DNA of 64,000 nucleotides from Paenibacillus azoreducens (GTDB taxonomy: Bacteria > Bacillota > Bacilli > Paenibacillales > Paenibacillaceae), in NCBI RefSeq assembly GCF_021654775.1, contig NZ_AP025343.1:5857501-5921500 (forward strand), written 5' to 3'. Shown here piece after piece: positions 1-64,000 of this stretch. The notes beneath the pieces were generated by a model. The model saw nothing but the letters and a program-made list of their open reading frames with translations, did no database searches and was not told the DNA's origin. A program made the translations under genes and the position numbers. Every line of letters starts with the position of its first letter. Position 1 is the stretch's first letter.

Positions 1-451
1 TGCGGCCGATATCATTGTGGTTCACCACTTGATATTTCAACTCGCCTTCAGGGCTGATAATGAACAGGCCTCGCAGAGCAACGCCTTCCTCTTCGATATA
101 TACGCCGTAGTCTCTGGCAACGGTTCTGGTGAGGTCCGAAGCAAGCGGAAAGTTGATTTTTCCCAGACCATTGGCATCACGCGGCGTGTTGATCCAAGCT
201 TTGTGGCTGTGGATCGAGTCTGTGCTTACGCCCAGAATTTCACAGTCAAGCGCCTTGAATTCGGCAGCCGCTTCGCTCAGGGCTGTAATTTCGGTTGGGC
301 ACACGAATGTGAAGTCCAAAGGATAGAAGAAAAATACGAGCCATTTGCCGCGGTAGTCGCTCAAGGATACTTTACTGAAATCGGAGCCGTCACCGAGTAC
401 GGTTTCCATCGTAAAATCAGGAGCTGGTTTGCCAACTAAACGTTCTGCCAT
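1..451 (-). CDS. 2-Cys peroxiredoxin, AhpC/TSA family (YkuU-like), 3' end outside window
   Basis: The 150 visible residues begin MAERLVGKPAPDF and contain the peroxidatic cysteine in FTFVCPTE near residue 50. They continue through GVSTDSIHSHKAW to VALRGLFIISPEGELKY, the order of a typical 2-Cys peroxiredoxin, and the N-terminal half closely resembles B. subtilis YkuU. The resolving cysteine lies beyond the window edge. Such enzymes reduce hydrogen peroxide and organic peroxides in the cytosol with thiol reductants. The ATG has an AAGGAGG sequence upstream. A leader hairpin and a PerR-like box lie further upstream, which fits peroxide induction. Confidence 0.93.
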   Translation of the reverse strand, partial: MAERLVGKPAPDFTMETVLGDGSDFSKVSLSDYRGKWLVFFFYPLDFTFVCPTEITALSEAAAEFKALDCEILGVSTDSIHSHKAWINTPRDANGLGKINFPLASDLTRTVARDYGVYIEEEGVALRGLFIISPEGELKYQVVNHNDIGR

Positions 452-477
452 GTGTAAAATCCTCCTTGGATGATATC

Positions 478-516
478 TATAGAAGGTGGAAATTTGTCTT
501 TTCCATCCCTTCTATA
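478..516 (-). promoter_or_regulatory. 5'-leader stem-loop of the peroxiredoxin mRNA
   Basis: On the minus strand TATAGAAGG pairs perfectly with CCTTCTATA, and an inner TGGAAA pairs with TTTCCA around a 7-nt loop. The stem ends about 10 nt upstream of the AAGGAGG ribosome binding site. No T-run follows, so it is not an intrinsic terminator. It may be an mRNA-stabilising or translation-control element; that role is inference. Confidence 0.55.
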
Positions 517-633
517 ATGTAAAGAAAAACACGCGTTTTTCTTGTTTTCGAATTATGTAAGATCCCCTCGGAATCCACATGTAAGATGTTATCATTCGGC
601 CATTTCAAAGTCAAGATTGTAATCATTATTTAT

Positions 634-648
634 TAATAATTATTATAA
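634..648. promoter_or_regulatory. PerR-box-like palindrome
   Basis: TAATAATTATTATAA matches the Bacillus PerR consensus TTATAATNATTATAA at 14 of 15 positions counting N. It lies about 185 bp upstream of a peroxiredoxin start, a common PerR target class. The surrounding DNA is AT-rich, so a chance match is possible. No other gene occupies 452-847. Confidence 0.5.
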
Positions 649-722
649 TTAATTTGCGCTTATGAACAAAAGCTTCCTATTATAATAGGGTATCATTCCG
701 CCATGCCAGCTGCCCTATTTTT

Positions 723-756
723 TTCTTATCAAAGACGGATTTTTTGAACAACCTCT
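723..756. repeat. R1 repeat, single-end remnant
   Basis: This is one end of the R1 dispersed repeat (TTCTTATCAAA, then TTTTTTGAACAACCTCT). The other end is not seen nearby. It lies downstream of leuB. Complete copies are at 8176-8463, 23835-24009 and 25060-25349. Confidence 0.6.
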
Positions 757-788
757 TTAAGTGTTCTGTTTTCCTGCCGCTACATGCC

Positions 789-827
789 GCAAGCGGACAT
801 CACTTGGAAGAAGTGACGCCCGCTTGC
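789..827 (-). terminator. hairpin downstream of leuB
   Basis: GCAAGCGG pairs with CCGCTTGC and an inner CACTT pairs with AAGTG, about 20 bp past the leuB stop. It lacks a following T-run, so it may be a 3'-end stabiliser or a weak terminator. Confidence 0.4.
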
Positions 828-847
828 ATGGGTTAACTGCTAACTGA

Positions 848-1927
848 TTATTTTTTGATCGCTGCCACAATCAGGTCACCCATCTCGCGGGTGCCTACGG
901 CCTTGCTCTTATCGACGGCAATGTCGCCGGTGCGATGTCCCTCATTCAGAACCTGAGTTACAGCCGCTTCAATCGCATCCGCCGCATCCGCATAACCAAA
1001 GGTCAAACGAAGCATCATGGCAAGTGACAGAATCGTCGCGATCGGGTTCGCCAGATTCTGTCCGGCAATATCAGGTGCGGAGCCGTGAACAGGCTCATAC
1101 AAACCGAATGCCCCCTCGCCCATTGAAGCCGATGCCAGCATGCCGATCGAACCTGTAAGCATGGCTGCTTCATCACTGAGAATGTCGCCGAACATGTTTT
1201 CCGTAACAATCACGTCAAAGCTTGCCGGACGGCGGAGCAGCTGCATCGCGCAGTTGTCCACGAGCACATGCTCAAGTTCAACATCCGGGTATTCCGCTGC
1301 AACGCGGATGACAACTTCACGCCACAAACGGGAGGTTTCCAGCACATTGGCTTTGTCAACAGAAGCCAGTTTTTTGCGGCGCTTCTGGGCAATTTCAAAA
1401 GCCTGGCGCACGATGCGCTCTACTTCGGCTGCGTTGTACACGCAAGTATCAACCGCTTCTTCCCCTTGCTCGCCTTGACGTCTGAATTTATCTCCAAAAT
1501 AAATCCCTCCGGTCAATTCCCGAACAACCATCAAATCCGTTCCTTCAAGCACTTCCGGTTTCAGTGTCGAAGCATCCTTCAGACAGTCGAACACAACCGC
1601 CGGACGCAGGTTGGAGAATAGTCCAAGCGCTTTGCGAATGCCCAGCAGCCCTGTCTCCGGACGCAGTTCCTTGGGATTGTTATCCCATTTCGGTCCGCCA
1701 ACAGCGCCCAGCAGAACAGCATCGGCATTTTTACAAATGGCAAGCGTCTCTTCCGGAAGCGGCGTGCCCTTCTCGTCAATAGCGATTCCCCCAAAGAGGG
1801 CATGCTCTGTCTCAAATGCATAGCCGAACACTTCTTCCGCACGTTTTAACACTTTCTCGGCTTCTGCTACGACTTCAGGTCCAATTCCGTCTCCGCTGAT
1901 TACGGCGATTTTTTTCACTTCTGGCAT
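848..1927 (-). CDS. leuB: 3-isopropylmalate dehydrogenase
   Basis: LeuB oxidatively decarboxylates 3-isopropylmalate with NAD+ in leucine synthesis. The roughly 359-residue protein has the N-terminal GDGIGPEV motif, the substrate-binding stretch TGGIYFG around residue 140, VDNCAMQLL, and the metal/substrate segment [12 protein letters not shown]. It ends with the usual [14 protein letters not shown] nucleotide-binding region. ATG at 1927 is preferred because the in-frame GTG twelve bases upstream lies inside the AGAAGGAG ribosome binding site. In B. subtilis leuB is in one operon with ilvBHC. Here a divergent aldo/keto reductase and a repeat locus separate them, and leuA, leuC and leuD are not in the window. 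Confidence 0.96.
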
Positions 1928-2184
1928 GTTTATCGACACTCCTTCTGGTTACTTCCTCACTGATCACATTATTCTATCTATTGTTGTATCATAACCTCTA
2001 GGGTATTGACCAAGATATAGAATCTATCACCTTTATAGCTTTTTCCTATAACCTTCAAGTTTTTGCTTTCTTATATCTTAAAATACCCGCTGCAAAGCAT
2101 AAATTCCTACATTCCCATTCCTGGTTATTCCAGTTAAAATAGTCCTTGTAATGCCTATAACTATCGCCGAAGGAGTTGACGATT

Positions 2185-3165
2185 TTGCAATACGCCTATC
2201 TCGGTAAATCAGGTCTTAAAGTTAGCCGCTTATGTCTGGGCACGATGAATTTCGGCCCTGCGACGGATGAAAAGGAAGCGTTCCGGATCATGGACGCCGC
2301 CTTGGATGCAGGAATTCAGTTTTTTGATACCGCTAACATTTACGGCTGGGGGCAAAATTCCGGTCTGACGGAAACGATCATCGGCCGCTGGTTCGCGCAA
2401 GGCGGAGGCCGCCGCGAAAAGGTGGTGCTCGCCACCAAGGTGCACGGAGACATGCATGACCCTGCCGACGGGCCGAATGGTGCGGTAGGCTTGTCTGCCT
2501 ACAAGATCCGCCGTCATCTCGAGGGTTCGCTGAGACGCCTGCAAACCGATCATATCGAACTGTATCAGATGCACCATATAGATCGGCATGTTTCCTGGGA
2601 CGAACTTTGGGGGGCGTTCGAGCTGGCAGTAGCTCAAGGCAAAATCGGTTATGTCGGCTCCAGCAATTTTGCCGGCTGGCAAATTGCAGAGGCACAGGTC
2701 AAAGCGCAAAACCGACACTTTCTCGGTCTAGTTGCCGAGCAGCATAAATACAATTTGAACTGCCGGCTGCCAGAGCTCGAAGTGCTTCCCGCCGCTCAAG
2801 CGATGGGACTCGGCGTCATTCCGTGGAGCCCGCTTGACGGTGGGATGCTCGGACGCAATGCGCTGAAAATGCTGGAAGGTACGCGCAGCGGCAGAAATCC
2901 GCAAAAGATCGAAAAACATCGCGACCAACTGGAAGCGTTTGCAGATTTGTGCAATGAGCTTGGCGAACCGCAGGACAACGTCGCGCTTGCCTGGCTCATG
3001 ACCCATCCTGCCGTTACAGCTCCGATCATCGGACCAAGAACGTTGGAGCAGCTTGAGAGCTCGCTGCGCGTCATTGACATTAAACTGGATGAAGCCGTAT
3101 TGAAACGCCTGGACGAAATATTCCCGGGGCCCGGAGGAGAAGCACCGGAAGCCTACGCCTGGTAA
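2185..3165 (+). CDS. aldo/keto reductase
   Basis: This cytosolic NADPH-dependent aldo/keto reductase has about 326 residues. It carries the family tetrad in order: Asp and Tyr in FFDTANIYGWG, Lys in VLATKVHG, and His in QMHHIDRHV. YVGSSNFAGW and the C-terminal IIGPRTLEQLESSL nucleotide-binding segment follow. The substrate cannot be read from sequence. TTG at 2185 lies 9 nt after AAGGAG; an in-frame TTG at 2176 abuts the SD and is unlikely. It is transcribed away from leuB, and a hairpin with a T-run follows at 3282. Confidence 0.92.
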   Translation: MQYAYLGKSGLKVSRLCLGTMNFGPATDEKEAFRIMDAALDAGIQFFDTANIYGWGQNSGLTETIIGRWFAQGGGRREKVVLATKVHGDMHDPADGPNGAVGLSAYKIRRHLEGSLRRLQTDHIELYQMHHIDRHVSWDELWGAFELAVAQGKIGYVGSSNFAGWQIAEAQVKAQNRHFLGLVAEQHKYNLNCRLPELEVLPAAQAMGLGVIPWSPLDGGMLGRNALKMLEGTRSGRNPQKIEKHRDQLEAFADLCNELGEPQDNVALAWLMTHPAVTAPIIGPRTLEQLESSLRVIDIKLDEAVLKRLDEIFPGPGGEAPEAYAW

Positions 3166-3235
3166 TGATTTCATGATACTTAAATTCCTTAAACGACTCG
3201 AATTCAGGGCAAACAAATAACCCCGCAAAGGAAAT

Positions 3236-3632
3236 TGATGCAAAAGTGCATCTATTTACGCCACAACGGCTTGTTTTAGATAAAAAGCTTGCGAAAGTGC
3301 AAGCTTTTTTCCTTTTTCTGAGCAACAAGGTCATTCATGGTCAAAAAGATGCACTTTCGCAACAATTCTGCCTCCTACATCACAAAACGCCTGAAAAGGA
3401 TGCACTTTCGCAACAATTCTGCCTCCCGCATCACAAAATGCCTGAAGAGGATGCACTTTCGCAACAATTCTGCCTCCCGCATCACAAAATGCCTGAAGAG
3501 GATGCACTTTCGCAACAATTCTGCCTCCCGCATCACAAAACGCCTGAAAGGATGCACTTTCGCAACAATTCTGCCTCCCACATCACAAAACGCCTGAAGA
3601 GGATGTACTTTCGCAACAATTGCACTTTGACT
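3236..3632. repeat. R3 repeat locus with six 51-bp tandem units
   Basis: The locus opens with a GATGCA/TGCATC hairpin and an AAGCTTGC/GCAAGCTT hairpin. Units starting at 3348, 3399, 3450, 3501, 3551 and 3602 follow, each beginning GATGCACTTTCGCAAC. The first five are nearly identical and the sixth is degraded. The period is 51 bp, except 50 bp after unit 4. A frame stays open through several units on each strand, but no convincing ribosome binding site is present and the 1-bp loss breaks it, so it is called non-coding. A diverged copy lies at 33339-33542. Confidence 0.85.
3282..3312 (+). terminator. intrinsic terminator after the aldo/keto reductase
   Basis: AAAAAGCTTGC and GCAAGCTTTTTT form a stem with a short GAAAGT loop, followed by a T-run. 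The hairpin belongs to the R3 repeat but would end transcripts from the aldo/keto reductase. Confidence 0.65.
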
Positions 3633-3715
3633 TCAAAACTCGAGGATAGCAAATCCTTCTGATTAACATGAAAAAGTTCCCCTTACAGAAACTGCTGCAA
3701 AAGTCGAGTCAATAG

Positions 3716-3757
3716 AAAAACCGATGCGGCCCGCTAGAGATCGCGGAGCCGCATCGG
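3716..3757 (-). terminator. intrinsic terminator of the ilvBNC operon
   Basis: On the minus strand CCGATGCGGC pairs perfectly with GCCGCATCGG and five T residues follow. It lies 43 bp after the ilvC stop, so ilvC ends this transcript and leuB is not co-transcribed through it. Confidence 0.9.
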
Positions 3758-3799
3758 ATAAGTTCATTTTCAGTTTGGTGATTAGAATATACTTTCGAA

Positions 3800-4813
<1,014 letters not shown>

Positions 4814-4815
4814 TT

Positions 4816-4913
4816 AAAAAAAGAACCCTTTATGAAGAGCGGGTGTTTCAAGAGATTGACCAAGGCACTTAAGCAGCTCCTCCAATCCCTTCAAACTCCC
4901 GCTCTTCGGCGGG
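4816..4913 (-). promoter_or_regulatory. large alternative hairpin and U-run between ilvN and ilvC
   Basis: Two 25-nt arms (4883-4907 and 4834-4858) pair at 22 positions. On the minus strand they are followed 11 nt later by seven T residues (4822-4816) and then the ilvC SD. A short competing hairpin (4909-4913 with 4898-4902) shares bases with the 5' arm, so the two cannot form together. It looks like an attenuator or mRNA processing site; the function is inferred. Confidence 0.6.
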
Positions 4914-4938
4914 AATTCATTTCAACTCGATTTTACAA

Positions 4939-5424
4939 CTATACGTTTCCACGGATCATTGCAGTCACGCCTGTACGGGAAAGTTCCCGGATGCCATAAG
5001 GCTTCAGCAGTTCGATCATTGCATCGATTTTGGTTGTGTCCCCTACCACTTGAACCATCAGGTTATGGCTGCCGATATCTACCACCGCGGCCCGGAAGGT
5101 TTCCACCACGCCCATGATTTCAGGACGTTCCGACGGTTCGGCGTTTACCTTGATCAGCGCGAGTTCCCTAGCCACCATCGGATTGGAGCTGAGGTTGATG
5201 ACCTTAATGACATCAATCAGCTTATACAGCTGTTTCTCAATCTGCTCCAATGTCTGCTCATCGCCTACGGTTACGATAACCATCCGCGAAAGTCCGGTTT
5301 CTTCGGATTGTCCAACGGTGATGCTTTCGATGTTGAAGCCCCGTCTTCCGAACAATCCGGAAACTCTCTGCAAAACGCCCGGCTGATCATTTACTAAAAC
5401 GGCAATGGTATGTCTCGTACTCAT
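4939..5424 (-). CDS. ilvN: acetolactate synthase small (regulatory) subunit
   Basis: The 161-residue protein starts with an ACT domain (HTIAVLVNDQPGVLQRVSGLF, then RRGFNIESITVG), the valine-binding regulatory fold of acetolactate synthase. The C-terminal half matches the family's second domain (EIMGVVETFRAAVVDIG). It binds and feedback-controls IlvB. Its ATG lies 2 nt after the ilvB stop, which suggests translational coupling. GGGAG upstream, inside the end of ilvB, serves as SD. Confidence 0.96.
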   Translation of the reverse strand: MSTRHTIAVLVNDQPGVLQRVSGLFGRRGFNIESITVGQSEETGLSRMVIVTVGDEQTLEQIEKQLYKLIDVIKVINLSSNPMVARELALIKVNAEPSERPEIMGVVETFRAAVVDIGSHNLMVQVVGDTTKIDAMIELLKPYGIRELSRTGVTAMIRGNV

Positions 5425-5426
5425 AG

Positions 5427-7172
5427 TTATGCATCTCCCAACAACATTTGATCAATGGTCGAGCCTTGAGTTACCATCGGATAAACATTTTCACCCTTGC
5501 TGACCACGAACTCGACAACGACTGGTCCAGGCGTTTCAAGCGCTTCCGCCCAAGCTTGGCGCGCTTCTTCCTTGTTGGTTGCCCGGAGTCCTTTGACGCC
5601 GTAAGCCTCAGCCAGTTTCACGAAATCCGGACTTCCTTCCAGATCGATATGGCTGTAACGGTTGTCGTAAATCAGTTCCTGCCACTGGCGGACCATACCC
5701 AGCACCTGATTGTTGATGATTACAATCTTCACCGGGATGTTGTTGATTGCGCAGATCGCCAGTTCCTGCGAACACATCTGCATGCCGCCGTCGCCATTAA
5801 CCGAGATGACGAGCCGTTCCGGATGTGCCATTTGGGCGCCGATTGCGGACGGCAGTCCAAAGCCCATCGTTCCAAGTCCGCCGGATGTGATCCAGGAGCG
5901 CGGCTGGTTGAATTTATAATATTGAGCCGCCCACATTTGATGCTGCCCAACATCTGTCGTAACAATCGCCTCGCCTTTTGTCGTTTCGTTCAGCATTTCG
6001 ATAACCCATTGCGGCTTGAGCACCGTATCGGAATCCTGATAGCGGTATGGCTGCTCCGATTTCCACTTTTGGATTTGCGCTCTCCAGGCGTCCGCTTGAT
6101 CCGCGCGGCTTACTTCCGGGTTAAGCATTTCCAGCACCGTTTTCACATCGCCGACGATCGGAATATCCGTTGGAACGTTTTTGCCGATTTCTGCCGGATC
6201 GATATCGATATGGACGATTTTGGCATGCGGTGCGAATCCGTTCAAGTTGCCTGTCACCCGGTCATCGAACCGGGCCCCGATATTGATCAGGAGATCCGAT
6301 TCCTGGATGGCCATGTTTGAAGTGTAAGTTCCATGCATTCCCGGCATTCCTGTCCACAGCTCGTGGCCGCTTGGAAAAGCTCCAAGCCCTAGAAGCGTTG
6401 TCGTAATCGGAATTTCAGTCCGTTTGACGAATTCATACAGCGCTTCATGTCCTCCGGAGTAAATGACTCCGCCGCCTGCCAAAATCATCGGGCGTTCGGC
6501 ATCTTGAATCGCCTGTACCAATTTATCCAGCTGCAGCTTGTTCGGCACCATCCGTGGATTATAACCCCGGAGGTTTACCGCGTTACTGCTGGGCTCAAAC
6601 AAAGTCAATGCTGCTGAAACATCCTTCGGAATGTCGATCAGAACCGGTCCTTTGCGCCCCGTCGATGCGATGTGGAATGCTTCGTGGATGATACGCGGCA
6701 GATCCTTTACATCTCTGACCAAATAGCTGTGTTTGGTAATCGGCATCGTAATCCCGGTGATATCCGCTTCCTGGAAAGCATCGGTGCCGATCAGGCTTGT
6801 GGCCACGTTGCCGGTGATGACAACCAGAGGAACGGAATCCATATAAGCGGTGGCAATTCCTGTGACCAGATTAGTCGCCCCCGGTCCCGACGTTGCAATA
6901 CATACGCCGACTTTGCCGCTTGCTCTCGCATAACCGTCTGCCGCATGGATTGCTCCTTGCTCATGACGAGTCAGCACATGTTTGAAATCCTCAAATCCAT
7001 ACATCGCATCGTAAATGTAAAGCACAGCCCCGCCTGGATATCCGAATACGCACTCGACGCCTTCAAGCAAAAGGCTGCGAAGCAATATTTCCGAGCCGGT
7101 AATGACTTCCGGCTTCATCCATTTCTCACGTAATTGTTCTGTAGATCGCACTTCAGGAATTTGCGCGCTCAT
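5427..7172 (-). CDS. ilvB: acetolactate synthase large (catalytic) subunit
   Basis: This ThDP- and FAD-dependent enzyme condenses pyruvate with pyruvate or 2-ketobutyrate, the first common step of branched-chain amino acid synthesis. The 581-residue protein has the catalytic Glu in LTRHEQGA, the ATSGPGATNL segment, the central FAD-binding domain and the ThDP motif beginning GDGGMQM. A tryptophan-containing QVLGMVRQWQE follows, as in acetolactate synthases rather than other pyruvate enzymes. The SD is a run of GAGGAGGA. It is the first gene after the T-box leader and is followed directly by ilvN. Confidence 0.97.
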   Translation of the reverse strand: MSAQIPEVRSTEQLREKWMKPEVITGSEILLRSLLLEGVECVFGYPGGAVLYIYDAMYGFEDFKHVLTRHEQGAIHAADGYARASGKVGVCIATSGPGATNLVTGIATAYMDSVPLVVITGNVATSLIGTDAFQEADITGITMPITKHSYLVRDVKDLPRIIHEAFHIASTGRKGPVLIDIPKDVSAALTLFEPSSNAVNLRGYNPRMVPNKLQLDKLVQAIQDAERPMILAGGGVIYSGGHEALYEFVKRTEIPITTTLLGLGAFPSGHELWTGMPGMHGTYTSNMAIQESDLLINIGARFDDRVTGNLNGFAPHAKIVHIDIDPAEIGKNVPTDIPIVGDVKTVLEMLNPEVSRADQADAWRAQIQKWKSEQPYRYQDSDTVLKPQWVIEMLNETTKGEAIVTTDVGQHQMWAAQYYKFNQPRSWITSGGLGTMGFGLPSAIGAQMAHPERLVISVNGDGGMQMCSQELAICAINNIPVKIVIINNQVLGMVRQWQELIYDNRYSHIDLEGSPDFVKLAEAYGVKGLRATNKEEARQAWAEALETPGPVVVEFVVSKGENVYPMVTQGSTIDQMLLGDA

Positions 7173-7224
7173 CAGTCATCCTCCTCCTCAAAATTTACAT
7201 ACATGTAACATTATAAAAACAAAA

Positions 7225-7520
7225 AACCTTCCGCCCTCCACGCAAAATCTTCTGCGTGAGGGACGAAAGGTTATGCTTCCGTGGTACCACCCATTTTTGC
7301 CAAACATCTCGCGATGCCAGGCCTCATCAGGTATAGAACAAAGGATCGGCACTTCAGCTAATCCAGCCGTATCCTATACCTCAAGTCCGTAACGTGGACT
7401 TTGACGATTCCCCCTAATAGGCTTTAATGCTTTTCAGGAGAACAGCTCCGAGGTGAGCTCGTATAAAAGGGATTTTGGTGGAGGTTGCAGCAATTCCTCT
7501 CACTCTCTGAACAAAAGAGC
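7225..7520 (-). promoter_or_regulatory. T-box leader of ilvBNC
   Basis: On the minus strand the T-box sequence TGGGTGGTACCACG is at 7293-7280. A strong intrinsic terminator follows (AACCTTTCG stem closing with GGAAGGTTTTTT, 7272-7225), just before ilvB. Upstream sequence to about 7520 can fold into stem I. T-box leaders read through when the cognate tRNA is uncharged. A CTC leucine triplet is present in the stem I region, but the specifier codon could not be assigned with confidence. Confidence 0.92.
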
Positions 7521-7577
7521 CCTTTAAACTTCGTCCTCTTCATTGCCGATCACGATATTCGTTAAATGTTTAGACAC

Positions 7578-7607
7578 ATTATATGATCCATCGAACTTAA
7601 AAGTCAA
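7578..7607 (-). promoter_or_regulatory. sigma-A promoter of the T-box/ilvBNC operon
   Basis: The minus strand reads TTGACT (7607-7602), an 18-bp spacer and TATAAT (7583-7578). This places the start just upstream of the T-box leader. Sequence immediately upstream (7613-7636) contains AATTTTC and GAAAAT half-sites like those of a CodY box; that assignment is tentative. Confidence 0.8.
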
Positions 7608-7730
7608 TACCCATATTTTCAAAAAGGGAAAATTGCCCCGCCGCAAATGGAACACCGTCTTCATCCTTCCCTCATATGATGACATGTATTCACCTTTGCA
7701 AAGTCCATCATGGAAGGGAGGACATTCCTG

Positions 7731-8174
7731 ATGATCAGGTATCGGAGGCCCAAGCAAGACGATGCGTTCATCAACCGTTTAATCGATTCCCAGCTTGTCC
7801 CATTATCGCATCTATCCCCGGCTCAGCTCGAAGCCGTTCGTAAAGATATCCCGAAAAGACTTGGCCGCGGCATTACCTTGATCGCCTGCCAACGTTACGA
7901 GGATAACCCGCTTGGATTTGTACATTTTATCCTGCATGGCGATCTGCTTTACATCGACATGTTGGCCGTTGCACCCGAATCACAACGCAAAAGATGGGGC
8001 AATCTGCTGATGGCTCATGCCGAAAAATTTGCGGCGTCACGCGGGTGCACACGGTCTAAAGTGATGGTTGATGCCGGTAACGCCAGCGGATTATCTTTTT
8101 ACCGGAAGCTAGGTTATATTGCAGTTCGATACCATGCACAATCACAATGCCATGAGCTGGAAAGGACCTTATAG
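7731..8174 (+). CDS. GNAT family N-acetyltransferase
   Basis: The 147-residue protein has the GNAT fold pattern. A central strand (YIDMLAVAPESQRKRWG) leads into the acetyl-CoA pyrophosphate loop (QRKRWGNLL) and helix. VDAGNASGLSFYRKLGY follows, typical of the last strands. It would acetylate an amine on an unknown small molecule or protein. ATG at 7731 follows GGGAGGAC; longer in-frame starts upstream lack a ribosome binding site. It diverges from the ilv promoter. An R1 repeat begins immediately after its stop. Confidence 0.85.
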   Translation: MIRYRRPKQDDAFINRLIDSQLVPLSHLSPAQLEAVRKDIPKRLGRGITLIACQRYEDNPLGFVHFILHGDLLYIDMLAVAPESQRKRWGNLLMAHAEKFAASRGCTRSKVMVDAGNASGLSFYRKLGYIAVRYHAQSQCHELERTL

Positions 8175-8175
8175 C

Positions 8176-8463
8176 GGTTGTTCAAAAAGTCCGCTTTTGA
8201 TAAGAAAAACGTCTATTGACGTACCTTCACAGCAGACAGACCACCTTTAGCGGTAGTTTTTCTTGCGATATAGAATTTCATCAGCGCAGCTATATAACGT
8301 ATAAATTCTATATCTAGCACGGAGTAAATCAGGAAGCGGGCTCGGCATCGAATCTTGAATTCAGCCGGGCCTTCCGGTGCTCACGTACCCCAATGTACGC
8401 TCCGCTCCTCAGTCCCTATCTTCTTTCAACCTTCTCGGTGCTGAAAACCGACCTTTTTGAACA
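8176..8463 (-). repeat. R1 repeat, long copy (inverted relative to 25060-25349)
   Basis: The ends are TGTTCAAAAAG and CTTTTTGAACA, an 11-bp terminal inverted repeat. Inside are hairpin modules, including one around AAGAAAAACGTC and one around the ATATAGAATTT segment. The whole 288 bp is the reverse complement of the copy at 25060-25349 with scattered changes. It contains no gene and no transposase, so it behaves like a miniature non-autonomous element. Confidence 0.8.
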
Positions 8464-8565
8464 TGTACTTTAGCCGCTCGTTGAAAAAAAGCCTGGGCAA
8501 ACCGCTTTTGGCGGTTATTTGTCTTCTTCATGCACTATGCCGTTTTACGGCAACCTTCAGATACT

Positions 8566-8886
8566 CTAGTAATAGAATCCGCCCGGATATGCTCCCGGAT
8601 ATGGTCCATATCCTGGAACGCCGTATGGAACGGGGCCGGGACCGTATCCAAAACCGGGGCCGTAGAACCCGGCATATGGAGCCGTACCGATGGCCAGCAA
8701 ATCGAACAAAACTAGAGGAATGATCGCCTTAGTTTGCACTTTTTTACCTCTGCTGCGCTCAAGAATTAGCCGATTGCCGGAGATTCGAACAAGTTTGCCT
8801 GTAACGAAATTTCCGTCTTTTTTGACAGCGACTATATGTTGACCGATCAGCTTTTGCGCTTGTTTACGGGTAACAGACTGTTGCAT
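8566..8886 (-). CDS. small protein with Gly/Pro/Tyr-rich tail
   Basis: The 106-residue protein has two parts. Residues 1-65 (VTRKQAQKLIGQHIVAVKK, then GKLVRISGNRLILER) look like a small beta-barrel of Sm/SH3 size. Residues 70-106 are a Gly-Pro-Tyr-rich tail (GFYGPGFGYGPGPVPYG, ending GGFYY). Such tails are common in spore coat and surface proteins of spore formers, but no family was recognised. The GGAGGAGGG ribosome binding site 8 nt before the ATG supports a real gene. Coat association is a guess. Confidence 0.75.
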   Translation of the reverse strand: MQQSVTRKQAQKLIGQHIVAVKKDGNFVTGKLVRISGNRLILERSRGKKVQTKAIIPLVLFDLLAIGTAPYAGFYGPGFGYGPGPVPYGVPGYGPYPGAYPGGFYY

Positions 8887-9016
8887 AAAAAAATCCCTCC
8901 TCCGAATAGGTTCAATAGCAGTCTATTCCTCAGGTTGTCATTGCGCTTGTTCCATAGCCCAGGAAGATCTTGAACTTTCCCAGGCGGTTCTTTGGACAAA
9001 GCCGCCGATCAACCGC

Positions 9017-9160
9017 AAAATAACCCCACAAAGAGTATCGGAAAGAAGTAAGGGCGCCTCTCAAAGAGGGGCGCTTTTGCGGAGCAAAAGTACTGAGTGG
9101 GCTTATGCCTCGATGCTTATTCCAAATACTATGCGAAGGACCCTTATAAATTCTATAATC
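9017..9160. repeat. R2 repeat, long form
   Basis: It begins AAAATAACCCCACAAAG and runs through hairpin-forming GGGCGCCTCTC/GAGGGGCGC to the shared TTATAAATTCTATA end. Related copies are at 14316-14444 and 26343-26463 (long), and 14461, 31419 and 60842 (short). Just upstream, at about 8930-9004 on the minus strand, a short frame encodes GKFKIFLGY, resembling the KdpD N-terminus. Confidence 0.75.
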
Positions 9161-9162
9161 GC

Positions 9163-9199
9163 AAAGAGGCTGCATCCTGGAAACGGATGCAGCCTCTTT
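9163..9199 (-). terminator. terminator of the ABC transporter operon
   Basis: AAAGAGGCTGCATCC and GGATGCAGCCTCTTT form a perfect 15-bp stem 20 bp after the last permease gene. The flanking T residues are few but present in both directions. Confidence 0.85.
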
Positions 9200-9218
9200 T
9201 GATGTAAACCGATTGTTA

Positions 9219-10181
9219 TTAACGCTTGCCCGGATCGTACGGGTCCCCGAGTGCGGCCGGAGCAGAAGACTTGCCCACCGCTGCCACGAGCACGATCACC
9301 GTAAGCACATACGGAAGCATGTAAATAAATTCCTGCGGAATATCCTTGGACCATGCGAATAATTGGAAATAGTTACCTATTGCCTGCGAGAAACCAAAAA
9401 ACACAGCAGCTCCGAAGGCGCCAAGCGGATTCCATTTACCGAAAATCATCGCGGCGATCGCGATAAAACCCTGGCCTGAGATCGTATTATGCGAAAACGT
9501 GTTGGTCGTCGTGAGCGTAACCGTGGCGCCACCCAGAGCAGCCAACGCGCCGCTCAGAATAACGCCGACGTAACGCATACGCAGCACTTTGACCCCAACT
9601 GTGTCCGCAGCGCTCGGATGTTCGCCTACAGCGCGAAGACGGAGACCAAACGATGTTTTATATAGCACATAAAAAGCGACCAAAACTAAAATAATTGCCA
9701 AATAGGTCGTAGGATAGTTGTTGAAAAGCCCCTCGCCGATAATCGGTATTTCTGACAGCAGGGGTACAGGCCATTTGGTCAAACCTTCTTTGAGCAGGGT
9801 CGTTTCGCCTGCGCCGTCAAACAGCAGTTTAACCATGTAAAGCGTACTGCCTGCCGCCAAAAAGTTGATCACGACACCGCTGATGACCTGATCTGCCTTA
9901 AACGTAATCGACGCGACGGCATGAATTAGGGAAGCGATAATCCCCATCACCAAAGCCGCCAGTATGCCGATATACGGAGAAGCTGCCCCCATTCCCGCGT
10001 CTTCGGCATAAAAGGAAGCCACGCCCGCGGCAAACGCGCCGAAGGTCATCAAACCTTCAATCCCGATATTAACTACGCCGGACCGTTCAGAGAAGATGCC
10101 GCCCAGAGCAGCAAAAATAAGCGCCGTAGAAAAAACAAGCGTCGTATTAATCAGCTGGCCGATTGTTGTCATCCAATCCAT
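9219..10181 (-). CDS. ABC transporter permease, nucleoside type (NupQ-like)
   Basis: The 320-residue membrane protein has about eight to nine hydrophobic segments and the BPD_transp_2 pattern (IFAALGGIFSERSGVVNIGIEGLM at the N-terminus, then GVILSGALAALGGATVTL). This is the second permease of a BMP-type importer. The four-gene set (lipoprotein, double-ATPase, two permeases) matches B. subtilis nupNOPQ (yufNOPQ), which imports guanosine and related nucleosides; the substrate here is inferred from that. The start abuts the stop of the preceding permease gene, so translation is likely coupled. Confidence 0.92.
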   Translation of the reverse strand: MDWMTTIGQLINTTLVFSTALIFAALGGIFSERSGVVNIGIEGLMTFGAFAAGVASFYAEDAGMGAASPYIGILAALVMGIIASLIHAVASITFKADQVISGVVINFLAAGSTLYMVKLLFDGAGETTLLKEGLTKWPVPLLSEIPIIGEGLFNNYPTTYLAIILVLVAFYVLYKTSFGLRLRAVGEHPSAADTVGVKVLRMRYVGVILSGALAALGGATVTLTTTNTFSHNTISGQGFIAIAAMIFGKWNPLGAFGAAVFFGFSQAIGNYFQLFAWSKDIPQEFIYMLPYVLTVIVLVAAVGKSSAPAALGDPYDPGKR

Positions 10182-11261
10182 TTACAACACCTTCTCTTTC
10201 TTACGCTTAAGGTAGAAGGGTTTGATAACCCAGCGTACAATGCCTTGTGCAGCAATAAAGAATATGATCGAACCGATGACGATCCGGATGATTTCCGGCG
10301 GCACATCTGCGCCGAAGCTCATCGCGGATGAACCGTAAGTGAGCATGCCAAACAAAGAAGCGGACAGCAAAATGCCAAACGGATGGTTCATGCCAATCAG
10401 CGCCACCGCAATTCCGTCAAAACCGACACCCGGAGAACCGGTAAAAATCGCTTGATAATGGAATACGCCCAGCACCTGGAAAGCCCCGCCCAAACCGGCA
10501 AACACGCCGCTGATAAACATCGCTTTTACGATATTTTTCTTCACGTTCATTCCGGCATAGCGGGCTGCATCTCCATTATGGCCTACGGCTCTAAGCTCAT
10601 ACCCCTGCTTGCTCTTCCACATATAGATAAAGAAAAAAACAGCAGCCAAAATCGCAATAACCGTCCCCCAATGCATACGCGCATTGTCAAAAGTGGAGGA
10701 AAGCCAGCCGATCGAGATAGAAGCAGTATCCTTGATGTCCTCGGATCTCTGCTGCCCTTTTATCAGCAGGAAATTGCGCACAATATAGTTACTTAAATAT
10801 AAACCTGTCCAGTTCAGCATGATCGAAATGATAACTTCGTTCACGCCTCGTTTTGCCTTCAGGTAACCGGTGATCCCAGCCCAGATTCCGCCAGCTAGAC
10901 CACCTGCAAGAATTGCAACGAGAGCATGAACCACAATCGGAAGTCCCGTGATTTTGATCCCGACAACGGAAGCTGCCGTCATACCGACGATATATTGTCC
11001 TTCGGCACCGATGTTAAAGAGACCGGCGCGGAAAGCAAACGCCACCGCAAGACCTGTCATGATGAGCGGCGTAATTTCACGAATGGTTTCCCCAAAATCA
11101 TATACGTTGCCGAATACGGTAGAAAATAATGATCCGTAGGCCAGCAGCGGATCATAACCGCCAATTAGCATAATAACGGCACCGACAATAAGTCCAAGAA
11201 TGATAGCTACGAGCGGTACCAGGAGGTTGTCGACAGAAAAAATCTTGAATAATTTGCTCAT
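10182..11261 (-). CDS. ABC transporter permease, nucleoside type (NupP-like)
   Basis: The 359-residue integral membrane protein has roughly ten hydrophobic helices and the family segment FRAGLFNIGAEGQYIVG, followed by RGVNEVIISIMLNW and GPGVGFDGIAVALIG-type loops. It pairs with the permease encoded next. Its ATG overlaps the stop of the ATPase gene (shared base at 11261), and its own stop abuts the next start, a tightly packed operon. Confidence 0.92.
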   Translation of the reverse strand: MSKLFKIFSVDNLLVPLVAIILGLIVGAVIMLIGGYDPLLAYGSLFSTVFGNVYDFGETIREITPLIMTGLAVAFAFRAGLFNIGAEGQYIVGMTAASVVGIKITGLPIVVHALVAILAGGLAGGIWAGITGYLKAKRGVNEVIISIMLNWTGLYLSNYIVRNFLLIKGQQRSEDIKDTASISIGWLSSTFDNARMHWGTVIAILAAVFFFIYMWKSKQGYELRAVGHNGDAARYAGMNVKKNIVKAMFISGVFAGLGGAFQVLGVFHYQAIFTGSPGVGFDGIAVALIGMNHPFGILLSASLFGMLTYGSSAMSFGADVPPEIIRIVIGSIIFFIAAQGIVRWVIKPFYLKRKKEKVL

Positions 11262-12796
11262 TATGCTTTCCCTCCCGCAACCTTGCTGCCGGCCATCATC
11301 AGGCCAAGCTCCTGGTCATTGGTTTCTTCAGGCAGAACCACGCCCACGATCTGCCCTTCATAAATAACCGCAATCCGGTCGGAAACGTTTAAGATTTCAT
11401 CCAATTCAAAAGATATCAGCAAGACGGCCTTGCCTTGATCACGCTGCGCCACCAGCTGCTTTTGCACGAATTCAATGGCGCCGACGTCGAGGCCCCGGGT
11501 CGGCTGGGCTGCAATGAGCAGATCCGGATTTTTGTCTATTTCCCGGGCTATAATCGCTTTTTGCTGATTCCCGCCGGATAAAGAGCGCGCTTTTGTCTCT
11601 ATACTTGGCGTTCTGACATCAAACTCCTCGATCAAACGTTTTGCCTGCGTATCGATTGCTTTTTTGTTCAAGAAACCCGATTTATTGTATGGCGCTTGAT
11701 AATACGTCTCCAGCACCATATTTTCACTCATGGAGAAATCAAGGACAAGTCCATGCTTGTGCCGGTCTTCCGGAATATGGGACACGCCGCTTTCCGTAAT
11801 CTGGCGCGGGCTCTTGTTGGTGATATCTTTGCCGTTCAGCTCAATTATGCCGCTATCGACATGTGCCAATCCCGTCAGAGCCTCAATCAGCTCGCTTTGG
11901 CCGTTGCCGTCGACGCCGGCAATCCCCAGAATTTCTCCTGCACGCACATTCAAATTCAAACCATTGAGTACGCCAATACCATCCTTGTTTTTCATCGTCA
12001 GGTTTTTCACTTCAAGCACGGTTTGCTGCGGCGAAGCCGGCTGCTTGTCCACTTTAAAGGACACATTTCGTCCGACCATTTTTTCCGCGAGCTCATTTGG
12101 ATTGGTCTCCGACGTTTTCAAGGTATCAATGACCTTGCCGCGTCGGATGATCGTAACCGTATCGGAAATCTGCATGATCTCTTTGAGCTTATGCGTAATG
12201 AGAATAATCGACTTGCCCTCTTCTACGAGGCGTCTCATGATCCCCATCAGATCGCTGATCTCTTGAGGTGTCAAAACGGCCGTAGGTTCGTCAAAAATAA
12301 GAATGTCCGCACCACGGTAAAGCGTCTTTAATATTTCGACACGCTGCTGCATGCCGACGGAAATATCCTGAATTTTGGCATTCGGATTTACCTTAAGACC
12401 GTATTGGTCGGAAAGCTTCTTGATTTTGGCGACGGAAGTCTTGTAATCAAGCTGGATTCCCATTGTTTTCGGCTCCATGCCGAGCACGATATTTTCAGTT
12501 ACGGTAAACGGCTGCACCAGTTTGAAATGCTGATGGACCATCCCGATCCCAAGATCAATGGCTTTATTGGGGCTATCGATGATCACAGGTTTGCCGTTGA
12601 TCTCGATACTCCCTTCGTCAGGCTGGTACAACCCAAAAACGATATTCATCAAGGTGGATTTACCTGCACCGTTTTCGCCAAGAAGCGCATGAATTTCGCC
12701 CTTGTGCAGCTTCAAGCTGATGGAGTCGTTGGCAACAATGCCGGGAAAGCGCTTGGTTATTTGCTTCAACTCAACGACTGGGGTCGCTGCATCCAT
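11261..12796 (-). CDS. ABC transporter ATP-binding protein, duplicated ATPase (NupO-like)
   Basis: The 511-residue protein holds two fused ABC ATPase domains. The first has Walker A GENGAGKST near residue 40, signature ISVGMQQRVEILK and Walker B ILIFDEPTAVL. The second has the degenerate Walker A GVDGNGQSE near residue 295, signature SGGNQQKAIIARE and DLLIAAQPTRGLD. The altered second site is normal for the RbsA/nucleoside group. It powers uptake by the two permeases and is encoded between the lipoprotein gene and the permease genes. Confidence 0.94.
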   Translation of the reverse strand: MDAATPVVELKQITKRFPGIVANDSISLKLHKGEIHALLGENGAGKSTLMNIVFGLYQPDEGSIEINGKPVIIDSPNKAIDLGIGMVHQHFKLVQPFTVTENIVLGMEPKTMGIQLDYKTSVAKIKKLSDQYGLKVNPNAKIQDISVGMQQRVEILKTLYRGADILIFDEPTAVLTPQEISDLMGIMRRLVEEGKSIILITHKLKEIMQISDTVTIIRRGKVIDTLKTSETNPNELAEKMVGRNVSFKVDKQPASPQQTVLEVKNLTMKNKDGIGVLNGLNLNVRAGEILGIAGVDGNGQSELIEALTGLAHVDSGIIELNGKDITNKSPRQITESGVSHIPEDRHKHGLVLDFSMSENMVLETYYQAPYNKSGFLNKKAIDTQAKRLIEEFDVRTPSIETKARSLSGGNQQKAIIAREIDKNPDLLIAAQPTRGLDVGAIEFVQKQLVAQRDQGKAVLLISFELDEILNVSDRIAVIYEGQIVGVVLPEETNDQELGLMMAGSKVAGGKA

Positions 12797-12845
12797 GAGA
12801 TCACCCTTATATCATTAATTTTAAGCTTCAGGCTAGAAAGTAAGA

Positions 12846-12899
12846 CAAGGCCAGTTTTACCAACCAGCCTTGCCCACTCGGGATTTCTCGCAAAATCCC
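12846..12899 (-). promoter_or_regulatory. two hairpins between the lipoprotein and ATPase genes
   Basis: GGGATTT/AAATCCC (12880-12899) and CAAGGC/GCCTTG (12846-12872) lie in the 142-bp gap. Hairpins at this point in ABC operons often protect the upstream binding-protein mRNA. Neither is followed by a T-run. Confidence 0.4.
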
Positions 12900-12938
12900 C
12901 GTATTTAAATCATTCTCAGATGATCAGACCAGGTATTA

Positions 12939-13973
12939 TTATTCCTCTGGAACTTTAATTTCGCCGTCGATGATTTTTTTCTTGAATTCATCAACTTTTT
13001 TCAGCACGTCTGCTGGAACGTTTTTACTGGAAGTCTCAGGCAGACCTACGGCATTGTCCTTCAGACCAAGCGTCTCGGATCCGCCTTTAAAGTTACCGTC
13101 GATCACTTCTCTGGTCACTTTGTCCACGGCTGTCGTTACGCCTTTAACCATCGAAGTCAAAGTTACGTCATCGCCAAATTCCAAGGATTGGTCTTTGTCT
13201 ACGCCGATAACCCAAACTTTGCTACCGCCTGCTTTGTTGCGGGCGATCGCTTCGTTAAACACGCCTGTGCCAGTTGCGCCGGAAGCATGGAAAATGATAT
13301 CTACGCCGTCATTGTACATGGTAGCTGCAGCTGCCTTGCCCTGATCGGGCTTGTCAAATGCGCCTGTATAGTTGATTTTGATCTCAGCATTCGGATTTGC
13401 AGCCTTAACGCCAGCTTTGAAGCCTGCTTCAAAACGTTTGATAACCGGAATTTCGGATCCGCCTACGAAGCCGACTTTGCTGCTTTTCGTCATCATGCCT
13501 GCCACTACACCAACCAGGAACGAACCTTCATGTTCTGCAAACGTTACGGAACGAACGTTAGGAGCGTCCACAGTAGCGTCGATGATCGCCAGATGCGCAT
13601 CCGGGTTTTGGTCTGCGACAGTCTTCATATCTTCGCCCAGATCAAAACCGATCCCCCAAGTAAGGTCGTATTTGCCTTTTACGTATTTGTTCAAGTTGGT
13701 AACATATTCCTCTTTGGATTTACTTTGCAGATATTGGGCATCAATCCCTTTATCCTTCTTCAAAGCTTCCAGTGCTTCCCATGCGGATTGGTTAAAAGAT
13801 TTATCATTAACCCCGCCCACGTCAGTAACCAAGCCAATTTTCACGCCTGATTTAGCAGTTCCCGAGGATTCGCCGCCGGATGCGTTTGTCTCTTCTTTCT
13901 TTTTGCCGCAACCTGCCAATACGACTGAAAATGCGAGCAGCATGATCAGCGACAACTTGAACATTTTTTTCAT
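12939..13973 (-). CDS. BMP family nucleoside-binding lipoprotein (NupN-like)
   Basis: The 344-residue protein starts with a lipoprotein signal: MKKMFKLSLIMLLAFSVVLA, then GC as the lipidated cysteine. The Bmp/PnrA family body follows (KIGLVTDVGGVNDKSFNQSA; later GVVAGMMTKSSKVGFVGG and GVDKDQS). It is the extracellular substrate receptor of the importer encoded downstream. Its SD, GGGGGA, lies within the last codons of a preceding 10-codon reading frame. Confidence 0.94.
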   Translation of the reverse strand: MKKMFKLSLIMLLAFSVVLAGCGKKKEETNASGGESSGTAKSGVKIGLVTDVGGVNDKSFNQSAWEALEALKKDKGIDAQYLQSKSKEEYVTNLNKYVKGKYDLTWGIGFDLGEDMKTVADQNPDAHLAIIDATVDAPNVRSVTFAEHEGSFLVGVVAGMMTKSSKVGFVGGSEIPVIKRFEAGFKAGVKAANPNAEIKINYTGAFDKPDQGKAAAATMYNDGVDIIFHASGATGTGVFNEAIARNKAGGSKVWVIGVDKDQSLEFGDDVTLTSMVKGVTTAVDKVTREVIDGNFKGGSETLGLKDNAVGLPETSSKNVPADVLKKVDEFKKKIIDGEIKVPEE

Positions 13974-13979
13974 TTAAAA

Positions 13980-14012
13980 TTATCCCCCTAAAATGGAATA
14001 TACCCTTTTCAT
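13980..14012 (-). CDS. putative 10-residue leader peptide MKRVYSILGG
   Basis: ATG at 14012 lies 9 nt after a perfect AGGAGG. The frame MKRVYSILGG ends with TAA 6 nt before the BMP lipoprotein ATG. The last two codons (GGG GGA) form the lipoprotein gene's SD. An AT-rich palindrome (AATTGA/TCAATT around CCATGG, 14030-14048) lies just upstream. Translation of this frame would cover or expose the downstream SD, so coupling or attenuation is plausible. Expression has not been shown. Confidence 0.55.
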   Translation of the reverse strand: MKRVYSILGG

Positions 14013-14315
14013 AAGACGTCGCCTCCTACAATTGATCCATGGTCAATTAATAATAAACAGGCTCCCTCTTGTGTAAGGGTTTTCTACAAATCAGATTATA
14101 CATTTTACTAGGGCTAAAATCCAGTAATATTTTCACAATAGATGCCTACTTCGACATTTTTTTTGACGTCCTATTATTTAACGAAGAAATTCTCCCTCAA
14201 TCTCAATGATTGTCTTGAATTCTCATGATTTCGCTCATCTCATAATATCGTCTAATCTTTTCCTGCAAGATCGGGATTGCCGATTCTTGAGCCTATCTTT
14301 CTCTATCTCATATGT

Positions 14316-14444
14316 AAAATAACCCCACAAAGAGTATCGGAAAGAAGTAAGGGCGCCTCTCACAGAGGGGCGCTTTTGCGAAGCAAAAGTACTGAGCGAC
14401 GTGTAGCCTTTGAAGCTCATTCCGATTACTTTGCGGGGGACCCC
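14316..14444. repeat. R2 repeat, long form
   Basis: This long-form R2 copy begins AAAATAACCCCACAAAG, contains the GGGCGCCTCTC hairpin and ends CTTTGCGGGG. A short-form copy follows only 16 bp downstream. Confidence 0.75.
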
Positions 14445-14460
14445 GGAAGTCTGATATGTT

Positions 14461-14552
14461 AAAATAACCCCACAAAGTGGAGCCTATGCTTCGATGCTTA
14501 TTCCAAATACTTTGCGGGGACCCCCAAAAAAACTTATAAATTCTATACTGTT
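14461..14552. repeat. R2 repeat, short form (92 bp)
   Basis: The 92-bp element is identical to the copies at 31419-31510 and 60842-60933 except in its last few bases. It has inner inverted ends CCCCACAAAG/CTTTGCGGGG. It abuts the T-run of the terminator at 14553-14590. Confidence 0.85.
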
Positions 14553-14590
14553 AAAAAAAGCCTCAAAGGAGTCGAATCCTTCAAGGCTTT
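14553..14590 (-). terminator. terminator of the frameshifted secreted-protein gene
   Basis: On the minus strand AAAGCCT and AGGCTTT flank AGGA/TCCT, followed by a run of seven T. A short R2 repeat begins exactly where the T-run ends. Confidence 0.85.
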
Positions 14591-14602
14591 CTTTTCTTTG
14601 GT

Positions 14603-15299
14603 TTATTTTGCGATCTGAATTTTCATCTCCAGCGCTTTATGATAGTCCTTCACTAAATTTCCATTTTTGTCCTCAACGGCCTTCCCGTTTTTATTCACGA
14701 AACAGGTAAAAGGTTTAATGGTAATAAACTTTGCGGTTGAGTCAACCGGACTATATAACTTTAATTCCTTATATTCCGGATTTACTTTGCTATAAATTGC
14801 GATTTCCGATTCAATCAATTTTCCTTTGTCATCCACAATGTCGTAAAACATCTGCGTGGCAATTTTATTGGCGGACTGCTGCGGAGTGCGGGGAATCTGG
14901 CCTTTGCTGTGTATTTCCAACAATGTGCTGACATCGCTCATTCGCAGGCTTTTAATCTCATAGCTGAATTTTTGCTCGGTTTTCTTCGCGTTCGGCTGCA
15001 TATTTACTTGGCGTTTTGCGATATTTTTTACCGGTATATTTACCGTCAAAGGTTCTTTGGACTTTCCTACCTTCGCCTCGAACGTTAATTCAAACTGTTC
15101 AGGAAAGATGTACTGTCCGGTGCGTTAATCCCTGGTCGCTCGCTTTCTTTACCGCAGCACTCCCCCACTCTTTAAGTACGCTGCTGCCGGACGCTGCCGC
15201 TGCCGGATCCGCAGCGCCCCCAAAGGCCATCCCCGTTCCCAATACCGCCGCCATTGCCGTAACTGCTAGCGTTTTTTTCCAAAAAGATTGCTTGTTCAT
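14603..15299 (-). pseudogene. secreted protein gene split by a +1 frameshift
   Basis: The 5' part (15299-15099) encodes a signal peptide (MNKQSFWKKTLAVTAMAAVL, then an Ala/Gly-rich stretch). It runs to VKKASDQGLTHR, then meets a stop. Shifting one base near 15115-15125 continues as GQYIFPEQFELTFEAKVG and stays open to 14603, with a Lys-rich beta-type sequence (KPFTCFVNKNGKAVEDKNG). Together they make about 230 residues of unrecognised secreted protein. The terminator after it is intact. The break may be a recent mutation, a sequencing error or programmed frameshifting; no slippery signal was seen. Confidence 0.65.
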
Positions 15300-15463
15300 T
15301 TGTACTTTTCACTCCTTGTTCTCCTTTTTTGCTTGTCCGCATCTTCATTTATGTAACAATCTCAAACGGTTTGTTTTGTGACATGAAAATCGCCAACATG
15401 CTCAGGAGCGCCTTCCCCGAAAACTTTTCATCTATTATCATTTTCCCGTCTTGTCCCCAAATA

Positions 15464-15511
15464 AAAACAAAACGCCTTTAACGGGAAATTTCTTTCCACA
15501 TTAAAGGCGTT
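15464..15511 (-). terminator. terminator of infC-rpmI-rplT
   Basis: AACGCCTTTAA and TTAAAGGCGTT form an 11-bp stem, followed on the minus strand by TTGTTTTT. Confidence 0.9.
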
Positions 15512-15548
15512 AAGAAAATCAATCTCGGATGATTACACATCCAAAAAA

Positions 15549-15908
15549 TTAAGCATTGATTTTTTCTTTGGCAACGCTCGCGATGGAGTTGAATGCATTG
15601 ATGTCGTTGACTGCGAGATCAGCCAGCATTTTGCGGTTGATGTCCACTCCAGCCAGTTTCAAACCATGCATCAGTTTGTTGTAGGACAATCCGTTCATGC
15701 GTGCAGCCGCATTGATACGAACGATCCACAGTCTGCGCATGTTGCGTTTTGTAGCGCGACGGTCGCGGTATGCATATACCAAAGACTTCATCACTTGTTC
15801 GTTAGCTGTTTTAAAAATGCGGTGTTTGGAACCGAAATAACCTTTTGCAAGTTTCAATACTTTTTTATGTCTACGACGAACGACGAATCCGCCCTTTACT
15901 CTTGCCAT
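15549..15908 (-). CDS. rplT: 50S ribosomal protein L20
   Basis: The 119-residue basic protein has the L20 hallmark sequences [32 protein letters not shown] and [14 protein letters not shown]20 binds 23S rRNA early in 50S assembly and, in Firmicutes, represses its own operon by binding the leader. It is the last gene of infC-rpmI-rplT, 30 bp after rpmI, with a strong terminator behind it. Confidence 0.98.
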
Positions 15909-15938
15909 AATAATAAACCTCCCAAAAATGTGTAGTTA

Positions 15939-16139
15939 CTATTTCAAGTTAGCCAAGCCTTGTTTCAAACGTCTTACATCACCCGGAGCCATTTCTGGGT
16001 TACCTGCAAGCACGCGTTTAGCGCGTTTGGATTTGTGGGAAAGCAGGTGGTTTCTGTAAGCTTTGTAACGAGTTACTTTACCGGAACCAGTTACTTTGAA
16101 ACGGCCTTTCAGGCTGCTGTGTGTTTTCATTTTAGGCAT
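15939..16139 (-). CDS. rpmI: 50S ribosomal protein L35
   Basis: The 66-residue basic protein begins [20 protein letters not shown] and has [17 protein letters not shown], diagnostic of L35. It sits between infC and rplT in the conserved order, 17 bp after infC. Confidence 0.98.
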
Positions 16140-16156
16140 TGTACTTCCTCCTCAGA

Positions 16157-16669
16157 CTATTGGGCTTTTGGAGCCAGAATCATAATCATACTGCGGCCTT
16201 CCAATTTCGGCTGGCGTTCAACGACGGAAATTTCAGCAACTTCCGTTTTGACGCGTTCCAAAATCTTCTGACCAATGTTGGCGTGAGTGATCTCGCGTCC
16301 GCGGAAACGGACGGAGCATTTCACTTTGTCGCCGTCTTTCAAAAATTTGACGACATTGCGAAGCTTGGTTTGGAAATCATGCTCCTCAATGTTAGCTCGG
16401 AACCATACTTCTTTGATATCAACGATTTTCTGATTCTTCCGGGCTTCTTTTTCTTTCTTTTGCTGCTCGTAACGGAATTTGCCGTAGTCCATGATGCGGC
16501 ATACAGGTGGTTTCGCCTGAGGCGCCACATTCACCAAGTCAAGATTCAGGTCCATCGCCATTTGAAGTGCTTCCCGAATCGGTTTGATACCGATCTGTTC
16601 GCCTTCCGCACCGACCAAACGAACTTCCTTCGCCCGAATTTCGTCATTAATCATATGATCCTTACTGAT
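16157..16669 (-). CDS. infC: translation initiation factor IF-3, ATC start codon
   Basis: IF-3 binds the 30S subunit and rejects non-canonical starts. The protein shows the N-domain INDEIRAKEVRLVGAEG, the linker with MDYGKFRYEQQKKEKEARK and the C-domain with VRFRGREITH. The first ATG (16654) is 23 nt from the SD. An ATC at 16669 lies 8 nt after GGAGGT and adds ISKDHM, which matches the ISKD N-terminus of Bacillus IF-3 (AUU start). I therefore choose ATC. Rare starts let IF-3 repress its own translation. Confidence 0.93.
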   Translation of the reverse strand: MSKDHMINDEIRAKEVRLVGAEGEQIGIKPIREALQMAMDLNLDLVNVAPQAKPPVCRIMDYGKFRYEQQKKEKEARKNQKIVDIKEVWFRANIEEHDFQTKLRNVVKFLKDGDKVKCSVRFRGREITHANIGQKILERVKTEVAEISVVERQPKLEGRSMIMILAPKAQ

Positions 16670-16683
16670 AACCGTCCACCTCC

Positions 16684-16875
16684 ATGTTCATATGGGTGAT
16701 TCTCAAGAAAAAGCAAAATTAAAGGGATACCGGCGCAACTCACCAGCATCCCTATGATCAATTCTTCATGAAGTTTCGCATTCATAAATCATCGGATCAT
16801 GAACCTGCCAACTTGCGTCAATCAGGTGAGAAGCTGGTGCTTCTGCTTGAAAATCCATTTTGTTTTTTACGTACT
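16684..16875 (-). promoter_or_regulatory. L20-type autoregulatory leader of infC-rpmI-rplT
   Basis: About 190 nt of structured leader precede infC. It includes a hairpin AGGGAT...ATCCCT with an inner CTGG/CCGG stem, followed by TTTAATTTT on the minus strand, resembling a leader terminator. Position and arrangement match the L20 leader of Firmicutes; the pseudoknot itself was not resolved by eye. Confidence 0.6.
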
Positions 16876-16880
16876 AGAGT

Positions 16881-16910
16881 AATTTACCACGTATCCGATA
16901 CTCTTGTCAA
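16881..16910 (-). promoter_or_regulatory. sigma-A promoter of infC-rpmI-rplT
   Basis: TTGACA (16910-16905), an 18-bp spacer and TAAATT (16886-16881) stand on the minus strand just upstream of the leader. They lie 15 bp beyond the 3' end of the preceding glycosyltransferase gene. Confidence 0.8.
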
Positions 16911-16925
16911 CATTCAATCCAAAGT

Positions 16926-18164
16926 TTATCCCTGTTTGCTCTGTACTTCTTCCAGACGGACCACCCGCGTATGTTTGGTATGGCTCCATTGTTTGTTGTT
17001 CTGCGTGAAAAACGCATAAAACGTAATCGGATACCATGAAATCAGATAAATAGGGAAAAGGATCAGGTACAGATACACTTTTTTGTAAGTAACCTTCTCC
17101 AGGAACATCGCTGCCAAGAACGTAAACACATTGGCGGCGATGGCGGTAAAGCTGAGCCATAACGGCAGATAGCCGTACAGGTTCGCGATATGCGGACCGT
17201 CGAAGAACGTGCTGTCGACCCACATCACGGCCGTCATCAGGAACGTCAGAAGCACGATGTATACGTTGGCTCCATACAAGGCAAGGTCCAGTTTGACCAG
17301 GTTGCGTTCCTTGATGCTCTGCCAAAGCAGCGGGAAGAAGTAGCGGCGCGCTACCGTAAAGTGCCCCTGCATCCAGCGCAGACGTTGTCTTGCCGAAGCT
17401 TTGAACGTCAGCGGCTTCTCGTCGAACACTTTGGCGTCATAGTTGAATTTCGGATATACGCCGCGCTTGACGCTGCGCATCGTAAACTCAAGGTCCTCGA
17501 CCAGGCTTGTTGCCCCCCAACCTATTTCCTTCAGCAGATTGGTTTCAAAGCACATCCCCGTTCCGCCGAGAAAATTGGCCATATTCATGTTATGGCGGGA
17601 AAGCTGCCACAGACGGTTGATGTACCAATACGAAATCCCGTATGCGGCCGTGATCCAGGAATCCTCCGGATTCTTGGTATCGATATAACCTTGGATAACC
17701 CGCGCCCCCGAGCACAGATCGTCGTTCATTTCCTTCAGGAAGTTCACGTCGGCCAGATTGTCGGCGTCAAACATCACGACGGCGTCATACTGACGCGGCA
17801 TGGCCCAAAGCTCCTTGAGCATCCATTCGATTGCGTATCCTTTGCCGCGAAGATTATTGTTCGTGCGGACGCAGGCAGTCATGCCATGCTCCCGGACGAT
17901 CTTCGCCGTATTGTCCGTGCAGTTGTCGCAAATAACAAAAACGTCATACAGTTCCTTCGGGTAGTCGAGCTGCTTCAGGTTTTCCATCAGCGCGCCTACG
18001 ACTTGCTCTTCATTATGGGCGGCCACGAGTACCGCAAAGGATTTTGTTGCAGGATAATGCTGTTTTTTCTTTTTCCTATACAGACCCAAAATCGAGAATA
18101 CAAACTGGTATACACCAACCGCGGCCAGAAGAACCTGCAGCGCGATAAATAAGGCGTCTATCAT
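16926..18164 (-). CDS. membrane glycosyltransferase family 2
   Basis: The 412-residue protein has one N-terminal membrane segment, a GT-A catalytic domain and three to four C-terminal membrane segments. Motifs in order: VAAHNEE near residue 48, the metal-binding DAD in VVMFDADN near 130, GGTGMCF near 195, the acidic LVEDLEF, and QRLRW (QxxRW) near 263. This is the processive cellulose/hyaluronan-synthase-like architecture, so it probably makes or exports a surface polysaccharide. Neither sugar nor product can be assigned. SD AAGGGGGG precedes the ATG. Confidence 0.9.
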   Translation of the reverse strand: MIDALFIALQVLLAAVGVYQFVFSILGLYRKKKKQHYPATKSFAVLVAAHNEEQVVGALMENLKQLDYPKELYDVFVICDNCTDNTAKIVREHGMTACVRTNNNLRGKGYAIEWMLKELWAMPRQYDAVVMFDADNLADVNFLKEMNDDLCSGARVIQGYIDTKNPEDSWITAAYGISYWYINRLWQLSRHNMNMANFLGGTGMCFETNLLKEIGWGATSLVEDLEFTMRSVKRGVYPKFNYDAKVFDEKPLTFKASARQRLRWMQGHFTVARRYFFPLLWQSIKERNLVKLDLALYGANVYIVLLTFLMTAVMWVDSTFFDGPHIANLYGYLPLWLSFTAIAANVFTFLAAMFLEKVTYKKVYLYLILFPIYLISWYPITFYAFFTQNNKQWSHTKHTRVVRLEEVQSKQG

Positions 18165-18953
18165 GTTTCTCGGAACCCCCCTTTTTTACCCCTCATAATC
18201 GTTATTTCTCTCTGTGATTACGGTACATTTTTACGGTTCTTTTTTTATGACCCTTAAGACCTTTTGCCTTCGAATTTTTCATTTTTTATGTGTCTTCGAA
18301 CGACATATCGATTTTCCACGCTTTTCAGCTTTTTGTCAAAAGCTCAATAACCTCTCATGTTCCTGAAAAGCGCAAGAGAAGCGCGATCCTGACCGCCTGA
18401 AGCACTTCAAGCTTATTTTCATGACCGTTAGTTCTTATTTTCATCTGTTTACCGGTTTTTTATTTCTCAAATCCCCCCTTTTTTTAATGATCCATTTACA
18501 TCATTACCACATCATTTACCGTATTCCATATTTATAAACGAGACAAGTCCATAAAAAGTTTAAAGTAAAAATTACATTTCTGTCCCAAGGAGTGCATTCC
18601 CGGCATATTTCAATATAAATCAGTTTAGGTTCTTAACCTGTTTCATTTCCGCAAAATCGGATCATCCCGCCGCGAAAAATTCAGTTCTTTCTGAACTCTT
18701 AAACGGATAATTGCTGTTTGAATCATTGTAAAGGTTCTGTAAAGTGAAGTCAAAACCGCCTCTTTTCATTCGTAACGGGAGGACTTTCGCCTTGAAAAAG
18801 ACCGGAATAAAAAATATGATTAACTTAAAAGCGCGTGTTCAAAAAGATCGCGATCAAAAGCGGACTTTCTGAACAATCTCTTAAAGTGGAAGCCACAAGA
18901 GCGGCCGCAAGCATAAATAGCCTGTTCAAGGCGTTAAGCGGGGGAAATTTTGA
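18165..18953. other. long AT-rich intergenic region
   Basis: This 790-bp gap separates the divergent glycosyltransferase and PAP2 genes. It is rich in T-runs and short weak hairpins. A minimal R1 repeat lies at 18836-18881. A 26-codon TTG frame (18792-18872) with GGGAGG 9 nt upstream runs into that repeat. Nothing else recognisable was seen. Confidence 0.5.
18836..18881. repeat. R1 repeat, minimal copy (two ends only)
   Basis: TGTTCAAAAAG and CTTTCTGAACA, the R1 ends, are separated by only about 20 bp. This looks like an internally deleted element. Confidence 0.7.
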
Positions 18954-19481
18954 ATGAGACGTTTGTTCACGGAATTCGTACGAATCGACAGAAAATGCTT
19001 TCAATTTATTAACGGACGTCTTCATAACCGTTTTCTTAATTTCTGGCTCTTTTATCTTACGCATTTGGGCGGAGCCACATTTACGATTGCCGCAAGCGTA
19101 TTGATCTGGTACTTCGGATCGCCCTCCTGGAGCAAGTCTGGCGCACAGGCCGCTGTAACCCTGGCTGTCAGCCACATTCCGGTTGCGGCCGCCAAAAAGC
19201 TCTATCCGAGACTTCGGCCCTATCTGGCACTGCCGGGAACACGGACCTTCCGCAACCCGCTCAAGGATCACTCTTTTCCCTCGGGGCATACGACGGCAGC
19301 CTTTTCGCTCGCGATCCCGCTCATATTGGGACATCCGGAATGGATATGTTTATTTCTGCCGCTTGCGCTTATCGTTGGCATGTCCCGGATCTATCTAGGC
19401 CTTCATTATCCTTCCGATGTGCTCGCCGGAGCCGTCATAGGGACGTCGGTGGCTGCCGCTACGGTTGCATTGTGGCCTTAA
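18954..19481 (+). CDS. PAP2 superfamily membrane phosphatase
   Basis: The 175-residue protein has about five membrane helices and the three PAP2 acid phosphatase motifs: KLYPRLRP around residue 85, SFPSGHTTA around 108, and SRIYLGLHYPSD around 145. Family members dephosphorylate lipid phosphates such as undecaprenyl pyrophosphate or phosphatidylglycerophosphate outside the membrane. It is followed 50 bp later by a diacylglycerol-glycosyltransferase-like gene on the same strand, which suggests a shared lipid role. Confidence 0.92.
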   Translation: MRRLFTEFVRIDRKCFQFINGRLHNRFLNFWLFYLTHLGGATFTIAASVLIWYFGSPSWSKSGAQAAVTLAVSHIPVAAAKKLYPRLRPYLALPGTRTFRNPLKDHSFPSGHTTAAFSLAIPLILGHPEWICLFLPLALIVGMSRIYLGLHYPSDVLAGAVIGTSVAAATVALWP

Positions 19482-19531
19482 AGCCGATATGGTGGATATA
19501 AGGAAAACCACGCAGAAACAGGTGATTGAGA

Positions 19532-20668
19532 GTGGTAAAAAAAAGAGTATTGTTATTATCTGAAGGCTTCGGCGCTGGACATACTCGGGCTGCGTATGCA
19601 CTCTCAAGCAGTCTGCGCAAACTTTCGCCGAATGTTCAGACGAAAGTCCTTGAACTTGGAAGTTTTTTGAATCCCAAGGTTGCTCCTTTAATCATTACGG
19701 CCTATAAGAAAACCGTGCTCTCCCAACCTAAGCTGATTGGGATGATGTACCGCCATCAATATCATAAATCTCTGAACCGTTTTACGACGCTCGCGCTGCA
19801 CCGCATTTTTTACACCCATACGAAAAACGTCGTCAATCAGCTTGACCCGGATATTGTCGTATGTACGCATCCGATCCCGAGCGCCGTTATATCCCGTCTA
19901 AAACGGCTTGGTGAAGATATCCTGCTATGCACTGTCATTACCGACTATGATGCGCATGGGACCTGGATCAGTCCTGAAGTTGACCGCTACCTTGTATCTA
20001 CGCAAGAGGTGCGAAACAAGATGATTCAACAAGGCGTGCCGCCTTCAAGAATCAAGGTAACCGGCATTCCGGTTCACCCGAACTTCTGGGAGCATCCCGT
20101 AAAGGATGAAATCCGCGCCAAGTTCAATTTGAAGGATATGCCTACCGTCATGGTGATGGGCGGCGGCTGGGGCATTATGAACGATGAGGTCATCAACGAT
20201 TTTTTGATCCGCTGGAAAGACGATGTTCAAATCCTGTTTTGCCTTGGCAATAATGAAAAAGAGCTGAAGAAGCTCCAACAGGATCCGCGTTATAATCATG
20301 CTAATATCAGGCTCATCGGTTTTACGCTAGAGGTGGACAAGCTGATGGAAGTGTCGGATTTGCTCGTGACCAAGCCGGGCGGGATGACCTGCACCGAAGG
20401 GCTGGCGAAAGGAATTCCGATGCTTTTTCACCACCCCCTGCCTGGGCAGGAAGAAGAAAATTGCCAATATTTTACCGTGCAAGGGTTGGGTGAACCCATC
20501 ATTTCGCTGGAAGTGATCGTCAAATGGATGAACAAGCTCATCAGCGACCTGGATGGCATCCGCCGGCGCCGGGAGGAGCAGCTCCCGTGCATCGACCGCT
20601 ACCGACCGCTGGAAAGCGCGCAGAGCATTATCGATATGCTTGAATCCAAAAAAGTGCCTTCATCGTAG
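19532..20668 (+). CDS. MGDG synthase/UgtP-like glycosyltransferase
   Basis: The roughly 378-residue protein has the MGDG synthase N-terminal domain (LLSEGFGAGHTRAA; HPIPSAVISRLKR) and a GT28-like C-terminal half (VMGGGWG; TKPGGMTCTEGLAKGIPML). It resembles UgtP and YkoN, which glucosylate diacylglycerol at the inner membrane leaflet. GTG at 19532 is chosen because AGGTGA lies 6 nt upstream; the in-frame TTG at 19526 abuts it. The last codons run into the terminator: the TAG lies in the hairpin loop. Confidence 0.85.
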   Translation: MVKKRVLLLSEGFGAGHTRAAYALSSSLRKLSPNVQTKVLELGSFLNPKVAPLIITAYKKTVLSQPKLIGMMYRHQYHKSLNRFTTLALHRIFYTHTKNVVNQLDPDIVVCTHPIPSAVISRLKRLGEDILLCTVITDYDAHGTWISPEVDRYLVSTQEVRNKMIQQGVPPSRIKVTGIPVHPNFWEHPVKDEIRAKFNLKDMPTVMVMGGGWGIMNDEVINDFLIRWKDDVQILFCLGNNEKELKKLQQDPRYNHANIRLIGFTLEVDKLMEVSDLLVTKPGGMTCTEGLAKGIPMLFHHPLPGQEEENCQYFTVQGLGEPIISLEVIVKWMNKLISDLDGIRRRREEQLPCIDRYRPLESAQSIIDMLESKKVPSS

Positions 20669-20683
20669 AAGGCACTTTTTTGG
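20646..20683 (+). terminator. terminator overlapping the glycosyltransferase 3' end
   Basis: CCAAAAAAGTGCCTTC pairs perfectly with GAAGGCACTTTTTTGG. The stop codon TAG sits in the 6-nt loop region, so the 5' arm is coding. Confidence 0.93.
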
Positions 20684-20757
20684 ATATGAGCACCGGCTGC
20701 TCTATATGAGAGCTGACGGCTGTTAACGAAACGGAAACGCTATTATTGCCCCAAATT

Positions 20758-21507
20758 TTATTGCTGCTCCGAGTCTTTATCCCGCGGATTGTCCTCCATC
20801 CGGTAATTGTCGAGACGATGCTCTTGATAACGTTTGAGCGCATCGATGCCGACAATGGCCTCACAGCGGTGGATATGGACACCCTGTCCATGGAACTTCG
20901 TTTCATATTCAGTCATGACATGCTGTTCATTCGGACCTTCGCGATGGAGATTCAGCGAAATATTTTTCATTTGCAGGCCGAAATCCGCAAAGGCATTCAG
21001 CGAAAATTCGAATAAGGTCTGCGAATCGGTCTTGAGATGGATTTCTCCATTGCTATTTAGCAGACGGCGGTATTTATCCAAAAAACGGGGATGAGTCAAA
21101 CGCCGGCGCGCATGTCTGGCTTTAGGCCAAGGATCGCTGAAATTCAGGAAAATCCGCTCAAGTTCCCCTTCGTCAAAAACCTCCTCCAAATACTCCACGT
21201 TCGCCAAAGCCAACCGCAAATTCGGAGGCACTTCGACATTACGCTCGGACCAGGCCAAACGCGCCTTTTCGCTCGCCCGGCGGATCAACTCGTCATACAT
21301 ATCGATGCCAATAAAATTAATATCCGGATTCCGGAAGCTCATCCGGCTGATGAACTGCCCCTTCCCCATGCCCAGCTCCACATGGATCGGATGATCATTA
21401 CCAAATAGCGTATGCCATTTCCCTTTATACGACCGGGGATCAAGAATAACGAAACCTTTTTGCTCCTCCAGATTCTCCCGGATTCCTTTTCTGCCGCGTA
21501 AACGCAT
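20758..21507 (-). CDS. trmB: tRNA (guanine-N7-)-methyltransferase
   Basis: TrmB transfers a methyl group from S-adenosylmethionine (SAM) to G46 of tRNAs. The 249-residue protein starts MRLRGRKGIRENLEEQ and shows the SAM-binding VELGMGKGQFI near residue 45, IGIDMYDELI, the catalytic FLNFSDPWPKARHARRRLT segment near 125, and the C-terminal TEYETKFHGQG. All are diagnostic of the family. It is convergent with the glycosyltransferase gene. Confidence 0.97.
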   Translation of the reverse strand: MRLRGRKGIRENLEEQKGFVILDPRSYKGKWHTLFGNDHPIHVELGMGKGQFISRMSFRNPDINFIGIDMYDELIRRASEKARLAWSERNVEVPPNLRLALANVEYLEEVFDEGELERIFLNFSDPWPKARHARRRLTHPRFLDKYRRLLNSNGEIHLKTDSQTLFEFSLNAFADFGLQMKNISLNLHREGPNEQHVMTEYETKFHGQGVHIHRCEAIVGIDALKRYQEHRLDNYRMEDNPRDKDSEQQ

Positions 21508-21630
21508 GTTATACCTCCGCTTTCATACTGAACTGTCTGAATAAATCGGCATTTGTAACCTGCTGCTGACAGCTACTGAGATATTGTGCCGAAGATATGG
21601 ACAAATGTAAAGGCCTGCCCTTGAAAAAAG

Positions 21631-21684
21631 AAAAAGAATTCCGGCCTCCCCGCGGTTAGTGCTGGGGGCACAGAATTCCTTTTC
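21631..21684 (-). terminator. terminator after the 62-residue hypothetical gene
   Basis: GAATTC arms extended by GGGG/CCCC pairing form a long stem, followed on the minus strand by TTTTTCTTTTTTC. Confidence 0.8.
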
Positions 21685-21725
21685 CAAAATCTATTTGGAA
21701 TTGGGGTCCAACGAATTCTTTGTTG

Positions 21726-21914
21726 TTAGTTTAAACTATCTTCATACTGAAAATCAAATGTCTTTTCGAAGGCTTTGCGAATTTTTCGTCTTGCCTCCGC
21801 CTGCACCTCCGGATTCCCGTTAAATTTAACGCCTGTTAAAGCAAGCGCCTCCTCCGGAGTCAGTTCTACAGCGATTTTACCCTTTCCTGAAGCTTCTGCG
21901 ATCAACGAATTCAT
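21726..21914 (-). CDS. hypothetical small protein
   Basis: The predicted 62-residue protein (MNSLIAEASGKGKIAVELT, ending TFDFQYEDSLN) is charged and has no membrane segment or signal. ATG at 21914 is 6 nt after GAGGTGATA. A longer in-frame form starts at GTG 22007 but lacks a good ribosome binding site. Its own terminator lies downstream. The family was not recognised. Confidence 0.6.
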   Translation of the reverse strand: MNSLIAEASGKGKIAVELTPEEALALTGVKFNGNPEVQAEARRKIRKAFEKTFDFQYEDSLN

Positions 21915-22225
21915 CATTATCACCTCACGGATTATGGTAGCCAAGGGCGTCATGCTTTTATCAATTTCCGTCATGTCATTACTGAATGATGGCAGCTGTG
22001 ACGTCACCTTAAATATAACACTTCATGTAAGTTTCTACAATAAAACATATGCCCGAATTTCGGTTAAAATGACCATCGCTTGACCTGCTCATACCCTTCG
22101 CCAATTTTTTTTGCTACAATAGAGCAAGTGCGTTAGCGCTCGAAGTTCTAACAGAAATTTTGCGCAAATTCGATGACTCATAGCCGAGTGTCACTATCGG
22201 CCGACGCAAAAAAGGAGCACCTCTA

Positions 22226-23179
22226 ATGAATTCACCAACTCTTGACTCTCCGCTCTTGTGGGGAGATAAAAGATTTCATACCTGGAATTACGAAATGCGC
22301 AGTGAGTTTAACGAAAAAGTGTTTAAAGTCATGCTCGATGCAGGCTTCACCTGCCCGAACCGCGACGGTACGATCGCCAGAGGCGGCTGCACGTTCTGCA
22401 GCGCGCGCGGATCGGGCGATTTCGCGGGCAAACGCCGCGACGACCTGATTACTCAATTCGATGAAATCCGGGACAAGCAGCATCTAAAATGGCCGAATGC
22501 TAAATATATCGGCTATTTCCAGGCCTATACCAATACTTATGCGCCGGTGGAGACGCTGCGCGAATATTATGAAGTCATTCTTCAGCAGCCCGGCGTCATC
22601 GGCTTGTCCATCGCTACGCGTCCCGACTGCCTGCCGGATGACGTCATCGAATATTTGGCCGAGCTGAACAAGCGTACTTACCTGTGGGTGGAAATGGGCC
22701 TGCAAACGGTGCATGACTCTACCTCGGAGCTCATTAACCGCGCCCATGACACACAGTGCTTCGTCGATGCCGTTGCGAAGCTGCGCAAGCATAACATCCG
22801 GGTGTGCGCTCATATCATATACGGTCTTCCGCAGGAAACCCATGAAATGATGATGGAAACGGGGCGCGCCGTATCGAAGATGGATGTGCAGGGAATCAAA
22901 ATTCATCTGCTGCATCTGATGAGAGGCACGCCGATGGTGCGCCAGTATGAAGCAGGTCTGCTCCGCTTTCTGGAACAGGATGAATACATCAAACTGATTG
23001 TCGATACACTCGAGATTCTGCCGCCCGAAATGATCGTTCATCGGTTGACGGGCGATGCGCCGCGCAAGCTCCTTATCGGTCCAACGTGGAGTTTAAAAAA
23101 ATGGGAAGTGCTCAACACCATTGACGCCCAGCTTAAAGCGCGGAATACATGGCAGGGCAAATATTGGAGGAATGCTTAA
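22226..23179 (+). CDS. ytqA: radical SAM protein, TIGR01212/YtqA family
   Basis: The 317-residue protein carries the cluster-binding cysteines in CPNRDGTIARGGCTFC around residues 35-50, then the radical SAM barrel (GYFQAYTNTYAP; VEMGLQTVHDST; AHIIYGLPQETHEMM). YtqA-type proteins lie next to the methyltransferase YtqB in many Firmicutes; their substrate is unknown. The SD AAAAAAGGAGC precedes the ATG. The stop is followed 1 nt later by the ytqB ATG. A hairpin-forming leader lies at 22160-22212. Confidence 0.93.
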   Translation: MNSPTLDSPLLWGDKRFHTWNYEMRSEFNEKVFKVMLDAGFTCPNRDGTIARGGCTFCSARGSGDFAGKRRDDLITQFDEIRDKQHLKWPNAKYIGYFQAYTNTYAPVETLREYYEVILQQPGVIGLSIATRPDCLPDDVIEYLAELNKRTYLWVEMGLQTVHDSTSELINRAHDTQCFVDAVAKLRKHNIRVCAHIIYGLPQETHEMMMETGRAVSKMDVQGIKIHLLHLMRGTPMVRQYEAGLLRFLEQDEYIKLIVDTLEILPPEMIVHRLTGDAPRKLLIGPTWSLKKWEVLNTIDAQLKARNTWQGKYWRNA

Positions 23180-23180
23180 T

Positions 23181-23765
23181 ATGGGATTCCTATCCGTGCT
23201 CAGCTTTGCGCATAAGCAGGTCGGCGACCGGTTGCAGCCAGGCGATATCGCCATCGACGCCACCGTCGGTACGGGAGCCGATACGGTATTCCTCGCCAAA
23301 TCCGCCGGGCCTAAGGGACATGTCTATGGCTTTGACATCCAGCAGCAGGCGCTTGAACTCGCCAAAGAGCGGATATCGCGGGAGGCTGAGGAAAAATTGG
23401 CTTCCATTACCCTGATTCCGGCAAGCCATGCCCTGATGCAAGAAAAACTCCCGCCCGATGTTCAAGGCGGAGTTGGCGCCATCATGTTTAATCTGGGCTA
23501 CCTGCCTGCGCAGGAGTCCGACAAGCACATCATAACCGAGACGGGCAGCACGCTGCAGGCGCTGGATGCGGCTTTATCGCTGTTGAGGCCGAAAGGGATT
23601 ATTACGGTAGTCCTTTATCCTGGCCATACCGGCGGGGAAGCCGAAGCAGAGGCTGTCACCGCATGGGCTTCGGCCCTGCCGCAGGAGGTCTGCCAGACGG
23701 TGATGTACAGGCAGCTGCAGCGCAGCGACGCCCCTTACGTCATCGCCCTTGAAAAAAAGCGCTAA
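23181..23765 (+). CDS. ytqB: class I SAM-dependent methyltransferase, YtqB family
   Basis: The 194-residue protein has the class I SAM-binding loop IDATVGTGADTVFLA near residue 28, GFDIQQQALELA, FNLGYLPAQESDK near 105 and VLYPGHTGGEAEA. These are YtqB family marks. GGAGG lies 10 nt before ATG 23181; a longer in-frame start overlapping ytqA lacks one. It is translationally linked to ytqA and probably co-transcribed with it. The methyl acceptor is unknown. Confidence 0.9.
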   Translation: MGFLSVLSFAHKQVGDRLQPGDIAIDATVGTGADTVFLAKSAGPKGHVYGFDIQQQALELAKERISREAEEKLASITLIPASHALMQEKLPPDVQGGVGAIMFNLGYLPAQESDKHIITETGSTLQALDAALSLLRPKGIITVVLYPGHTGGEAEAEAVTAWASALPQEVCQTVMYRQLQRSDAPYVIALEKKR

Positions 23766-23834
23766 ACCGCGGTGGCATTTTCATTATGCCGCCTAAACAT
23801 AAATATGTATTTTGTAAAATACTGTAGAATTGCC

Positions 23835-24009
23835 TGTTCAAAAAGGTCGGTTTTCAGCACCGAGAAGGTTGAATGAAGATAGGGGGTGAGGAGCGGAGCG
23901 TACGTTTAGGTACGTGAGCACCGGAAGCCCCGGCTGAATTCAAGATTCGATGTCGTTTCCGCTTCCTGGTTCACTTCGTGATCAAAAGCGGACTTTTTGA
24001 ACAACCTCT
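23835..24009. repeat. R1 repeat, 175-bp copy upstream of manA
   Basis: The ends TGTTCAAAAAG and CTTTTTGAACAACCTCT enclose the module TCGGTTTTCAGCACCGAGAA...TTCAAGATTCGATG. It shares orientation and sequence with 25060-25349 but lacks the second internal module. Confidence 0.8.
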
Positions 24010-24064
24010 ACAAGCGGTTTGATTCATTCATCAGATTACCCGACTATGAAAGGAAGATGCAGCT

Positions 24065-25036
24065 ATGACACAACCGTATCCATTATTATTTCAACCTGAG
24101 TTCAAGGAGCGCGTATGGGGCGGTCGCGCCCTGGAACAATTCGGTCTCACTCCGCCGGAAGGACATATCGGGGAAGGCTGGATGATCGCCGATCATCCAA
24201 ACGGAACAACCACCGTCGTTAACGGCGAACTGGCCGGAAAAGGCCTTGACCAAATTCGTGAGGAACTCGGCAAAGAGTGGTTCGGCAGCAAAGGTTTTTC
24301 CGAGAAAAACGGCCGTTTCCCGCTGCTGATCAAACTTCTCGATTGCAATGACAATCTGTCCGTACAGGTGCATCCAACCGATGATTATGAAGGCCTTCCT
24401 AAAGGCGAACTTGGCAAAACCGAAATGTGGTATGTGCTTGACGCCAAACCGGGTGCCAAAATCATCTACGGCCTGAAAGACGGAGTAACCCGCGATAGCA
24501 TGAAAGCTGCATTGGAAAGCGGAAGCGTGATGGATACGCTGCGCGAAGTTCCCGTTGAAGCGGGAGATACGTTCTATATTCCTGCCGGTACGGTTCATGC
24601 CCTCTGTGCAGGTGTAGTGGTTGCGGAAATCCAGCAAAATTCGGATACGACTTACCGCATTTACGATTACAATCGTCCGGGCCTCGACGGCAAACCACGC
24701 GAGCTTCATATCGAAGATTCCTTGAATGTAACTAATTTTGAAGACTCCGGCGCCACTACGATGAAAACGGATGGCCTATCCGCAGGCGAATGGCTTCAGC
24801 TTGCCAAATCCCCTTATTTCATTGTTGAAAAAGGGATTGTGGACGGATCTTGGAACCTCTCGACCACGCCGGAAAGCTTTACCATCCTGGTAATTTGCGA
24901 AGGCAGCGGCAAGCTGGCCTGGAATAACGGCTCGCTGGAATACAAGGCGGGGCAATGCTTCCTCCTTCCTGCAAACCTCGGCTCGTATGCTTTGGAAGGA
25001 CAAGCGACGGTGCTCCGTTCTTATTTGCCGGAGTAA
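24065..25036 (+). CDS. manA: mannose-6-phosphate isomerase, class I
   Basis: ManA interconverts mannose-6-phosphate and fructose-6-phosphate using zinc. The 323-residue protein matches the short Firmicute form (YvyI/ManA). The zinc ligands are in SVQVHPTDDY (Gln, His) and GKTEMWYV (Glu) around residues 100-120 and in PAGTVHALCAG (His) around 180. The catalytic arginine region YRIYDYNRPG follows. SD GAAAGGAAG precedes the ATG. The gene lies between two directly repeated R1 elements with no terminator of its own visible. Confidence 0.95.
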   Translation: MTQPYPLLFQPEFKERVWGGRALEQFGLTPPEGHIGEGWMIADHPNGTTTVVNGELAGKGLDQIREELGKEWFGSKGFSEKNGRFPLLIKLLDCNDNLSVQVHPTDDYEGLPKGELGKTEMWYVLDAKPGAKIIYGLKDGVTRDSMKAALESGSVMDTLREVPVEAGDTFYIPAGTVHALCAGVVVAEIQQNSDTTYRIYDYNRPGLDGKPRELHIEDSLNVTNFEDSGATTMKTDGLSAGEWLQLAKSPYFIVEKGIVDGSWNLSTTPESFTILVICEGSGKLAWNNGSLEYKAGQCFLLPANLGSYALEGQATVLRSYLPE

Positions 25037-25059
25037 ACCGCATAGAATCTAATAGTACG

Positions 25060-25349
25060 TGTTCAAAAAGGTCGGTTTTCAGCACCGAGAAGATTGGATG
25101 AAGCTAGGGACTGAGGAGCGGAGCGTACATTGGGGTACGTGAGCACCGGAAGGCCCGGCTGAATTCAAGATTCGATGCGAAAGCCCGCTTCCTGATTCGC
25201 TTCGTGTTAGATATAGAATTTATAAGTTATCAGCAAAGCTGATGAAATTCTATATCGCAAGAAAACCTACCTAATTTATCGCGGTCGCTCAACCTTGAGT
25301 TGCCTCGATTAGGTTTTCTTATCAAAAGTGAACTTTTTGAACAACCTCT
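25060..25349 (+). repeat. R1 repeat, long copy downstream of manA
   Basis: This 290-bp copy has the TGTTCAAAAAG/CTTTTTGAACA ends, the TCAGCACCGAGAA module and an inverted ATATAGAATTTATAAG...ATTCTATAT hairpin module. It is the reverse complement of 8176-8463. It ends about 20 bp upstream of the next gene's SD. Confidence 0.8.
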
Positions 25350-25384
25350 AGTAGGTTCCTAATGGATGATGAGGAGTGATGGTC

Positions 25385-26341
25385 TTGCTCGAGCAAACCT
25401 TTACGATGACTGACCCGCATGGAACAAAAGCGCATGTGTATCAGTGGCTTCCGGATCAGGAAGCCGACATCAAGGGCGTGCTGCAGATCGTACATGGCAT
25501 GTGCGAAACGGCCGAACGTTACGCCCGCTTCGCATCCGCCCTGACCGCGGCAGGTTATGCGGTATACGCGCATGATCAGCGGGGGCATGGCTTAACCGCC
25601 GGGTCCGTTGAGCGGCTAGGCGATGTGGGGGAAAACGGATTCCCGCTCATGGTTCAAGATATCCTGAGGCTGGGCGGGATCATTAGAGGAAACCATCCTG
25701 CTGTCCCGTTGTTCCTGATGGGACACAGCATGGGATCGTTTTTGGTGCAAAAGGTAATCCAAGCGCATTCGGAAGGGTATGAAGGTTTTATTCTCTCCGG
25801 CACCAACGGGCCGCGCAGCATGCTGCAGCCAGGCAAAATGTTGGCTTCGATCCAAAGCAAACTGCAGGGGGCTTCCCATCGCAGCCTGATGATGAACGCG
25901 ATCGTCTTCGGCGGCTTCAATCGTGCGTTTTCACCGGCCCGCACCGATTTTGACTGGTTGTCCCGTGACCCGGATGAAGTCGACCGCTACATTGAAGATC
26001 CTTTCTGCGGTGCTATATGTACCGCAAGCTTTTTCCGGGATTTCCTCGGCCATCTTCAGGAAATTCAGCGGCCTGCCGGGTACGACGGCATTCCGCGCAA
26101 CAAGCCGATTTATCTCTTTAGCGGCGACAAGGACCCTGTCGGTCTAAACGGCAAAGGCGTCGAGCGTCTTGCCTCCATCTATCGCGGACTAGGCATCCCG
26201 GATGTGGAATGCCGGCTGTATCCCGATGGACGCCATGAAATGCTAAATGAGATGAACCGTGACGAAGTTACGGCTGATGCGCTTGCATGGCTGGAAAGCC
26301 ATGTTCAGGCGCTGACATCCAAGAAATCATCATCCATGTAA
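25385..26341 (+). CDS. alpha/beta hydrolase, lysophospholipase/monoglyceride lipase type
   Basis: The roughly 318-residue protein has the serine hydrolase triad: nucleophile in LMGHSMGSFL near residue 115, Asp in FSGDKDPVG near 250 and His in DGRHEML near 282. The oxyanion-hole segment VHGMCETAERY is near residue 38. The Hydrolase_4 type fold suggests activity on monoacylglycerol or lysophospholipid, inside the cell since no signal peptide is seen. TTG at 25385 is 8 nt from GAGGAG; ATG at 25379 is too close to it. An R2 repeat starts right after its stop. Confidence 0.88.
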   Translation: MLEQTFTMTDPHGTKAHVYQWLPDQEADIKGVLQIVHGMCETAERYARFASALTAAGYAVYAHDQRGHGLTAGSVERLGDVGENGFPLMVQDILRLGGIIRGNHPAVPLFLMGHSMGSFLVQKVIQAHSEGYEGFILSGTNGPRSMLQPGKMLASIQSKLQGASHRSLMMNAIVFGGFNRAFSPARTDFDWLSRDPDEVDRYIEDPFCGAICTASFFRDFLGHLQEIQRPAGYDGIPRNKPIYLFSGDKDPVGLNGKGVERLASIYRGLGIPDVECRLYPDGRHEMLNEMNRDEVTADALAWLESHVQALTSKKSSSM

Positions 26342-26342
26342 G

Positions 26343-26463
26343 CCCCGCAAAGAGTATCGGAAAGAAGTCCGACGCCTCTCAAAGAGAGGCGCTTTTGCGG
26401 AGCAAAAGTACTGAGTGACATGTGGCCTTCGAAGCTTATTCTGATTACTTTGCGGGGACCCCT
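26343..26463. repeat. R2 repeat, long form
   Basis: The inverted ends are CCCCGCAAAG and CTTTGCGGGG, with an internal CGCCTCTCAAAGAGAGGCG hairpin. It starts within 2 bp of the hydrolase stop codon. Confidence 0.8.
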
Positions 26464-26507
26464 GGGCGCTTTAGTTCTTTAAAGGATTTTAAACTTTCCG
26501 CTATTAC

Positions 26508-26564
26508 AAAAAAACGCTCTTGGCTCCATAGAGAATGATCTCTACGGGTCCAGAGCGTTTTTTC
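26508..26564. terminator. bidirectional terminator between convergent genes
   Basis: AAAAAAACGCTCTTGG pairs with CCAGAGCGTTTTTTC, giving a T-run in both directions between the hydrolase and the radical SAM gene. Confidence 0.9.
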
Positions 26565-26586
26565 GTGTGATGTTATGCGGAGCCCT

Positions 26587-28362
26587 TTATACCGGATTGG
26601 CTGCGGGGAGCTGCATCGTATAAAAAGACGGCTGATCGCTGTTATCCTGCTGATACAGCACCATAAGCAGCGTCCGCTCCCCTTCCGTTTCACCCGCTTC
26701 GCCAGTGCCGCCTTCCAGCACGTCCTGCAGCGAAAACGGAAGAACTTCGAGCATTGCATGCTTATGCAGTTCGCGCTCGCCGAGCTTCAGTTCCGCAAAA
26801 CCGCCGGATACAGCCTCCGGCCGCTCGATGACCGAATGCAAAGCCAAGCTCCATTCGTCTTTGGTGATCGGAGACTCCCACCAAATTTTGCGCGGCTTGT
26901 ATTTGTGGTTCAGGAAGTAGTCCAGCTTCATCAGCCCCAGGACGACAGCCTTCCGTTTCAAGCCCCGCTGCGTTAAAAACGCGGACAGGCGGGAGAACAA
27001 ATCCTCCAGCTGGTGGCCGATTTTTTGCCAGCCCTGCCCTTCCCAGTAATCGCCGAACTCCTGGAAGAAATCAAACGGCGAATCAAATTCATGTTTCATC
27101 AAATAATTCAAAGTATAGTCCATGCGGTGCGCATTCCAGTATTTCTCCAGCACATCCTCCAGCCTTTTCAGCCGTACGATATCGGCAAAGGAAAGCTTAT
27201 GGCTTCCCAAAATCTCATATGGCGCATGATCCATAAAGGTGTATTCGTATTTTTCCGCATCCCGTCTGAGGCCGGTCCCGCGCAGCATCTTCAGAAATCC
27301 AAGCTGCAGCTCCTCCGGTCTGAGCGCGAATACGTCATTAAACGTTTTGCGGAACGTATCGTAATCTTCCTCCGGCAGGCCTGCGATCAGGTCCAGATGC
27401 TGCGCGATTCGGCCGCTGTTCTTGATGATGCTGACCGTCCGCGACAGCTTCTCGAAATTTTGCCTGCGCTTCACCAGCACATTGGTCGGGTCATTGGTTG
27501 ACTGTACCCCGATTTCAAAGCGGAAAATGCCTGCCGGCGCATTGTCGGCCAAAAATTGCAGCACCTCGGGCCGCATGATATCCGCAGTGATTTCAAACTG
27601 GAAGATACAACCGCGGTTATTTTCGATCAGGAACTTGAACATCTCCATCGCATAGCTGTGATTGATGTTGAAGGTACGGTCCAAAAACTTGATCACTTTC
27701 GCACCGTTGTCAATCAAATACATGATATCCGCTTTGACCCGCTCAATATCGTAATAGCGTACGCCATTTTCGATGCTTGAAAGGCAAAATTGGCATTGAA
27801 ACGGACATCCGCGGCTTGTTTCGAAATAGACGATGCGCTTGCCGAGATTCGGAATGTCCTCCGGAAAACGATGCGGGGACGGCAGGGAATTCAGATCGCT
27901 TTTCGGCCGGGGCGGATTGATAATAACCTCTTCTCCCTTCCGGTAGGCGATGCCGTATACAAAATGAAACTTCCGGTCGCCTTCGATCACCTGCAACAGA
28001 TGATGCAGCGTCTCTTCGCCATCCCCCATCACGATAAAATCGACGTCCTGCGCGCGTTCCATCCAATATCCAGTATCATAGGAAACTTCCGGACCACCGA
28101 GAATGATTTGGACCTCCGGCATAACCTTTTTGACAATGTTGATGACCTTAAGCGTTTCTTCGATGTTCCAAATATAACAAGAAAAACCGATGACGTCCGG
28201 GCGCCGCTCAAACAGATCCGAGACGATATTCATGACCGGATCCTTGATGGTATACTCCGCCAGCTCAATATCAAACTCATGCCCGCTATAAGCCTTCAGC
28301 AGGCGAATCGCCAGCGAGGTATGAATGAATTTGGCGTTTAAGGTCGATAAAATGACTTTCAT
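26587..28362 (-). CDS. B12-binding domain/radical SAM protein
   Basis: The 591-residue protein has an N-terminal cobalamin-binding-like Rossmann domain (residues 1-150, ILGGPEVSYDTG) and a radical SAM domain with the cluster motif SRGCPFQCQFC near residue 185. A C-terminal region of DUF4080 type (HKYKPRKIWWES; MLEVLPFSL) follows. Such proteins (YgiQ/Elp3-type folds) often methylate or rearrange unactivated carbons. The true substrate is unknown. It ends at a terminator shared with the convergent hydrolase and follows recQ by 18 bp, so the two may be co-transcribed. Confidence 0.9.
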   Translation of the reverse strand: MKVILSTLNAKFIHTSLAIRLLKAYSGHEFDIELAEYTIKDPVMNIVSDLFERRPDVIGFSCYIWNIEETLKVINIVKKVMPEVQIILGGPEVSYDTGYWMERAQDVDFIVMGDGEETLHHLLQVIEGDRKFHFVYGIAYRKGEEVIINPPRPKSDLNSLPSPHRFPEDIPNLGKRIVYFETSRGCPFQCQFCLSSIENGVRYYDIERVKADIMYLIDNGAKVIKFLDRTFNINHSYAMEMFKFLIENNRGCIFQFEITADIMRPEVLQFLADNAPAGIFRFEIGVQSTNDPTNVLVKRRQNFEKLSRTVSIIKNSGRIAQHLDLIAGLPEEDYDTFRKTFNDVFALRPEELQLGFLKMLRGTGLRRDAEKYEYTFMDHAPYEILGSHKLSFADIVRLKRLEDVLEKYWNAHRMDYTLNYLMKHEFDSPFDFFQEFGDYWEGQGWQKIGHQLEDLFSRLSAFLTQRGLKRKAVVLGLMKLDYFLNHKYKPRKIWWESPITKDEWSLALHSVIERPEAVSGGFAELKLGERELHKHAMLEVLPFSLQDVLEGGTGEAGETEGERTLLMVLYQQDNSDQPSFYTMQLPAANPV

Positions 28363-28380
28363 GGGTTCACATTCCTTCTG

Positions 28381-30243
28381 TTATTCATAATCGTCGTCAT
28401 AGCGGTCATCGCCCTGCTCCCGGAAAAAATCAAGGAAGGGCCTTCCGTATTTGCGGAATTTCACTTCGCCGACGCCTTTTACTTTCAGCATGTCATCTTC
28501 GGTCTGCGGGCATACCACGCTCATCTCCCGCAGCGTCGCATCGTTGAAAATAATATAGGAAGGCACATGCTCCCGTCCCGCAAGTTCGCGCCGGATCAGG
28601 CGCAGCTGCTCGAATATGGTTTCATTGACGGCTGACTGCGAATAGTCATGCTTGCGCCCGCTTCTGCTTCGTGCTCCAATCGTTTCTTCCGCGCTTTTGG
28701 CCGGCATGCGCTGCATCACCCTGCGCTGTCCCTTCAGCACTTCGGCCGCAAGCGGCTGCAGCTTCAGCACCGGGTATTGCCCCTCGGACAGCATCAGGTA
28801 CCCTTCAGAAACCATCACGTTGATGATCTCCGAGATTTCTTTTTCCGTCCGGTCCGCCATGGTCCCATAGGTCGACAGCCCGTCGAAGCGGTATTGAAGC
28901 ACCTTTTTATTCCGTGAACCTTTAAGCACCGAAGCAACCATCGAGATGCCAAAACGCTCGCGCATGCGATGAATGCAGGAAAATATTTTTTGCGCATCGA
29001 TCGTCATATCCGTCAGCTCGCGTTCATCCGTGCAGGAGCTGCAAATGCCGCATGATTTATCTTCATGCTCCTCGCCAAAATAGTCCAGCATGGCGCTGCG
29101 CAGGCAGCGTGTCGTATAGCAGTAATCAACCATCTGCTGAAGCTTGCGGTAATCATTAGCTTTCCGGTCCCCATCCTGCGGATTCTGCTCGATCAGAAAC
29201 TTCTGCGTCATAATGTCCTGCGCGCTGAACAGCAGAATGCATTGGCTCGGTTCGCCGTCGCGTCCCGCGCGTCCGGCTTCCTGGATATAGGCCTCCATGT
29301 TCTTCGGCATATTAAAATGGATGACGTAGCGCACGTTGGATTTGTCGATTCCCATCCCGAAGGCGTTGGTCGCCACCATCACCCGGATGTCGTCATACAG
29401 GAACGCTTCCTGGCTGGCAGCCCGCTCCTCATCGGTCATGCCCGCATGATATCTGCCTGAGGCAATGCCTGCGCTGCGCAAACGCTCATACAAATCGTCC
29501 ACATCCTTGCGGGTCGCGGCATAGATTATGCCCGGCTGATGCGAATGAGCTGCGGCATATTTCAGAACAAATTCACGTTTATTCTCCCCGCGCAGTACCG
29601 ACATCGCCAAATTATCGCGGCTCAGCCCCGTGACGAATACTTCAGGCTCCTCAAGACGCAGAAGCCGCACCATATCCTCCGTGACTTCCGGCGTCGCGGT
29701 CGCCGTAAAAGCGGCGACAATCGGGCGCTGCGGAAGGCTTTGCACGAACGGGGCGACCGCCAGATAGCTCGTCCGAAAATCATGTCCCCACTGGGATACG
29801 CAGTGCGCTTCGTCAACGGCAACGCAGGAGATGGACAAATTGCCCATTTCATCCCGGAACCAATCCACTTCCAGCCGCTCAGGGGCCACATAAAGCAGTT
29901 TCAGCTCCCCGCGTCTCGCGGCGCGAATCCGTTCATTCACCTCTTTGCCGCTCAGCGTGCTGTTAATATACGCAGCCTGGATGCCCATGGCGGTCAACGC
30001 ATCTACCTGATCCTTCATCAGTGAGATCAAAGGTGAAACAACCAGCGTTAGTCCCGGCAGCATCAGCGCCGGAATCTGATAGCAGATCGACTTGCCGCCG
30101 CCAGTCGGCATAATCCCCAGCGTGTCGTTTCCTTCGAGCAGACTGAGAACGATTTTTTTCTGGCCATCCCGGAAATCCGGATAACCATAATAAGTTTGCA
30201 GCAATTGCTGCGCCCGTTCCAACGTCATCGTTTCTACACTCAT
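28381..30243 (-). CDS. recQ: ATP-dependent DNA helicase RecQ
   Basis: RecQ unwinds DNA 3' to 5' in recombination and fork repair. The 620-residue protein has Walker A MPTGGGKSICYQ near residue 45, DEAH in VDEAHCVSQWGHDFR near 140, motif VI QEAGRAGRDG near 320, the RQC zinc cysteines (RCLRSAML, then SCGICSSC) and a C-terminal HRDC domain from about residue 525 (FEQLRLIRRELA; MLKVKGVGEVKFRKYG). ATG at 30243 is preferred to upstream TTG forms; AGGAG lies 11 nt before it. Confidence 0.96.
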   Translation of the reverse strand: MSVETMTLERAQQLLQTYYGYPDFRDGQKKIVLSLLEGNDTLGIMPTGGGKSICYQIPALMLPGLTLVVSPLISLMKDQVDALTAMGIQAAYINSTLSGKEVNERIRAARRGELKLLYVAPERLEVDWFRDEMGNLSISCVAVDEAHCVSQWGHDFRTSYLAVAPFVQSLPQRPIVAAFTATATPEVTEDMVRLLRLEEPEVFVTGLSRDNLAMSVLRGENKREFVLKYAAAHSHQPGIIYAATRKDVDDLYERLRSAGIASGRYHAGMTDEERAASQEAFLYDDIRVMVATNAFGMGIDKSNVRYVIHFNMPKNMEAYIQEAGRAGRDGEPSQCILLFSAQDIMTQKFLIEQNPQDGDRKANDYRKLQQMVDYCYTTRCLRSAMLDYFGEEHEDKSCGICSSCTDERELTDMTIDAQKIFSCIHRMRERFGISMVASVLKGSRNKKVLQYRFDGLSTYGTMADRTEKEISEIINVMVSEGYLMLSEGQYPVLKLQPLAAEVLKGQRRVMQRMPAKSAEETIGARSRSGRKHDYSQSAVNETIFEQLRLIRRELAGREHVPSYIIFNDATLREMSVVCPQTEDDMLKVKGVGEVKFRKYGRPFLDFFREQGDDRYDDDYE

Positions 30244-30393
30244 GGATCCATAAACTCCTAACAAAATCTATTGGAAAATGACAAAAGCTTGAGCCATATA
30301 ACCATTCATAAACACTACTATTAAGTTTAACGGGCTTTACGTGAATGAGCAACCGGAAGGCGCATGTTTTGGAGCACTTGGACATACGGTAAT

Positions 30394-30418
30394 AAGCCGA
30401 CAGAATAACTGTCGGCTT
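30394..30418 (-). terminator. hairpin after the 175-residue hypothetical gene
   Basis: AAGCCGACAG and CTGTCGGCTT form a perfect 10-bp stem, followed on the minus strand by only TTATT. It is a weak but plausible terminator. Confidence 0.65.
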
Positions 30419-30440
30419 GATGTTCCTTGAGTTCTCCTTT

Positions 30441-30968
30441 TTATTCCGGATCTTCAGGTGCATCCCATCGGCTCTGGTATTTCTCGAGCAGCGGATGCAG
30501 TATTTCCGGTTTATCCGCCACAATGAGCCGGAGTTTCACGATCCACTCGGGAAAGAATGAATACGACGCCAATAAATTCGCCATCTCCGCAGTCAGGTAA
30601 AGAAAATGCGGTGCAGGGTACTTCTCGGTCAAATGACGCAAAGCCGTATCCACTGGCGTATATTTTTTCCGCTTGGCTTCGAATCTTTCAATCTCCGCAA
30701 ACGTCTCCCGCTCCTTTATCCATTCTTCCAGCTTCCGCTGCCGCTGATGATAAGCGCTGACCGGCTGCTTTACCATCCGTCTGGCCGTCTCCTCATGCAG
30801 CGGATACAGGACGAATCGCGAGAAATGGCGTTCTGCAGCTGTTTGCTCCGCTTTATCCAGCTCCTGATCGGTTATCTCCTCAAAGATGTCGTAATAGATC
30901 AACGTTCCTTTGTTCTGTTGCTCCGGCGGCTCATAGCCATAAGGCAAAAACCCGGCGGTATGCTTCAT
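30441..30968 (-). CDS. hypothetical protein, charged helical
   Basis: The 175-residue cytosolic protein begins MKHTAGFLPYGYEPPEQQNKG. Its middle is long and charged (RQRKLEEWIKERETFAEIERFEAKRKK, probably helical), and PAPHFLYLTAEMANLLASYSFFPEW follows. No family was recognised. Its ATG overlaps the stop of the preceding gene (ATGA), so the two form a coupled two-gene operon ahead of recQ. Confidence 0.8.
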   Translation of the reverse strand: MKHTAGFLPYGYEPPEQQNKGTLIYYDIFEEITDQELDKAEQTAAERHFSRFVLYPLHEETARRMVKQPVSAYHQRQRKLEEWIKERETFAEIERFEAKRKKYTPVDTALRHLTEKYPAPHFLYLTAEMANLLASYSFFPEWIVKLRLIVADKPEILHPLLEKYQSRWDAPEDPE

Positions 30969-31261
30969 TCCTCCGCCTCTTCCAAATGCTCACGGCAGAA
31001 CTTCTCAATCATCTGCACCTCATCGTCTTCAAGCTCAAAAACAAGGTAACGGTCCGTCGATTTTTCGTATACATCGTATTTTACGAGGCCGCCACCCTCT
31101 TCCTGTTCGCTATAAATCGCCCGGACGTATATTCCGTTCTCGGAGTATAGCTCGTCATCCTCCGGCACGTCGAGATCCAATTTATATTCATAACGTTTGC
31201 CCGCCAAAATCCGAAACGGGTCTTTTACCTGTTCCACCTGAAATTCCGTAATCGTCACCAT
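30965..31261 (-). CDS. small acidic protein, DUF6509-like
   Basis: The 98-residue acidic protein (MVTITEFQVEQVKDPFRIL, then DEDLYSENG-like DDELYSENGIYVRAIY) resembles the uncharacterised DUF6509 family of Bacillaceae. That match is from memory and only moderately sure. GAAGGG lies 7 nt before ATG 31261. The ATGA overlap with the next gene suggests joint function. Confidence 0.75.
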   Translation of the reverse strand: MVTITEFQVEQVKDPFRILAGKRYEYKLDLDVPEDDELYSENGIYVRAIYSEQEEGGGLVKYDVYEKSTDRYLVFELEDDEVQMIEKFCREHLEEAEE

Positions 31262-31418
31262 GCTGTCACCCTTCCCCAAAACTCTATTTTTCCATTCTTC
31301 TTATTTTAACAGACTTCTGGCGAAAGCATTCACGTTTATAGATCCCCGCCTTATATCGAATACATACCTTAGAAAAACAACCCCCTTCATTACCTCCCCC
31401 CCCCTGAAGTAAAGCCCT

Positions 31419-31510
31419 AAAATAACCCCACAAAGTGGAGCCTATGCTTCGATGCTTATTCCAAATACTTTGCGGGGACCCCCAAAAAAACTTATAAATT
31501 CTATACCGCT
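31419..31510. repeat. R2 repeat, short form (92 bp)
   Basis: Identical to the other short copies except near the last bases. A nearly perfect hairpin follows (GACATTG...CAATGTC with CTAGG/CCTAG, 31518-31563). The rest of 31262-31727 is non-coding and includes a run of nine C at 31396-31404. Confidence 0.85.
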
Positions 31511-31727
31511 TAGAATAGACATTGGAAAAACCCTAGGTTGCAGCCTAGATTTTTTTCAATGTCCACTAAATGGGGTCTTGACCACCCCTGCTGTTGGGTT
31601 CTTTTCGCAGGGTGTCCGTTTGGCACTTTTTCTGCATGAGGAATGACACAGCGTTCTCCCACGTTCTCCCGGTATGATGTAATTAAAAAATAAGATAATT
31701 CAGCGAATAACCTTGGGGGGATGGATG

Positions 31728-32825
31728 ATGAAACGAAAATGGATTGCAGGAACGCTTGTTATTCTGCTTATCGCAGCAGGGGGTGCGGCCTTTTTTGCCC
31801 GGGGAAACCTTCCTTTCCTGTCCGGTTCCGGCCAGGAGGCAAAAGCCGAATCCAAGGAAACAGCCTTTTATTCGGAAACCTATATTATTTTTGATACGGT
31901 CGTCAACGTGAAGCTATATGGTGAACATGCCAAACCAAGCCAGCTTGAAGACATCAAACATCTGATGGAAGACATGGATCAAAAATTGAGCCGGACGCTG
32001 GAAACCAGCGAGATCTACAAAGTTAACCAGGCGGCGGGCAAACAAGCGGTTCAAGTATCCCAGGATACGTTCGACGTGGTGCAAAAAGCTTTGGACTACG
32101 CCGTAAGTACCGGCGGATTATATGATCCGACCGTCGGACCGCTCGTCAGCTTGTGGAATATCGGCAACGAGGGCGCCCATGTGCCTTCCAAACCCGAACT
32201 TAACAAGGCGATACAACTGATCGGCTTTAAGGACGTAGAGATGAATCGCGAGGAACGCACCATCAAGCTGCTTCGGCCGAGCATGGCGCTTGATCTCGGA
32301 GGAATCGGCAAGGGATACGCCGCCGACCGGATTGCGGCATATTTGAAGTCCCAGCAAGTCGACAGCGCGATGATCAATCTTGGCGGCAGCAGCATTATTG
32401 CGCTTGGCAGCAAGCCGGGTGGACAAAGCTGGAATATCGGGCTGCAGGATCCCGACCAAACCCGGGGGAAGGCGCTCGGCAACGTGCATATTAAAAATAA
32501 AACGGTCGACGCGTCCGGCGTATATGAACGCTTTTTCATCGAAAATGGCGTCAAATACCATCATATTCTGGATCCGCGGACAGGCTTTCCAAGCCGCAGC
32601 GGGCTGAAAAGCGTCACGCTCATTTGCGATTCGGCGACGGATGCCGACGCACTCTCCACCGCCGTATTTATTATGGGCCTTGATGAAGGCATGAAGTACA
32701 TCGAAAAGCAGTCGGGAGTTGAAGCGTTTTTTATTACGGAGGACAATAAAATTTACGAAACATCGGGATTGAAAGAACAAATCCGCTTCACCAATCCGGA
32801 ATACACTGTGAAGACACTGGATTGA
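31728..32825 (+). CDS. apbE: FAD:protein FMN transferase, ApbE family
   Basis: ApbE attaches FMN to threonine residues of extracytoplasmic flavoproteins. The roughly 365-residue protein has an N-terminal membrane anchor (WIAGTLVILLIAAGGAAFF) with no lipobox cysteine. The ApbE domain follows: FDTVVNVKLYG; GLYDPTVGPLVSLW; LDLGGIGKGYAADRIA; NLGGSS; HHILDPRTGFPSR near 280; and DATDADALSTAVFIMG, which holds the Mg-binding residues. The chosen ATG follows GGGGGG by 7 nt. No partner flavoprotein gene is adjacent. Confidence 0.93.
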   Translation: MKRKWIAGTLVILLIAAGGAAFFARGNLPFLSGSGQEAKAESKETAFYSETYIIFDTVVNVKLYGEHAKPSQLEDIKHLMEDMDQKLSRTLETSEIYKVNQAAGKQAVQVSQDTFDVVQKALDYAVSTGGLYDPTVGPLVSLWNIGNEGAHVPSKPELNKAIQLIGFKDVEMNREERTIKLLRPSMALDLGGIGKGYAADRIAAYLKSQQVDSAMINLGGSSIIALGSKPGGQSWNIGLQDPDQTRGKALGNVHIKNKTVDASGVYERFFIENGVKYHHILDPRTGFPSRSGLKSVTLICDSATDADALSTAVFIMGLDEGMKYIEKQSGVEAFFITEDNKIYETSGLKEQIRFTNPEYTVKTLD

Positions 32826-32924
32826 CCGGGCTAGGGCTGCACTTGCTTTAGGACATTGTCATGCACCGCCAACGTGTTCTGTAACGTTAAACAAGCTTAG
32901 GCTGGCCGGGGCCGCTCATGGCAT

Positions 32925-33309
<385 letters not shown>

Positions 33310-33338
33310 TAATCCCGAGCAGTTTGACAATGAAGGGG

Positions 33339-33542
33339 AAAAGATGCAAAAGTGCATCTATTTTAGCGTTCCAGGCAACTATGGCTAGAAAGCTTGCAAA
33401 AGTGCATCTTTTTCTCAACTTTTAGACATAAACAGACGATTCGTGGTCAAATTGATGTATTTTCGCAACAATTTTGCATTTCACGCTATAAATGGCCTGA
33501 AAAGGATGCACTTTCGCAACATTTTTCCTGATCACATGATCA
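33339..33542. repeat. R3 repeat, second diverged locus
   Basis: It has the same layout as 3236-3632. An AAAAGATGCAAAAGTGCATC hairpin is followed by AGCTTGCAAAAGTGCA and then two partial units ending GGATGCACTTTCGCAAC. It has not undergone the tandem expansion seen at the first locus. Confidence 0.75.
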
Positions 33543-33570
33543 ACTGTCTGCAAAAGCATGCGCCGCCAAC

Positions 33571-34200
33571 TCAATCAATCACCGGAACGCGCTCCGGATG
33601 CCGCAGTAAATCAAACATCAGCTTAATCTGCTCCTCCGTATTTCTGTTTCGGGACAAGCGCGGCAGATCATCTTCGGCAAAAAAACGCACGGCGCTGGTT
33701 TCTAAGCCCTCCTGAGCTTGACCCCCGGTAATCTCGCAATGAATAAACAGTTTATAAACATGGTACGGAGCAGGCGGATTATGCTTTTGGTTGTCGAGTA
33801 CGGCCAGCAAACGAAGCGGCTTCACTTCAAAGCCGGATTCCTCCCTGATCTCCTTCACTGCAATCTCTGTAGGCGACAATAGCAAATCCGCCCAGCCGCC
33901 GGGCAAAGACCACTCCCCATCCTCTTTTTCCCTCACCAGCAAAATCCTGTTGTCCTTCAGGACAACTCCGCGAATATCTACCTTGGGTGTCGCATACCCC
34001 TCCTCTCCCGCAAAAAGATGCGCAAGGATGCGTGCATCCATCTTGGTATACTCGCTCATGATTTCCAGACTCAGGGCACGCAGCTGCTCATACCGTTCCT
34101 TGTCATAAACATCCTTGGCATATGTCAGCCCGGTTTGTGCTATTCCTTGAATTTGCTTGGCCCAATGAAGCCATTTCGGCTGTGTTTCGTTCATCGGCAT
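33571..34200 (-). CDS. Nudix hydrolase with Nudix_N domain
   Basis: The 209-residue protein has an N-terminal helical hydrolase-associated domain (residues 1-65) and a Nudix fold. Its box GGWADLLLSP...AVKEIREESG replaces the first conserved Glu with Leu and the Arg of RE with Lys, as is usual in this subfamily; the catalytic EE pair is kept. It resembles B. subtilis YjhB. Relatives hydrolyse ADP-ribose or CDP-choline. ATG 34200 is 6 nt after TTGGAG. It diverges from a small gene across a Fur-like site. Confidence 0.88.
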   Translation of the reverse strand: MPMNETQPKWLHWAKQIQGIAQTGLTYAKDVYDKERYEQLRALSLEIMSEYTKMDARILAHLFAGEEGYATPKVDIRGVVLKDNRILLVREKEDGEWSLPGGWADLLLSPTEIAVKEIREESGFEVKPLRLLAVLDNQKHNPPAPYHVYKLFIHCEITGGQAQEGLETSAVRFFAEDDLPRLSRNRNTEEQIKLMFDLLRHPERVPVID

Positions 34201-34232
34201 GTTCATCTCCAAAATTTTTTTGAGTATTTAAG

Positions 34233-34247
34233 TGAGAAAGATTATCA
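34233..34247. promoter_or_regulatory. Fur-box-like site between divergent genes
   Basis: TGAGAAAGATTATCA matches the Bacillus 7-1-7 Fur consensus TGATAATNATTATCA at 13 of 15 positions counting N. A further GAGAATGAG follows. It lies 33 bp upstream of the Nudix start and about 70 bp upstream of the small gene on the other side, so it could control both. Confidence 0.45.
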
Positions 34248-34317
34248 TTGAGAATGAGTTTATGATACAATGTTTTTTAAGAAACAATTATTATCCAACG
34301 GTAAGGAGTCGACAAGC

Positions 34318-34476
34318 ATGGTGAATACATCGGTACAACGCGCGGAACTGCGTATTGATGATTATCTTGATCTATTAAATCTGGCGAAGCAGCTGCAGGA
34401 TGCCAAATGGCAAAAAGAAATCATCCGCAAGCTGGAATGGCTTAACGACAGACAGCAGACCCCTGCCCTAAACTAG
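34318..34476 (+). CDS. small hypothetical protein, 52 residues
   Basis: The protein (MVNTSVQRAELRIDDYLDLL, then AKWQKEIIRKLEWLNDRQQ) is predicted to be mostly helical and soluble. It has a good ribosome binding site (TAAGGAG 9 nt before the ATG), a TACAAT -10 at 34266 and its own terminator at 34534, so it is probably expressed. No family was recognised. Its upstream region carries the Fur-like site. Confidence 0.7.
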   Translation: MVNTSVQRAELRIDDYLDLLNLAKQLQDAKWQKEIIRKLEWLNDRQQTPALN

Positions 34477-34533
34477 CATATCGCCCTATTTCCCATATCG
34501 TTCATTTCTATTACCAAAGTTACAATTTCAATT

Positions 34534-34563
34534 GAAAGACGGCCCCTCGAAGTCGTCTTTTTT
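34534..34563 (+). terminator. terminator of the 52-residue protein gene
   Basis: AAAGACG and CGTCTTT flank a 12-nt loop, followed by TTTT. Confidence 0.75.
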
Positions 34564-34582
34564 GCTGTTTTTATCTCATCAT

Positions 34583-34695
34583 GATTTTGCAAAATTCGAT
34601 TCCAGACGCTCCCGGGAACAATATATAGACGAACTAAATCGTTTCGATCTATATATTGCTTGATTAAAAGTCGCTTATTGGATTTTTGCAAAATC
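34583..34695. repeat. nested inverted repeats upstream of the LCP gene
   Basis: CAATATATAGA (34619-34629) and TCTATATATTG (34648-34658) are perfect 11-bp arms. They are flanked on both sides by GATTTTGCAAAAT-type palindromes (34583-34595, 34681-34695). No gene lies in 34477-34850. Confidence 0.6.
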
Positions 34696-34850
34696 CTCGT
34701 GTAGAAAAATATCGGCTGTTGGCGAATGAAATGATACCCTCGGTTGATTTTTTTTAATAGAATACTATAAAATAGTTGAATGATGATGAAAATTTTGTAA
34801 ATCTTTTTGAATGCTCCATCCCATAACAAAAAAACATACAGGAGAATAAA

Positions 34851-35906
34851 ATGGAAAATAACGAGCCACAAAGGCTTACGCGCCCCAGGAAAAAGAAAAA
34901 GAAGCGTAAGAAGACAACCTGGATTTTGATTGCGCTTGCATGCCTCCTGCTCATTGCGGGTGCCGGATACATATTTAGGAAGCAAGTCGCTCTGCTCGCA
35001 TTCGATACTTTGATGAAAGATACTGTGACAGAGACGCTCGATCAATCCTACGAAAAAATCGATGAAGAGGAGAAACCGGAGACCGTACAGAATCCGTTCT
35101 CTGTTCTTCTCCTTGGAACGGACGAACGCAAAGACGAACCCGGGCGATCTGATACCATTATTTACTCTGTCGTGCGCCCGGAGGATGGACGGGTTCTGCT
35201 CATCTCCATCCCACGTGATACATACACTGAAATCGCCGAGGAGAATAAAAAGAGCAAGATCAACGCCGCTTACTCGCGGGGAGGCATCAAGAGAAGCGTA
35301 GATACCGTCGAGAACCTTGTCGGAAATAATGTCGATTTCTATGCCACCATCAACTTTCAAGGCCTGAAAGATGTCGTTGATAAGCTCGGCGGGGTCGAGC
35401 TGCCAATTACCAAAGTCATCGAAAACAAGCAAAAGATCCATGAAAAGCTGCGGGTCGAGCCAAACAAGCCGATATACAACGGTGAAGAAGCGCTCAGTTA
35501 CGCCCGCTACCGCGAAGATTCCGATTTTAACCGGACGATGAGGCATCGCGTATTGATCAACGCCATCATGGCCCGAACGCTGGAGCTTAAAAACATTACG
35601 AAGATCCCGGATCTGATCAAAGTAGCCGGCAGCAATTTCAAGACCAACATGCCATCCTCATTTATTATTGATCTGGCCAAAAAATTCTATGAAGACGGCA
35701 AAATGCCTACCTTCAGCAATTATATGCTGCAGGGCAAAGGCGCCATGCGCAGTTCGATCTGGTATTATGATCCCGATCGCAAAGATGTCGAATACATCCA
35801 AAAGCTGATTGCCAACTGGCATGATCCGAATACGCCAGCCGGTCAGCTGATGGAACCGGCTTTAGATGAAAATGGCAACGCTAAAAAAGCAAGCGGAGAC
35901 CAATAA
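34851..35906 (+). CDS. LytR-CpsA-Psr (LCP) family protein
   Basis: LCP enzymes ligate wall teichoic acid or other glycopolymers to peptidoglycan outside the membrane. The 351-residue protein has a basic cytosolic tail rich in Lys/Arg (residues 10-22), one membrane segment (WILIALACLLLIAGAGYIF) and the LCP domain. Within it are the pyrophosphate-binding LLLGTDERKDEPGRSDTI, ISIPRDTY, SKINAAYSRGG and ALSYARYREDSDFNRTMRH blocks. AGGAG precedes the ATG and a strong terminator follows. Confidence 0.94.
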   Translation: MENNEPQRLTRPRKKKKKRKKTTWILIALACLLLIAGAGYIFRKQVALLAFDTLMKDTVTETLDQSYEKIDEEEKPETVQNPFSVLLLGTDERKDEPGRSDTIIYSVVRPEDGRVLLISIPRDTYTEIAEENKKSKINAAYSRGGIKRSVDTVENLVGNNVDFYATINFQGLKDVVDKLGGVELPITKVIENKQKIHEKLRVEPNKPIYNGEEALSYARYREDSDFNRTMRHRVLINAIMARTLELKNITKIPDLIKVAGSNFKTNMPSSFIIDLAKKFYEDGKMPTFSNYMLQGKGAMRSSIWYYDPDRKDVEYIQKLIANWHDPNTPAGQLMEPALDENGNAKKASGDQ

Positions 35907-35913
35907 CCTAAAT

Positions 35914-35961
35914 AAAGGCATCCCTTCTTTCGAGACATGAAAGAAACGGGATGCCTTTTTT
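35914..35961 (+). terminator. terminator of the LCP gene
   Basis: AAAGGCATCCC and GGGATGCCTTTTTT form the stem and T-run 8 bp after the stop. A second GGCC/GGCC hairpin with a T-run follows at about 35993-36022. Confidence 0.9.
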
Positions 35962-36050
35962 ATTGGCAAAAGATGCCTCCTGCAGGCGATCACGAACGGC
36001 CTTGGAAAGGGCCGCTTTTTTATCCGCTTCGCCTCCCCCTTCCCCTGGAC

Positions 36051-36090
36051 AAAAAGCCGCCCCAGATCCATTGATCTTACAGGGCGGCTT
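36051..36090 (-). terminator. terminator of odhAB
   Basis: GCCGCCC and GGGCGGC with an inner AGATC/GATCT stem are followed on the minus strand by TTTTT, 37 bp after odhB. Confidence 0.88.
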
Positions 36091-36126
36091 CAAGTTCCTA
36101 GTTATGTTATTGTCCGCGTAATAATT

Positions 36127-37386
36127 TTAACCTTCAAGCAGCAATGATTCCGGATCTTCCAGCAGTTCCTTCACGGTAACGAGGAAGCGTACAGCGTCGC
36201 TGCCGTCGACGATCCGGTGGTCATAAGAAAGCGCGATGTACATCATCGGACGGTTCTCCGAACGCTCTTCGTCAATCGCTACCGGACGAAGCTGGATTTT
36301 ATGCATGCCGAGGATACCTACTTGCGGCGCGTTCAGGATTGGCGTAGACATCAGGGAACCAAACGTTCCGCCGTTTGTAATCGTGAACGTTCCTCCTTGA
36401 AGCTCAGACAATGCCAAAGTATTGTTGCGCGCTTTCGATGCCAGCGAAGCGATTTCTTTCTCGATTTCGGCGAAACCCAGACGATCCGCATCGCGAACGA
36501 CCGGAACGACCAAACCTTCCTTCGCCGCTACCGCAATACCGATATCATAGTATTTTTTAATGATGAGATCCTCGCCGTCAATTTCCGCATTCAGATACGG
36601 GAATTTCTTGAGGGCGCCAACCACGGCCTTCGTGAAGAAGGACATAAAGCCGAGGCCGATATCATGCTTCTCTTTGAAAGCATCCTTACGGCGTTTGCGG
36701 ACATCCATGATTGCAGTCATATCCACTTCATTGAAGGTCGTGAGCATCGCAGCCGTATGCTGCGCTTCAACCAGGCGTTTGGCAATGGTTGCACGGCGGC
36801 GGGACATGCGAACGCGTTCAGCCGGTTTTCCGAACTGGCCGGCATCAGCTGCGGCCGGAGCAGCCGGTGCCGCAGGAGCAGAGGCAGCCGGACGCGGTGC
36901 TGCTGGAGCCGCATGATTTTTGACGTTGTCTTGGTAAATGCGGCCCTTAGGGTCACGGTTCACTTGATCCAGATCAATGCCCTGTTCACGCGCAAGCTTG
37001 CGCGCCGCAGGCGATGCCGCCAGATAGGATTCCCCTTCTTTCACAGGTTCGGCCGGAACGTTGGAAGCCGCAGGGGCAGGAGCTGCATTCACCTCAGCCT
37101 TTGGTTCTTCCTTGGCAGCAGGCGTATTCGCGGCTGCGACAGCCGCTTCCCCGCCCTCGGAAATTCTACCGATCACTTCGCCGATTTGAACCGTGTCGCC
37201 GTCATTTCTCAAGATCTTCTCAAGCACGCCGGATTCATCGGCGCTGATTTCAAGATTGACTTTATCCGTTTCCAGTTCAAGCAGCACATCCCCCTGGTTA
37301 ACTGCTTCCCCTTCTTTGACATGCCATTTGAAAATCGTTCCTTCTGTGATCGATTCACCCATTGCCGGTACTGTAATTTCGCTCAC
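36127..37386 (-). CDS. odhB: 2-oxoglutarate dehydrogenase E2, dihydrolipoyl succinyltransferase
   Basis: OdhB carries succinyl groups on lipoyl-lysine and transfers them to CoA in the TCA cycle. The 419-residue protein has one lipoyl domain (Lys in [12 protein letters not shown] near residue 43), an Ala/Pro-rich linker, a peripheral subunit-binding domain ([13 protein letters not shown] near 130), a second Ala/Pro linker, and the catalytic domain with [12 protein letters not shown] near 395. It starts with GTG after GGGGAGGT, 6 bp past the odhA stop. The E3 gene is not adjacent, as in B. subtilis. Confidence 0.96.
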
Positions 37387-37392
37387 TGCTTG

Positions 37393-40269
37393 CTACCTCC
37401 CCAGTGCGATATTATGTTTAATAGATTTTTGATTTAATGCTGTGGATACGATTTGTTGTTGTTCAAAGCCGTGCACCTGCTGGAAACCACTGGCGGTACT
37501 TGAACGTTCGGGACGGCCGTTGTAATTAACAGGCACGCCTTGAGGCGCCAATTTGCGGAGATGCGGCTCGATATAACGCCAAGCACCCATATTTTCCGGC
37601 TCTTCCTGTACCCATAAGATTTCCTTTACATTCGCATAACGAGCGATAATCTCGCGAATTTCCTGCTCAGGGAACGGATACAGCTGTTCCACGCGGATGA
37701 TGTGCAGCCAATCCATGGAGCTTTCTTCCTTCTCCAGCGCTTCCTCAAGCTCGATCGCGATTTTGCCGCTGCACAGAACCAGACGTTCAACACGCTCAGG
37801 GTGCTGGCCGAGTCCCGGCTGTTCCAAAGCGCGTTTGAAATGGCCGTCGCTAAGCTCCTTGCCGCTGGATGCAACACGGCTGTTGCGGATGAGGCTCTTC
37901 GGCGACATCATGATCAGCGGACGCGCATCTTCGCTTTCCGTCAAGGCCGCTTGACGGCGGAGCAAGTGGAAGTATTGGGCTGCGCTCGTCAGATTGACAA
38001 CGGTGAAGTTCTCTTCCCCGCCAAGCTGAAGGAAACGTTCCAGACGGGCGCTGGAATGCTCAGGTCCCTGCCCTTCATAGCCATGAGGCAGAAGCATCAC
38101 GAGACTTGATTTTTGTCCCCATTTGGAACGGCCGGCCGAAATGAACTGGTCAGTGATGACCTGCGCGCAGTTGGCGAAATCCCCGAACTGTGCTTCCCAG
38201 ATCACAAGCGTTTCTGGCGAATATACGTTATAGCCGTATTCAAATCCGAGCACGGAAGCTTCGGACAGCGGGCTGTTATGAATCGCAAAGGATGCCTTGG
38301 CCTGCGGCAGTTCATGCAGCGGGCAGAAGGTCGAACCGTTTTTCGTGTCGTGAAGCACGAGGTTGCGGTGCGCAAATGTCGCGCGTTCGGCGTCTTGGCC
38401 TGTAATGCGGATCGGTTTGCCGTCGGCAATGATGCTTGCGAAGGCCAGTGTTTCCGCCAAGCTCCAGTCTACCTTTTCCCCGTCATTCAGCGCCGTTTCG
38501 CGGCGTTCCAGAATGCGCTGCAGCTTCGGATACACATTGAAGCCTTCAGGGCGTTTCAGCAAGTCGGCGTTGATTTCACGCAGCTTGCCCAGCGGCACGC
38601 TTGTTTTGATCGTTTGAATCCGCTCTTCGGCAGGCGTTTGCTGATGAGTATTCGCAGGCTCCTGCTCTTTATCTTTGATCTTGTCGTACGCTTCTTTCAT
38701 CCGATTCTGCACGTCCTGAATCAGACGGGTGGTGCGTTCCTTGCTCACCATGCCTTTTTGTTCAAGCAGGCCAGCATAGATGGCAGCAACGCGCGGATGT
38801 TTTTTCACTCTGTCGTAAATGAGGGGCTGGGTTGTATCCGGATCATCCGTTTCGTTGTGGCCGTAACGGCGGTACCCCACCAGATCGATCAGGAAGTCTT
38901 TCTTGAATTTATTGCGGTACTCGCAAGCCAGGCGGATGGCGGCGATACATGCTTCCGGATCGTCGGCATTAACGTGAACAATCGGAATTTCATATCCTTT
39001 TGCCAGGTCGCTTGCATAATGAGTCGAACGGGAATCGCGGCTTTCCGTCGTGAAACCGATGTTGTTGTTGGCGATGATATGAATCGTACCGCCATTTTGG
39101 AATCCTGGCAGCTTATTGAAGTTCAGCGTTTCGGCCACAATGCCTTCACCAGGGAAAGCGGAATCCCCGTGAATCAGCACCGTTGCGGCTTTGTTCACAT
39201 CCTGTTTCGGATACCCCGGCTTCGTACGGTCTTCCTGGGCCGCACGGGCAAAACCTTCTACCACCGGATTGACGAATTCAAGGTGGCTCGGGTTGTTCGC
39301 AAGCGTAATCCGCGTCTGCACGACGCTTCCGTCTTTCAGGACGCGTTTGGCTCCCAGATGATATTTAACGTCGCCGGTCCATCCGAAGTTAATGCCCATC
39401 GAACCCTCGGAAGGGAACAGCTTTTTATTCGGCGAATGATGGAATTCGGAGAAAATCTTCCCGTATGGCTTGCCGAGCACATGCGCCAATACGTTCAAGC
39501 GGCCGCGGTGGGCCATCCCCATCAGAATATGCTCCGCGCCGTCGTCGGCCATGTTGCGGACCAGTTCGTCGAGCATCGGAACCAAAACATCGTTGCCTTC
39601 AATTGAGAAACGTTTTTGACCAACGAAGGTGCGATGCAGAAATTCTTCAAACTGCTCAACTTCAATCAGTCTTTCCAGCAAACCCACTCTTTCCGTTTCG
39701 CTTAGAGGCGCCGGAAAACTGTCGCCTTCGACATGGAGGTTCAACCATACGCGCTCTTCCGTGTCATGTACGTGGCTAAATTCGAATGCAATGGTTCCGG
39801 TATATTTTTGACGCAGCTTCTGGATGGCTTCCCAACCTGTTGTCACATGCTCTGGCGCTCCGTCCCAGATCAGGGATGCAGGAACAGCCGCAAGATCGGA
39901 CTGGCTCAGTCCGTATAGTTCAGGTTCAAGCACACGAGTGTCAGGCTTCGGAATGATCCCAAGCGGATCGATATCTGCAGCCAAATGGCCGTACGCCCGG
40001 ATATTCCAGACCAGCTTGCCGGCATTCACGCCTTTCTTGAGCAGATCGGCGTTGATCGGCGCGTTGGCTGGCGCGGCGCTTACAGGCGTCAGCTTTGCCG
40101 GCGCCATCGGAGGCGCGCCCCACAGCTGAAACACTTTGCGGAATGTTTCATCCACAGACTCCGGATCTTTCACATACCGTTCGTATTGCTCCTGAACGTA
40201 TCCCAGGTTGGGGCCGTAGTAAGATTCCCAGGCTCCCTGCGTTTGCGTGTCTTTCTTATTGGTTATCAT
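37393..40269 (-). CDS. odhA: 2-oxoglutarate dehydrogenase E1
   Basis: This ThDP enzyme decarboxylates 2-oxoglutarate and succinylates the OdhB lipoyl group. The 958-residue protein begins with the short E2-binding segment (WESYYGPNLGYVQEQYERYV) and has GMAHRGRLNVLAHVLGKPYG near 250, the ThDP-binding HGDSAFPGEG through IIANNNIGFTT near 370, and the C-terminal SPKSLIRN and QEEPENMGAWRYI of E1o enzymes. GGAGGT lies 12 nt before the ATG. A leader hairpin and a cre-like site lie upstream. Confidence 0.97.
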   Translation of the reverse strand: MITNKKDTQTQGAWESYYGPNLGYVQEQYERYVKDPESVDETFRKVFQLWGAPPMAPAKLTPVSAAPANAPINADLLKKGVNAGKLVWNIRAYGHLAADIDPLGIIPKPDTRVLEPELYGLSQSDLAAVPASLIWDGAPEHVTTGWEAIQKLRQKYTGTIAFEFSHVHDTEERVWLNLHVEGDSFPAPLSETERVGLLERLIEVEQFEEFLHRTFVGQKRFSIEGNDVLVPMLDELVRNMADDGAEHILMGMAHRGRLNVLAHVLGKPYGKIFSEFHHSPNKKLFPSEGSMGINFGWTGDVKYHLGAKRVLKDGSVVQTRITLANNPSHLEFVNPVVEGFARAAQEDRTKPGYPKQDVNKAATVLIHGDSAFPGEGIVAETLNFNKLPGFQNGGTIHIIANNNIGFTTESRDSRSTHYASDLAKGYEIPIVHVNADDPEACIAAIRLACEYRNKFKKDFLIDLVGYRRYGHNETDDPDTTQPLIYDRVKKHPRVAAIYAGLLEQKGMVSKERTTRLIQDVQNRMKEAYDKIKDKEQEPANTHQQTPAEERIQTIKTSVPLGKLREINADLLKRPEGFNVYPKLQRILERRETALNDGEKVDWSLAETLAFASIIADGKPIRITGQDAERATFAHRNLVLHDTKNGSTFCPLHELPQAKASFAIHNSPLSEASVLGFEYGYNVYSPETLVIWEAQFGDFANCAQVITDQFISAGRSKWGQKSSLVMLLPHGYEGQGPEHSSARLERFLQLGGEENFTVVNLTSAAQYFHLLRRQAALTESEDARPLIMMSPKSLIRNSRVASSGKELSDGHFKRALEQPGLGQHPERVERLVLCSGKIAIELEEALEKEESSMDWLHIIRVEQLYPFPEQEIREIIARYANVKEILWVQEEPENMGAWRYIEPHLRKLAPQGVPVNYNGRPERSSTASGFQQVHGFEQQQIVSTALNQKSIKHNIALGR

Positions 40270-40330
40270 CGCTAAAGTGATACCTCCGCCTTGATTTTTT
40301 GATAGTCATATAGAGTGGATGTTCCTTTAA

Positions 40331-40381
40331 GGCGAGATCAAGAAAATGACTGCTGCTTGGTCTACTATTTTCTTGATCGCC
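40331..40381 (-). promoter_or_regulatory. long inverted repeat in the odhA leader
   Basis: GGCGAGATCAAGAAAAT (40331-40347) and ATTTTCTTGATCGCC (40367-40381) form a 15-bp stem with one bulged base and a 19-nt loop. Outer CATATAGA/TCTATATG sequences could extend it. No T-run follows on the minus strand, so it is a leader structure or operator rather than a terminator. Confidence 0.55.
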
Positions 40382-40422
40382 ACGATTCTATATGTTGGAC
40401 GGAAATCTAAAAAAATGATTTT

Positions 40423-40436
40423 TGTAAGCCGTTTCA
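40423..40436. promoter_or_regulatory. cre-like site upstream of odhAB
   Basis: TGTAAGCCGTTTCA matches the cre consensus TGWAANCGNTNWCA at 13 of 14 positions. B. subtilis odhAB is known to be CcpA-repressed. The site lies about 155 bp upstream of the odhA start. Confidence 0.5.
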
Positions 40437-40564
40437 GTAAAATGTAAGCGGCTCAATTTCTATTATAAACAAATCCTCTTCATACCTGAAATAACCATTT
40501 AATATAGTTATGATCTAAAAAACAGATCAATCGGGGCATTCAGATATGACAATGTTTACAGCTT

Positions 40565-41443
40565 CTATTCTTCAAAAAGCGATAATTGATCCGGAGGCAG
40601 TTCAGGAACCTCCAAATCCATCAATTTCATCAGCTGCATGGCATTGTCCGCCGCGTCGCCGCCCGAGTTGTTGTTGAAAATCACCCAGCAGTTTTGCGTC
40701 GATTCAAGCAACTTGTTTATATTGCGTTTCCATTCCAGAAGCTCGTTCTCATCGTACCGGTACAAATACCGTACTTCCCGCCAATTGGGCTGTCCGCTGG
40801 AATGCCAGCCGGACACGTTCCGGCCATGCAAGCGAACAAGCGTAACATCTTCCCGTGTCGGCTCTAGGATCGCGGGAATAGAACCTTCCCCGGCCTGCGG
40901 TTCATCGCAAACGGAATGAATCCAGCCCTCTTCACGCATAAAGGAAAGCGTCTTATCCCGCATCTCTCCGTCAAACCAGCTTTGATGCCGAAATTCCAGC
41001 GCCAGCGGAAATCCGTCCATCCATTCCCGGGTCCGGCGCAAAATATCGACATTTTTTCGCTCGCAGGCAAACCATGGCGGGTATTGAAACAGCACTGCGT
41101 TCAGCTTCCCCATCTCCCGCATTTCCGCCGCAGCTTCCCGGAATGCCCGAAACATCGACTTGGCATCTTCAAAGGGAATTTTACCGCGGGTATGCCCGGT
41201 CATTCCCTGATAAGCTTTGACAATAAAACCGAAGGATTCGGGTGTCTGCTCGCTCCACTTGCGCATTCTTTCCGGAGAAGGAACCGCGTAAAAGGAAGCG
41301 TCGAGCTCCACGATCGGAAAACGGCTGCTGTACTCTCCCAGCTTGTCTCCGGCCCTGGTTCCCTGCGGATAAATGCGGTCATGATCCCCCCAGCCCGCAA
41401 GGCCGACGAAAACATGCTTTTTTGCGATTGATTCGTGTTTCAA
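40565..41443 (-). CDS. DUF72 domain protein
   Basis: The 292-residue protein has the TIM-barrel-like DUF72 pattern (VGLAGWGDHDRIYP; FPIVELDASFYAVPS; AVLFQYPPWFACE; PLALEFRHQSWFD; VTLVRLHGRN; WVIFNNNSGGDAADNA). These proteins (YunF/YecE group) are uncharacterised. The gene starts with TTG, 11 nt after GGAG. It is the last gene before the region bordering the island. Confidence 0.92.
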   Translation of the reverse strand: MKHESIAKKHVFVGLAGWGDHDRIYPQGTRAGDKLGEYSSRFPIVELDASFYAVPSPERMRKWSEQTPESFGFIVKAYQGMTGHTRGKIPFEDAKSMFRAFREAAAEMREMGKLNAVLFQYPPWFACERKNVDILRRTREWMDGFPLALEFRHQSWFDGEMRDKTLSFMREEGWIHSVCDEPQAGEGSIPAILEPTREDVTLVRLHGRNVSGWHSSGQPNWREVRYLYRYDENELLEWKRNINKLLESTQNCWVIFNNNSGGDAADNAMQLMKLMDLEVPELPPDQLSLFEE

Positions 41444-41945
41444 TTGTTATCGACTCCATCATGTCTTAGTATGACCAACTATTTTCTTCCAATAACTTGG
41501 GTTTATTCACTTTAGTAATCTTTAACCATTCGCCGCATAAATGATCAATAAAATCATAAGTATTTCACATTATTTGTGCTCTGCATATCGTGTTAAGGCA
41601 CACAGGTTAGTATACAAGCTTTCGCAATTGGGTTCATGAAAAGGATGTAAAAAAGAGCCCGCTGCTTTCCAGCGAACTCCATGATACGGAATTAATGCTA
41701 TATAAGTTGAACTAAAGATTTTATGACCGTCATCATTGCGCATGCGGAGTATTCTTACGATCTCTGTTGTCCTCAGATTTCTTTTAATTTGTATGGTATG
41801 GCTGAAATCTGAGGACAGCTTATGCTTTCGACGCGAGCTTTCCAGAGGAAAGCTTTCAGGAGACCGCTTCGCTTCTTCAGAATAATTCCGCCTTCTCCGT
41901 TGAAGTATTCCTGTTCTTTTGTTAATTCTCATTCCCTATTCCGCT
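41444..41945. other. structured non-coding region next to the island border
   Basis: No gene is supported here. A perfect inverted repeat (GTCCTCAGATTTC 41769-41781 with GAAATCTGAGGAC 41804-41816) and a second hairpin (AGCTTTCC/GGAAAGCT, 41836-41854) form a structure-rich block ending near the glpD remnant. It resembles a non-coding repeat seen in paenibacilli, by recollection only. Confidence 0.5.
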
Positions 41946-42031
41946 TCCATCTGCAGGACGACCGCCTGATGCAGGGCGATGTCCAATTCTTTCGTATATT
42001 CGTCGCGCTGTTCCGGCGTCCGGCCTAGAGC
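41946..42031 (-). pseudogene. glpD 3'-end remnant, left direct repeat of the island
   Basis: These 86 bp are 77/86 identical to the 3' end of intact glpD (52061-52146), in the same orientation. On the minus strand they encode LGRTPEQRDEYTKELDIALH and then QAVVLQM, against [20 protein letters not shown] and QAVVPQM in GlpD. Four replacements (W/R, H/D, E/K, P/L) suggest relaxed selection. No start or upstream glpD sequence is present: the homology ends abruptly where the GH42-like gene begins. Confidence 0.88.
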
Positions 42032-45000
42032 TTCGTTATCGTAATGTCATCAATGCTCAAGGCCCCTCCATTATGGATCCCCCATATTAATCGGTAATCA
42101 TCATAATCATTCAGGGTAAACGTGAAGCTTCTCGAATACGAATCTCCTGGAGCTTCTGTCCAATGGTGGACCCCAACATCCTGATTAATCCCGCCGGTTG
42201 CGCTCCGGGCCAGGAAATAGAAGCTTCCCTCTTGTCCTGGCGCTATCACGGTCTTCGCCTTAAATTCCACCTTATAGGAAGCACCGGGTTCTAACCGAAT
42301 CCGCTCAGGATGACTGTAAAGAAACTCGTACCAATCCATTGAATCTTTCGCTTCGCCGTAAGCAGAGAAATTTCCGTCAATCACCTGATTCTTATTCGAT
42401 GATATTTGACCGTACTGATCGTGGAAGCCCGCGGTATAATGTGAAGCGGCAAAACTTCCCCCTTCAAAGCCCTCTGTCACATGGCCGGAAACGGGAGGAT
42501 TGCCCAATACAAAGATTGCCGTTTGACCCTTCTTCATTTCAATCTGAAATTCGTTGATATGCGTACCAATCAAAGTGTTGGTCATAATGTTGAATACCGG
42601 AGTTGCCCTTGGCAAACGAATCGTCTTCACTCCTGCCTTCGAAGCATGAATGCTGATCCATGCCTGATTTGCTTCCAGGTTATCATAGCTGTCGGTGTAG
42701 ACATGCACCCCCGCCTCTTTATAGAGCCGATTCAATACAGAAGCGGGTATCGGCGTTGATGCGACATATACCGAGCGCCAATCGGCAAAATCCTTCACAG
42801 CAATGACAGGACCTCCGTCCCTGACAGCTCTGCCCCATACGGCAGCATCAGAAACATCCGGTTGGAAGACTGGGTCCAGCACAGTTTCTCCATATATCGT
42901 ATCATTGTTAGGAAACAGTGCCGGGTCAAGTTTGAATGAAAGAGGAGGCGCACTCGCTTCTCTTACCTTCTTGATCGTAATATCATCTATAGATAATCCT
43001 CCGCCATTATGAATGCCCCATATCAATTTATAATCATCAAAATGCTTTAACGTAAAGGTGAAGCTCTTCGTATATGATTGTCCTGCATCATCCAGCCATT
43101 GATTCACGCCAACATCCTGGGCGACTCCTCCGGATGGGGAACGGGCCAGAAAATAATAGTAGCCGTCCTGTCCTGCCGCCGCAGTTGATTTGGCATTAAA
43201 CGTAACTTCATAAGTGGCCCCGGCCTCCAGTTTCACCTTACCACTGTCGCTGTAAAGAAATTCATGCCAATCCGATGTCGCAGGAGCTTGACCATGTGCC
43301 GAATATGGACCTGTTACGACTTGTTCCGGATCTGAAGTAATTGTACCGTACTGATTATATCCAGCAGTAAAATAACTCTTATCGAACGTTCCCGAATCAA
43401 AGCCTTCATGCACAACCGTTTTCGGTTCAAGGCTGCCGCCTCCGGCTGAAACCCGCTCCTGAAAGCCAAAGCCGGTAAGCTGCTCCATTTTCGGAACGGA
43501 TAATCCCTCAGCCGCATCCCCCGCATATCCTGGCGCCCAATTCCAAACTAATGTCCGGTTATGTTCCTTAAGTCTATTAATCGCTGCACGCTGCTTATCG
43601 GTTAATTGAAAAGTGTCCAAGAAAATATATACTTTATAGCGGTCCGGAATACGCCCTTCCTCCAAGTCCTCGATGAGATAGCGGTCGAATGGAGCTCCGG
43701 CGGCGCTTAATTCGCCCACGCCCTGCGGTTTTCCCAGCACTGGGCCTTCGTAGAAATTGGCTGATACATCTTTATCACCACCAAGGTAGAACGCACTTTG
43801 ATTCGAGGAAATGACCGCTACTTCTGAACAGCGTCCTCTCGGCAAATGCATGGAATAGTCCCCCCATTGCTTAAGCCGTTTGAACTCCGCAGCGATCTCC
43901 GGGGCATTATACCAATCGCCGGATGAATGGTCCATGTACCACATTCCCGTCGCATGCGTAACCGCTTGACCAAATGCCCGTTGAATGATACCCAGCGATT
44001 CATCCATATTCGTTGCAAGTACAAATGAGGTGCCCGGAGCAGCTAAATGAGTACGATCATCCGCTTCATCGATAAATAGCTTATTGTGCAACGCCAGACT
44101 GTCCGAATAAGTTCGGAGAGCGCCGTCCTCCCCGGGGCCGCGTCTCCAATACGTATGCGGCGAAGTCAACAGATCAACATTTGTCAAACGATGGGCAATC
44201 GCTGCCGCACGATGATGAATTTCCTGCGGCATATAGCCCATATCCGGGGTATAGCCATACAACACGGATACCAGCAAACGCCCCTGGCTCTCCTCCTTGA
44301 CAATGCCGGCAAAGTAATTGATCGCATCCACAACAGCCCGCTGGTAAGCTTCATAATAATCGACCAATCGAACGGAATCATTAGGATTGCGAAATAACCC
44401 GATGTCCGCTGATCTCCGTTCCTCCGCTTCAGGTATGGCAATCGTTTCAAAGGTAACTGCAGAATCCTTCCATGCTGCGCGCAGCGCATCCAAATTATGA
44501 TTGTATTTCTCTTCCGCATATCTAATATATGCCTGGCGCATAGGCTCGCTCGTATCCGGTAAATACTCCGCATTCCAATTATGCCATTCGCCATACATTC
44601 CGGCTGATAGCGTCAAGCCCATGAGCCGGTCCTTATAGGGTCCGTCCAGCAAATGCCTGACCATACTTCTCAGCATCTCGCCCGTCTCGGTGCGCCAAGC
44701 AAATGATGCCATCGATGCATCCCTATTGATCGCCGATTGTCCGGGAGCTATCGCATATCCTACCGCATCCTCGGGATGTTGGTCCAACCACCATTTAGGC
44801 GCCCATAAATGAAGACGCGGCAGCGCATATCCAGCGGGTACCCGATCCGAAAAGGTCTTCATGACTCGATCAATCGTCGAAAAGTCCTGCTGTCTATTGC
44901 CTACCCATCCCAGATCAAGAAAGCTGGTCTTTTCAATAAATGAATACAGTTTCACGCCGGCAGCCTGAAAAGCTTGGGCATCCCGCTCCGAAATTTCCTG

Positions 45001-45210
45001 CTCAAACAAAAACATCGGAAATTCGGGCCGATCATTAACAAATAGCGCAGGTGCGCCATTGTGATCTCCAAGGCGAAACGATGGCGCAGTAGGTGCAATC
45101 CGATCACTATTCATTGAAGCAGCCTCCCCTTTATCTTGTGCCCAACCGGTTCCTCCGCTAATCAGAAAAATCATTGCGCTTATAAGAAGCGCGATTTTTG
45201 CGTTTTTCAT
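42025..45210 (-). CDS. large secreted GH42-like glycoside hydrolase with two repeated modules
   Basis: The 1061-residue protein has a signal peptide (KNAKIALLISAMIFLISGGTG). Residues 40-460 resemble the beta-galactosidase GH42 barrel, with candidate catalytic Glu in AGMYGEWHNW near 208 and LFIDEADD near 382. Residues 465-575 resemble the trimerisation domain (AVISSNQSAFY; YKVYIFLDTFQLT). Two homologous modules of about 145 residues, 602-748 and 913-1059, both end LIWGIHNGG-LSIDDITI and are probably carbohydrate-binding. The last codons and TAG lie inside the glpD remnant. GAGG precedes ATG 45210. Confidence 0.85.
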   Translation of the reverse strand: MKNAKIALLISAMIFLISGGTGWAQDKGEAASMNSDRIAPTAPSFRLGDHNGAPALFVNDRPEFPMFLFEQEISERDAQAFQAAGVKLYSFIEKTSFLDLGWVGNRQQDFSTIDRVMKTFSDRVPAGYALPRLHLWAPKWWLDQHPEDAVGYAIAPGQSAINRDASMASFAWRTETGEMLRSMVRHLLDGPYKDRLMGLTLSAGMYGEWHNWNAEYLPDTSEPMRQAYIRYAEEKYNHNLDALRAAWKDSAVTFETIAIPEAEERRSADIGLFRNPNDSVRLVDYYEAYQRAVVDAINYFAGIVKEESQGRLLVSVLYGYTPDMGYMPQEIHHRAAAIAHRLTNVDLLTSPHTYWRRGPGEDGALRTYSDSLALHNKLFIDEADDRTHLAAPGTSFVLATNMDESLGIIQRAFGQAVTHATGMWYMDHSSGDWYNAPEIAAEFKRLKQWGDYSMHLPRGRCSEVAVISSNQSAFYLGGDKDVSANFYEGPVLGKPQGVGELSAAGAPFDRYLIEDLEEGRIPDRYKVYIFLDTFQLTDKQRAAINRLKEHNRTLVWNWAPGYAGDAAEGLSVPKMEQLTGFGFQERVSAGGGSLEPKTVVHEGFDSGTFDKSYFTAGYNQYGTITSDPEQVVTGPYSAHGQAPATSDWHEFLYSDSGKVKLEAGATYEVTFNAKSTAAAGQDGYYYFLARSPSGGVAQDVGVNQWLDDAGQSYTKSFTFTLKHFDDYKLIWGIHNGGGLSIDDITIKKVREASAPPLSFKLDPALFPNNDTIYGETVLDPVFQPDVSDAAVWGRAVRDGGPVIAVKDFADWRSVYVASTPIPASVLNRLYKEAGVHVYTDSYDNLEANQAWISIHASKAGVKTIRLPRATPVFNIMTNTLIGTHINEFQIEMKKGQTAIFVLGNPPVSGHVTEGFEGGSFAASHYTAGFHDQYGQISSNKNQVIDGNFSAYGEAKDSMDWYEFLYSHPERIRLEPGASYKVEFKAKTVIAPGQEGSFYFLARSATGGINQDVGVHHWTEAPGDSYSRSFTFTLNDYDDYRLIWGIHNGGALSIDDITITKL

Positions 45211-45318
45211 CTGATCCTCGCGACACCTTTCCATTAGAATGAAATAATTTGTCAAGGCATGTACCGCGTATTATTACCTCTTGCATTTGCACAAGCAACT
45301 GCTTATTGACGTGCCATC

Positions 45319-46581
45319 TCATATCATCAGGGAATCAATGAAATGCCGCATATCAATCATGGTATGGCTGACTCGCGATGCTTCTGCCGCAAAGGCCATC
45401 AGATGACTTTGAACCGAATTTTCGGCAGAAGACAGGCCCTTCGCGTATTCTCCAGAGTCAACGAGATGAATAAAATCTCGAACCATAATCCAGTCCCCGC
45501 CGCCATGACCGATATGCCCTTTGGGAGGTTGCAAAGTTATTTTCACCTCTTCACCTGTATCAAACCGCTTTACAATAATCTCATTGAGCTCCATGGCACC
45601 GCGAATTTCCCCTTTTGTCCCGGTCAGATGAATAAATCGTCCTCCATCCCGTGCAAAGGCAGTCATGGTGAATACAGCCGTTACTTCATTTTCAAACTCA
45701 AAATTGACAACTTGATGATCAACTACATCGTTCTCGCAATAATAGACACATCTTCCATATGGACCGTCATGCAGCGCCTTCAACCGTCCCTCATAGCTTA
45801 AATCGGCACTGATCGAGGTAGTAGGCCAGTCAATACTGTCCGTCAAATAAAAGTTTGGAGCATAATATTCACATGAAGCAGCGACAGGACAGCCGTCAAG
45901 GCATCTTTTAGGGGCTCCTTCCGGAGCATTCTCCGGTCTAAAATAAGAAAGCGCTCCGTATGAGGACACATAAGTGCATGGGGAATCGACGATCCACTGT
46001 AAAATATCCATATCATGACATGCCTTTGCGAGAATCATGGGACTGGATTGCTTCGAATTCCCCCAGTTTCCTCTCACAAAGCTGTGAGCCTGATGCCAAT
46101 AGCCTACATATTCATTGTGCTGAACCGTCATAAGTCTACCAATAGCACCCGATTGCAGCAGTTCCTTGATACGAGAGAAAAACGGGGTATAGCGAAGCAC
46201 ATGACATATCGAGAATACATTGCCTAGCTGTTTCGCTTTCTCCCCCATCTCGATGCATTCTTCCGGAAGCGGCGACATTGGTTTTTCCAGCAATACATGA
46301 TACCCTAATTCCAATGCGCGCATCGTTTGTCGATAATGGTCCTGATCCTGCGTGCAAATGAATACCGCATCCGCAAGCCGCTTCTGCGTAAGCAGCGCAT
46401 CTGCATCCATAAATACCTTCGACTCATCAATCTGATGCTTCTTCGCAAATTGCAGCCGTTTCTCCCAGTCGATTTCAGCAACGGCAACAATGGCCAACTC
46501 TTCCGGATGGGCTATTGCATAATCTGCATATACTTGGCCACGCACACCTGCACCTATGACAGCTACAGTCATTTTCTTCAT
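45319..46581 (-). CDS. Gfo/Idh/MocA family oxidoreductase
   Basis: The 420-residue protein has the N-terminal NAD(P)-binding motif VIGAGVRGQVYAD and the catalytic-site EKP in HVLLEKPMSP near residue 98, followed by the C-terminal alpha/beta domain. An extra cysteine-rich insert (CLDGCPVAASCEYYAP, around 225-240) is typical of one subgroup and may bind metal. Family members oxidise sugar hydroxyls, including steps in glycoside breakdown. It lies between the ABC permeases and the GH42-like gene, so it probably acts on the imported sugar. Confidence 0.9.
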   Translation of the reverse strand: MKKMTVAVIGAGVRGQVYADYAIAHPEELAIVAVAEIDWEKRLQFAKKHQIDESKVFMDADALLTQKRLADAVFICTQDQDHYRQTMRALELGYHVLLEKPMSPLPEECIEMGEKAKQLGNVFSICHVLRYTPFFSRIKELLQSGAIGRLMTVQHNEYVGYWHQAHSFVRGNWGNSKQSSPMILAKACHDMDILQWIVDSPCTYVSSYGALSYFRPENAPEGAPKRCLDGCPVAASCEYYAPNFYLTDSIDWPTTSISADLSYEGRLKALHDGPYGRCVYYCENDVVDHQVVNFEFENEVTAVFTMTAFARDGGRFIHLTGTKGEIRGAMELNEIIVKRFDTGEEVKITLQPPKGHIGHGGGDWIMVRDFIHLVDSGEYAKGLSSAENSVQSHLMAFAAEASRVSHTMIDMRHFIDSLMI

Positions 46582-46604
46582 GATATACCTCCACTGATGA
46601 TCAT

Positions 46605-47450
46605 TTAGCCTTTAATACCGCCCATTGTGAATCCGGATATCAGTTTCTCTTGTAAAAGCAAATACGCAACCAGAACCGGTAATACCGCAATCCACATCGC
46701 TGCAAACAGCACCGTATAATTCGCACTATACTTCTGAATCTCAACTAAATTAGCCAAGCCGACCGCAATCGTATATTGACTTTCGTTTTGCAGCAGAATA
46801 AACGGCTGAAAATAGTCATTCCAAATTCCTATAACAGCAAATGTGCTGACAGCTACAATTCCGCCTCTGGCGAGAGGAAGCATGATGGAAACAAATACTC
46901 GGAAATGACCCGCGCCGTCCATAAACGCAGCTTCTGCATATTCCCAGCTAATGCCTTTAAAGAAGGAATAAAGAATGATCATATTAAATCCAATCCCGCC
47001 TGTATAGCCCAGCATAACGCCAAGCGGATTGAACAAGTCCAGATTCTGCATCAGCAAATACCATGGTCCAAAGGTTCCGATTGTAGGGATCAGAAAACCT
47101 ACGATCGCCAATCCGTATATTACATTTGACCCTTTGAATTTGTACTTGGCCAGCACATAGGCAGGCATTGCGGCAAACATCACGGAAGTACACGTGCCAA
47201 TTGCCGTCATCCATACGCTATTAAAAAAGTATTGGCCTATATGGGCCGAGGACCACGCCTTCATATAGTTCTCCCATAACCATTCCTTGGGCAGTGACCA
47301 TATATTTTGAAAGAACTCGGTGTTGCTCTTAAGGGAATTAATAAACATCCATATAAATGGATAGATTAAGCTAAGCGCATACAGCATGAACAAAATTTGT
47401 ATAATGCCAAGTAAAACTATTTTAGCCGGGCTCTTATGTTTTATCGTCAT
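46605..47450 (-). CDS. carbohydrate ABC transporter permease, MalG type
   Basis: The 281-residue protein has six membrane helices and the binding-protein-dependent transport EAA loop (EYAEAAFMDGAGHFRVFVSIMLPLARGG) that contacts the ATPase. It is the second permease of a CUT1-type importer. No ATPase gene is in the cluster, as is common in Firmicutes where a shared MsmX-type ATPase serves several importers. Confidence 0.94.
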   Translation of the reverse strand: MTIKHKSPAKIVLLGIIQILFMLYALSLIYPFIWMFINSLKSNTEFFQNIWSLPKEWLWENYMKAWSSAHIGQYFFNSVWMTAIGTCTSVMFAAMPAYVLAKYKFKGSNVIYGLAIVGFLIPTIGTFGPWYLLMQNLDLFNPLGVMLGYTGGIGFNMIILYSFFKGISWEYAEAAFMDGAGHFRVFVSIMLPLARGGIVAVSTFAVIGIWNDYFQPFILLQNESQYTIAVGLANLVEIQKYSANYTVLFAAMWIAVLPVLVAYLLLQEKLISGFTMGGIKG

Positions 47451-47480
47451 AGCAGCCTTCCCCCCCTTTTCCTCCCGTTG

Positions 47481-48386
47481 TTAGAACTCTGCTGTATCCA
47501 TGCGTTCCGTCAACCACTTAATAGACCAGACCACAACGAACCCAATTACCGCAAAGATCATCCCGTATGCAGCGGCCATTCCATATGAATTCTTTTCTAC
47601 CACAAGTCTGTACATTTCCAGAGCCACCGTCGTCGAGGAATTGAACGGTCCGCCGTTTGTTAACAGCATGGGTTGAAGGAAGATCGTGAAAGCGCCGCTT
47701 GTGCCCAGAATAATAAGTGTGGAGATCGTCGGCCAGGAAATGGGCAGGACGATATAGTAAAGTTCCTTCCAGAAGTGAATCCCGTCCAGCTTCCCCACTT
47801 CGAAATAATCGGTAGGGATTCGTTGCAGAGCTCCTGTTATAATGACGTTGTTGTAGCCTATTCCGGCCCATATGCAAAATACGAAGACAGAAGCCAGAGC
47901 TGTCTGAGTATCACCAAGCCATACCCGTTTCCATGAGTCGAGGCTGAGCAGATTCAATAATCCGTTTACAATTCCTTGCGTTGGATTCAGTGCGAATGAA
48001 AATACCATCGTAATGACAACGATTGAAATGATAGACGGGAAGAAATATACGATCCGATAGAATCGTGAGAAAGGAATCTTTCGGTACAGCACCAAAGCAA
48101 CAATAAGCGACAGCACAATGCTTAACATGTTGACAGGAATAAAAAGCAAACTGTTTCTAATGGCGGATATCCATACGCCATCGGTAGCCATGCTTTTAAA
48201 AGCTGAAATATAGTTGTCAAAGCCAACCCACGTTTGCCTGCCGGTATAAGGATTCCAATTTTTAAAAGAATATAGCAAAGTTTGAATTTGCAGATATAAC
48301 CCAAACACAAGATAATGGATAAGAGGCCATGCCAGCATGATGGTGATAAACAAACCCCGTTTTGTAATCTTAAATCTCATACGCAT
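47481..48386 (-). CDS. carbohydrate ABC transporter permease, MalF type
   Basis: The 301-residue protein has six membrane helices and the EAA loop near residue 195 (DYFEVGKLDGIHFWKELYYIVLP). It pairs with the permease encoded 30 bp downstream. A hairpin between the binding-protein gene and this one may set their relative amounts. Confidence 0.94.
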   Translation of the reverse strand: MRMRFKITKRGLFITIMLAWPLIHYLVFGLYLQIQTLLYSFKNWNPYTGRQTWVGFDNYISAFKSMATDGVWISAIRNSLLFIPVNMLSIVLSLIVALVLYRKIPFSRFYRIVYFFPSIISIVVITMVFSFALNPTQGIVNGLLNLLSLDSWKRVWLGDTQTALASVFVFCIWAGIGYNNVIITGALQRIPTDYFEVGKLDGIHFWKELYYIVLPISWPTISTLIILGTSGAFTIFLQPMLLTNGGPFNSSTTVALEMYRLVVEKNSYGMAAAYGMIFAVIGFVVVWSIKWLTERMDTAEF

Positions 48387-48419
48387 TAAGTGTCCTTTCT
48401 TGTGATGGTGTAAGAACGA

Positions 48420-48452
48420 GAAGATCTGAATGATAAAACAGCTCAGATCTTC
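48420..48452 (-). promoter_or_regulatory. hairpin between binding-protein and permease genes
   Basis: GAAGATCTGA and TCAGATCTTC form a perfect 10-bp stem with a 13-nt loop right after the binding-protein stop. No T-run follows, which fits an mRNA 3' stabiliser or partial attenuator. Confidence 0.55.
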
Positions 48453-48464
48453 TTCGCCAACGCA

Positions 48465-49826
48465 TTATTTGGTATTGATCAACTTCTGGTTTTCCTTCCA
48501 TTTGTTAGGCGCTGCCTTGACATTTGCCTGGATAACTTCCTCAACAGTCTTGCTTCTTGCGGCTATCGCCGCATAGGCATCGATTCCCGGACTATCCGTG
48601 ATAGCTTGAGGAGCATAGATTAGGGCCACTGTTTTATATTTGTTCGTAGCTTCTATTGCACTTTTGGTAAAATCACTGATGTTAAGACCCTCAACCGAAT
48701 ACGTGAATGCTCTCGAAGAGCCTGTTAGCTCCGTAAACCTGCGATTTGCTTCTTCCGTTGAAGAGAATTGCAGAAATTTCTTTGCTGTTTCGATATTATT
48801 CGATACGCTTGGAATTCCGCCAAACCCGGAAGTTAGCGATTCGAGCACAGGCTCATGCACAACGGCATCTTTCGCAGGAGGAAATGGCATCATTTTCATT
48901 TGAAACCCTTCCGGAATAGAGTCTTTCATTTCATTCTCCAACCAAGCGCCATTTAGTATCATGGCTGCTTTGCCGCGTAAGAACTCCATCTGCGATTCTG
49001 TGTGATTCAACGCTAACGTGCCATCAAGCATCCACTTATCCTTAAACATCTGATCAAGCAATGTGAACGTCCGTTTGAAAGCGGGATCTTCATATAATCC
49101 GGGAATATCCGCCTCGGTAGGATTCGTCAATTTTTCAATGAATTCCGGGCCGCCATACTGCAAGTATGAGGCGTGTCCAAACGGAAATAGATAGTACGGG
49201 TATTGACCCGGATATATCAGTGGGGCAATCCCCTTCGCTTTGATCTGTTCGGCCAACTGCTCAAGCTCTTCCCAGGTGCTTGGAAAATTCCAGCCGTTGT
49301 CCTCAAACATCTTTACGTTGTATATAATGCCTTGCGATAATTGCGCCAAAGGAACGCCATACTTCTTGCCAAAGACATCCATTGACTTGTCCGTGGAATC
49401 CGTGATCTTCTCTTCAATCGTCTTGCCATCAGGCAGCTTCTCATTATACATATCCGTTAGATCCACAAGCTTTCCCGCGGGCCCCCATTTTCTCATTAAG
49501 GAGTCGTCCACAAAAACGACATCCGGCACATTGGTATTCGCTTCGATTCGCGGCTGAATAATATCATTCATCTTCGGATTGCCTTCCAATTCAACCGTCA
49601 CATTCTGATTTTCTTTCTCGAATTCTTCCTTCAGCCATTTAAACCACGCATCTCCGTACCCTCCTTGGAAAAACGCAACCTTAAGCGTAACCTTCCCTCC
49701 ATTGTTTTCGCCTTCTTGAGGCGCTGCAGTTGAAGGCTCCTTGCCACCGGACGATCCGGAACAACCTGCCAACAATCCGCTTGCCATAACTAGACTGAGA
49801 GACAAAGTTATCAATCTTTTAAACAT
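48465..49826 (-). CDS. extracellular sugar-binding lipoprotein
   Basis: The 453-residue protein has a lipoprotein signal (LSLVMASGLLAGC, lipidated Cys near residue 22). A Ser/Gly-rich linker and a family 1 solute-binding fold follow (VAFFQGGYGDAWFKWLKEEFE; MEFLRGKAAMILNGAWLENE). It delivers an unknown sugar to the CUT1 permeases. A perfect cre sequence lies 53 bp upstream of its start. Confidence 0.93.
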   Translation of the reverse strand: MFKRLITLSLSLVMASGLLAGCSGSSGGKEPSTAAPQEGENNGGKVTLKVAFFQGGYGDAWFKWLKEEFEKENQNVTVELEGNPKMNDIIQPRIEANTNVPDVVFVDDSLMRKWGPAGKLVDLTDMYNEKLPDGKTIEEKITDSTDKSMDVFGKKYGVPLAQLSQGIIYNVKMFEDNGWNFPSTWEELEQLAEQIKAKGIAPLIYPGQYPYYLFPFGHASYLQYGGPEFIEKLTNPTEADIPGLYEDPAFKRTFTLLDQMFKDKWMLDGTLALNHTESQMEFLRGKAAMILNGAWLENEMKDSIPEGFQMKMMPFPPAKDAVVHEPVLESLTSGFGGIPSVSNNIETAKKFLQFSSTEEANRRFTELTGSSRAFTYSVEGLNISDFTKSAIEATNKYKTVALIYAPQAITDSPGIDAYAAIAARSKTVEEVIQANVKAAPNKWKENQKLINTK

Positions 49827-49879
49827 AAACGCAGCTCCCCCTTATTTTTAGAAACGCCTGTCAGATTAAACCGAAGAAA

Positions 49880-49893
49880 TGTAATCGGTTACA
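49880..49893. promoter_or_regulatory. cre site upstream of the sugar-binding lipoprotein gene
   Basis: TGTAATCGGTTACA matches TGWAANCGNTNWCA at all 14 positions on both strands. It lies in the 107-bp gap after the nucleoside hydrolase gene. CcpA or another LacI-family repressor could bind it. Confidence 0.65.
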
Positions 49894-49933
49894 TATTTTA
49901 GTCTGAAAATTTCTTATTCCTATCATTATTCGG

Positions 49934-50833
49934 CTATGTTCTTAATACTCTATCTGCAAACATATCCATGATCCTGACATCATCAATCGATAAACAAACA
50001 TGCACATTAGGCTGACTAACGTGGCTCTCTCCGAAGTGAGGTTTCATACTGTATGTCATCCCTCTTGTATGTTCACCCTTCGTCTCGACCTGAACAGACC
50101 TCAGTTCGGCTACCGCCAAGCTTCTATCAATAAGAAGTGCAAATGGAATGGCATCGAACATAATAATCGGGCGGTTGACGCCTACGGATTGCCAACGCTT
50201 AACAAGACGCGCCAGGAAACTCATTTGTTCAGTACCATGGCTTAAGAAAGTCTCAACTGCTTGATCTGTATCGTAAGTTAAATCCAAACAAACCTCGAGG
50301 CCTGCTGCGGTTAACGGTATACCTGAACGGAACAATATATCCGCTGCCTCCGGGTCGCTAACAATGTTGTACTCTCTGTAATGAGCGCTGTATTCTCCCC
50401 CCATCAAAATGATTTCTTTTACATTGCGGATGAATTCCGGCGAACGCTCAATGGCCAAGGCGAGATTCGTCATTGCTCCGATGGCTACAATCGTAATTTC
50501 ACCGGGGGCTTTATTGACGAGACGGATCATCAGATCTGCCCCATCCACCTCGGAAACTACCGGAAAATCAGCTAGCTCCTCGCCGTACTGATTGGGATAT
50601 TCTTCGCGCTCACATTCGCCTGACAGCGGTGTTTGGGCTCCGGCGGCGACAGGAATATGATCCAGATGGTATAAATGAAGCAATGCGCTGGCAATCTTGG
50701 CTCTTAGGTCCGAGCGCATGCCTACCGTTGTAATGCCTTCGATCTGGAGTTCAGGAGAGTTGAGCGCCATTGTTATTGCCAACAAATCATCAATGTCTCC
50801 GCCGATATCAGTATCGATAATAATTCTGTTCAC
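49934..50833 (-). CDS. inosine/uridine-preferring nucleoside hydrolase family protein
   Basis: The roughly 299-residue protein begins NRIIIDTDIGGDIDDLLAI, the calcium-binding DTDxxxDDxxA motif of the family. It continues with IVAIGAMTNLALAIERSPEF, IILMGGEYSAHYREYNIVSDPEAADILFRS and a C-terminal Asp near FDAIPFALLIDRS. Such enzymes cleave N-glycosidic bonds of nucleosides in the cytosol, though some members act on other N-ribosides. GTG 50833 is chosen because AAGGTG lies 8 nt upstream. It is the first gene of the island operon. Confidence 0.9.
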   Translation of the reverse strand: MNRIIIDTDIGGDIDDLLAITMALNSPELQIEGITTVGMRSDLRAKIASALLHLYHLDHIPVAAGAQTPLSGECEREEYPNQYGEELADFPVVSEVDGADLMIRLVNKAPGEITIVAIGAMTNLALAIERSPEFIRNVKEIILMGGEYSAHYREYNIVSDPEAADILFRSGIPLTAAGLEVCLDLTYDTDQAVETFLSHGTEQMSFLARLVKRWQSVGVNRPIIMFDAIPFALLIDRSLAVAELRSVQVETKGEHTRGMTYSMKPHFGESHVSQPNVHVCLSIDDVRIMDMFADRVLRT

Positions 50834-51077
50834 TACCAACGCACCTTCCCGCAAGCCGTTTCTCAGATGTTGTATTCATGCTTTCAATCACGTCTCCCTA
50901 TTCTTAATTTCATTGCAACTGCAATTGCTATTTCTTTAAGCTCATTTTATATTTAACTCAAACAATAAACTATAATTGATCGGCTAAATAGTATCATCAA
51001 ACGTGCTTCACTATTGAAAAAATATTTTCTGTCGCAAGCATCTGCTTGGAAATTATGTCTGAGAGGAATGTAAATCA

Positions 51078-51863
51078 ATGAACTTCAGCCTTAATTTTCT
51101 TCAGTTTTATTACCTTCCTATGTCCGCTTCACCTGATTTTCATAAGCACGGGTGCTTTGAGCTGGTCTACTACAAAAGAGGAACCGGGCATACGAATATA
51201 GGCAGCAACCGATATGAATACCGTCCCAATACATTTGCAATCATACGCCCGAATATGCTGCACGATGAAAAGCATGACGAGGACACCGAAGTTTTCTTTA
51301 TCGGGTTTGATTATGATGATATCCCGATAAGTCTGCCGAATGGCGTTTTTGACGATGGACCCGATCATCATATTTGGCGGCTGCTGCAAAATATGAAGGT
51401 CGAATTCCTGGCGAAAAATAATTTCCACTCGTTGATGCTAAATCTTATTGGCAGTCAATTAATGCTGGAGGTTTGCAGAATTCCGCAAATCAGCTCGGGG
51501 GAACTGGAAAAAGAGGATCGCATCATATACGCGATTAATTTTTTGAAGGAAAATTACACGCAACCCGTACAGCTGCAGCACTTGGCTGAATTATCGGGAT
51601 ACAGCTTTGACCGCTTCCGACATGCATTCAAAGAACGAACCGGTCTTTCGCCGATGAATTACATTATGTTAAAACGCATAGAAAGATCCATCGAGCTGTT
51701 ATGTAATACACGCTTGAAGGTATCTGCGATAGCCAGTGAATGCGGCTTTGCGACTCCTTCGCAATTCAGTTCAATGTTCAAGAAGCATACCGGAATAACG
51801 CCTAAAGAATGCCGGGCAAATCCTCAGGCGCTGCCAGCAAAACCGATATTCTCCGAGGACTGA
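51078..51863 (+). CDS. AraC family transcriptional regulator
   Basis: The 261-residue protein has an N-terminal cupin-type sugar-sensing domain (HKHGCFELVYYKRGTGHT; FAIIRPNMLHDEKHD) and a C-terminal double helix-turn-helix (HLAELSGYSFDRFRHAFKERTG; IASECGFATPSQFSSMFKKHTG) from about residue 160. It is divergent from the catabolic operon with a 245-bp gap, so it probably controls that operon in response to its substrate. AGAGGAA precedes the ATG. Confidence 0.93.
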   Translation: MNFSLNFLQFYYLPMSASPDFHKHGCFELVYYKRGTGHTNIGSNRYEYRPNTFAIIRPNMLHDEKHDEDTEVFFIGFDYDDIPISLPNGVFDDGPDHHIWRLLQNMKVEFLAKNNFHSLMLNLIGSQLMLEVCRIPQISSGELEKEDRIIYAINFLKENYTQPVQLQHLAELSGYSFDRFRHAFKERTGLSPMNYIMLKRIERSIELLCNTRLKVSAIASECGFATPSQFSSMFKKHTGITPKECRANPQALPAKPIFSED

Positions 51864-51867
51864 CGAC

Positions 51868-51945
51868 ACTTCGTAAGAAAAACGTCTATCGACGTACTCT
51901 CATAGAAGACAGACCGCGTTTAGCGGTAATTTTTCTTGCGATATA
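51868..51945. repeat. R1 internal-module fragment
   Basis: CGTAAGAAAAACGTCTATCG through GCGGTAATTTTTCTTGCGAT matches the second internal module of the R1 copy at 8176-8463 but lacks both R1 ends. It lies between the AraC gene and the glpD terminator, inside the island border. Confidence 0.7.
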
Positions 51946-51985
51946 AGGATGCGAGATCTCCGAAGTTTATACTTTCTTATATCTT

Positions 51986-52019
51986 AAAAAAACCTCCGAT
52001 CTGTGCCTGATCGGAGGCT
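51986..52019 (-). terminator. terminator of glpD
   Basis: CCTCCGATC and GATCGGAGG form the stem, followed on the minus strand by seven T, 26 bp after the glpD stop. Confidence 0.92.
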
Positions 52020-52044
52020 TTGAATTTTCAAATTCCCAAGCGCT

Positions 52045-53721
52045 TTATTCCCTGCTCTGCTCCATCTGCGGAACGACTGCCTGATGCAGGGCAATGTCCA
52101 ATTCTTCCGTATATTCGTGGCGTTGTTCCGGCGTCCAGCCGAGAGCGGTAGCCATGAATTCAATGACGGGCTGCTTCCATTCGCGCACCCATTGAATGTT
52201 GAAGAAAAGCGCTCCCGTACGGCGAATGAAAAAGTCTACCGGTCTGATGGTCATTTCTTCGTCTATGGCGTATAGGAGCGGGACAAGCACTTCCAGCGGA
52301 AGTCCGCTTTGCATTGAATTCTCCCGATTGCGTTCCGCAAGTTCGAAGATGCGGTCCACGTTAGAGCCGTAGATGCGTGCCCATCGCTCGGCGAGCGCAG
52401 CGTCTAAGCCGCGGCGAACGCCTTCCTCTCTTTTCTTCTGAACGAAATGCGGGAATGCATCGGAGCCGCCCACATGTCCACCGGAAATCGGCATGTTCTT
52501 CGTCTTCGCCGCCACGAACGCCAAGCCTTCTTCTTTGCTCAGCAGTTGTATGACTAAGTCGACGATCGTTTCGGCCATTTTGCGGTAACCGGTAAGCTTG
52601 CCGCCTGCAATGGTAATCAAGCCGGAAGGGGATTGCCAGATTTCGTCCCGGCGGGAAATTTCGGATGCGTTTTTCCCTTCCTCATAGATGAGCGGCCGCA
52701 CGCCCGCCCAGCTCGATTCGATGTCTTCCGCAGTAAGCTGAATGGTCGGAAACATGTAGCGTATCGCAGCCATAATATAATCGCGGTCTTCCTTCGTCAT
52801 GACAGGCTGGATAGGATCGGCCTTATAGAACGTATCCGTGGTGCCTACATATGTCTTGCCGTCGCGCGGAATCGCAAATACCATCCGCCCGTCCGGCGTG
52901 TCGAAGTAAATCGCCTGCTTCAGCGGAAATTTCGACTGATCGATAACCAGATGGACCCCTTTGGACAGCTGAAGATGCTTCCCGGTCTTGGATCCGTCTT
53001 TGCTGCGGAGCTCATCAACCCAAGGCCCTGCGGCATTAATGATTTTTTTTGCCCGGAATTCATACCTTTCCCCATCCAATTGATCAACCACTCGCACACC
53101 GACGATCTTTTTATTTTCATACAGGAATGAATCTACTTTCATATAATTCAATGCCTTTGCTCCATTGCGAACCGCTTCCTTCATGACTTCAATCGTCAGG
53201 CGCGCGTCATCCGTGCGGTATTCCACATAATAACCGCCGCCCAGGAGCCCTTCCTGTTTCAGCAGCGGCTCGCGATTCAGCGTCTCCTGCATCGGCAGCA
53301 TGCGGCGCCGTTCACTGCGTTTGACTCCGGCAAGGAAGTCATAGACGCGCAGGCCGATGCCCGTGCTGAATTTCCCGAACGTGCCGCCGCGATGAAGCGG
53401 CAGTAGCATCCATTCGGGCGTCGTCACATGCGGGCCGTTCTCATAAACAATGGCGCGCTCCTTTCCGACTTCGGACACCGTTTTGATATCAAATTGCTTC
53501 AAGTAACGAAGCCCGCCATGTACCAGCTTGGTTGAACGGCTGGAGGTTCCTGCGGCAAAGTCCTGCATCTCGAACAATGCCGTGCGCAGTCCTCTCGTCG
53601 TCGCATCCAAGGCAATCCCGGCCCCGGTAATCCCCCCGCCGATCACAATTACGTCAAGGGGTTGTTCCCCTATAGCTTCTACAATCGATTTGCGTTTTGC
53701 AGCTGAAAATGTAACTGTCAT
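52045..53721 (-). CDS. glpD: aerobic glycerol-3-phosphate dehydrogenase
   Basis: This FAD enzyme oxidises glycerol-3-phosphate to dihydroxyacetone phosphate and passes electrons to quinone at the membrane. The 558-residue protein has the FAD-binding [17 protein letters not shown] near residue 22, [17 protein letters not shown] near 65, GPWVDELR and a second FAD contact [16 protein letters not shown] near 385. ATG 53721 follows AGGGAGG; longer in-frame starts lack a ribosome binding site. Its last 86 bp are repeated at the far end of the island. Confidence 0.96.
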
Positions 53722-53835
53722 CCGATTAACCTCCCTCGTCATACAGACGGTATAAAAGTGAGTATGCAGCGGTCTCAAGCAGACGGGACAACCGTCAGCA
53801 GGCATGTTCCATTCGCCCGCTTGAATCTCTTAAAC

Positions 53836-53886
53836 AAAAAAACCGCAATAACACCTAGGTCATAGACCAAAGTGCAATTGCGGTTT
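53836..53886 (-). promoter_or_regulatory. leader terminator of glpD, probable GlpP antitermination target
   Basis: AAACCGCAAT and ATTGCGGTTTTTTT with an inner GGTC/GACC stem form a terminator about 115 bp upstream of glpD. In B. subtilis GlpP with glycerol-3-phosphate prevents termination at the equivalent site. glpP is in this cluster. Confidence 0.75.
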
Positions 53887-53946
53887 CAAGATTCTCCAAC
53901 CGAATTTAAATATTAACTTATTTAAAATTGTAGCATATTTCCTCTT

Positions 53947-55452
<1,506 letters not shown>

Positions 55453-55535
55453 TTAAGTATTATTGACATATATGAATCATCATTGCTTGATTATACTGAC
55501 TTTCTGCAATTCAATAAAAGCCTTGCATCAGGCGT

Positions 55536-56348
55536 TTACATCGATACGCTGCGGTTTGCCGATTTCCCGGAGAAGAGCAGCGAGATGACGAGAATCACGA
55601 CCGTTATTCCTGCCACGATCCAAATTGCGGCGTCCGATTGACCTAAAAACACATTTTTGTAAAATAACGCTCCAAGCGAACCGCCGAGCAATGGCCCAAC
55701 GACAGGTATCCAGGCATATTTCCAATTGGAACCGCCTTTGCCCGCGATCGGAAGCAGCGCATGCGCAATTCTCGGCCCCAAGTCGCGCGCCGGATTGATC
55801 GCATATCCCGTCGTTCCGCCCAGAGACAAACCGATGCTGACGATCAGAAATCCGACGATGAACGGGTTCAAACCATCCGCAAACTTGTTGGCACCGATAG
55901 CCAAAATGCCGAGAACCAAGATGAACGTTCCGATCATCTCGCTCATTAAGTTGGAGAAAGGATGATATACGGCCGGACTTGTCGAGAATACGCCCAATTT
56001 TGCTCCCGGATCCTCCGTTACCTTCCAATGCGGCAAATAATGCAGATACACAATAACGGCTCCGATGATGGCGCCAAGCAGTTGAGCAGCCATGTATGAG
56101 GGTACGTCAGCCCAAGGTAATTTCCCAATCAGCGCAAGTCCCAAGGTAAGCGCCGGGTTGAGATGAGCTCCGCTTATCGAGCCTACGGAATACGCCGCGA
56201 TCGCAACAGCCAGGCCCCATCCCATCGTAATGACAATCCAACCTGAATTCGCCGCAAAAGATTTTTTAAGCGATACTCCTGCACACACGCCTCCGCCCAG
56301 TGCAATCAGTATCATTGTTCCAATTAGCTCGCCCCAAAACGCTGACAT
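55536..56348 (-). CDS. glpF: glycerol uptake facilitator
   Basis: The 270-residue aquaglyceroporin has six membrane helices and the two NPA half-helix motifs, GAHLNPALTLG near residue 68 and AINPARDLGPR near 188. The Asp following the second NPA marks the glycerol-conducting group. GGAGGG precedes the ATG. It is first in the glpF-glpK transcript, behind a cre-controlled promoter and a leader hairpin. Confidence 0.97.
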   Translation of the reverse strand: MSAFWGELIGTMILIALGGGVCAGVSLKKSFAANSGWIVITMGWGLAVAIAAYSVGSISGAHLNPALTLGLALIGKLPWADVPSYMAAQLLGAIIGAVIVYLHYLPHWKVTEDPGAKLGVFSTSPAVYHPFSNLMSEMIGTFILVLGILAIGANKFADGLNPFIVGFLIVSIGLSLGGTTGYAINPARDLGPRIAHALLPIAGKGGSNWKYAWIPVVGPLLGGSLGALFYKNVFLGQSDAAIWIVAGITVVILVISLLFSGKSANRSVSM

Positions 56349-56388
56349 AGAGACCCCTCCTAAACTTTATGAATGCTAAGAACACAAA

Positions 56389-56458
56389 GAGACCTACATC
56401 AAGTAGGCGCCTTATCTTCCCAGTGCAGGAAAGACGGGCACGTTTGAATGTAGATCTC
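56389..56458 (-). promoter_or_regulatory. leader hairpin of glpFK, probable GlpP target
   Basis: On the minus strand GAGATCTACATTCAA can pair with TTGATGTAGGTCTC, followed by TTTGTG, 41 bp upstream of glpF. It parallels the inverted repeat of B. subtilis glpFK that GlpP antiterminates. The T-run is short. Confidence 0.6.
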
Positions 56459-56490
56459 CAAGTCTCCATAACATTATTAACTTGATTCAA

Positions 56491-56519
56491 ATTTTATTTA
56501 AATTTGTAAACGTTGTCAA
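56491..56519 (-). promoter_or_regulatory. glpFK promoter with overlapping cre site
   Basis: TTGACA (56519-56514), a 17-bp spacer and TAAAAT (56496-56491) lie on the minus strand. TGTAAACGTTGTCA (56505-56518) matches the cre consensus TGWAANCGNTNWCA at all 14 positions and covers the -35, so CcpA would block RNA polymerase. The element starts 1 bp after the glpP stop. Confidence 0.85.
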
Positions 56520-57080
56520 TCACTTTTTTTCAAATTCTCTCCACAAATTTTTGTTGGAAGTGGTAACCGCTTCGGCGCCCGCTTGCAAAGCGAGTTCCAC
56601 ATCCTCTCTTGAAGAGATGAATCCTCCCGCCAGGATCGGCAGGTCCGTTCTTTCCTTCACTTTGCGAATAACGCTCGGCATGCCGCCAGGCAGTACTTCG
56701 ATAACATCCGGCTGCGTGCTCTCAAGCAGCTTGCAGCTCTTTTCCAATGCGCTGTTGTCGATTAGAAAAATACGCTGCACGGCGACGACGCCTTTTTGCT
56801 TCGCCTTTTGAATGACGCTGGACTTTGTGGACAAAATCCCATATGGTCGATACTCCTGGCAAAGATACTCGGTCGCATGTGCGTCGCTCTGAAGGCCTTG
56901 TATCAGATCGATATGCAAGAATAACTTTTTATTCGCTTGATGCACCATGCTGCATGCGTGCTTAAGCTGGGAGATATGGACATCGAGCAGCACCAGATAC
57001 TCGTACGATGACGATATGGCCTTCTCCAAATCTTTCATTTGCCGCGAGGCAGGTAAAATTCGCTGTTGATAGAAATTCAT
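56520..57080 (-). CDS. glpP: glycerol-3-phosphate-responsive antiterminator
   Basis: GlpP binds glycerol-3-phosphate and the leader mRNAs of glpFK and glpD to prevent termination. The 186-residue TIM-barrel-like protein shows LVLLDVHISQLKHAC, LFLHIDLIQGLQSD, GILSTKSSVIQKAKQKG and DVIEVLPGGMP through LPILAGGFISSREDVELALQAGA, matching the family. It precedes glpF, as in B. subtilis, with the glpFK promoter directly after its stop. Confidence 0.96.
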   Translation of the reverse strand: MNFYQQRILPASRQMKDLEKAISSSYEYLVLLDVHISQLKHACSMVHQANKKLFLHIDLIQGLQSDAHATEYLCQEYRPYGILSTKSSVIQKAKQKGVVAVQRIFLIDNSALEKSCKLLESTQPDVIEVLPGGMPSVIRKVKERTDLPILAGGFISSREDVELALQAGAEAVTTSNKNLWREFEKK

Positions 57081-57328
57081 ATATTTAGGCCCCTTTGGTC
57101 AAACTATCCAATACTTTTTTTATGAATATTGTGTTAGACGTACACCCAAATAGTAAGTGTGATTATAATCATATGCAAGCCCTTTTATGTTTTATTCAAC
57201 ATTTACGAGGAAAAATTTGGTTGATAATTGCGTATATCTGTAATAATTAAGTTGCTACTTCAGCCCCCCCATTTGGTTTAATATGGATTTTGACCGCAGA
57301 ATAAAAAATGATAGGAGGAGGCATGCCC

Positions 57329-58057
57329 ATGAGCGAAGCGTTTATTCTGTTTTCGCCATCGCATCTCCTGGCACTTTTGGTGCTTGCTGCCGCTTCTTTC
57401 CTGCTTTATGTTTTCAGGCACTTTTTCCAAACCAGGCATCTTGCCAAATCAATACTCCGCTATGGTCTGGCCCTTTTGCTCGCCGCCTCGGAAGCCGTGC
57501 TCGATATATGGAATATCGCTTCAGGGACGTGGAGCCCGCAGTATACGCTGCCGCTGGAGTTATGCAGCCTGACTTTGCTTCTGTCGATCGTCATGCTGCT
57601 GACGAAAAGCCGGATTTTGTACCAAATCCTGTTCTTCGCCGGGATCGGCGGCGCTTTGCAGGCTTTGATCACGCCCAATCTCGCTTACGCCTATCCGCAT
57701 ATCCGTTTTTACCAGTTCTTTATCGCCCATATCCTGATTATTCTGGCATCCCTGTACATGACCTGGGTGGAGAATTATAGGCCCACTTGGAAATCGATTG
57801 GACTTACAATGATTTTTTTGAATATCGCCGCCTTGCTTGTCGGAATAACGGACTATTTTCTGGACGCCAACTATATGTTCCTGATGCATAAGCCGTCCAC
57901 CGCCTCCATTTTGGATTGGCTGGGTCCGCATCCTCTTTATTTGTTGACCGAGGAAGGTATTGCCCTGCTGATTTTTGCGGTAATGCAGCTTTTGTTTTTC
58001 GTGCTCCCGGAAAAATTGTCCCGGACGGGCAATCCGCGCGGCCAATCGGCAATTTAG
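57329..58057 (+). CDS. TIGR02206 (YwaF-like) integral membrane protein
   Basis: The 242-residue protein has seven predicted membrane helices and the family pattern SPSHLLALL, SPQYTLPLELCSLTLLLSI, GGALQALITPNL, YMTWVENYRPTWKS and HPLYLLTEEGIALL. Its function is unknown. ATG 57329 is 8-10 nt from GGAGGAG; ATG 57323 is closer than optimal. It is divergent from glpP across about 250 bp containing an eight-C run. Confidence 0.88.
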   Translation: MSEAFILFSPSHLLALLVLAAASFLLYVFRHFFQTRHLAKSILRYGLALLLAASEAVLDIWNIASGTWSPQYTLPLELCSLTLLLSIVMLLTKSRILYQILFFAGIGGALQALITPNLAYAYPHIRFYQFFIAHILIILASLYMTWVENYRPTWKSIGLTMIFLNIAALLVGITDYFLDANYMFLMHKPSTASILDWLGPHPLYLLTEEGIALLIFAVMQLLFFVLPEKLSRTGNPRGQSAI

Positions 58058-58201
58058 GACCCGGAGATCCTAGGAAGGCGGTTGCTCATAGAATAGCGGC
58101 GATCCGCTCCTTTTATTGTTCATTCAGACTGGAAGAACTATAATAGACGATGAAATATATCGGATTAGTATGATATAGAATCCAAAAGGAGCGCTGCCAA
58201 C

Positions 58202-59125
58202 ATGACGCAACCGAAAGTCGTACAAAATATTACCGAGCTCATCGGCCAAACCCCTGCTGTCCGGCTTCACCGCCTGGCGGGACCGGAGGATGCCGAGGTA
58301 TACGTCAAACTCGAATACTATAATCCCAGCGGAAGCGTGAAAGACCGGGCCGCATTCAACCTGATCGCGCAGGCGGAACAAGACGGGCTGTTAAAAAACG
58401 GCTCTACCATCATTGAGCCCACCAGCGGCAACACCGGCATCGGCCTGGCGATGAACGCCGCAGCCAAAGGCTACCGCGCCATCCTGGTCATGCCGGACAA
58501 TATGACGAAGGAACGCATTAATATTCTGAAAGCCTACGGCGCCGAAGTCGTGCTGACTCCTGCCGCCGAACGCATGCCGGGAGCCATTCGCAAGGCTGAG
58601 GAATTAAGCCGTGAAATTCCGGACAGCTTCATTCCCCAACAGTTTGAAAACAAGGCCAATCCGGACATTCACCGCAGAACCACGGCTCTCGAAATCATTG
58701 AACAGATGGATGGGCGACTCGACGCTTTTGTCGCAACGGCCGGAACAGGCGGCACCATAACGGGTACAGGCGAAGTTTTGAAGGAAAAGATTCCCGGTCT
58801 TCGCATCTTTGTTGCGGAGCCCAAAGGATCTCCGGTCCTCTCCGGCGGCCAACCCGGGCCTCATAAGCTGGTCGGTACAAGCCCGGGGTTCATTCCGCCG
58901 ATCCTTAACACCGAAGTTTATGATGAGATTTTCCAGGTAAGCGATGAAAATGCGATTGAAACGACGTGCAGACTTGCGAGCGAGGAAGGCATTCTGGTCG
59001 GCCCCTCCTCCGGCGCAGCGGTATGGACCGCGCTTCAGGCAGCCCGCCGTCTGGGTTCCGGCAAACGGGTTCTCTGCATCGCTCCGGATACGGGGGAACG
59101 TTACCTTAGCATGGGGATTTTCTAA
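58202..59125 (+). CDS. cysK: cysteine synthase (O-acetylserine sulfhydrylase)
   Basis: CysK makes cysteine from O-acetylserine and sulfide with PLP. The 307-residue protein has the PLP lysine in NPSGSVKDRAA near residue 45, the substrate loop EPTSGNTGIGLA near 75, the phosphate-binding GTGGTITGTGE near 182 and VGPSSGAAVW near 270. AAAAGGAG precedes the ATG. A close paralogue such as cystathionine beta-synthase-like MccA cannot be fully excluded. Confidence 0.93.
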   Translation: MTQPKVVQNITELIGQTPAVRLHRLAGPEDAEVYVKLEYYNPSGSVKDRAAFNLIAQAEQDGLLKNGSTIIEPTSGNTGIGLAMNAAAKGYRAILVMPDNMTKERINILKAYGAEVVLTPAAERMPGAIRKAEELSREIPDSFIPQQFENKANPDIHRRTTALEIIEQMDGRLDAFVATAGTGGTITGTGEVLKEKIPGLRIFVAEPKGSPVLSGGQPGPHKLVGTSPGFIPPILNTEVYDEIFQVSDENAIETTCRLASEEGILVGPSSGAAVWTALQAARRLGSGKRVLCIAPDTGERYLSMGIF

Positions 59126-59298
59126 GCCAGCCTGTAAACGTTGAATTCCATGAAGGATTTCAATATATGGCTATAAAATGATCCATCATAATGCATCTTT
59201 TTGACCTTGTTGCCAATTATTACGCATCCTATAATTCATTGTGTGACAATACATGCACAACAAGGCAGAACAAATTCAAAAAGATGAGGTAGTCCCAC

Positions 59299-60525
59299 AT
59301 GAGAAAATTGTTAGTATGCACGTTAGCTATCATGCTAGGTTTAGCTGCGTTTATCCCTGCTGTCTACGCTTCTGAAGTCCGAGTATCCGTGGACGGGCGT
59401 GATGTACAATTCCCGGATGAGCACCCATATGTCGACCAGAGATCCAACCTTACGATGGTTCCGCTTACTTTTGTATCCGATAAGCTCGGAGCTGCTACGA
59501 AATGGAACGGAAAATTAAATCAAATCACGATCTCGCATCACCGTGACACCATTATTTTGGCGATTGGCGATAATCATGCACTGGTGAATGGAAAAAGAGT
59601 AAACTTTGAAGGGGCGGCAGTGCTCAAAAACGGTCGCACGATGGTTCCGCTGCGCTTTATCAGTGAAGTCTTGCATGCGATTGTGGATTGGCAGCCCGCG
59701 CGCAATCTGGTGAGCATTGTGACTTCAGTGGCCAGTGTTCCGAAAGGAACATGGATATGGGACAGTTCCATCCTGAAGCAGGATCAAGATCAGATCATAA
59801 GCTTCGCCAAAATGAAAGGCGTTACATCTATTTACCTTCAGGTTGACAGAGATATGGATCCGGCAATATACGAGAGTTTTATTCGAAAAGCGAAGAGCGA
59901 AGGAATTCGAGTGGAAGCGCTTGAGGGGCGTCCCGAATGGGCCAATAAGTCGAAGCAGGAGGATATTCAAAAATTCATAGCGTGGGTTAAAACCTACAAT
60001 TCCTCTGTTAGCCCGGAAGCAAGCTTTGCGGGACTGCATTTCGATATTGAACCTTATTCGCTAAGCGGATGGACGAAGGACAATAAGACGATCCTTGAAA
60101 GCTGGATGAACAATTTAAGACTGATCGAGAAAGAAACCAAAGGGAGCGGCTTGAAAATTGCCATGGACGTCCCGTATTGGCTGAATACGATTAAGGTGCC
60201 GGGGAAGGATTACAGTATGAGCGCATGGCTGCTGGAGAAGTTCGATTGTCTCGTCATCATGAATTATCGGAATCATGCGTTAGGCAACAATGGAATTGTA
60301 GAAAATGCGCAGGCCATGCTGAGAGAAGCCTCCACGCTGAAGAAGCAAGTGGTTGTTGCCGTAGAAACGGCCAAAAGCTCAGAGGGTCCGCGGATCTCAT
60401 TCTATTCCATGAGCAGCGGGGCGATGGAAAAAGAGCTGCAGTCCGCCCACAATCAATTAACGCGCTACGCAAGTTATGCCGGCTTTGCCATTCATGAGTT
60501 CAAAAGCTGGCAGGACATGAAATAA
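59299..60525 (+). CDS. secreted protein: copper-amine-oxidase N-like domain plus glycosidase-like barrel
   Basis: The 408-residue protein has a signal peptide (KLLVCTLAIMLGLAAFIPAVYA). A copper-amine-oxidase N-like domain follows (residues 25-145, MVPLTFVSDKLGAATKWNG and TMVPLRFISEVL), a putative wall-associated module common in paenibacilli. The C-terminal barrel (GLHFDIEPYSLSGW; LKIAMDVPYWL; FDCLVIMNYRNHA) resembles secreted glycoside hydrolases with an Asp/Glu in HFDIEPY. It probably acts on extracellular or wall polysaccharide. A strong hairpin follows at 60591. Confidence 0.85.
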   Translation: MRKLLVCTLAIMLGLAAFIPAVYASEVRVSVDGRDVQFPDEHPYVDQRSNLTMVPLTFVSDKLGAATKWNGKLNQITISHHRDTIILAIGDNHALVNGKRVNFEGAAVLKNGRTMVPLRFISEVLHAIVDWQPARNLVSIVTSVASVPKGTWIWDSSILKQDQDQIISFAKMKGVTSIYLQVDRDMDPAIYESFIRKAKSEGIRVEALEGRPEWANKSKQEDIQKFIAWVKTYNSSVSPEASFAGLHFDIEPYSLSGWTKDNKTILESWMNNLRLIEKETKGSGLKIAMDVPYWLNTIKVPGKDYSMSAWLLEKFDCLVIMNYRNHALGNNGIVENAQAMLREASTLKKQVVVAVETAKSSEGPRISFYSMSSGAMEKELQSAHNQLTRYASYAGFAIHEFKSWQDMK

Positions 60526-60590
60526 GAAGCTGCTGATGTTCATCAATCCGGCTTGTCAGCCATGGGAATTTCCCGACAACAAATGCTAAC

Positions 60591-60628
60591 AAACCAACCC
60601 AGTACCATAATCGGTGCCGGGTTGGTTT
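60591..60628. terminator. terminator between convergent genes
   Basis: AAACCAACCC and GGGTTGGTTT form a perfect 10-bp stem. T residues follow on each strand. Confidence 0.8.
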
Positions 60629-61539
60629 TCACTTGATATGCCGTTGCAGCGCGCCCGCATTCCGCTCCGCTGCCTGTTCGGTTTCCTTCACTTTTTTCAG
60701 CTGCGCCACGATAATGATGCTGATCACCACCAGCAGGAACCAAGAGCTGATTTTCCCGATATGCACGATTCGCCAGGCATGGTCCTGATCAGGGTACTGC
60801 CACGCGCCGAAGAAGGTTGATATATTTTCCGCAATCCAGATAAAATAACCCCACAAAGTGGAGCCTATGCTTCGATGCTTATTCCAAATACTTTGCGGGG
60901 ACCCCCAAAAAAACTTATAAATTCTATACTGCTAAAAAAGCCGATCAGCACGTAAGACAATACCATCGGCATCCGATAGGTCTTCCCCGCCACATCGAAA
61001 TACACAAAGGTTTTGAAAAAGATGATAAAAAGCAGCAGCGTAAGCCACCAGCGCAAATCCCACACAAAATGATCAGTGAAAAAGTTCAAATAAATCAAAA
61101 TGCTGATCCCTACCGTCCATACGGCATGCGGCCAATTCCGGATCCTGAGATTTAAATTCCGCCAGGCTTGGCAAATATAGCTCGCGACGCTCGCATACAT
61201 AAAACCGCTGTACAGGGGCACGCCGCCGACTTTGCTCCATGCGTTCTCCGGATACGCCCATGATCCCATATGCACCTTGTACAATTCGAGCAGCAGGCCG
61301 ATGATATGAAACATGCAAATAACCTTGAATTCGTCCCAGGTCTCGAGCATGAACAGCAGCATCAGCACCTGTGCCAGGATGCACACGAGCAATATAAAAT
61401 CATATCTGGGCATAAAAGGAATGTGCAGCAGCTTCGAAGCGGCCAATGTCAAAAAAATCACCGCCGGGAAAATGCAGGAACGGGCCTGCTGCAAACCAAA
61501 CACGATGAATCTATGAAAGGGACTGACCCGCTTATCCAT
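60629..61539 (-). pseudogene. DUF817 membrane protein gene disrupted by an R2 repeat
   Basis: The 5' part (61539-60934) encodes a multi-spanning membrane protein (FIVFGLQQARSCIFPAVIFL; VICMFHIIGLLLELYKVHMG) of the DUF817/YoaT type. It is cut after VLIGFF by a 92-bp R2 element that adds a foreign tail (ISFFGGPRKVFGISIEA) and a stop. The remainder (60841-60629) encodes IWIAENISTFFGAWQYPDQD and a final helix. Removing exactly 92 bp restores one continuous frame, GFFIWIAEN. The insertion shifts frame by two, so the C-terminal quarter is lost. Confidence 0.88.
60842..60933. mobile_element. R2 short repeat inserted in the DUF817 gene
   Basis: The 92 bp match the short R2 copies at 14461-14552 and 31419-31510 except in the last few bases. 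It sits in a run of six A. Precise removal restores the host gene, so its outer borders are defined here. No open reading frame or transposase is present. Confidence 0.9.
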
Positions 61540-61569
61540 ACTCTCCTCCATATCATTCGCGCAAAATAA

Positions 61570-61595
61570 AAATCCGCCATCCCGAAGAATGACGG
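61570..61595 (-). terminator. terminator of the 174-residue secreted-protein gene
   Basis: TCCGTCAT and ATGGCGGA pair with one mismatch and are followed on the minus strand by TTTTTATTTT. Confidence 0.8.
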
Positions 61596-61605
61596 ACCCT
61601 GTTGT

Positions 61606-62130
61606 TTAAGGAATATATTGCTGGATAATTTTTACGACCTTGCCGTCCTGGATTACCAGGTGATACGGAAAGTTCTTCATATCCATCAATTTGTTGTTAT
61701 TCATAATCGCCACATATTTATCCAGCGAAACAGGTTCGTTCCAGTTGATTTGGATGCCTTCGTAAGTTCCGTCATGATCGTAGATCTGCATCAAAACCTG
61801 TGCATCCGGCGCAACTTCGTAGGTATGTAGCGTCTGGTCATCATTTACGATATAGTAGTTGTCAGGAGCCCCGCCCAATTCTTCAAAGGCTTCTTTTTCG
61901 CGTTCCTTGAATTTTTGGTCGGCGGCGGCGCCTTCATACCATTCAATCGGATCGGCTTTAATGGTCAGGTGCCCATTGTCATTGTGTATCGAAGAAATGA
62001 ATGCTGTCACTGTATCCTCGCTCGTAGGAACCGGTGTATATTCTTTTTCAGTTCCAATAGCGCTGGCCGATGTAATAAAGCCCAACAAAGCGACGATCAT
62101 GAGGGTAGCAAGCAGTGTGATTTTTTTCAT
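61606..62130 (-). CDS. secreted hypothetical protein
   Basis: The 174-residue protein has a signal peptide (MKKITLLATLMIVALLGFIT, cleavage likely after SASA). The mature part is acidic and soluble (FISSIHNDNGHLTIKADPIEWYEG; GIQINWNEPVSLDKYVAIMN). No family was recognised; the pattern of short beta strands suggests a small extracellular or wall-zone domain. ATG 62130 follows GGGGAAA. It has its own terminator. Confidence 0.8.
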   Translation of the reverse strand: MKKITLLATLMIVALLGFITSASAIGTEKEYTPVPTSEDTVTAFISSIHNDNGHLTIKADPIEWYEGAAADQKFKEREKEAFEELGGAPDNYYIVNDDQTLHTYEVAPDAQVLMQIYDHDGTYEGIQINWNEPVSLDKYVAIMNNNKLMDMKNFPYHLVIQDGKVVKIIQQYIP

Positions 62131-62345
62131 TGAAGATTTCCCCTTTATGGACAATGTATTTCTTCTTCATATCATCCATTACCCTGCTGAGTGATTTTCC
62201 AAACGAGACCGGTGAAAAAATCTCTGAAAAAACTCCACCCGGGCGTGGTGATCTTTATAGCTTTACTATAAATCATCAATCACGCCAAATCGTCACAATA
62301 AGGTTACAACCACATCAAAATGTTGTCATGATCGATACGCTTTCA

Positions 62346-63053
62346 TTACGCCCCGCTTCTGCCGCTCTCCAGAATCTCCCTCAAACCGGCCAGTTCATGA
62401 ATTTCGTATGTCGGTTTGATTCCAGTGGTGTTGGGAAGACGGTTCGGGTTGTACCAGCAGGTATCGATTCCTGCATTGTTGCCGCCCTGAATATCCGAGG
62501 TCAAGGAATCGCCGACCATCAGCATGGCTTCTTTTTCGCTACTTCCGATTTGGGAAAAGGCATGTTCGAAAATACCCGGATGCGGCTTTTGATACCCTGT
62601 ATCTTCGGAAACGATCACCGCTTCAAAGAAATCCTTCAGCTCCGAACGGTTGATCCGTCCGAACTGTACTTGTTTGATGCCATTGGTGACGACCGCTATC
62701 CGGTATCCGGCATCCTTCAAATATTGGCAAAGCTCGAGCGCCCCGGCCAGCACAAATGACTGCTCCGAGAGGGACTGGATATACCGGTCGCTGATTAATC
62801 CGGCATCTTCGCTTAGCCCCTGCTCTAGGCAAAATCTGCGAAAACGTTCCACGCGCAGTTCGGCCGAACTGATCTTCCCTTGCTCCAGTTCCTGCCACAG
62901 CCCATGATTTATGCGGTTATAGCAATCGGTGATCGCCGTATCCTCCGGATCAAGGTTCATGCTTGAAAGCACATATGACAATGCCCGCGACTCAGACATT
63001 TTAAAATCAAACAACGTTTCATCCAGGTCCAATAAAATCCATTTGTAAGACAA
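62346..63053 (-). CDS. HAD-superfamily nucleotidase, YjjG/YfnB type
   Basis: The 235-residue protein has HAD motif I LLDLDETLFDF near residue 9, a helical cap, motif II VVTNGIKQVQFGR near 122 and motifs III/IV in YQKPHPGIF and MVGDSLTSDIQGG near 180. This arrangement fits YjjG-family nucleotidases, which dephosphorylate non-canonical pyrimidine nucleotides. It begins with TTG at 63053, 8 nt after AAGG. Confidence 0.9.
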   Translation of the reverse strand: MSYKWILLDLDETLFDFKMSESRALSYVLSSMNLDPEDTAITDCYNRINHGLWQELEQGKISSAELRVERFRRFCLEQGLSEDAGLISDRYIQSLSEQSFVLAGALELCQYLKDAGYRIAVVTNGIKQVQFGRINRSELKDFFEAVIVSEDTGYQKPHPGIFEHAFSQIGSSEKEAMLMVGDSLTSDIQGGNNAGIDTCWYNPNRLPNTTGIKPTYEIHELAGLREILESGRSGA

Positions 63054-63093
63054 ACTGCAAGCCTTCTTTCTATGTAAAATAGAGTCCCATACG

Positions 63094-63288
63094 CTACATT
63101 TTTCTCTTCAAAACGGCGATGACGTCCCGGGACTGTCCCTGATTCACGCTGGTGTCAAAACAGGAGACCAGTTCCCAGCCTACGCTGCCGTAACTGTTCA
63201 ACAGATCCTCAAATTCCGCTTCATCCACTTTTCCGCCCAAAAAACCGCCCGTTTTATATTTTAACGTTTTGTATTCCCATTTCTCCAT
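63094..63288 (-). CDS. DUF4177 family small protein
   Basis: The 64-residue protein (MEKWEYKTLKYKTGGFLGGK, then GSVGWELVSCFDTSVNQG and IAVLKRKM) matches the DUF4177 pattern of short WEYK...GWELV proteins. The function is unknown. It lies 40 bp ahead of the nucleotidase gene and may be co-transcribed with it. Confidence 0.85.
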   Translation of the reverse strand: MEKWEYKTLKYKTGGFLGGKVDEAEFEDLLNSYGSVGWELVSCFDTSVNQGQSRDVIAVLKRKM

Positions 63289-63309
63289 AGGATATCCCTC
63301 TTTCCCTTT

Positions 63310-64000
63310 TTAATATGGATCTTCCGCAAGAAACTCCGACACCCAATGATAACACCGCTCAAGCTCCTCGTCATCCACCAGCTCGGAACGATGCTCGAAT
63401 TGGATTTTCGCGTTTGGATTTTCTTCCTTGATGATTTGAAGATATTCGGCAATTGGCGCCCATCCATCCTCCTGCCGCTGCTCCGGCAGAACCGGATAAC
63501 GCAGTTTGATGAAACCTTCGCCGAACTGCAAATTCCATAAGTGAATGACCTCGGCATATTTGGCATATTTGCGCATAACCGGGACGGACCGAAATGAAGG
63601 ATCTCTTTTTTCTTGCAAAAACAGTCTTCCCGTATCCAGGCAAAGCCGGATCAAATCGTATTTCTTCAGCAGCTCTTCCAGCGCATCCGAGGCATAAACA
63701 TACCGGTTCAGAGCGTCAAACTCCAATACGGGAACAAACCCGTACTGCCTGCTTCGTTCGGTCATCCACACAAAAAGCTCTTCCGATCGCTGTGTGAACT
63801 CTTCGAAAGCATACTCGCTTTCATATACATACTCCCGGGGGCTGCTGAAATGCCACTTGCTCCAGTCCACGCAGTCATCCAAAATAACCGGCTTCGGATA
63901 ATGAAACAAAATATATGCGGGCCTCAGCCCCAAACGATAAATCGCTTCCAGCTCCTCCAAGGCAGATTGAAACGCCTGATTCCTTTCGTTCTCATCCGAG
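63310..64000 (-). CDS. sugar phosphate isomerase/epimerase-like TIM barrel, 5' end outside window
   Basis: The frame is open from the window edge (DENERNQAFQSALEELEAIY) to the stop at 63310, giving 229 visible residues. It shows FHYPKPVILDDCVDW, FVPVLEFDALNRYV, LIRLCLDTGRLFLQ and EVIHLWNLQFGEGF, consistent with an AP-endonuclease-2-like xylose isomerase barrel with Asp/His/Glu metal ligands. A TTG at 63960 could be a start but lacks a ribosome binding site. The substrate is unknown. Confidence 0.75.
   Translation of the reverse strand, partial: SDENERNQAFQSALEELEAIYRLGLRPAYILFHYPKPVILDDCVDWSKWHFSSPREYVYESEYAFEEFTQRSEELFVWMTERSRQYGFVPVLEFDALNRYVYASDALEELLKKYDLIRLCLDTGRLFLQEKRDPSFRSVPVMRKYAKYAEVIHLWNLQFGEGFIKLRYPVLPEQRQEDGWAPIAEYLQIIKEENPNAKIQFEHRSELVDDEELERCYHWVSEFLAEDPY

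What the first reader, a model, noticed from the sequence alone, without database searches (positions are those of the whole stretch)
41946..52146. Ten-kilobase island bounded by 86-bp direct repeats of the glpD 3' end
The sequence at 41946-42031 repeats the last coding part of glpD (52061-52146) at 77/86 bases, in the same orientation. The intact gene is at one side and the degraded remnant at the other, with a complete catabolic operon and its regulator between. That is the geometry left when an element integrates at the 3' end of a gene and restores it. No integrase or transposase gene is visible, so entry by recombination with foreign DNA carrying a related glpD end is also possible.
Basis: partly seen in the sequence, partly recalled or inferred. 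Interest (0 to 1): 0.82.

Follow-up and report, generated by a model that had tools for sequence, protein, structure and literature searches.

The report
Foreign sugar operon beside duplicated glpD end
A seven-gene sugar-use cluster of foreign origin sits between an intact glycerol gene and a leftover tail of a second version of that gene, most likely the scar of DNA uptake and recombination rather than of a mobile element, which is uncommon to see so cleanly but is a known kind of event.

Summary
Window 41946-42031 matches the end of glpD (52061-52146) at 77 of 86 bases; 200 shuffles gave at best 43. The match keeps the frame to a stop codon at 41936. Between the copies lie seven genes with deviant codon use (pooled GC3 0.48 against 0.59; codon-usage correlation 0.60, null 5th percentile 0.89). 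Their GH gene was found in 4 of 394 family genomes, this one included.

The integrase reading is not supported: no recombinase or transposase among 37 window ORFs scanned, no exact block over 14 bp, and the break lies at the GH stop codon. The remnant carries states that the intact end lacks, which suggests two alleles, though the two ends are still each other's closest match. Best explanation: homologous recombination in glpD on one side, an illegitimate join at a 5-bp microhomology on the other. No empty site was found: no relative examined has glpD beside DUF72.

Two dispersed repeat families flank the scar; one occurs in 99 of 394 genomes.

The parts
36127..40269 (-). OdhB and OdhA (2-oxoglutarate dehydrogenase E2 and E1), left flank
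   Evidence: ORFs 36127-37386 and 37393-40269 (names recalled from the sequence, not scanned). OdhA lies beside DUF72 in 11 of 11 own-genus DUF72 loci fetched and in 0 of 18 from genera g25 and g31; in two further own-genus genomes, G027 and G037, they are far apart
40565..41443 (-). DUF72 protein, left flank
   Evidence: Pfam PF01904, E 5.7e-63
41654..41680 (-). terminator-like hairpin with T tract, downstream of the GH gene and the remnant
   Evidence: 11-pair stem; a consensus match only
41691..41905 (-). dispersed repeat family A, just after the remnant
   Evidence: 45 matches in the own genome, of which one is the query itself and one the intact glpD end; the other 43 lie in this stretch (69-100% identity, the 100% ones being 23-24 bp; some are pieces of one copy; only 40 of 124 candidates were scored). 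16 fetched stretches aligned, one sub-family with inverted ends CTATATAAGTTGAACTAAAGA. No match in the loci of other genomes compared
41936..42031 (-). glpD 3'-end remnant (31 codons plus TAG stop)
   Evidence: 77/86 to 52061-52146; frame kept to the stop
42025..45255 (-). secreted GH-like protein with two CBM_4_9-type modules; last gene of the operon; its stop TAG at 42025-42027 lies in the remnant. True start probably the ATG near 45210
   Evidence: PF02018 E 2.7e-8 and a PF02449 (GH42) match below cut-off; internal repeat D1. Homologs in L235 and L236 end at the same residues; the one in L238 is longer and ends in S-layer type domains
45319..46581 (-). Gfo/Idh/MocA oxidoreductase
   Evidence: PF01408 E 8.3e-23
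46605..47450 (-). sugar ABC transporter permease
   Evidence: PF00528, NCBIfam matches below cut-off
47481..48386 (-). sugar ABC transporter permease
   Evidence: PF00528, NCBIfam matches below cut-off
48465..49826 (-). extracellular solute-binding protein
   Evidence: PF01547 E 2e-33
49934..50854 (-). nucleoside hydrolase-family protein
   Evidence: PF01156 E 7.4e-58
51078..51863 (+). AraC-family regulator, divergent
   Evidence: PF12833 E 4.2e-20
51871..51996 (+). dispersed repeat family B, between the regulator and the glpD terminator
   Evidence: 60 matches in the own genome, many 97-99% identical, some of them pieces, some in tandem with about 110-bp period (40 of 312 candidates scored); 99 of 394 family genomes
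51993..52017 (.). terminator-like hairpin of glpD
   Evidence: 9-pair stem; on the minus strand followed by TTTTTTT
52045..53805 (-). glpD, intact glycerol-3-phosphate dehydrogenase
   Evidence: PF01266 and PF16901; 88-89% to four genomes of genus g25
53947..57080 (-). glpK, glpF, glpP (rest of the glp block)
   Evidence: 94-95%, 88-89% and 94-95% to the same four genomes; names recalled from sequence and order, not scanned

Best explanation
The 42.0-51.9 kb segment is a horizontally acquired catabolic operon that entered by recombination, not by a mobile element. A donor molecule carried a related glpD followed by the AraC-regulated operon. It paired with the recipient's glpD (or further up in glpPFKD) and was exchanged by homologous recombination on that side. 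On the other side the end of the GH gene was joined illegitimately to the recipient's glpD about 100 bp before its stop, at the shared bases GCTCT. The incoming glpD end completed the gene; the recipient's own last ~100 bp of glpD were left downstream of the operon as a remnant, on the DUF72 side. This is homology-facilitated illegitimate recombination (HFIR). Shown: the repeat, the deviant codon use, the cut at the GH stop codon. Indicated: two alleles of the glpD end. Inferred: donor, order of events, the act of recombination.
For: Codon use: GC3 0.45-0.51 in the 7 genes, pooled 0.48, against 0.59 pooled (0.50-0.66) in 19 other window genes and 0.61 in the four glp genes; RSCU correlation 0.60, null 5th percentile 0.89, glp 0.93. 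GH homologs in 4 of 394 family genomes including this one, in other surroundings. The GH protein ends where its homologs in L235 and L236 end; in L235 a hairpin follows the stop at once (read by eye), whereas here glpD sequence starts at the stop, with GCTCT shared by both sides. Two alleles: on a tree of the last ~100 bases the intact end falls with four g25 genomes and the remnant with the other seven (ultrafast bootstrap 85); the remnant's last 22 bases match L163 at 17 and the intact end at 10 without gaps; of 9 differing sites the remnant has the state of all four g25 genomes at 3, the intact gene at 4, one is mixed, one neither. W to R and P to L in the remnant leave residues that are constant in the seven relatives tallied, as in a dead fragment. 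No recombinase in 37 ORFs. HFIR with a displaced old 3' part has been proposed for Vibrio T6SS clusters (PMC5361080, passages).
Against: The two ends are each other's closest match: 77/86, against at most 73/86 and 71/86 to any other locus compared, which also fits divergence after a duplication. Bootstrap 85 on ~100 bp is weak and partly rests on how the last codons are aligned. The recipient state, glpD next to DUF72 without the operon, was not seen. The glp block is closer to genus g25 (88-89% for glpD) than to the own genus (67% over full length; 71% over a 366-residue piece in G116), so at least one more exchange happened and the order is open. The GH homolog in L238 is longer, so that the GH end is natural rests on L235 and L236. 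One other window gene has GC3 as low as the operon (0.496), and GC alone dips elsewhere in the window too. HFIR is rare, is linked in a passage I read with 3-10-bp segments, and the same passage says it had not been described in B. subtilis (PMC6382021); 10 kb would be long. A 5-bp microhomology can be chance. Competence was not examined.
Confidence: 0.5

Rival explanations
1. A short duplication of the glpD end came first, as in relative G207, and the operon was later inserted between the two copies by an unrelated event.
For: G207 (L166) carries a 69-bp copy of its glpD end at 94% identity, starting at base 45 after the stop, so such duplications arise. The two ends in the window are each other's closest match.
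Against: G207 was the only clear case in 98 downstream regions examined. It does not explain why the remnant starts at the GH stop, nor the states and last codons that the remnant shares with relatives but not with the intact end. Needs two events.
Confidence: 0.17
2. An integrative element once used the glpD 3' end as its attachment site and restored the gene with its own copy; the integrase was later lost or acted in trans.
For: Geometry: intact gene at one end, displaced 3' end at the other, same orientation, about 100 bp; an element-borne divergent 3' end would also give two alleles.
Against: No recombinase, relaxase or transposase in 37 window ORFs scanned. The segment is a bare operon. 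Longest exact block 14 bp. The join lies at the GH stop codon with no element sequence between. No second glpD end elsewhere in 21 other genomes by DNA search, but that search found not even the gene in 3 of them and did not report the known second copy in G207, so it is weak.
Confidence: 0.14
3. A larger unit, glpPFKD together with the operon (42.0-57.1 kb), arrived in one piece and replaced an older glp block of which only the last 96 bp remain. This is the best explanation with a longer exchanged tract.
For: glpPFKD is 88-95% identical to genus g25 genomes while own-genus glpD is far less similar; the intact glpD end groups with g25.
Against: glp codon use is like the rest of the window while the operon's is not; no sampled g25 genome had the GH gene at E 1e-100.
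Confidence: 0.13
4. The arrangement is old and vertical; relatives lost the operon and the remnant.
For: No empty site was found.
Against: Deviant codon use and GH in 4 of 394 genomes, in 3 genera.
Confidence: 0.03

Closest known systems
Homology-facilitated illegitimate recombination (HFIR) in natural transformation
   Same: One homologous side, one illegitimate side, foreign DNA gained between them (passages of PMC6382021; start of the abstract of PMC3240628)
   Different: Seen here only as a scar; 10 kb is long; competence and donor not shown
Stepwise displacement of T6SS effector-immunity modules in Vibrio cholerae, and of rhs C-termini
   Same: Anchor upstream in a shared sequence, new module inserted, old 3' part left downstream as an orphan (PMC5361080, passages)
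   Different: There immunity genes stay intact and displacement recurs; here one housekeeping gene end, no function seen for the remnant, one event
Genomic islands integrated at the 3' end of a protein-coding gene by a tyrosine recombinase (recalled, not tested on a reference set)
   Same: Restored gene plus displaced 3' end as direct repeat
   Different: No recombinase found, no long exact core, no element genes, breakpoint at an operon's stop codon

Membership tests
Integrase-type genomic island | Recombinase gene in the element | tested here: not met
   0 of 37 ORFs scanned against Pfam, all 7 operon genes among them; 55 ORFs of 100 aa or more remained in the window after overlap removal, and most short ORFs were not scanned
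Integrase-type genomic island | Direct repeat restoring the target gene's 3' end | tested here: met
Integrase-type genomic island | Exact att core shared by both ends | tested here: inconclusive
   longest exact block 14 bp; an old insertion could have decayed
Integrase-type genomic island | Empty site in relatives | tested here: inconclusive
   no glpD-DUF72 adjacency in 20 glpD loci, 29 short DUF72 loci or 8 long own-genus DUF72 loci; same-species strains not held
HFIR scar | Homologous anchor on one side | tested here: inconclusive
   signs of two alleles of the glpD end, but the ends are each other's closest match
HFIR scar | Microhomology at the other junction | tested here: inconclusive
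   GCTCT, 5 bp; compatible with chance
HFIR scar | Foreign DNA between anchor and junction | tested here: met
   codon use and distribution
HFIR scar | Uptake and RecA-dependent event | not testable with these tools
   needs bench work
GH42 | Pfam PF02449 above cut-off | tested here: not met
   19.5 bits against a cut-off of 21; a number of the 91 homologs listed carry PF02449

The most novel reading that the evidence does not exclude
The 3' end of glpD is a recurrent recombination site in this family, and bare catabolic operons without any recombinase of their own move there by borrowing the glpD tail as their attachment or homology arm.
Probability: 0.07. Interest if true: 0.55.

Novelty: new member of a known kind. 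Interest (0 to 1): 0.3.

Why it matters
It is a well-preserved natural scar that suggests how a whole catabolic operon can be gained with no mobile element, with the displaced gene end serving as a label for the breakpoint. Scars of this sort could be found by searching genomes for short direct repeats of gene ends around operons. It also shows that restored-gene geometry alone should not be read as an integrase island.

Tried and rejected
Chance match: rejected. Exact recent copy of the present gene end (target duplication): disfavoured, because the remnant keeps states and last codons found in relatives but not in the intact end; not excluded, since the ends are each other's closest match. 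Truncation of the GH gene at the junction: unlikely, homologs in L235 and L236 end at the same residues, though the one in L238 is longer. Known RNA family at the edges: none at gathering scores in the whole window; for 51850-52050 only chance-level hits, best E 0.033. tRNA target: ARAGORN found no tRNA in the window. Phage or plasmid carriage: no GH match in 72,556 plasmid records, no pattern match in viral contigs, no near match of 41600-52200 in 50,697 phage records. GlpD has relatives on 697 plasmid records, 2 of them at 60% identity or more. Solved structure for the GH protein by sequence: none at E 0.001. Mosaic breakpoint inside glpD: identity to the four g25 genomes dips from about 90% to 77-83% at alignment columns 600-800; suggestive, not tied to the insertion. 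Literature: terms on glpD islands gave 1 paper, listing only, not opened; Paenibacillus dispersed repeats: 0 papers with four terms, 26 with three of four looser terms, 10 listed, none on such Paenibacillus repeats by title. After checking against the calls I lowered the best explanation from 0.55 to 0.5 and raised the duplication rival from 0.14 to 0.17 and the integrase rival from 0.13 to 0.14, because the closest-match result, the longer homolog in L238 and the weakness had been left out.
Full report
The observation. In 200 base shuffles of the interval the best match was 43 of 86. On the minus strand the remnant keeps the glpD reading frame for 31 codons and ends in TAG at 41936-41938, so it looks like the true 3' end of a glpD gene. 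A protein search of the own genome finds only the intact gene and this fragment.

What lies between. Seven genes: a GH-like secreted protein with carbohydrate-binding modules, a Gfo/Idh oxidoreductase, two permeases, a solute-binding protein, a nucleoside hydrolase-family protein and a divergent AraC regulator. Their GC3 is 0.45 to 0.51, pooled 0.48, against 0.59 pooled for 19 other window genes (range 0.50 to 0.66, so the lowest of them overlaps) and 0.61 for the four glp genes. RSCU correlation to those 19 genes is 0.60, whereas 300 random gene sets drawn from them gave a 5th percentile of 0.89, and glp 0.93. GC content alone is less telling, as other parts of the window dip as low. In 394 genomes of the family the GH protein occurs in 4 at E 1e-100, this one included, each time with most of the same operon; L235 lacks the Gfo/Idh gene. 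G343 has two copies about 24 kb apart. In L235 an arabinose isomerase-like gene, recognised by recall from its sequence, lies on the far side of the GH gene, which hints at a pentose-containing substrate; this was not tested.

The junctions. The GH protein ends at the same residues as its homologs in L235 and L236; the homolog in L238 goes on into S-layer type domains. In L235 a hairpin follows the stop at once (read by eye, with a weak T tract); here the stop codon itself lies in glpD-like sequence. The bases GCTCT are shared by the GH end and by the intact glpD at the corresponding point. I read this as an illegitimate join.

Two alleles, probably. On a tree of the last ~100 bases with 11 of the 20 fetched relatives, the intact end falls with four genomes of genus g25 and the remnant with the other seven (ultrafast bootstrap 85). 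Of 9 differing sites in the 86-bp block the remnant has the state of all four g25 genomes at 3, the intact gene at 4, one is mixed and one neither. The last 22 bases of the remnant match L163 at 17 without gaps and the intact end at 10. The remnant also has W to R and P to L changes at positions constant in the seven relatives tallied; at the E to K site relatives vary. Against this, the two ends are more like each other (77/86) than either is to any other locus compared (at most 73/86 for the intact end, 71/86 for the remnant). The evidence is modest, since the alignment is short.

Relatives. glpD of this genome is 88-89% identical to four g25 genomes. In the own genus 32 of 100 genomes, this one included, have a match at E 1e-30, the best others at 67% over full length, with a 366-residue piece at 71% in G116. 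The glpPFKD block has no shared flanks with the relatives examined. Right after glpD the four nearest genomes differ, though three of them share a gene cluster from 3-6.5 kb onward; in two of the four the ORF scanned there is a transposase of the Mutator or IS1595 type. OdhA lies beside DUF72 in 11 of 11 own-genus DUF72 loci fetched and in 0 of 18 from g25 and g31, but not in two further own-genus genomes. None of 8 own-genus loci has glp genes or the operon in the 16-19 kb upstream of DUF72. So no empty site exists in the sample. A DNA search of 21 other genomes listed no second glpD end, but it missed the gene itself in 3 of them and did not list the G207 copy.

Mechanism. The simplest account is one exchange: homology in glpD on one side, microhomology at the GH end on the other, leaving the recipient's own gene end displaced. 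HFIR is documented for transformable Streptococcus, Acinetobacter and Pseudomonas, and, according to the same passage, not for B. subtilis competent cells before that study (PMC6382021, passages); it has also been reported in E. coli conjugation (PMC3240628, start of abstract in the listing). The same geometry has been proposed for Vibrio T6SS modules (PMC5361080, passages). Against it stand the rarity of HFIR, the length of the segment and the unobserved recipient state. The integrase account needs a recombinase that was not found.

Flanking repeats. Just after the remnant lies a dispersed repeat (family A, about 200 bp): 43 of the 45 matches lie in it, some being pieces of one copy. Between the regulator and the glpD terminator lies another (family B, about 120 bp, 60 matches, many 97-99% identical, some in tandem). 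Both counts are lower bounds, since only 40 candidates were scored. Family B occurs in 99 of 394 genomes, in four genera, at E 1e-10. In 41 fetched sites a hairpin by my own criterion follows its 3' end within 14 bases in 16, against 2 of 41 on the 5' side (Fisher p 0.0003) and 9 of 85 control stretches (p 0.0006); several of the 41 share flanks, so these p-values are too small. On 20 aligned copies 2 of 23 stem pairs show a change on both sides, one of them C-G in 11 and A-U in 9, and the covariation term is near zero. A loose parallel is the pneumococcal SPRITE repeat, enriched near gene ends (PMC3049150, passages). I found no evidence that either repeat caused the insertion.

Verdict. Real, foreign by codon use, and best explained by ordinary though rarely seen recombination; not a new kind of element.

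Noticed in passing
window 51871-51996; L259-L278, L285-L304: Dispersed repeat family B: about 120 bp, two small hairpins and a longer stem, at least several dozen copies in this genome, 99 of 394 family genomes in four genera, often directly beside a terminator-like hairpin (16 of 41 sites against 9 of 85 controls). No Rfam family at gathering score.
   Followed up: partly
window 41691-41905; L219-L234: Dispersed repeat family A, about 200 bp, dozens of diverged copies; one sub-family has inverted ends CTATATAAGTTGAACTAAAGA, as in a MITE.
   Followed up: partly
window 52045-57080: glpPFKD block is 88-95% identical to genomes of genus g25 while own-genus glpD is at best 67% over full length, with no shared flanks: probably itself exchanged between genera.
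   Followed up: partly
L166 (G207), just after glpD: Local tandem copy of 69 bp of the glpD end at 94% identity, from base 45 after the stop, near repeated motifs TAACGAAACACTGTATCGCTAT.
   Followed up: partly
L236 and L237 (G343): The homologous operon occurs twice, about 24 kb apart; seven of its genes have the same identity to the window in both copies, and each copy has a second GH homolog after the Gfo/Idh gene.
   Followed up: no
window 8201-8272: A further partial copy of repeat family B (89% over 72 bp).
   Followed up: no
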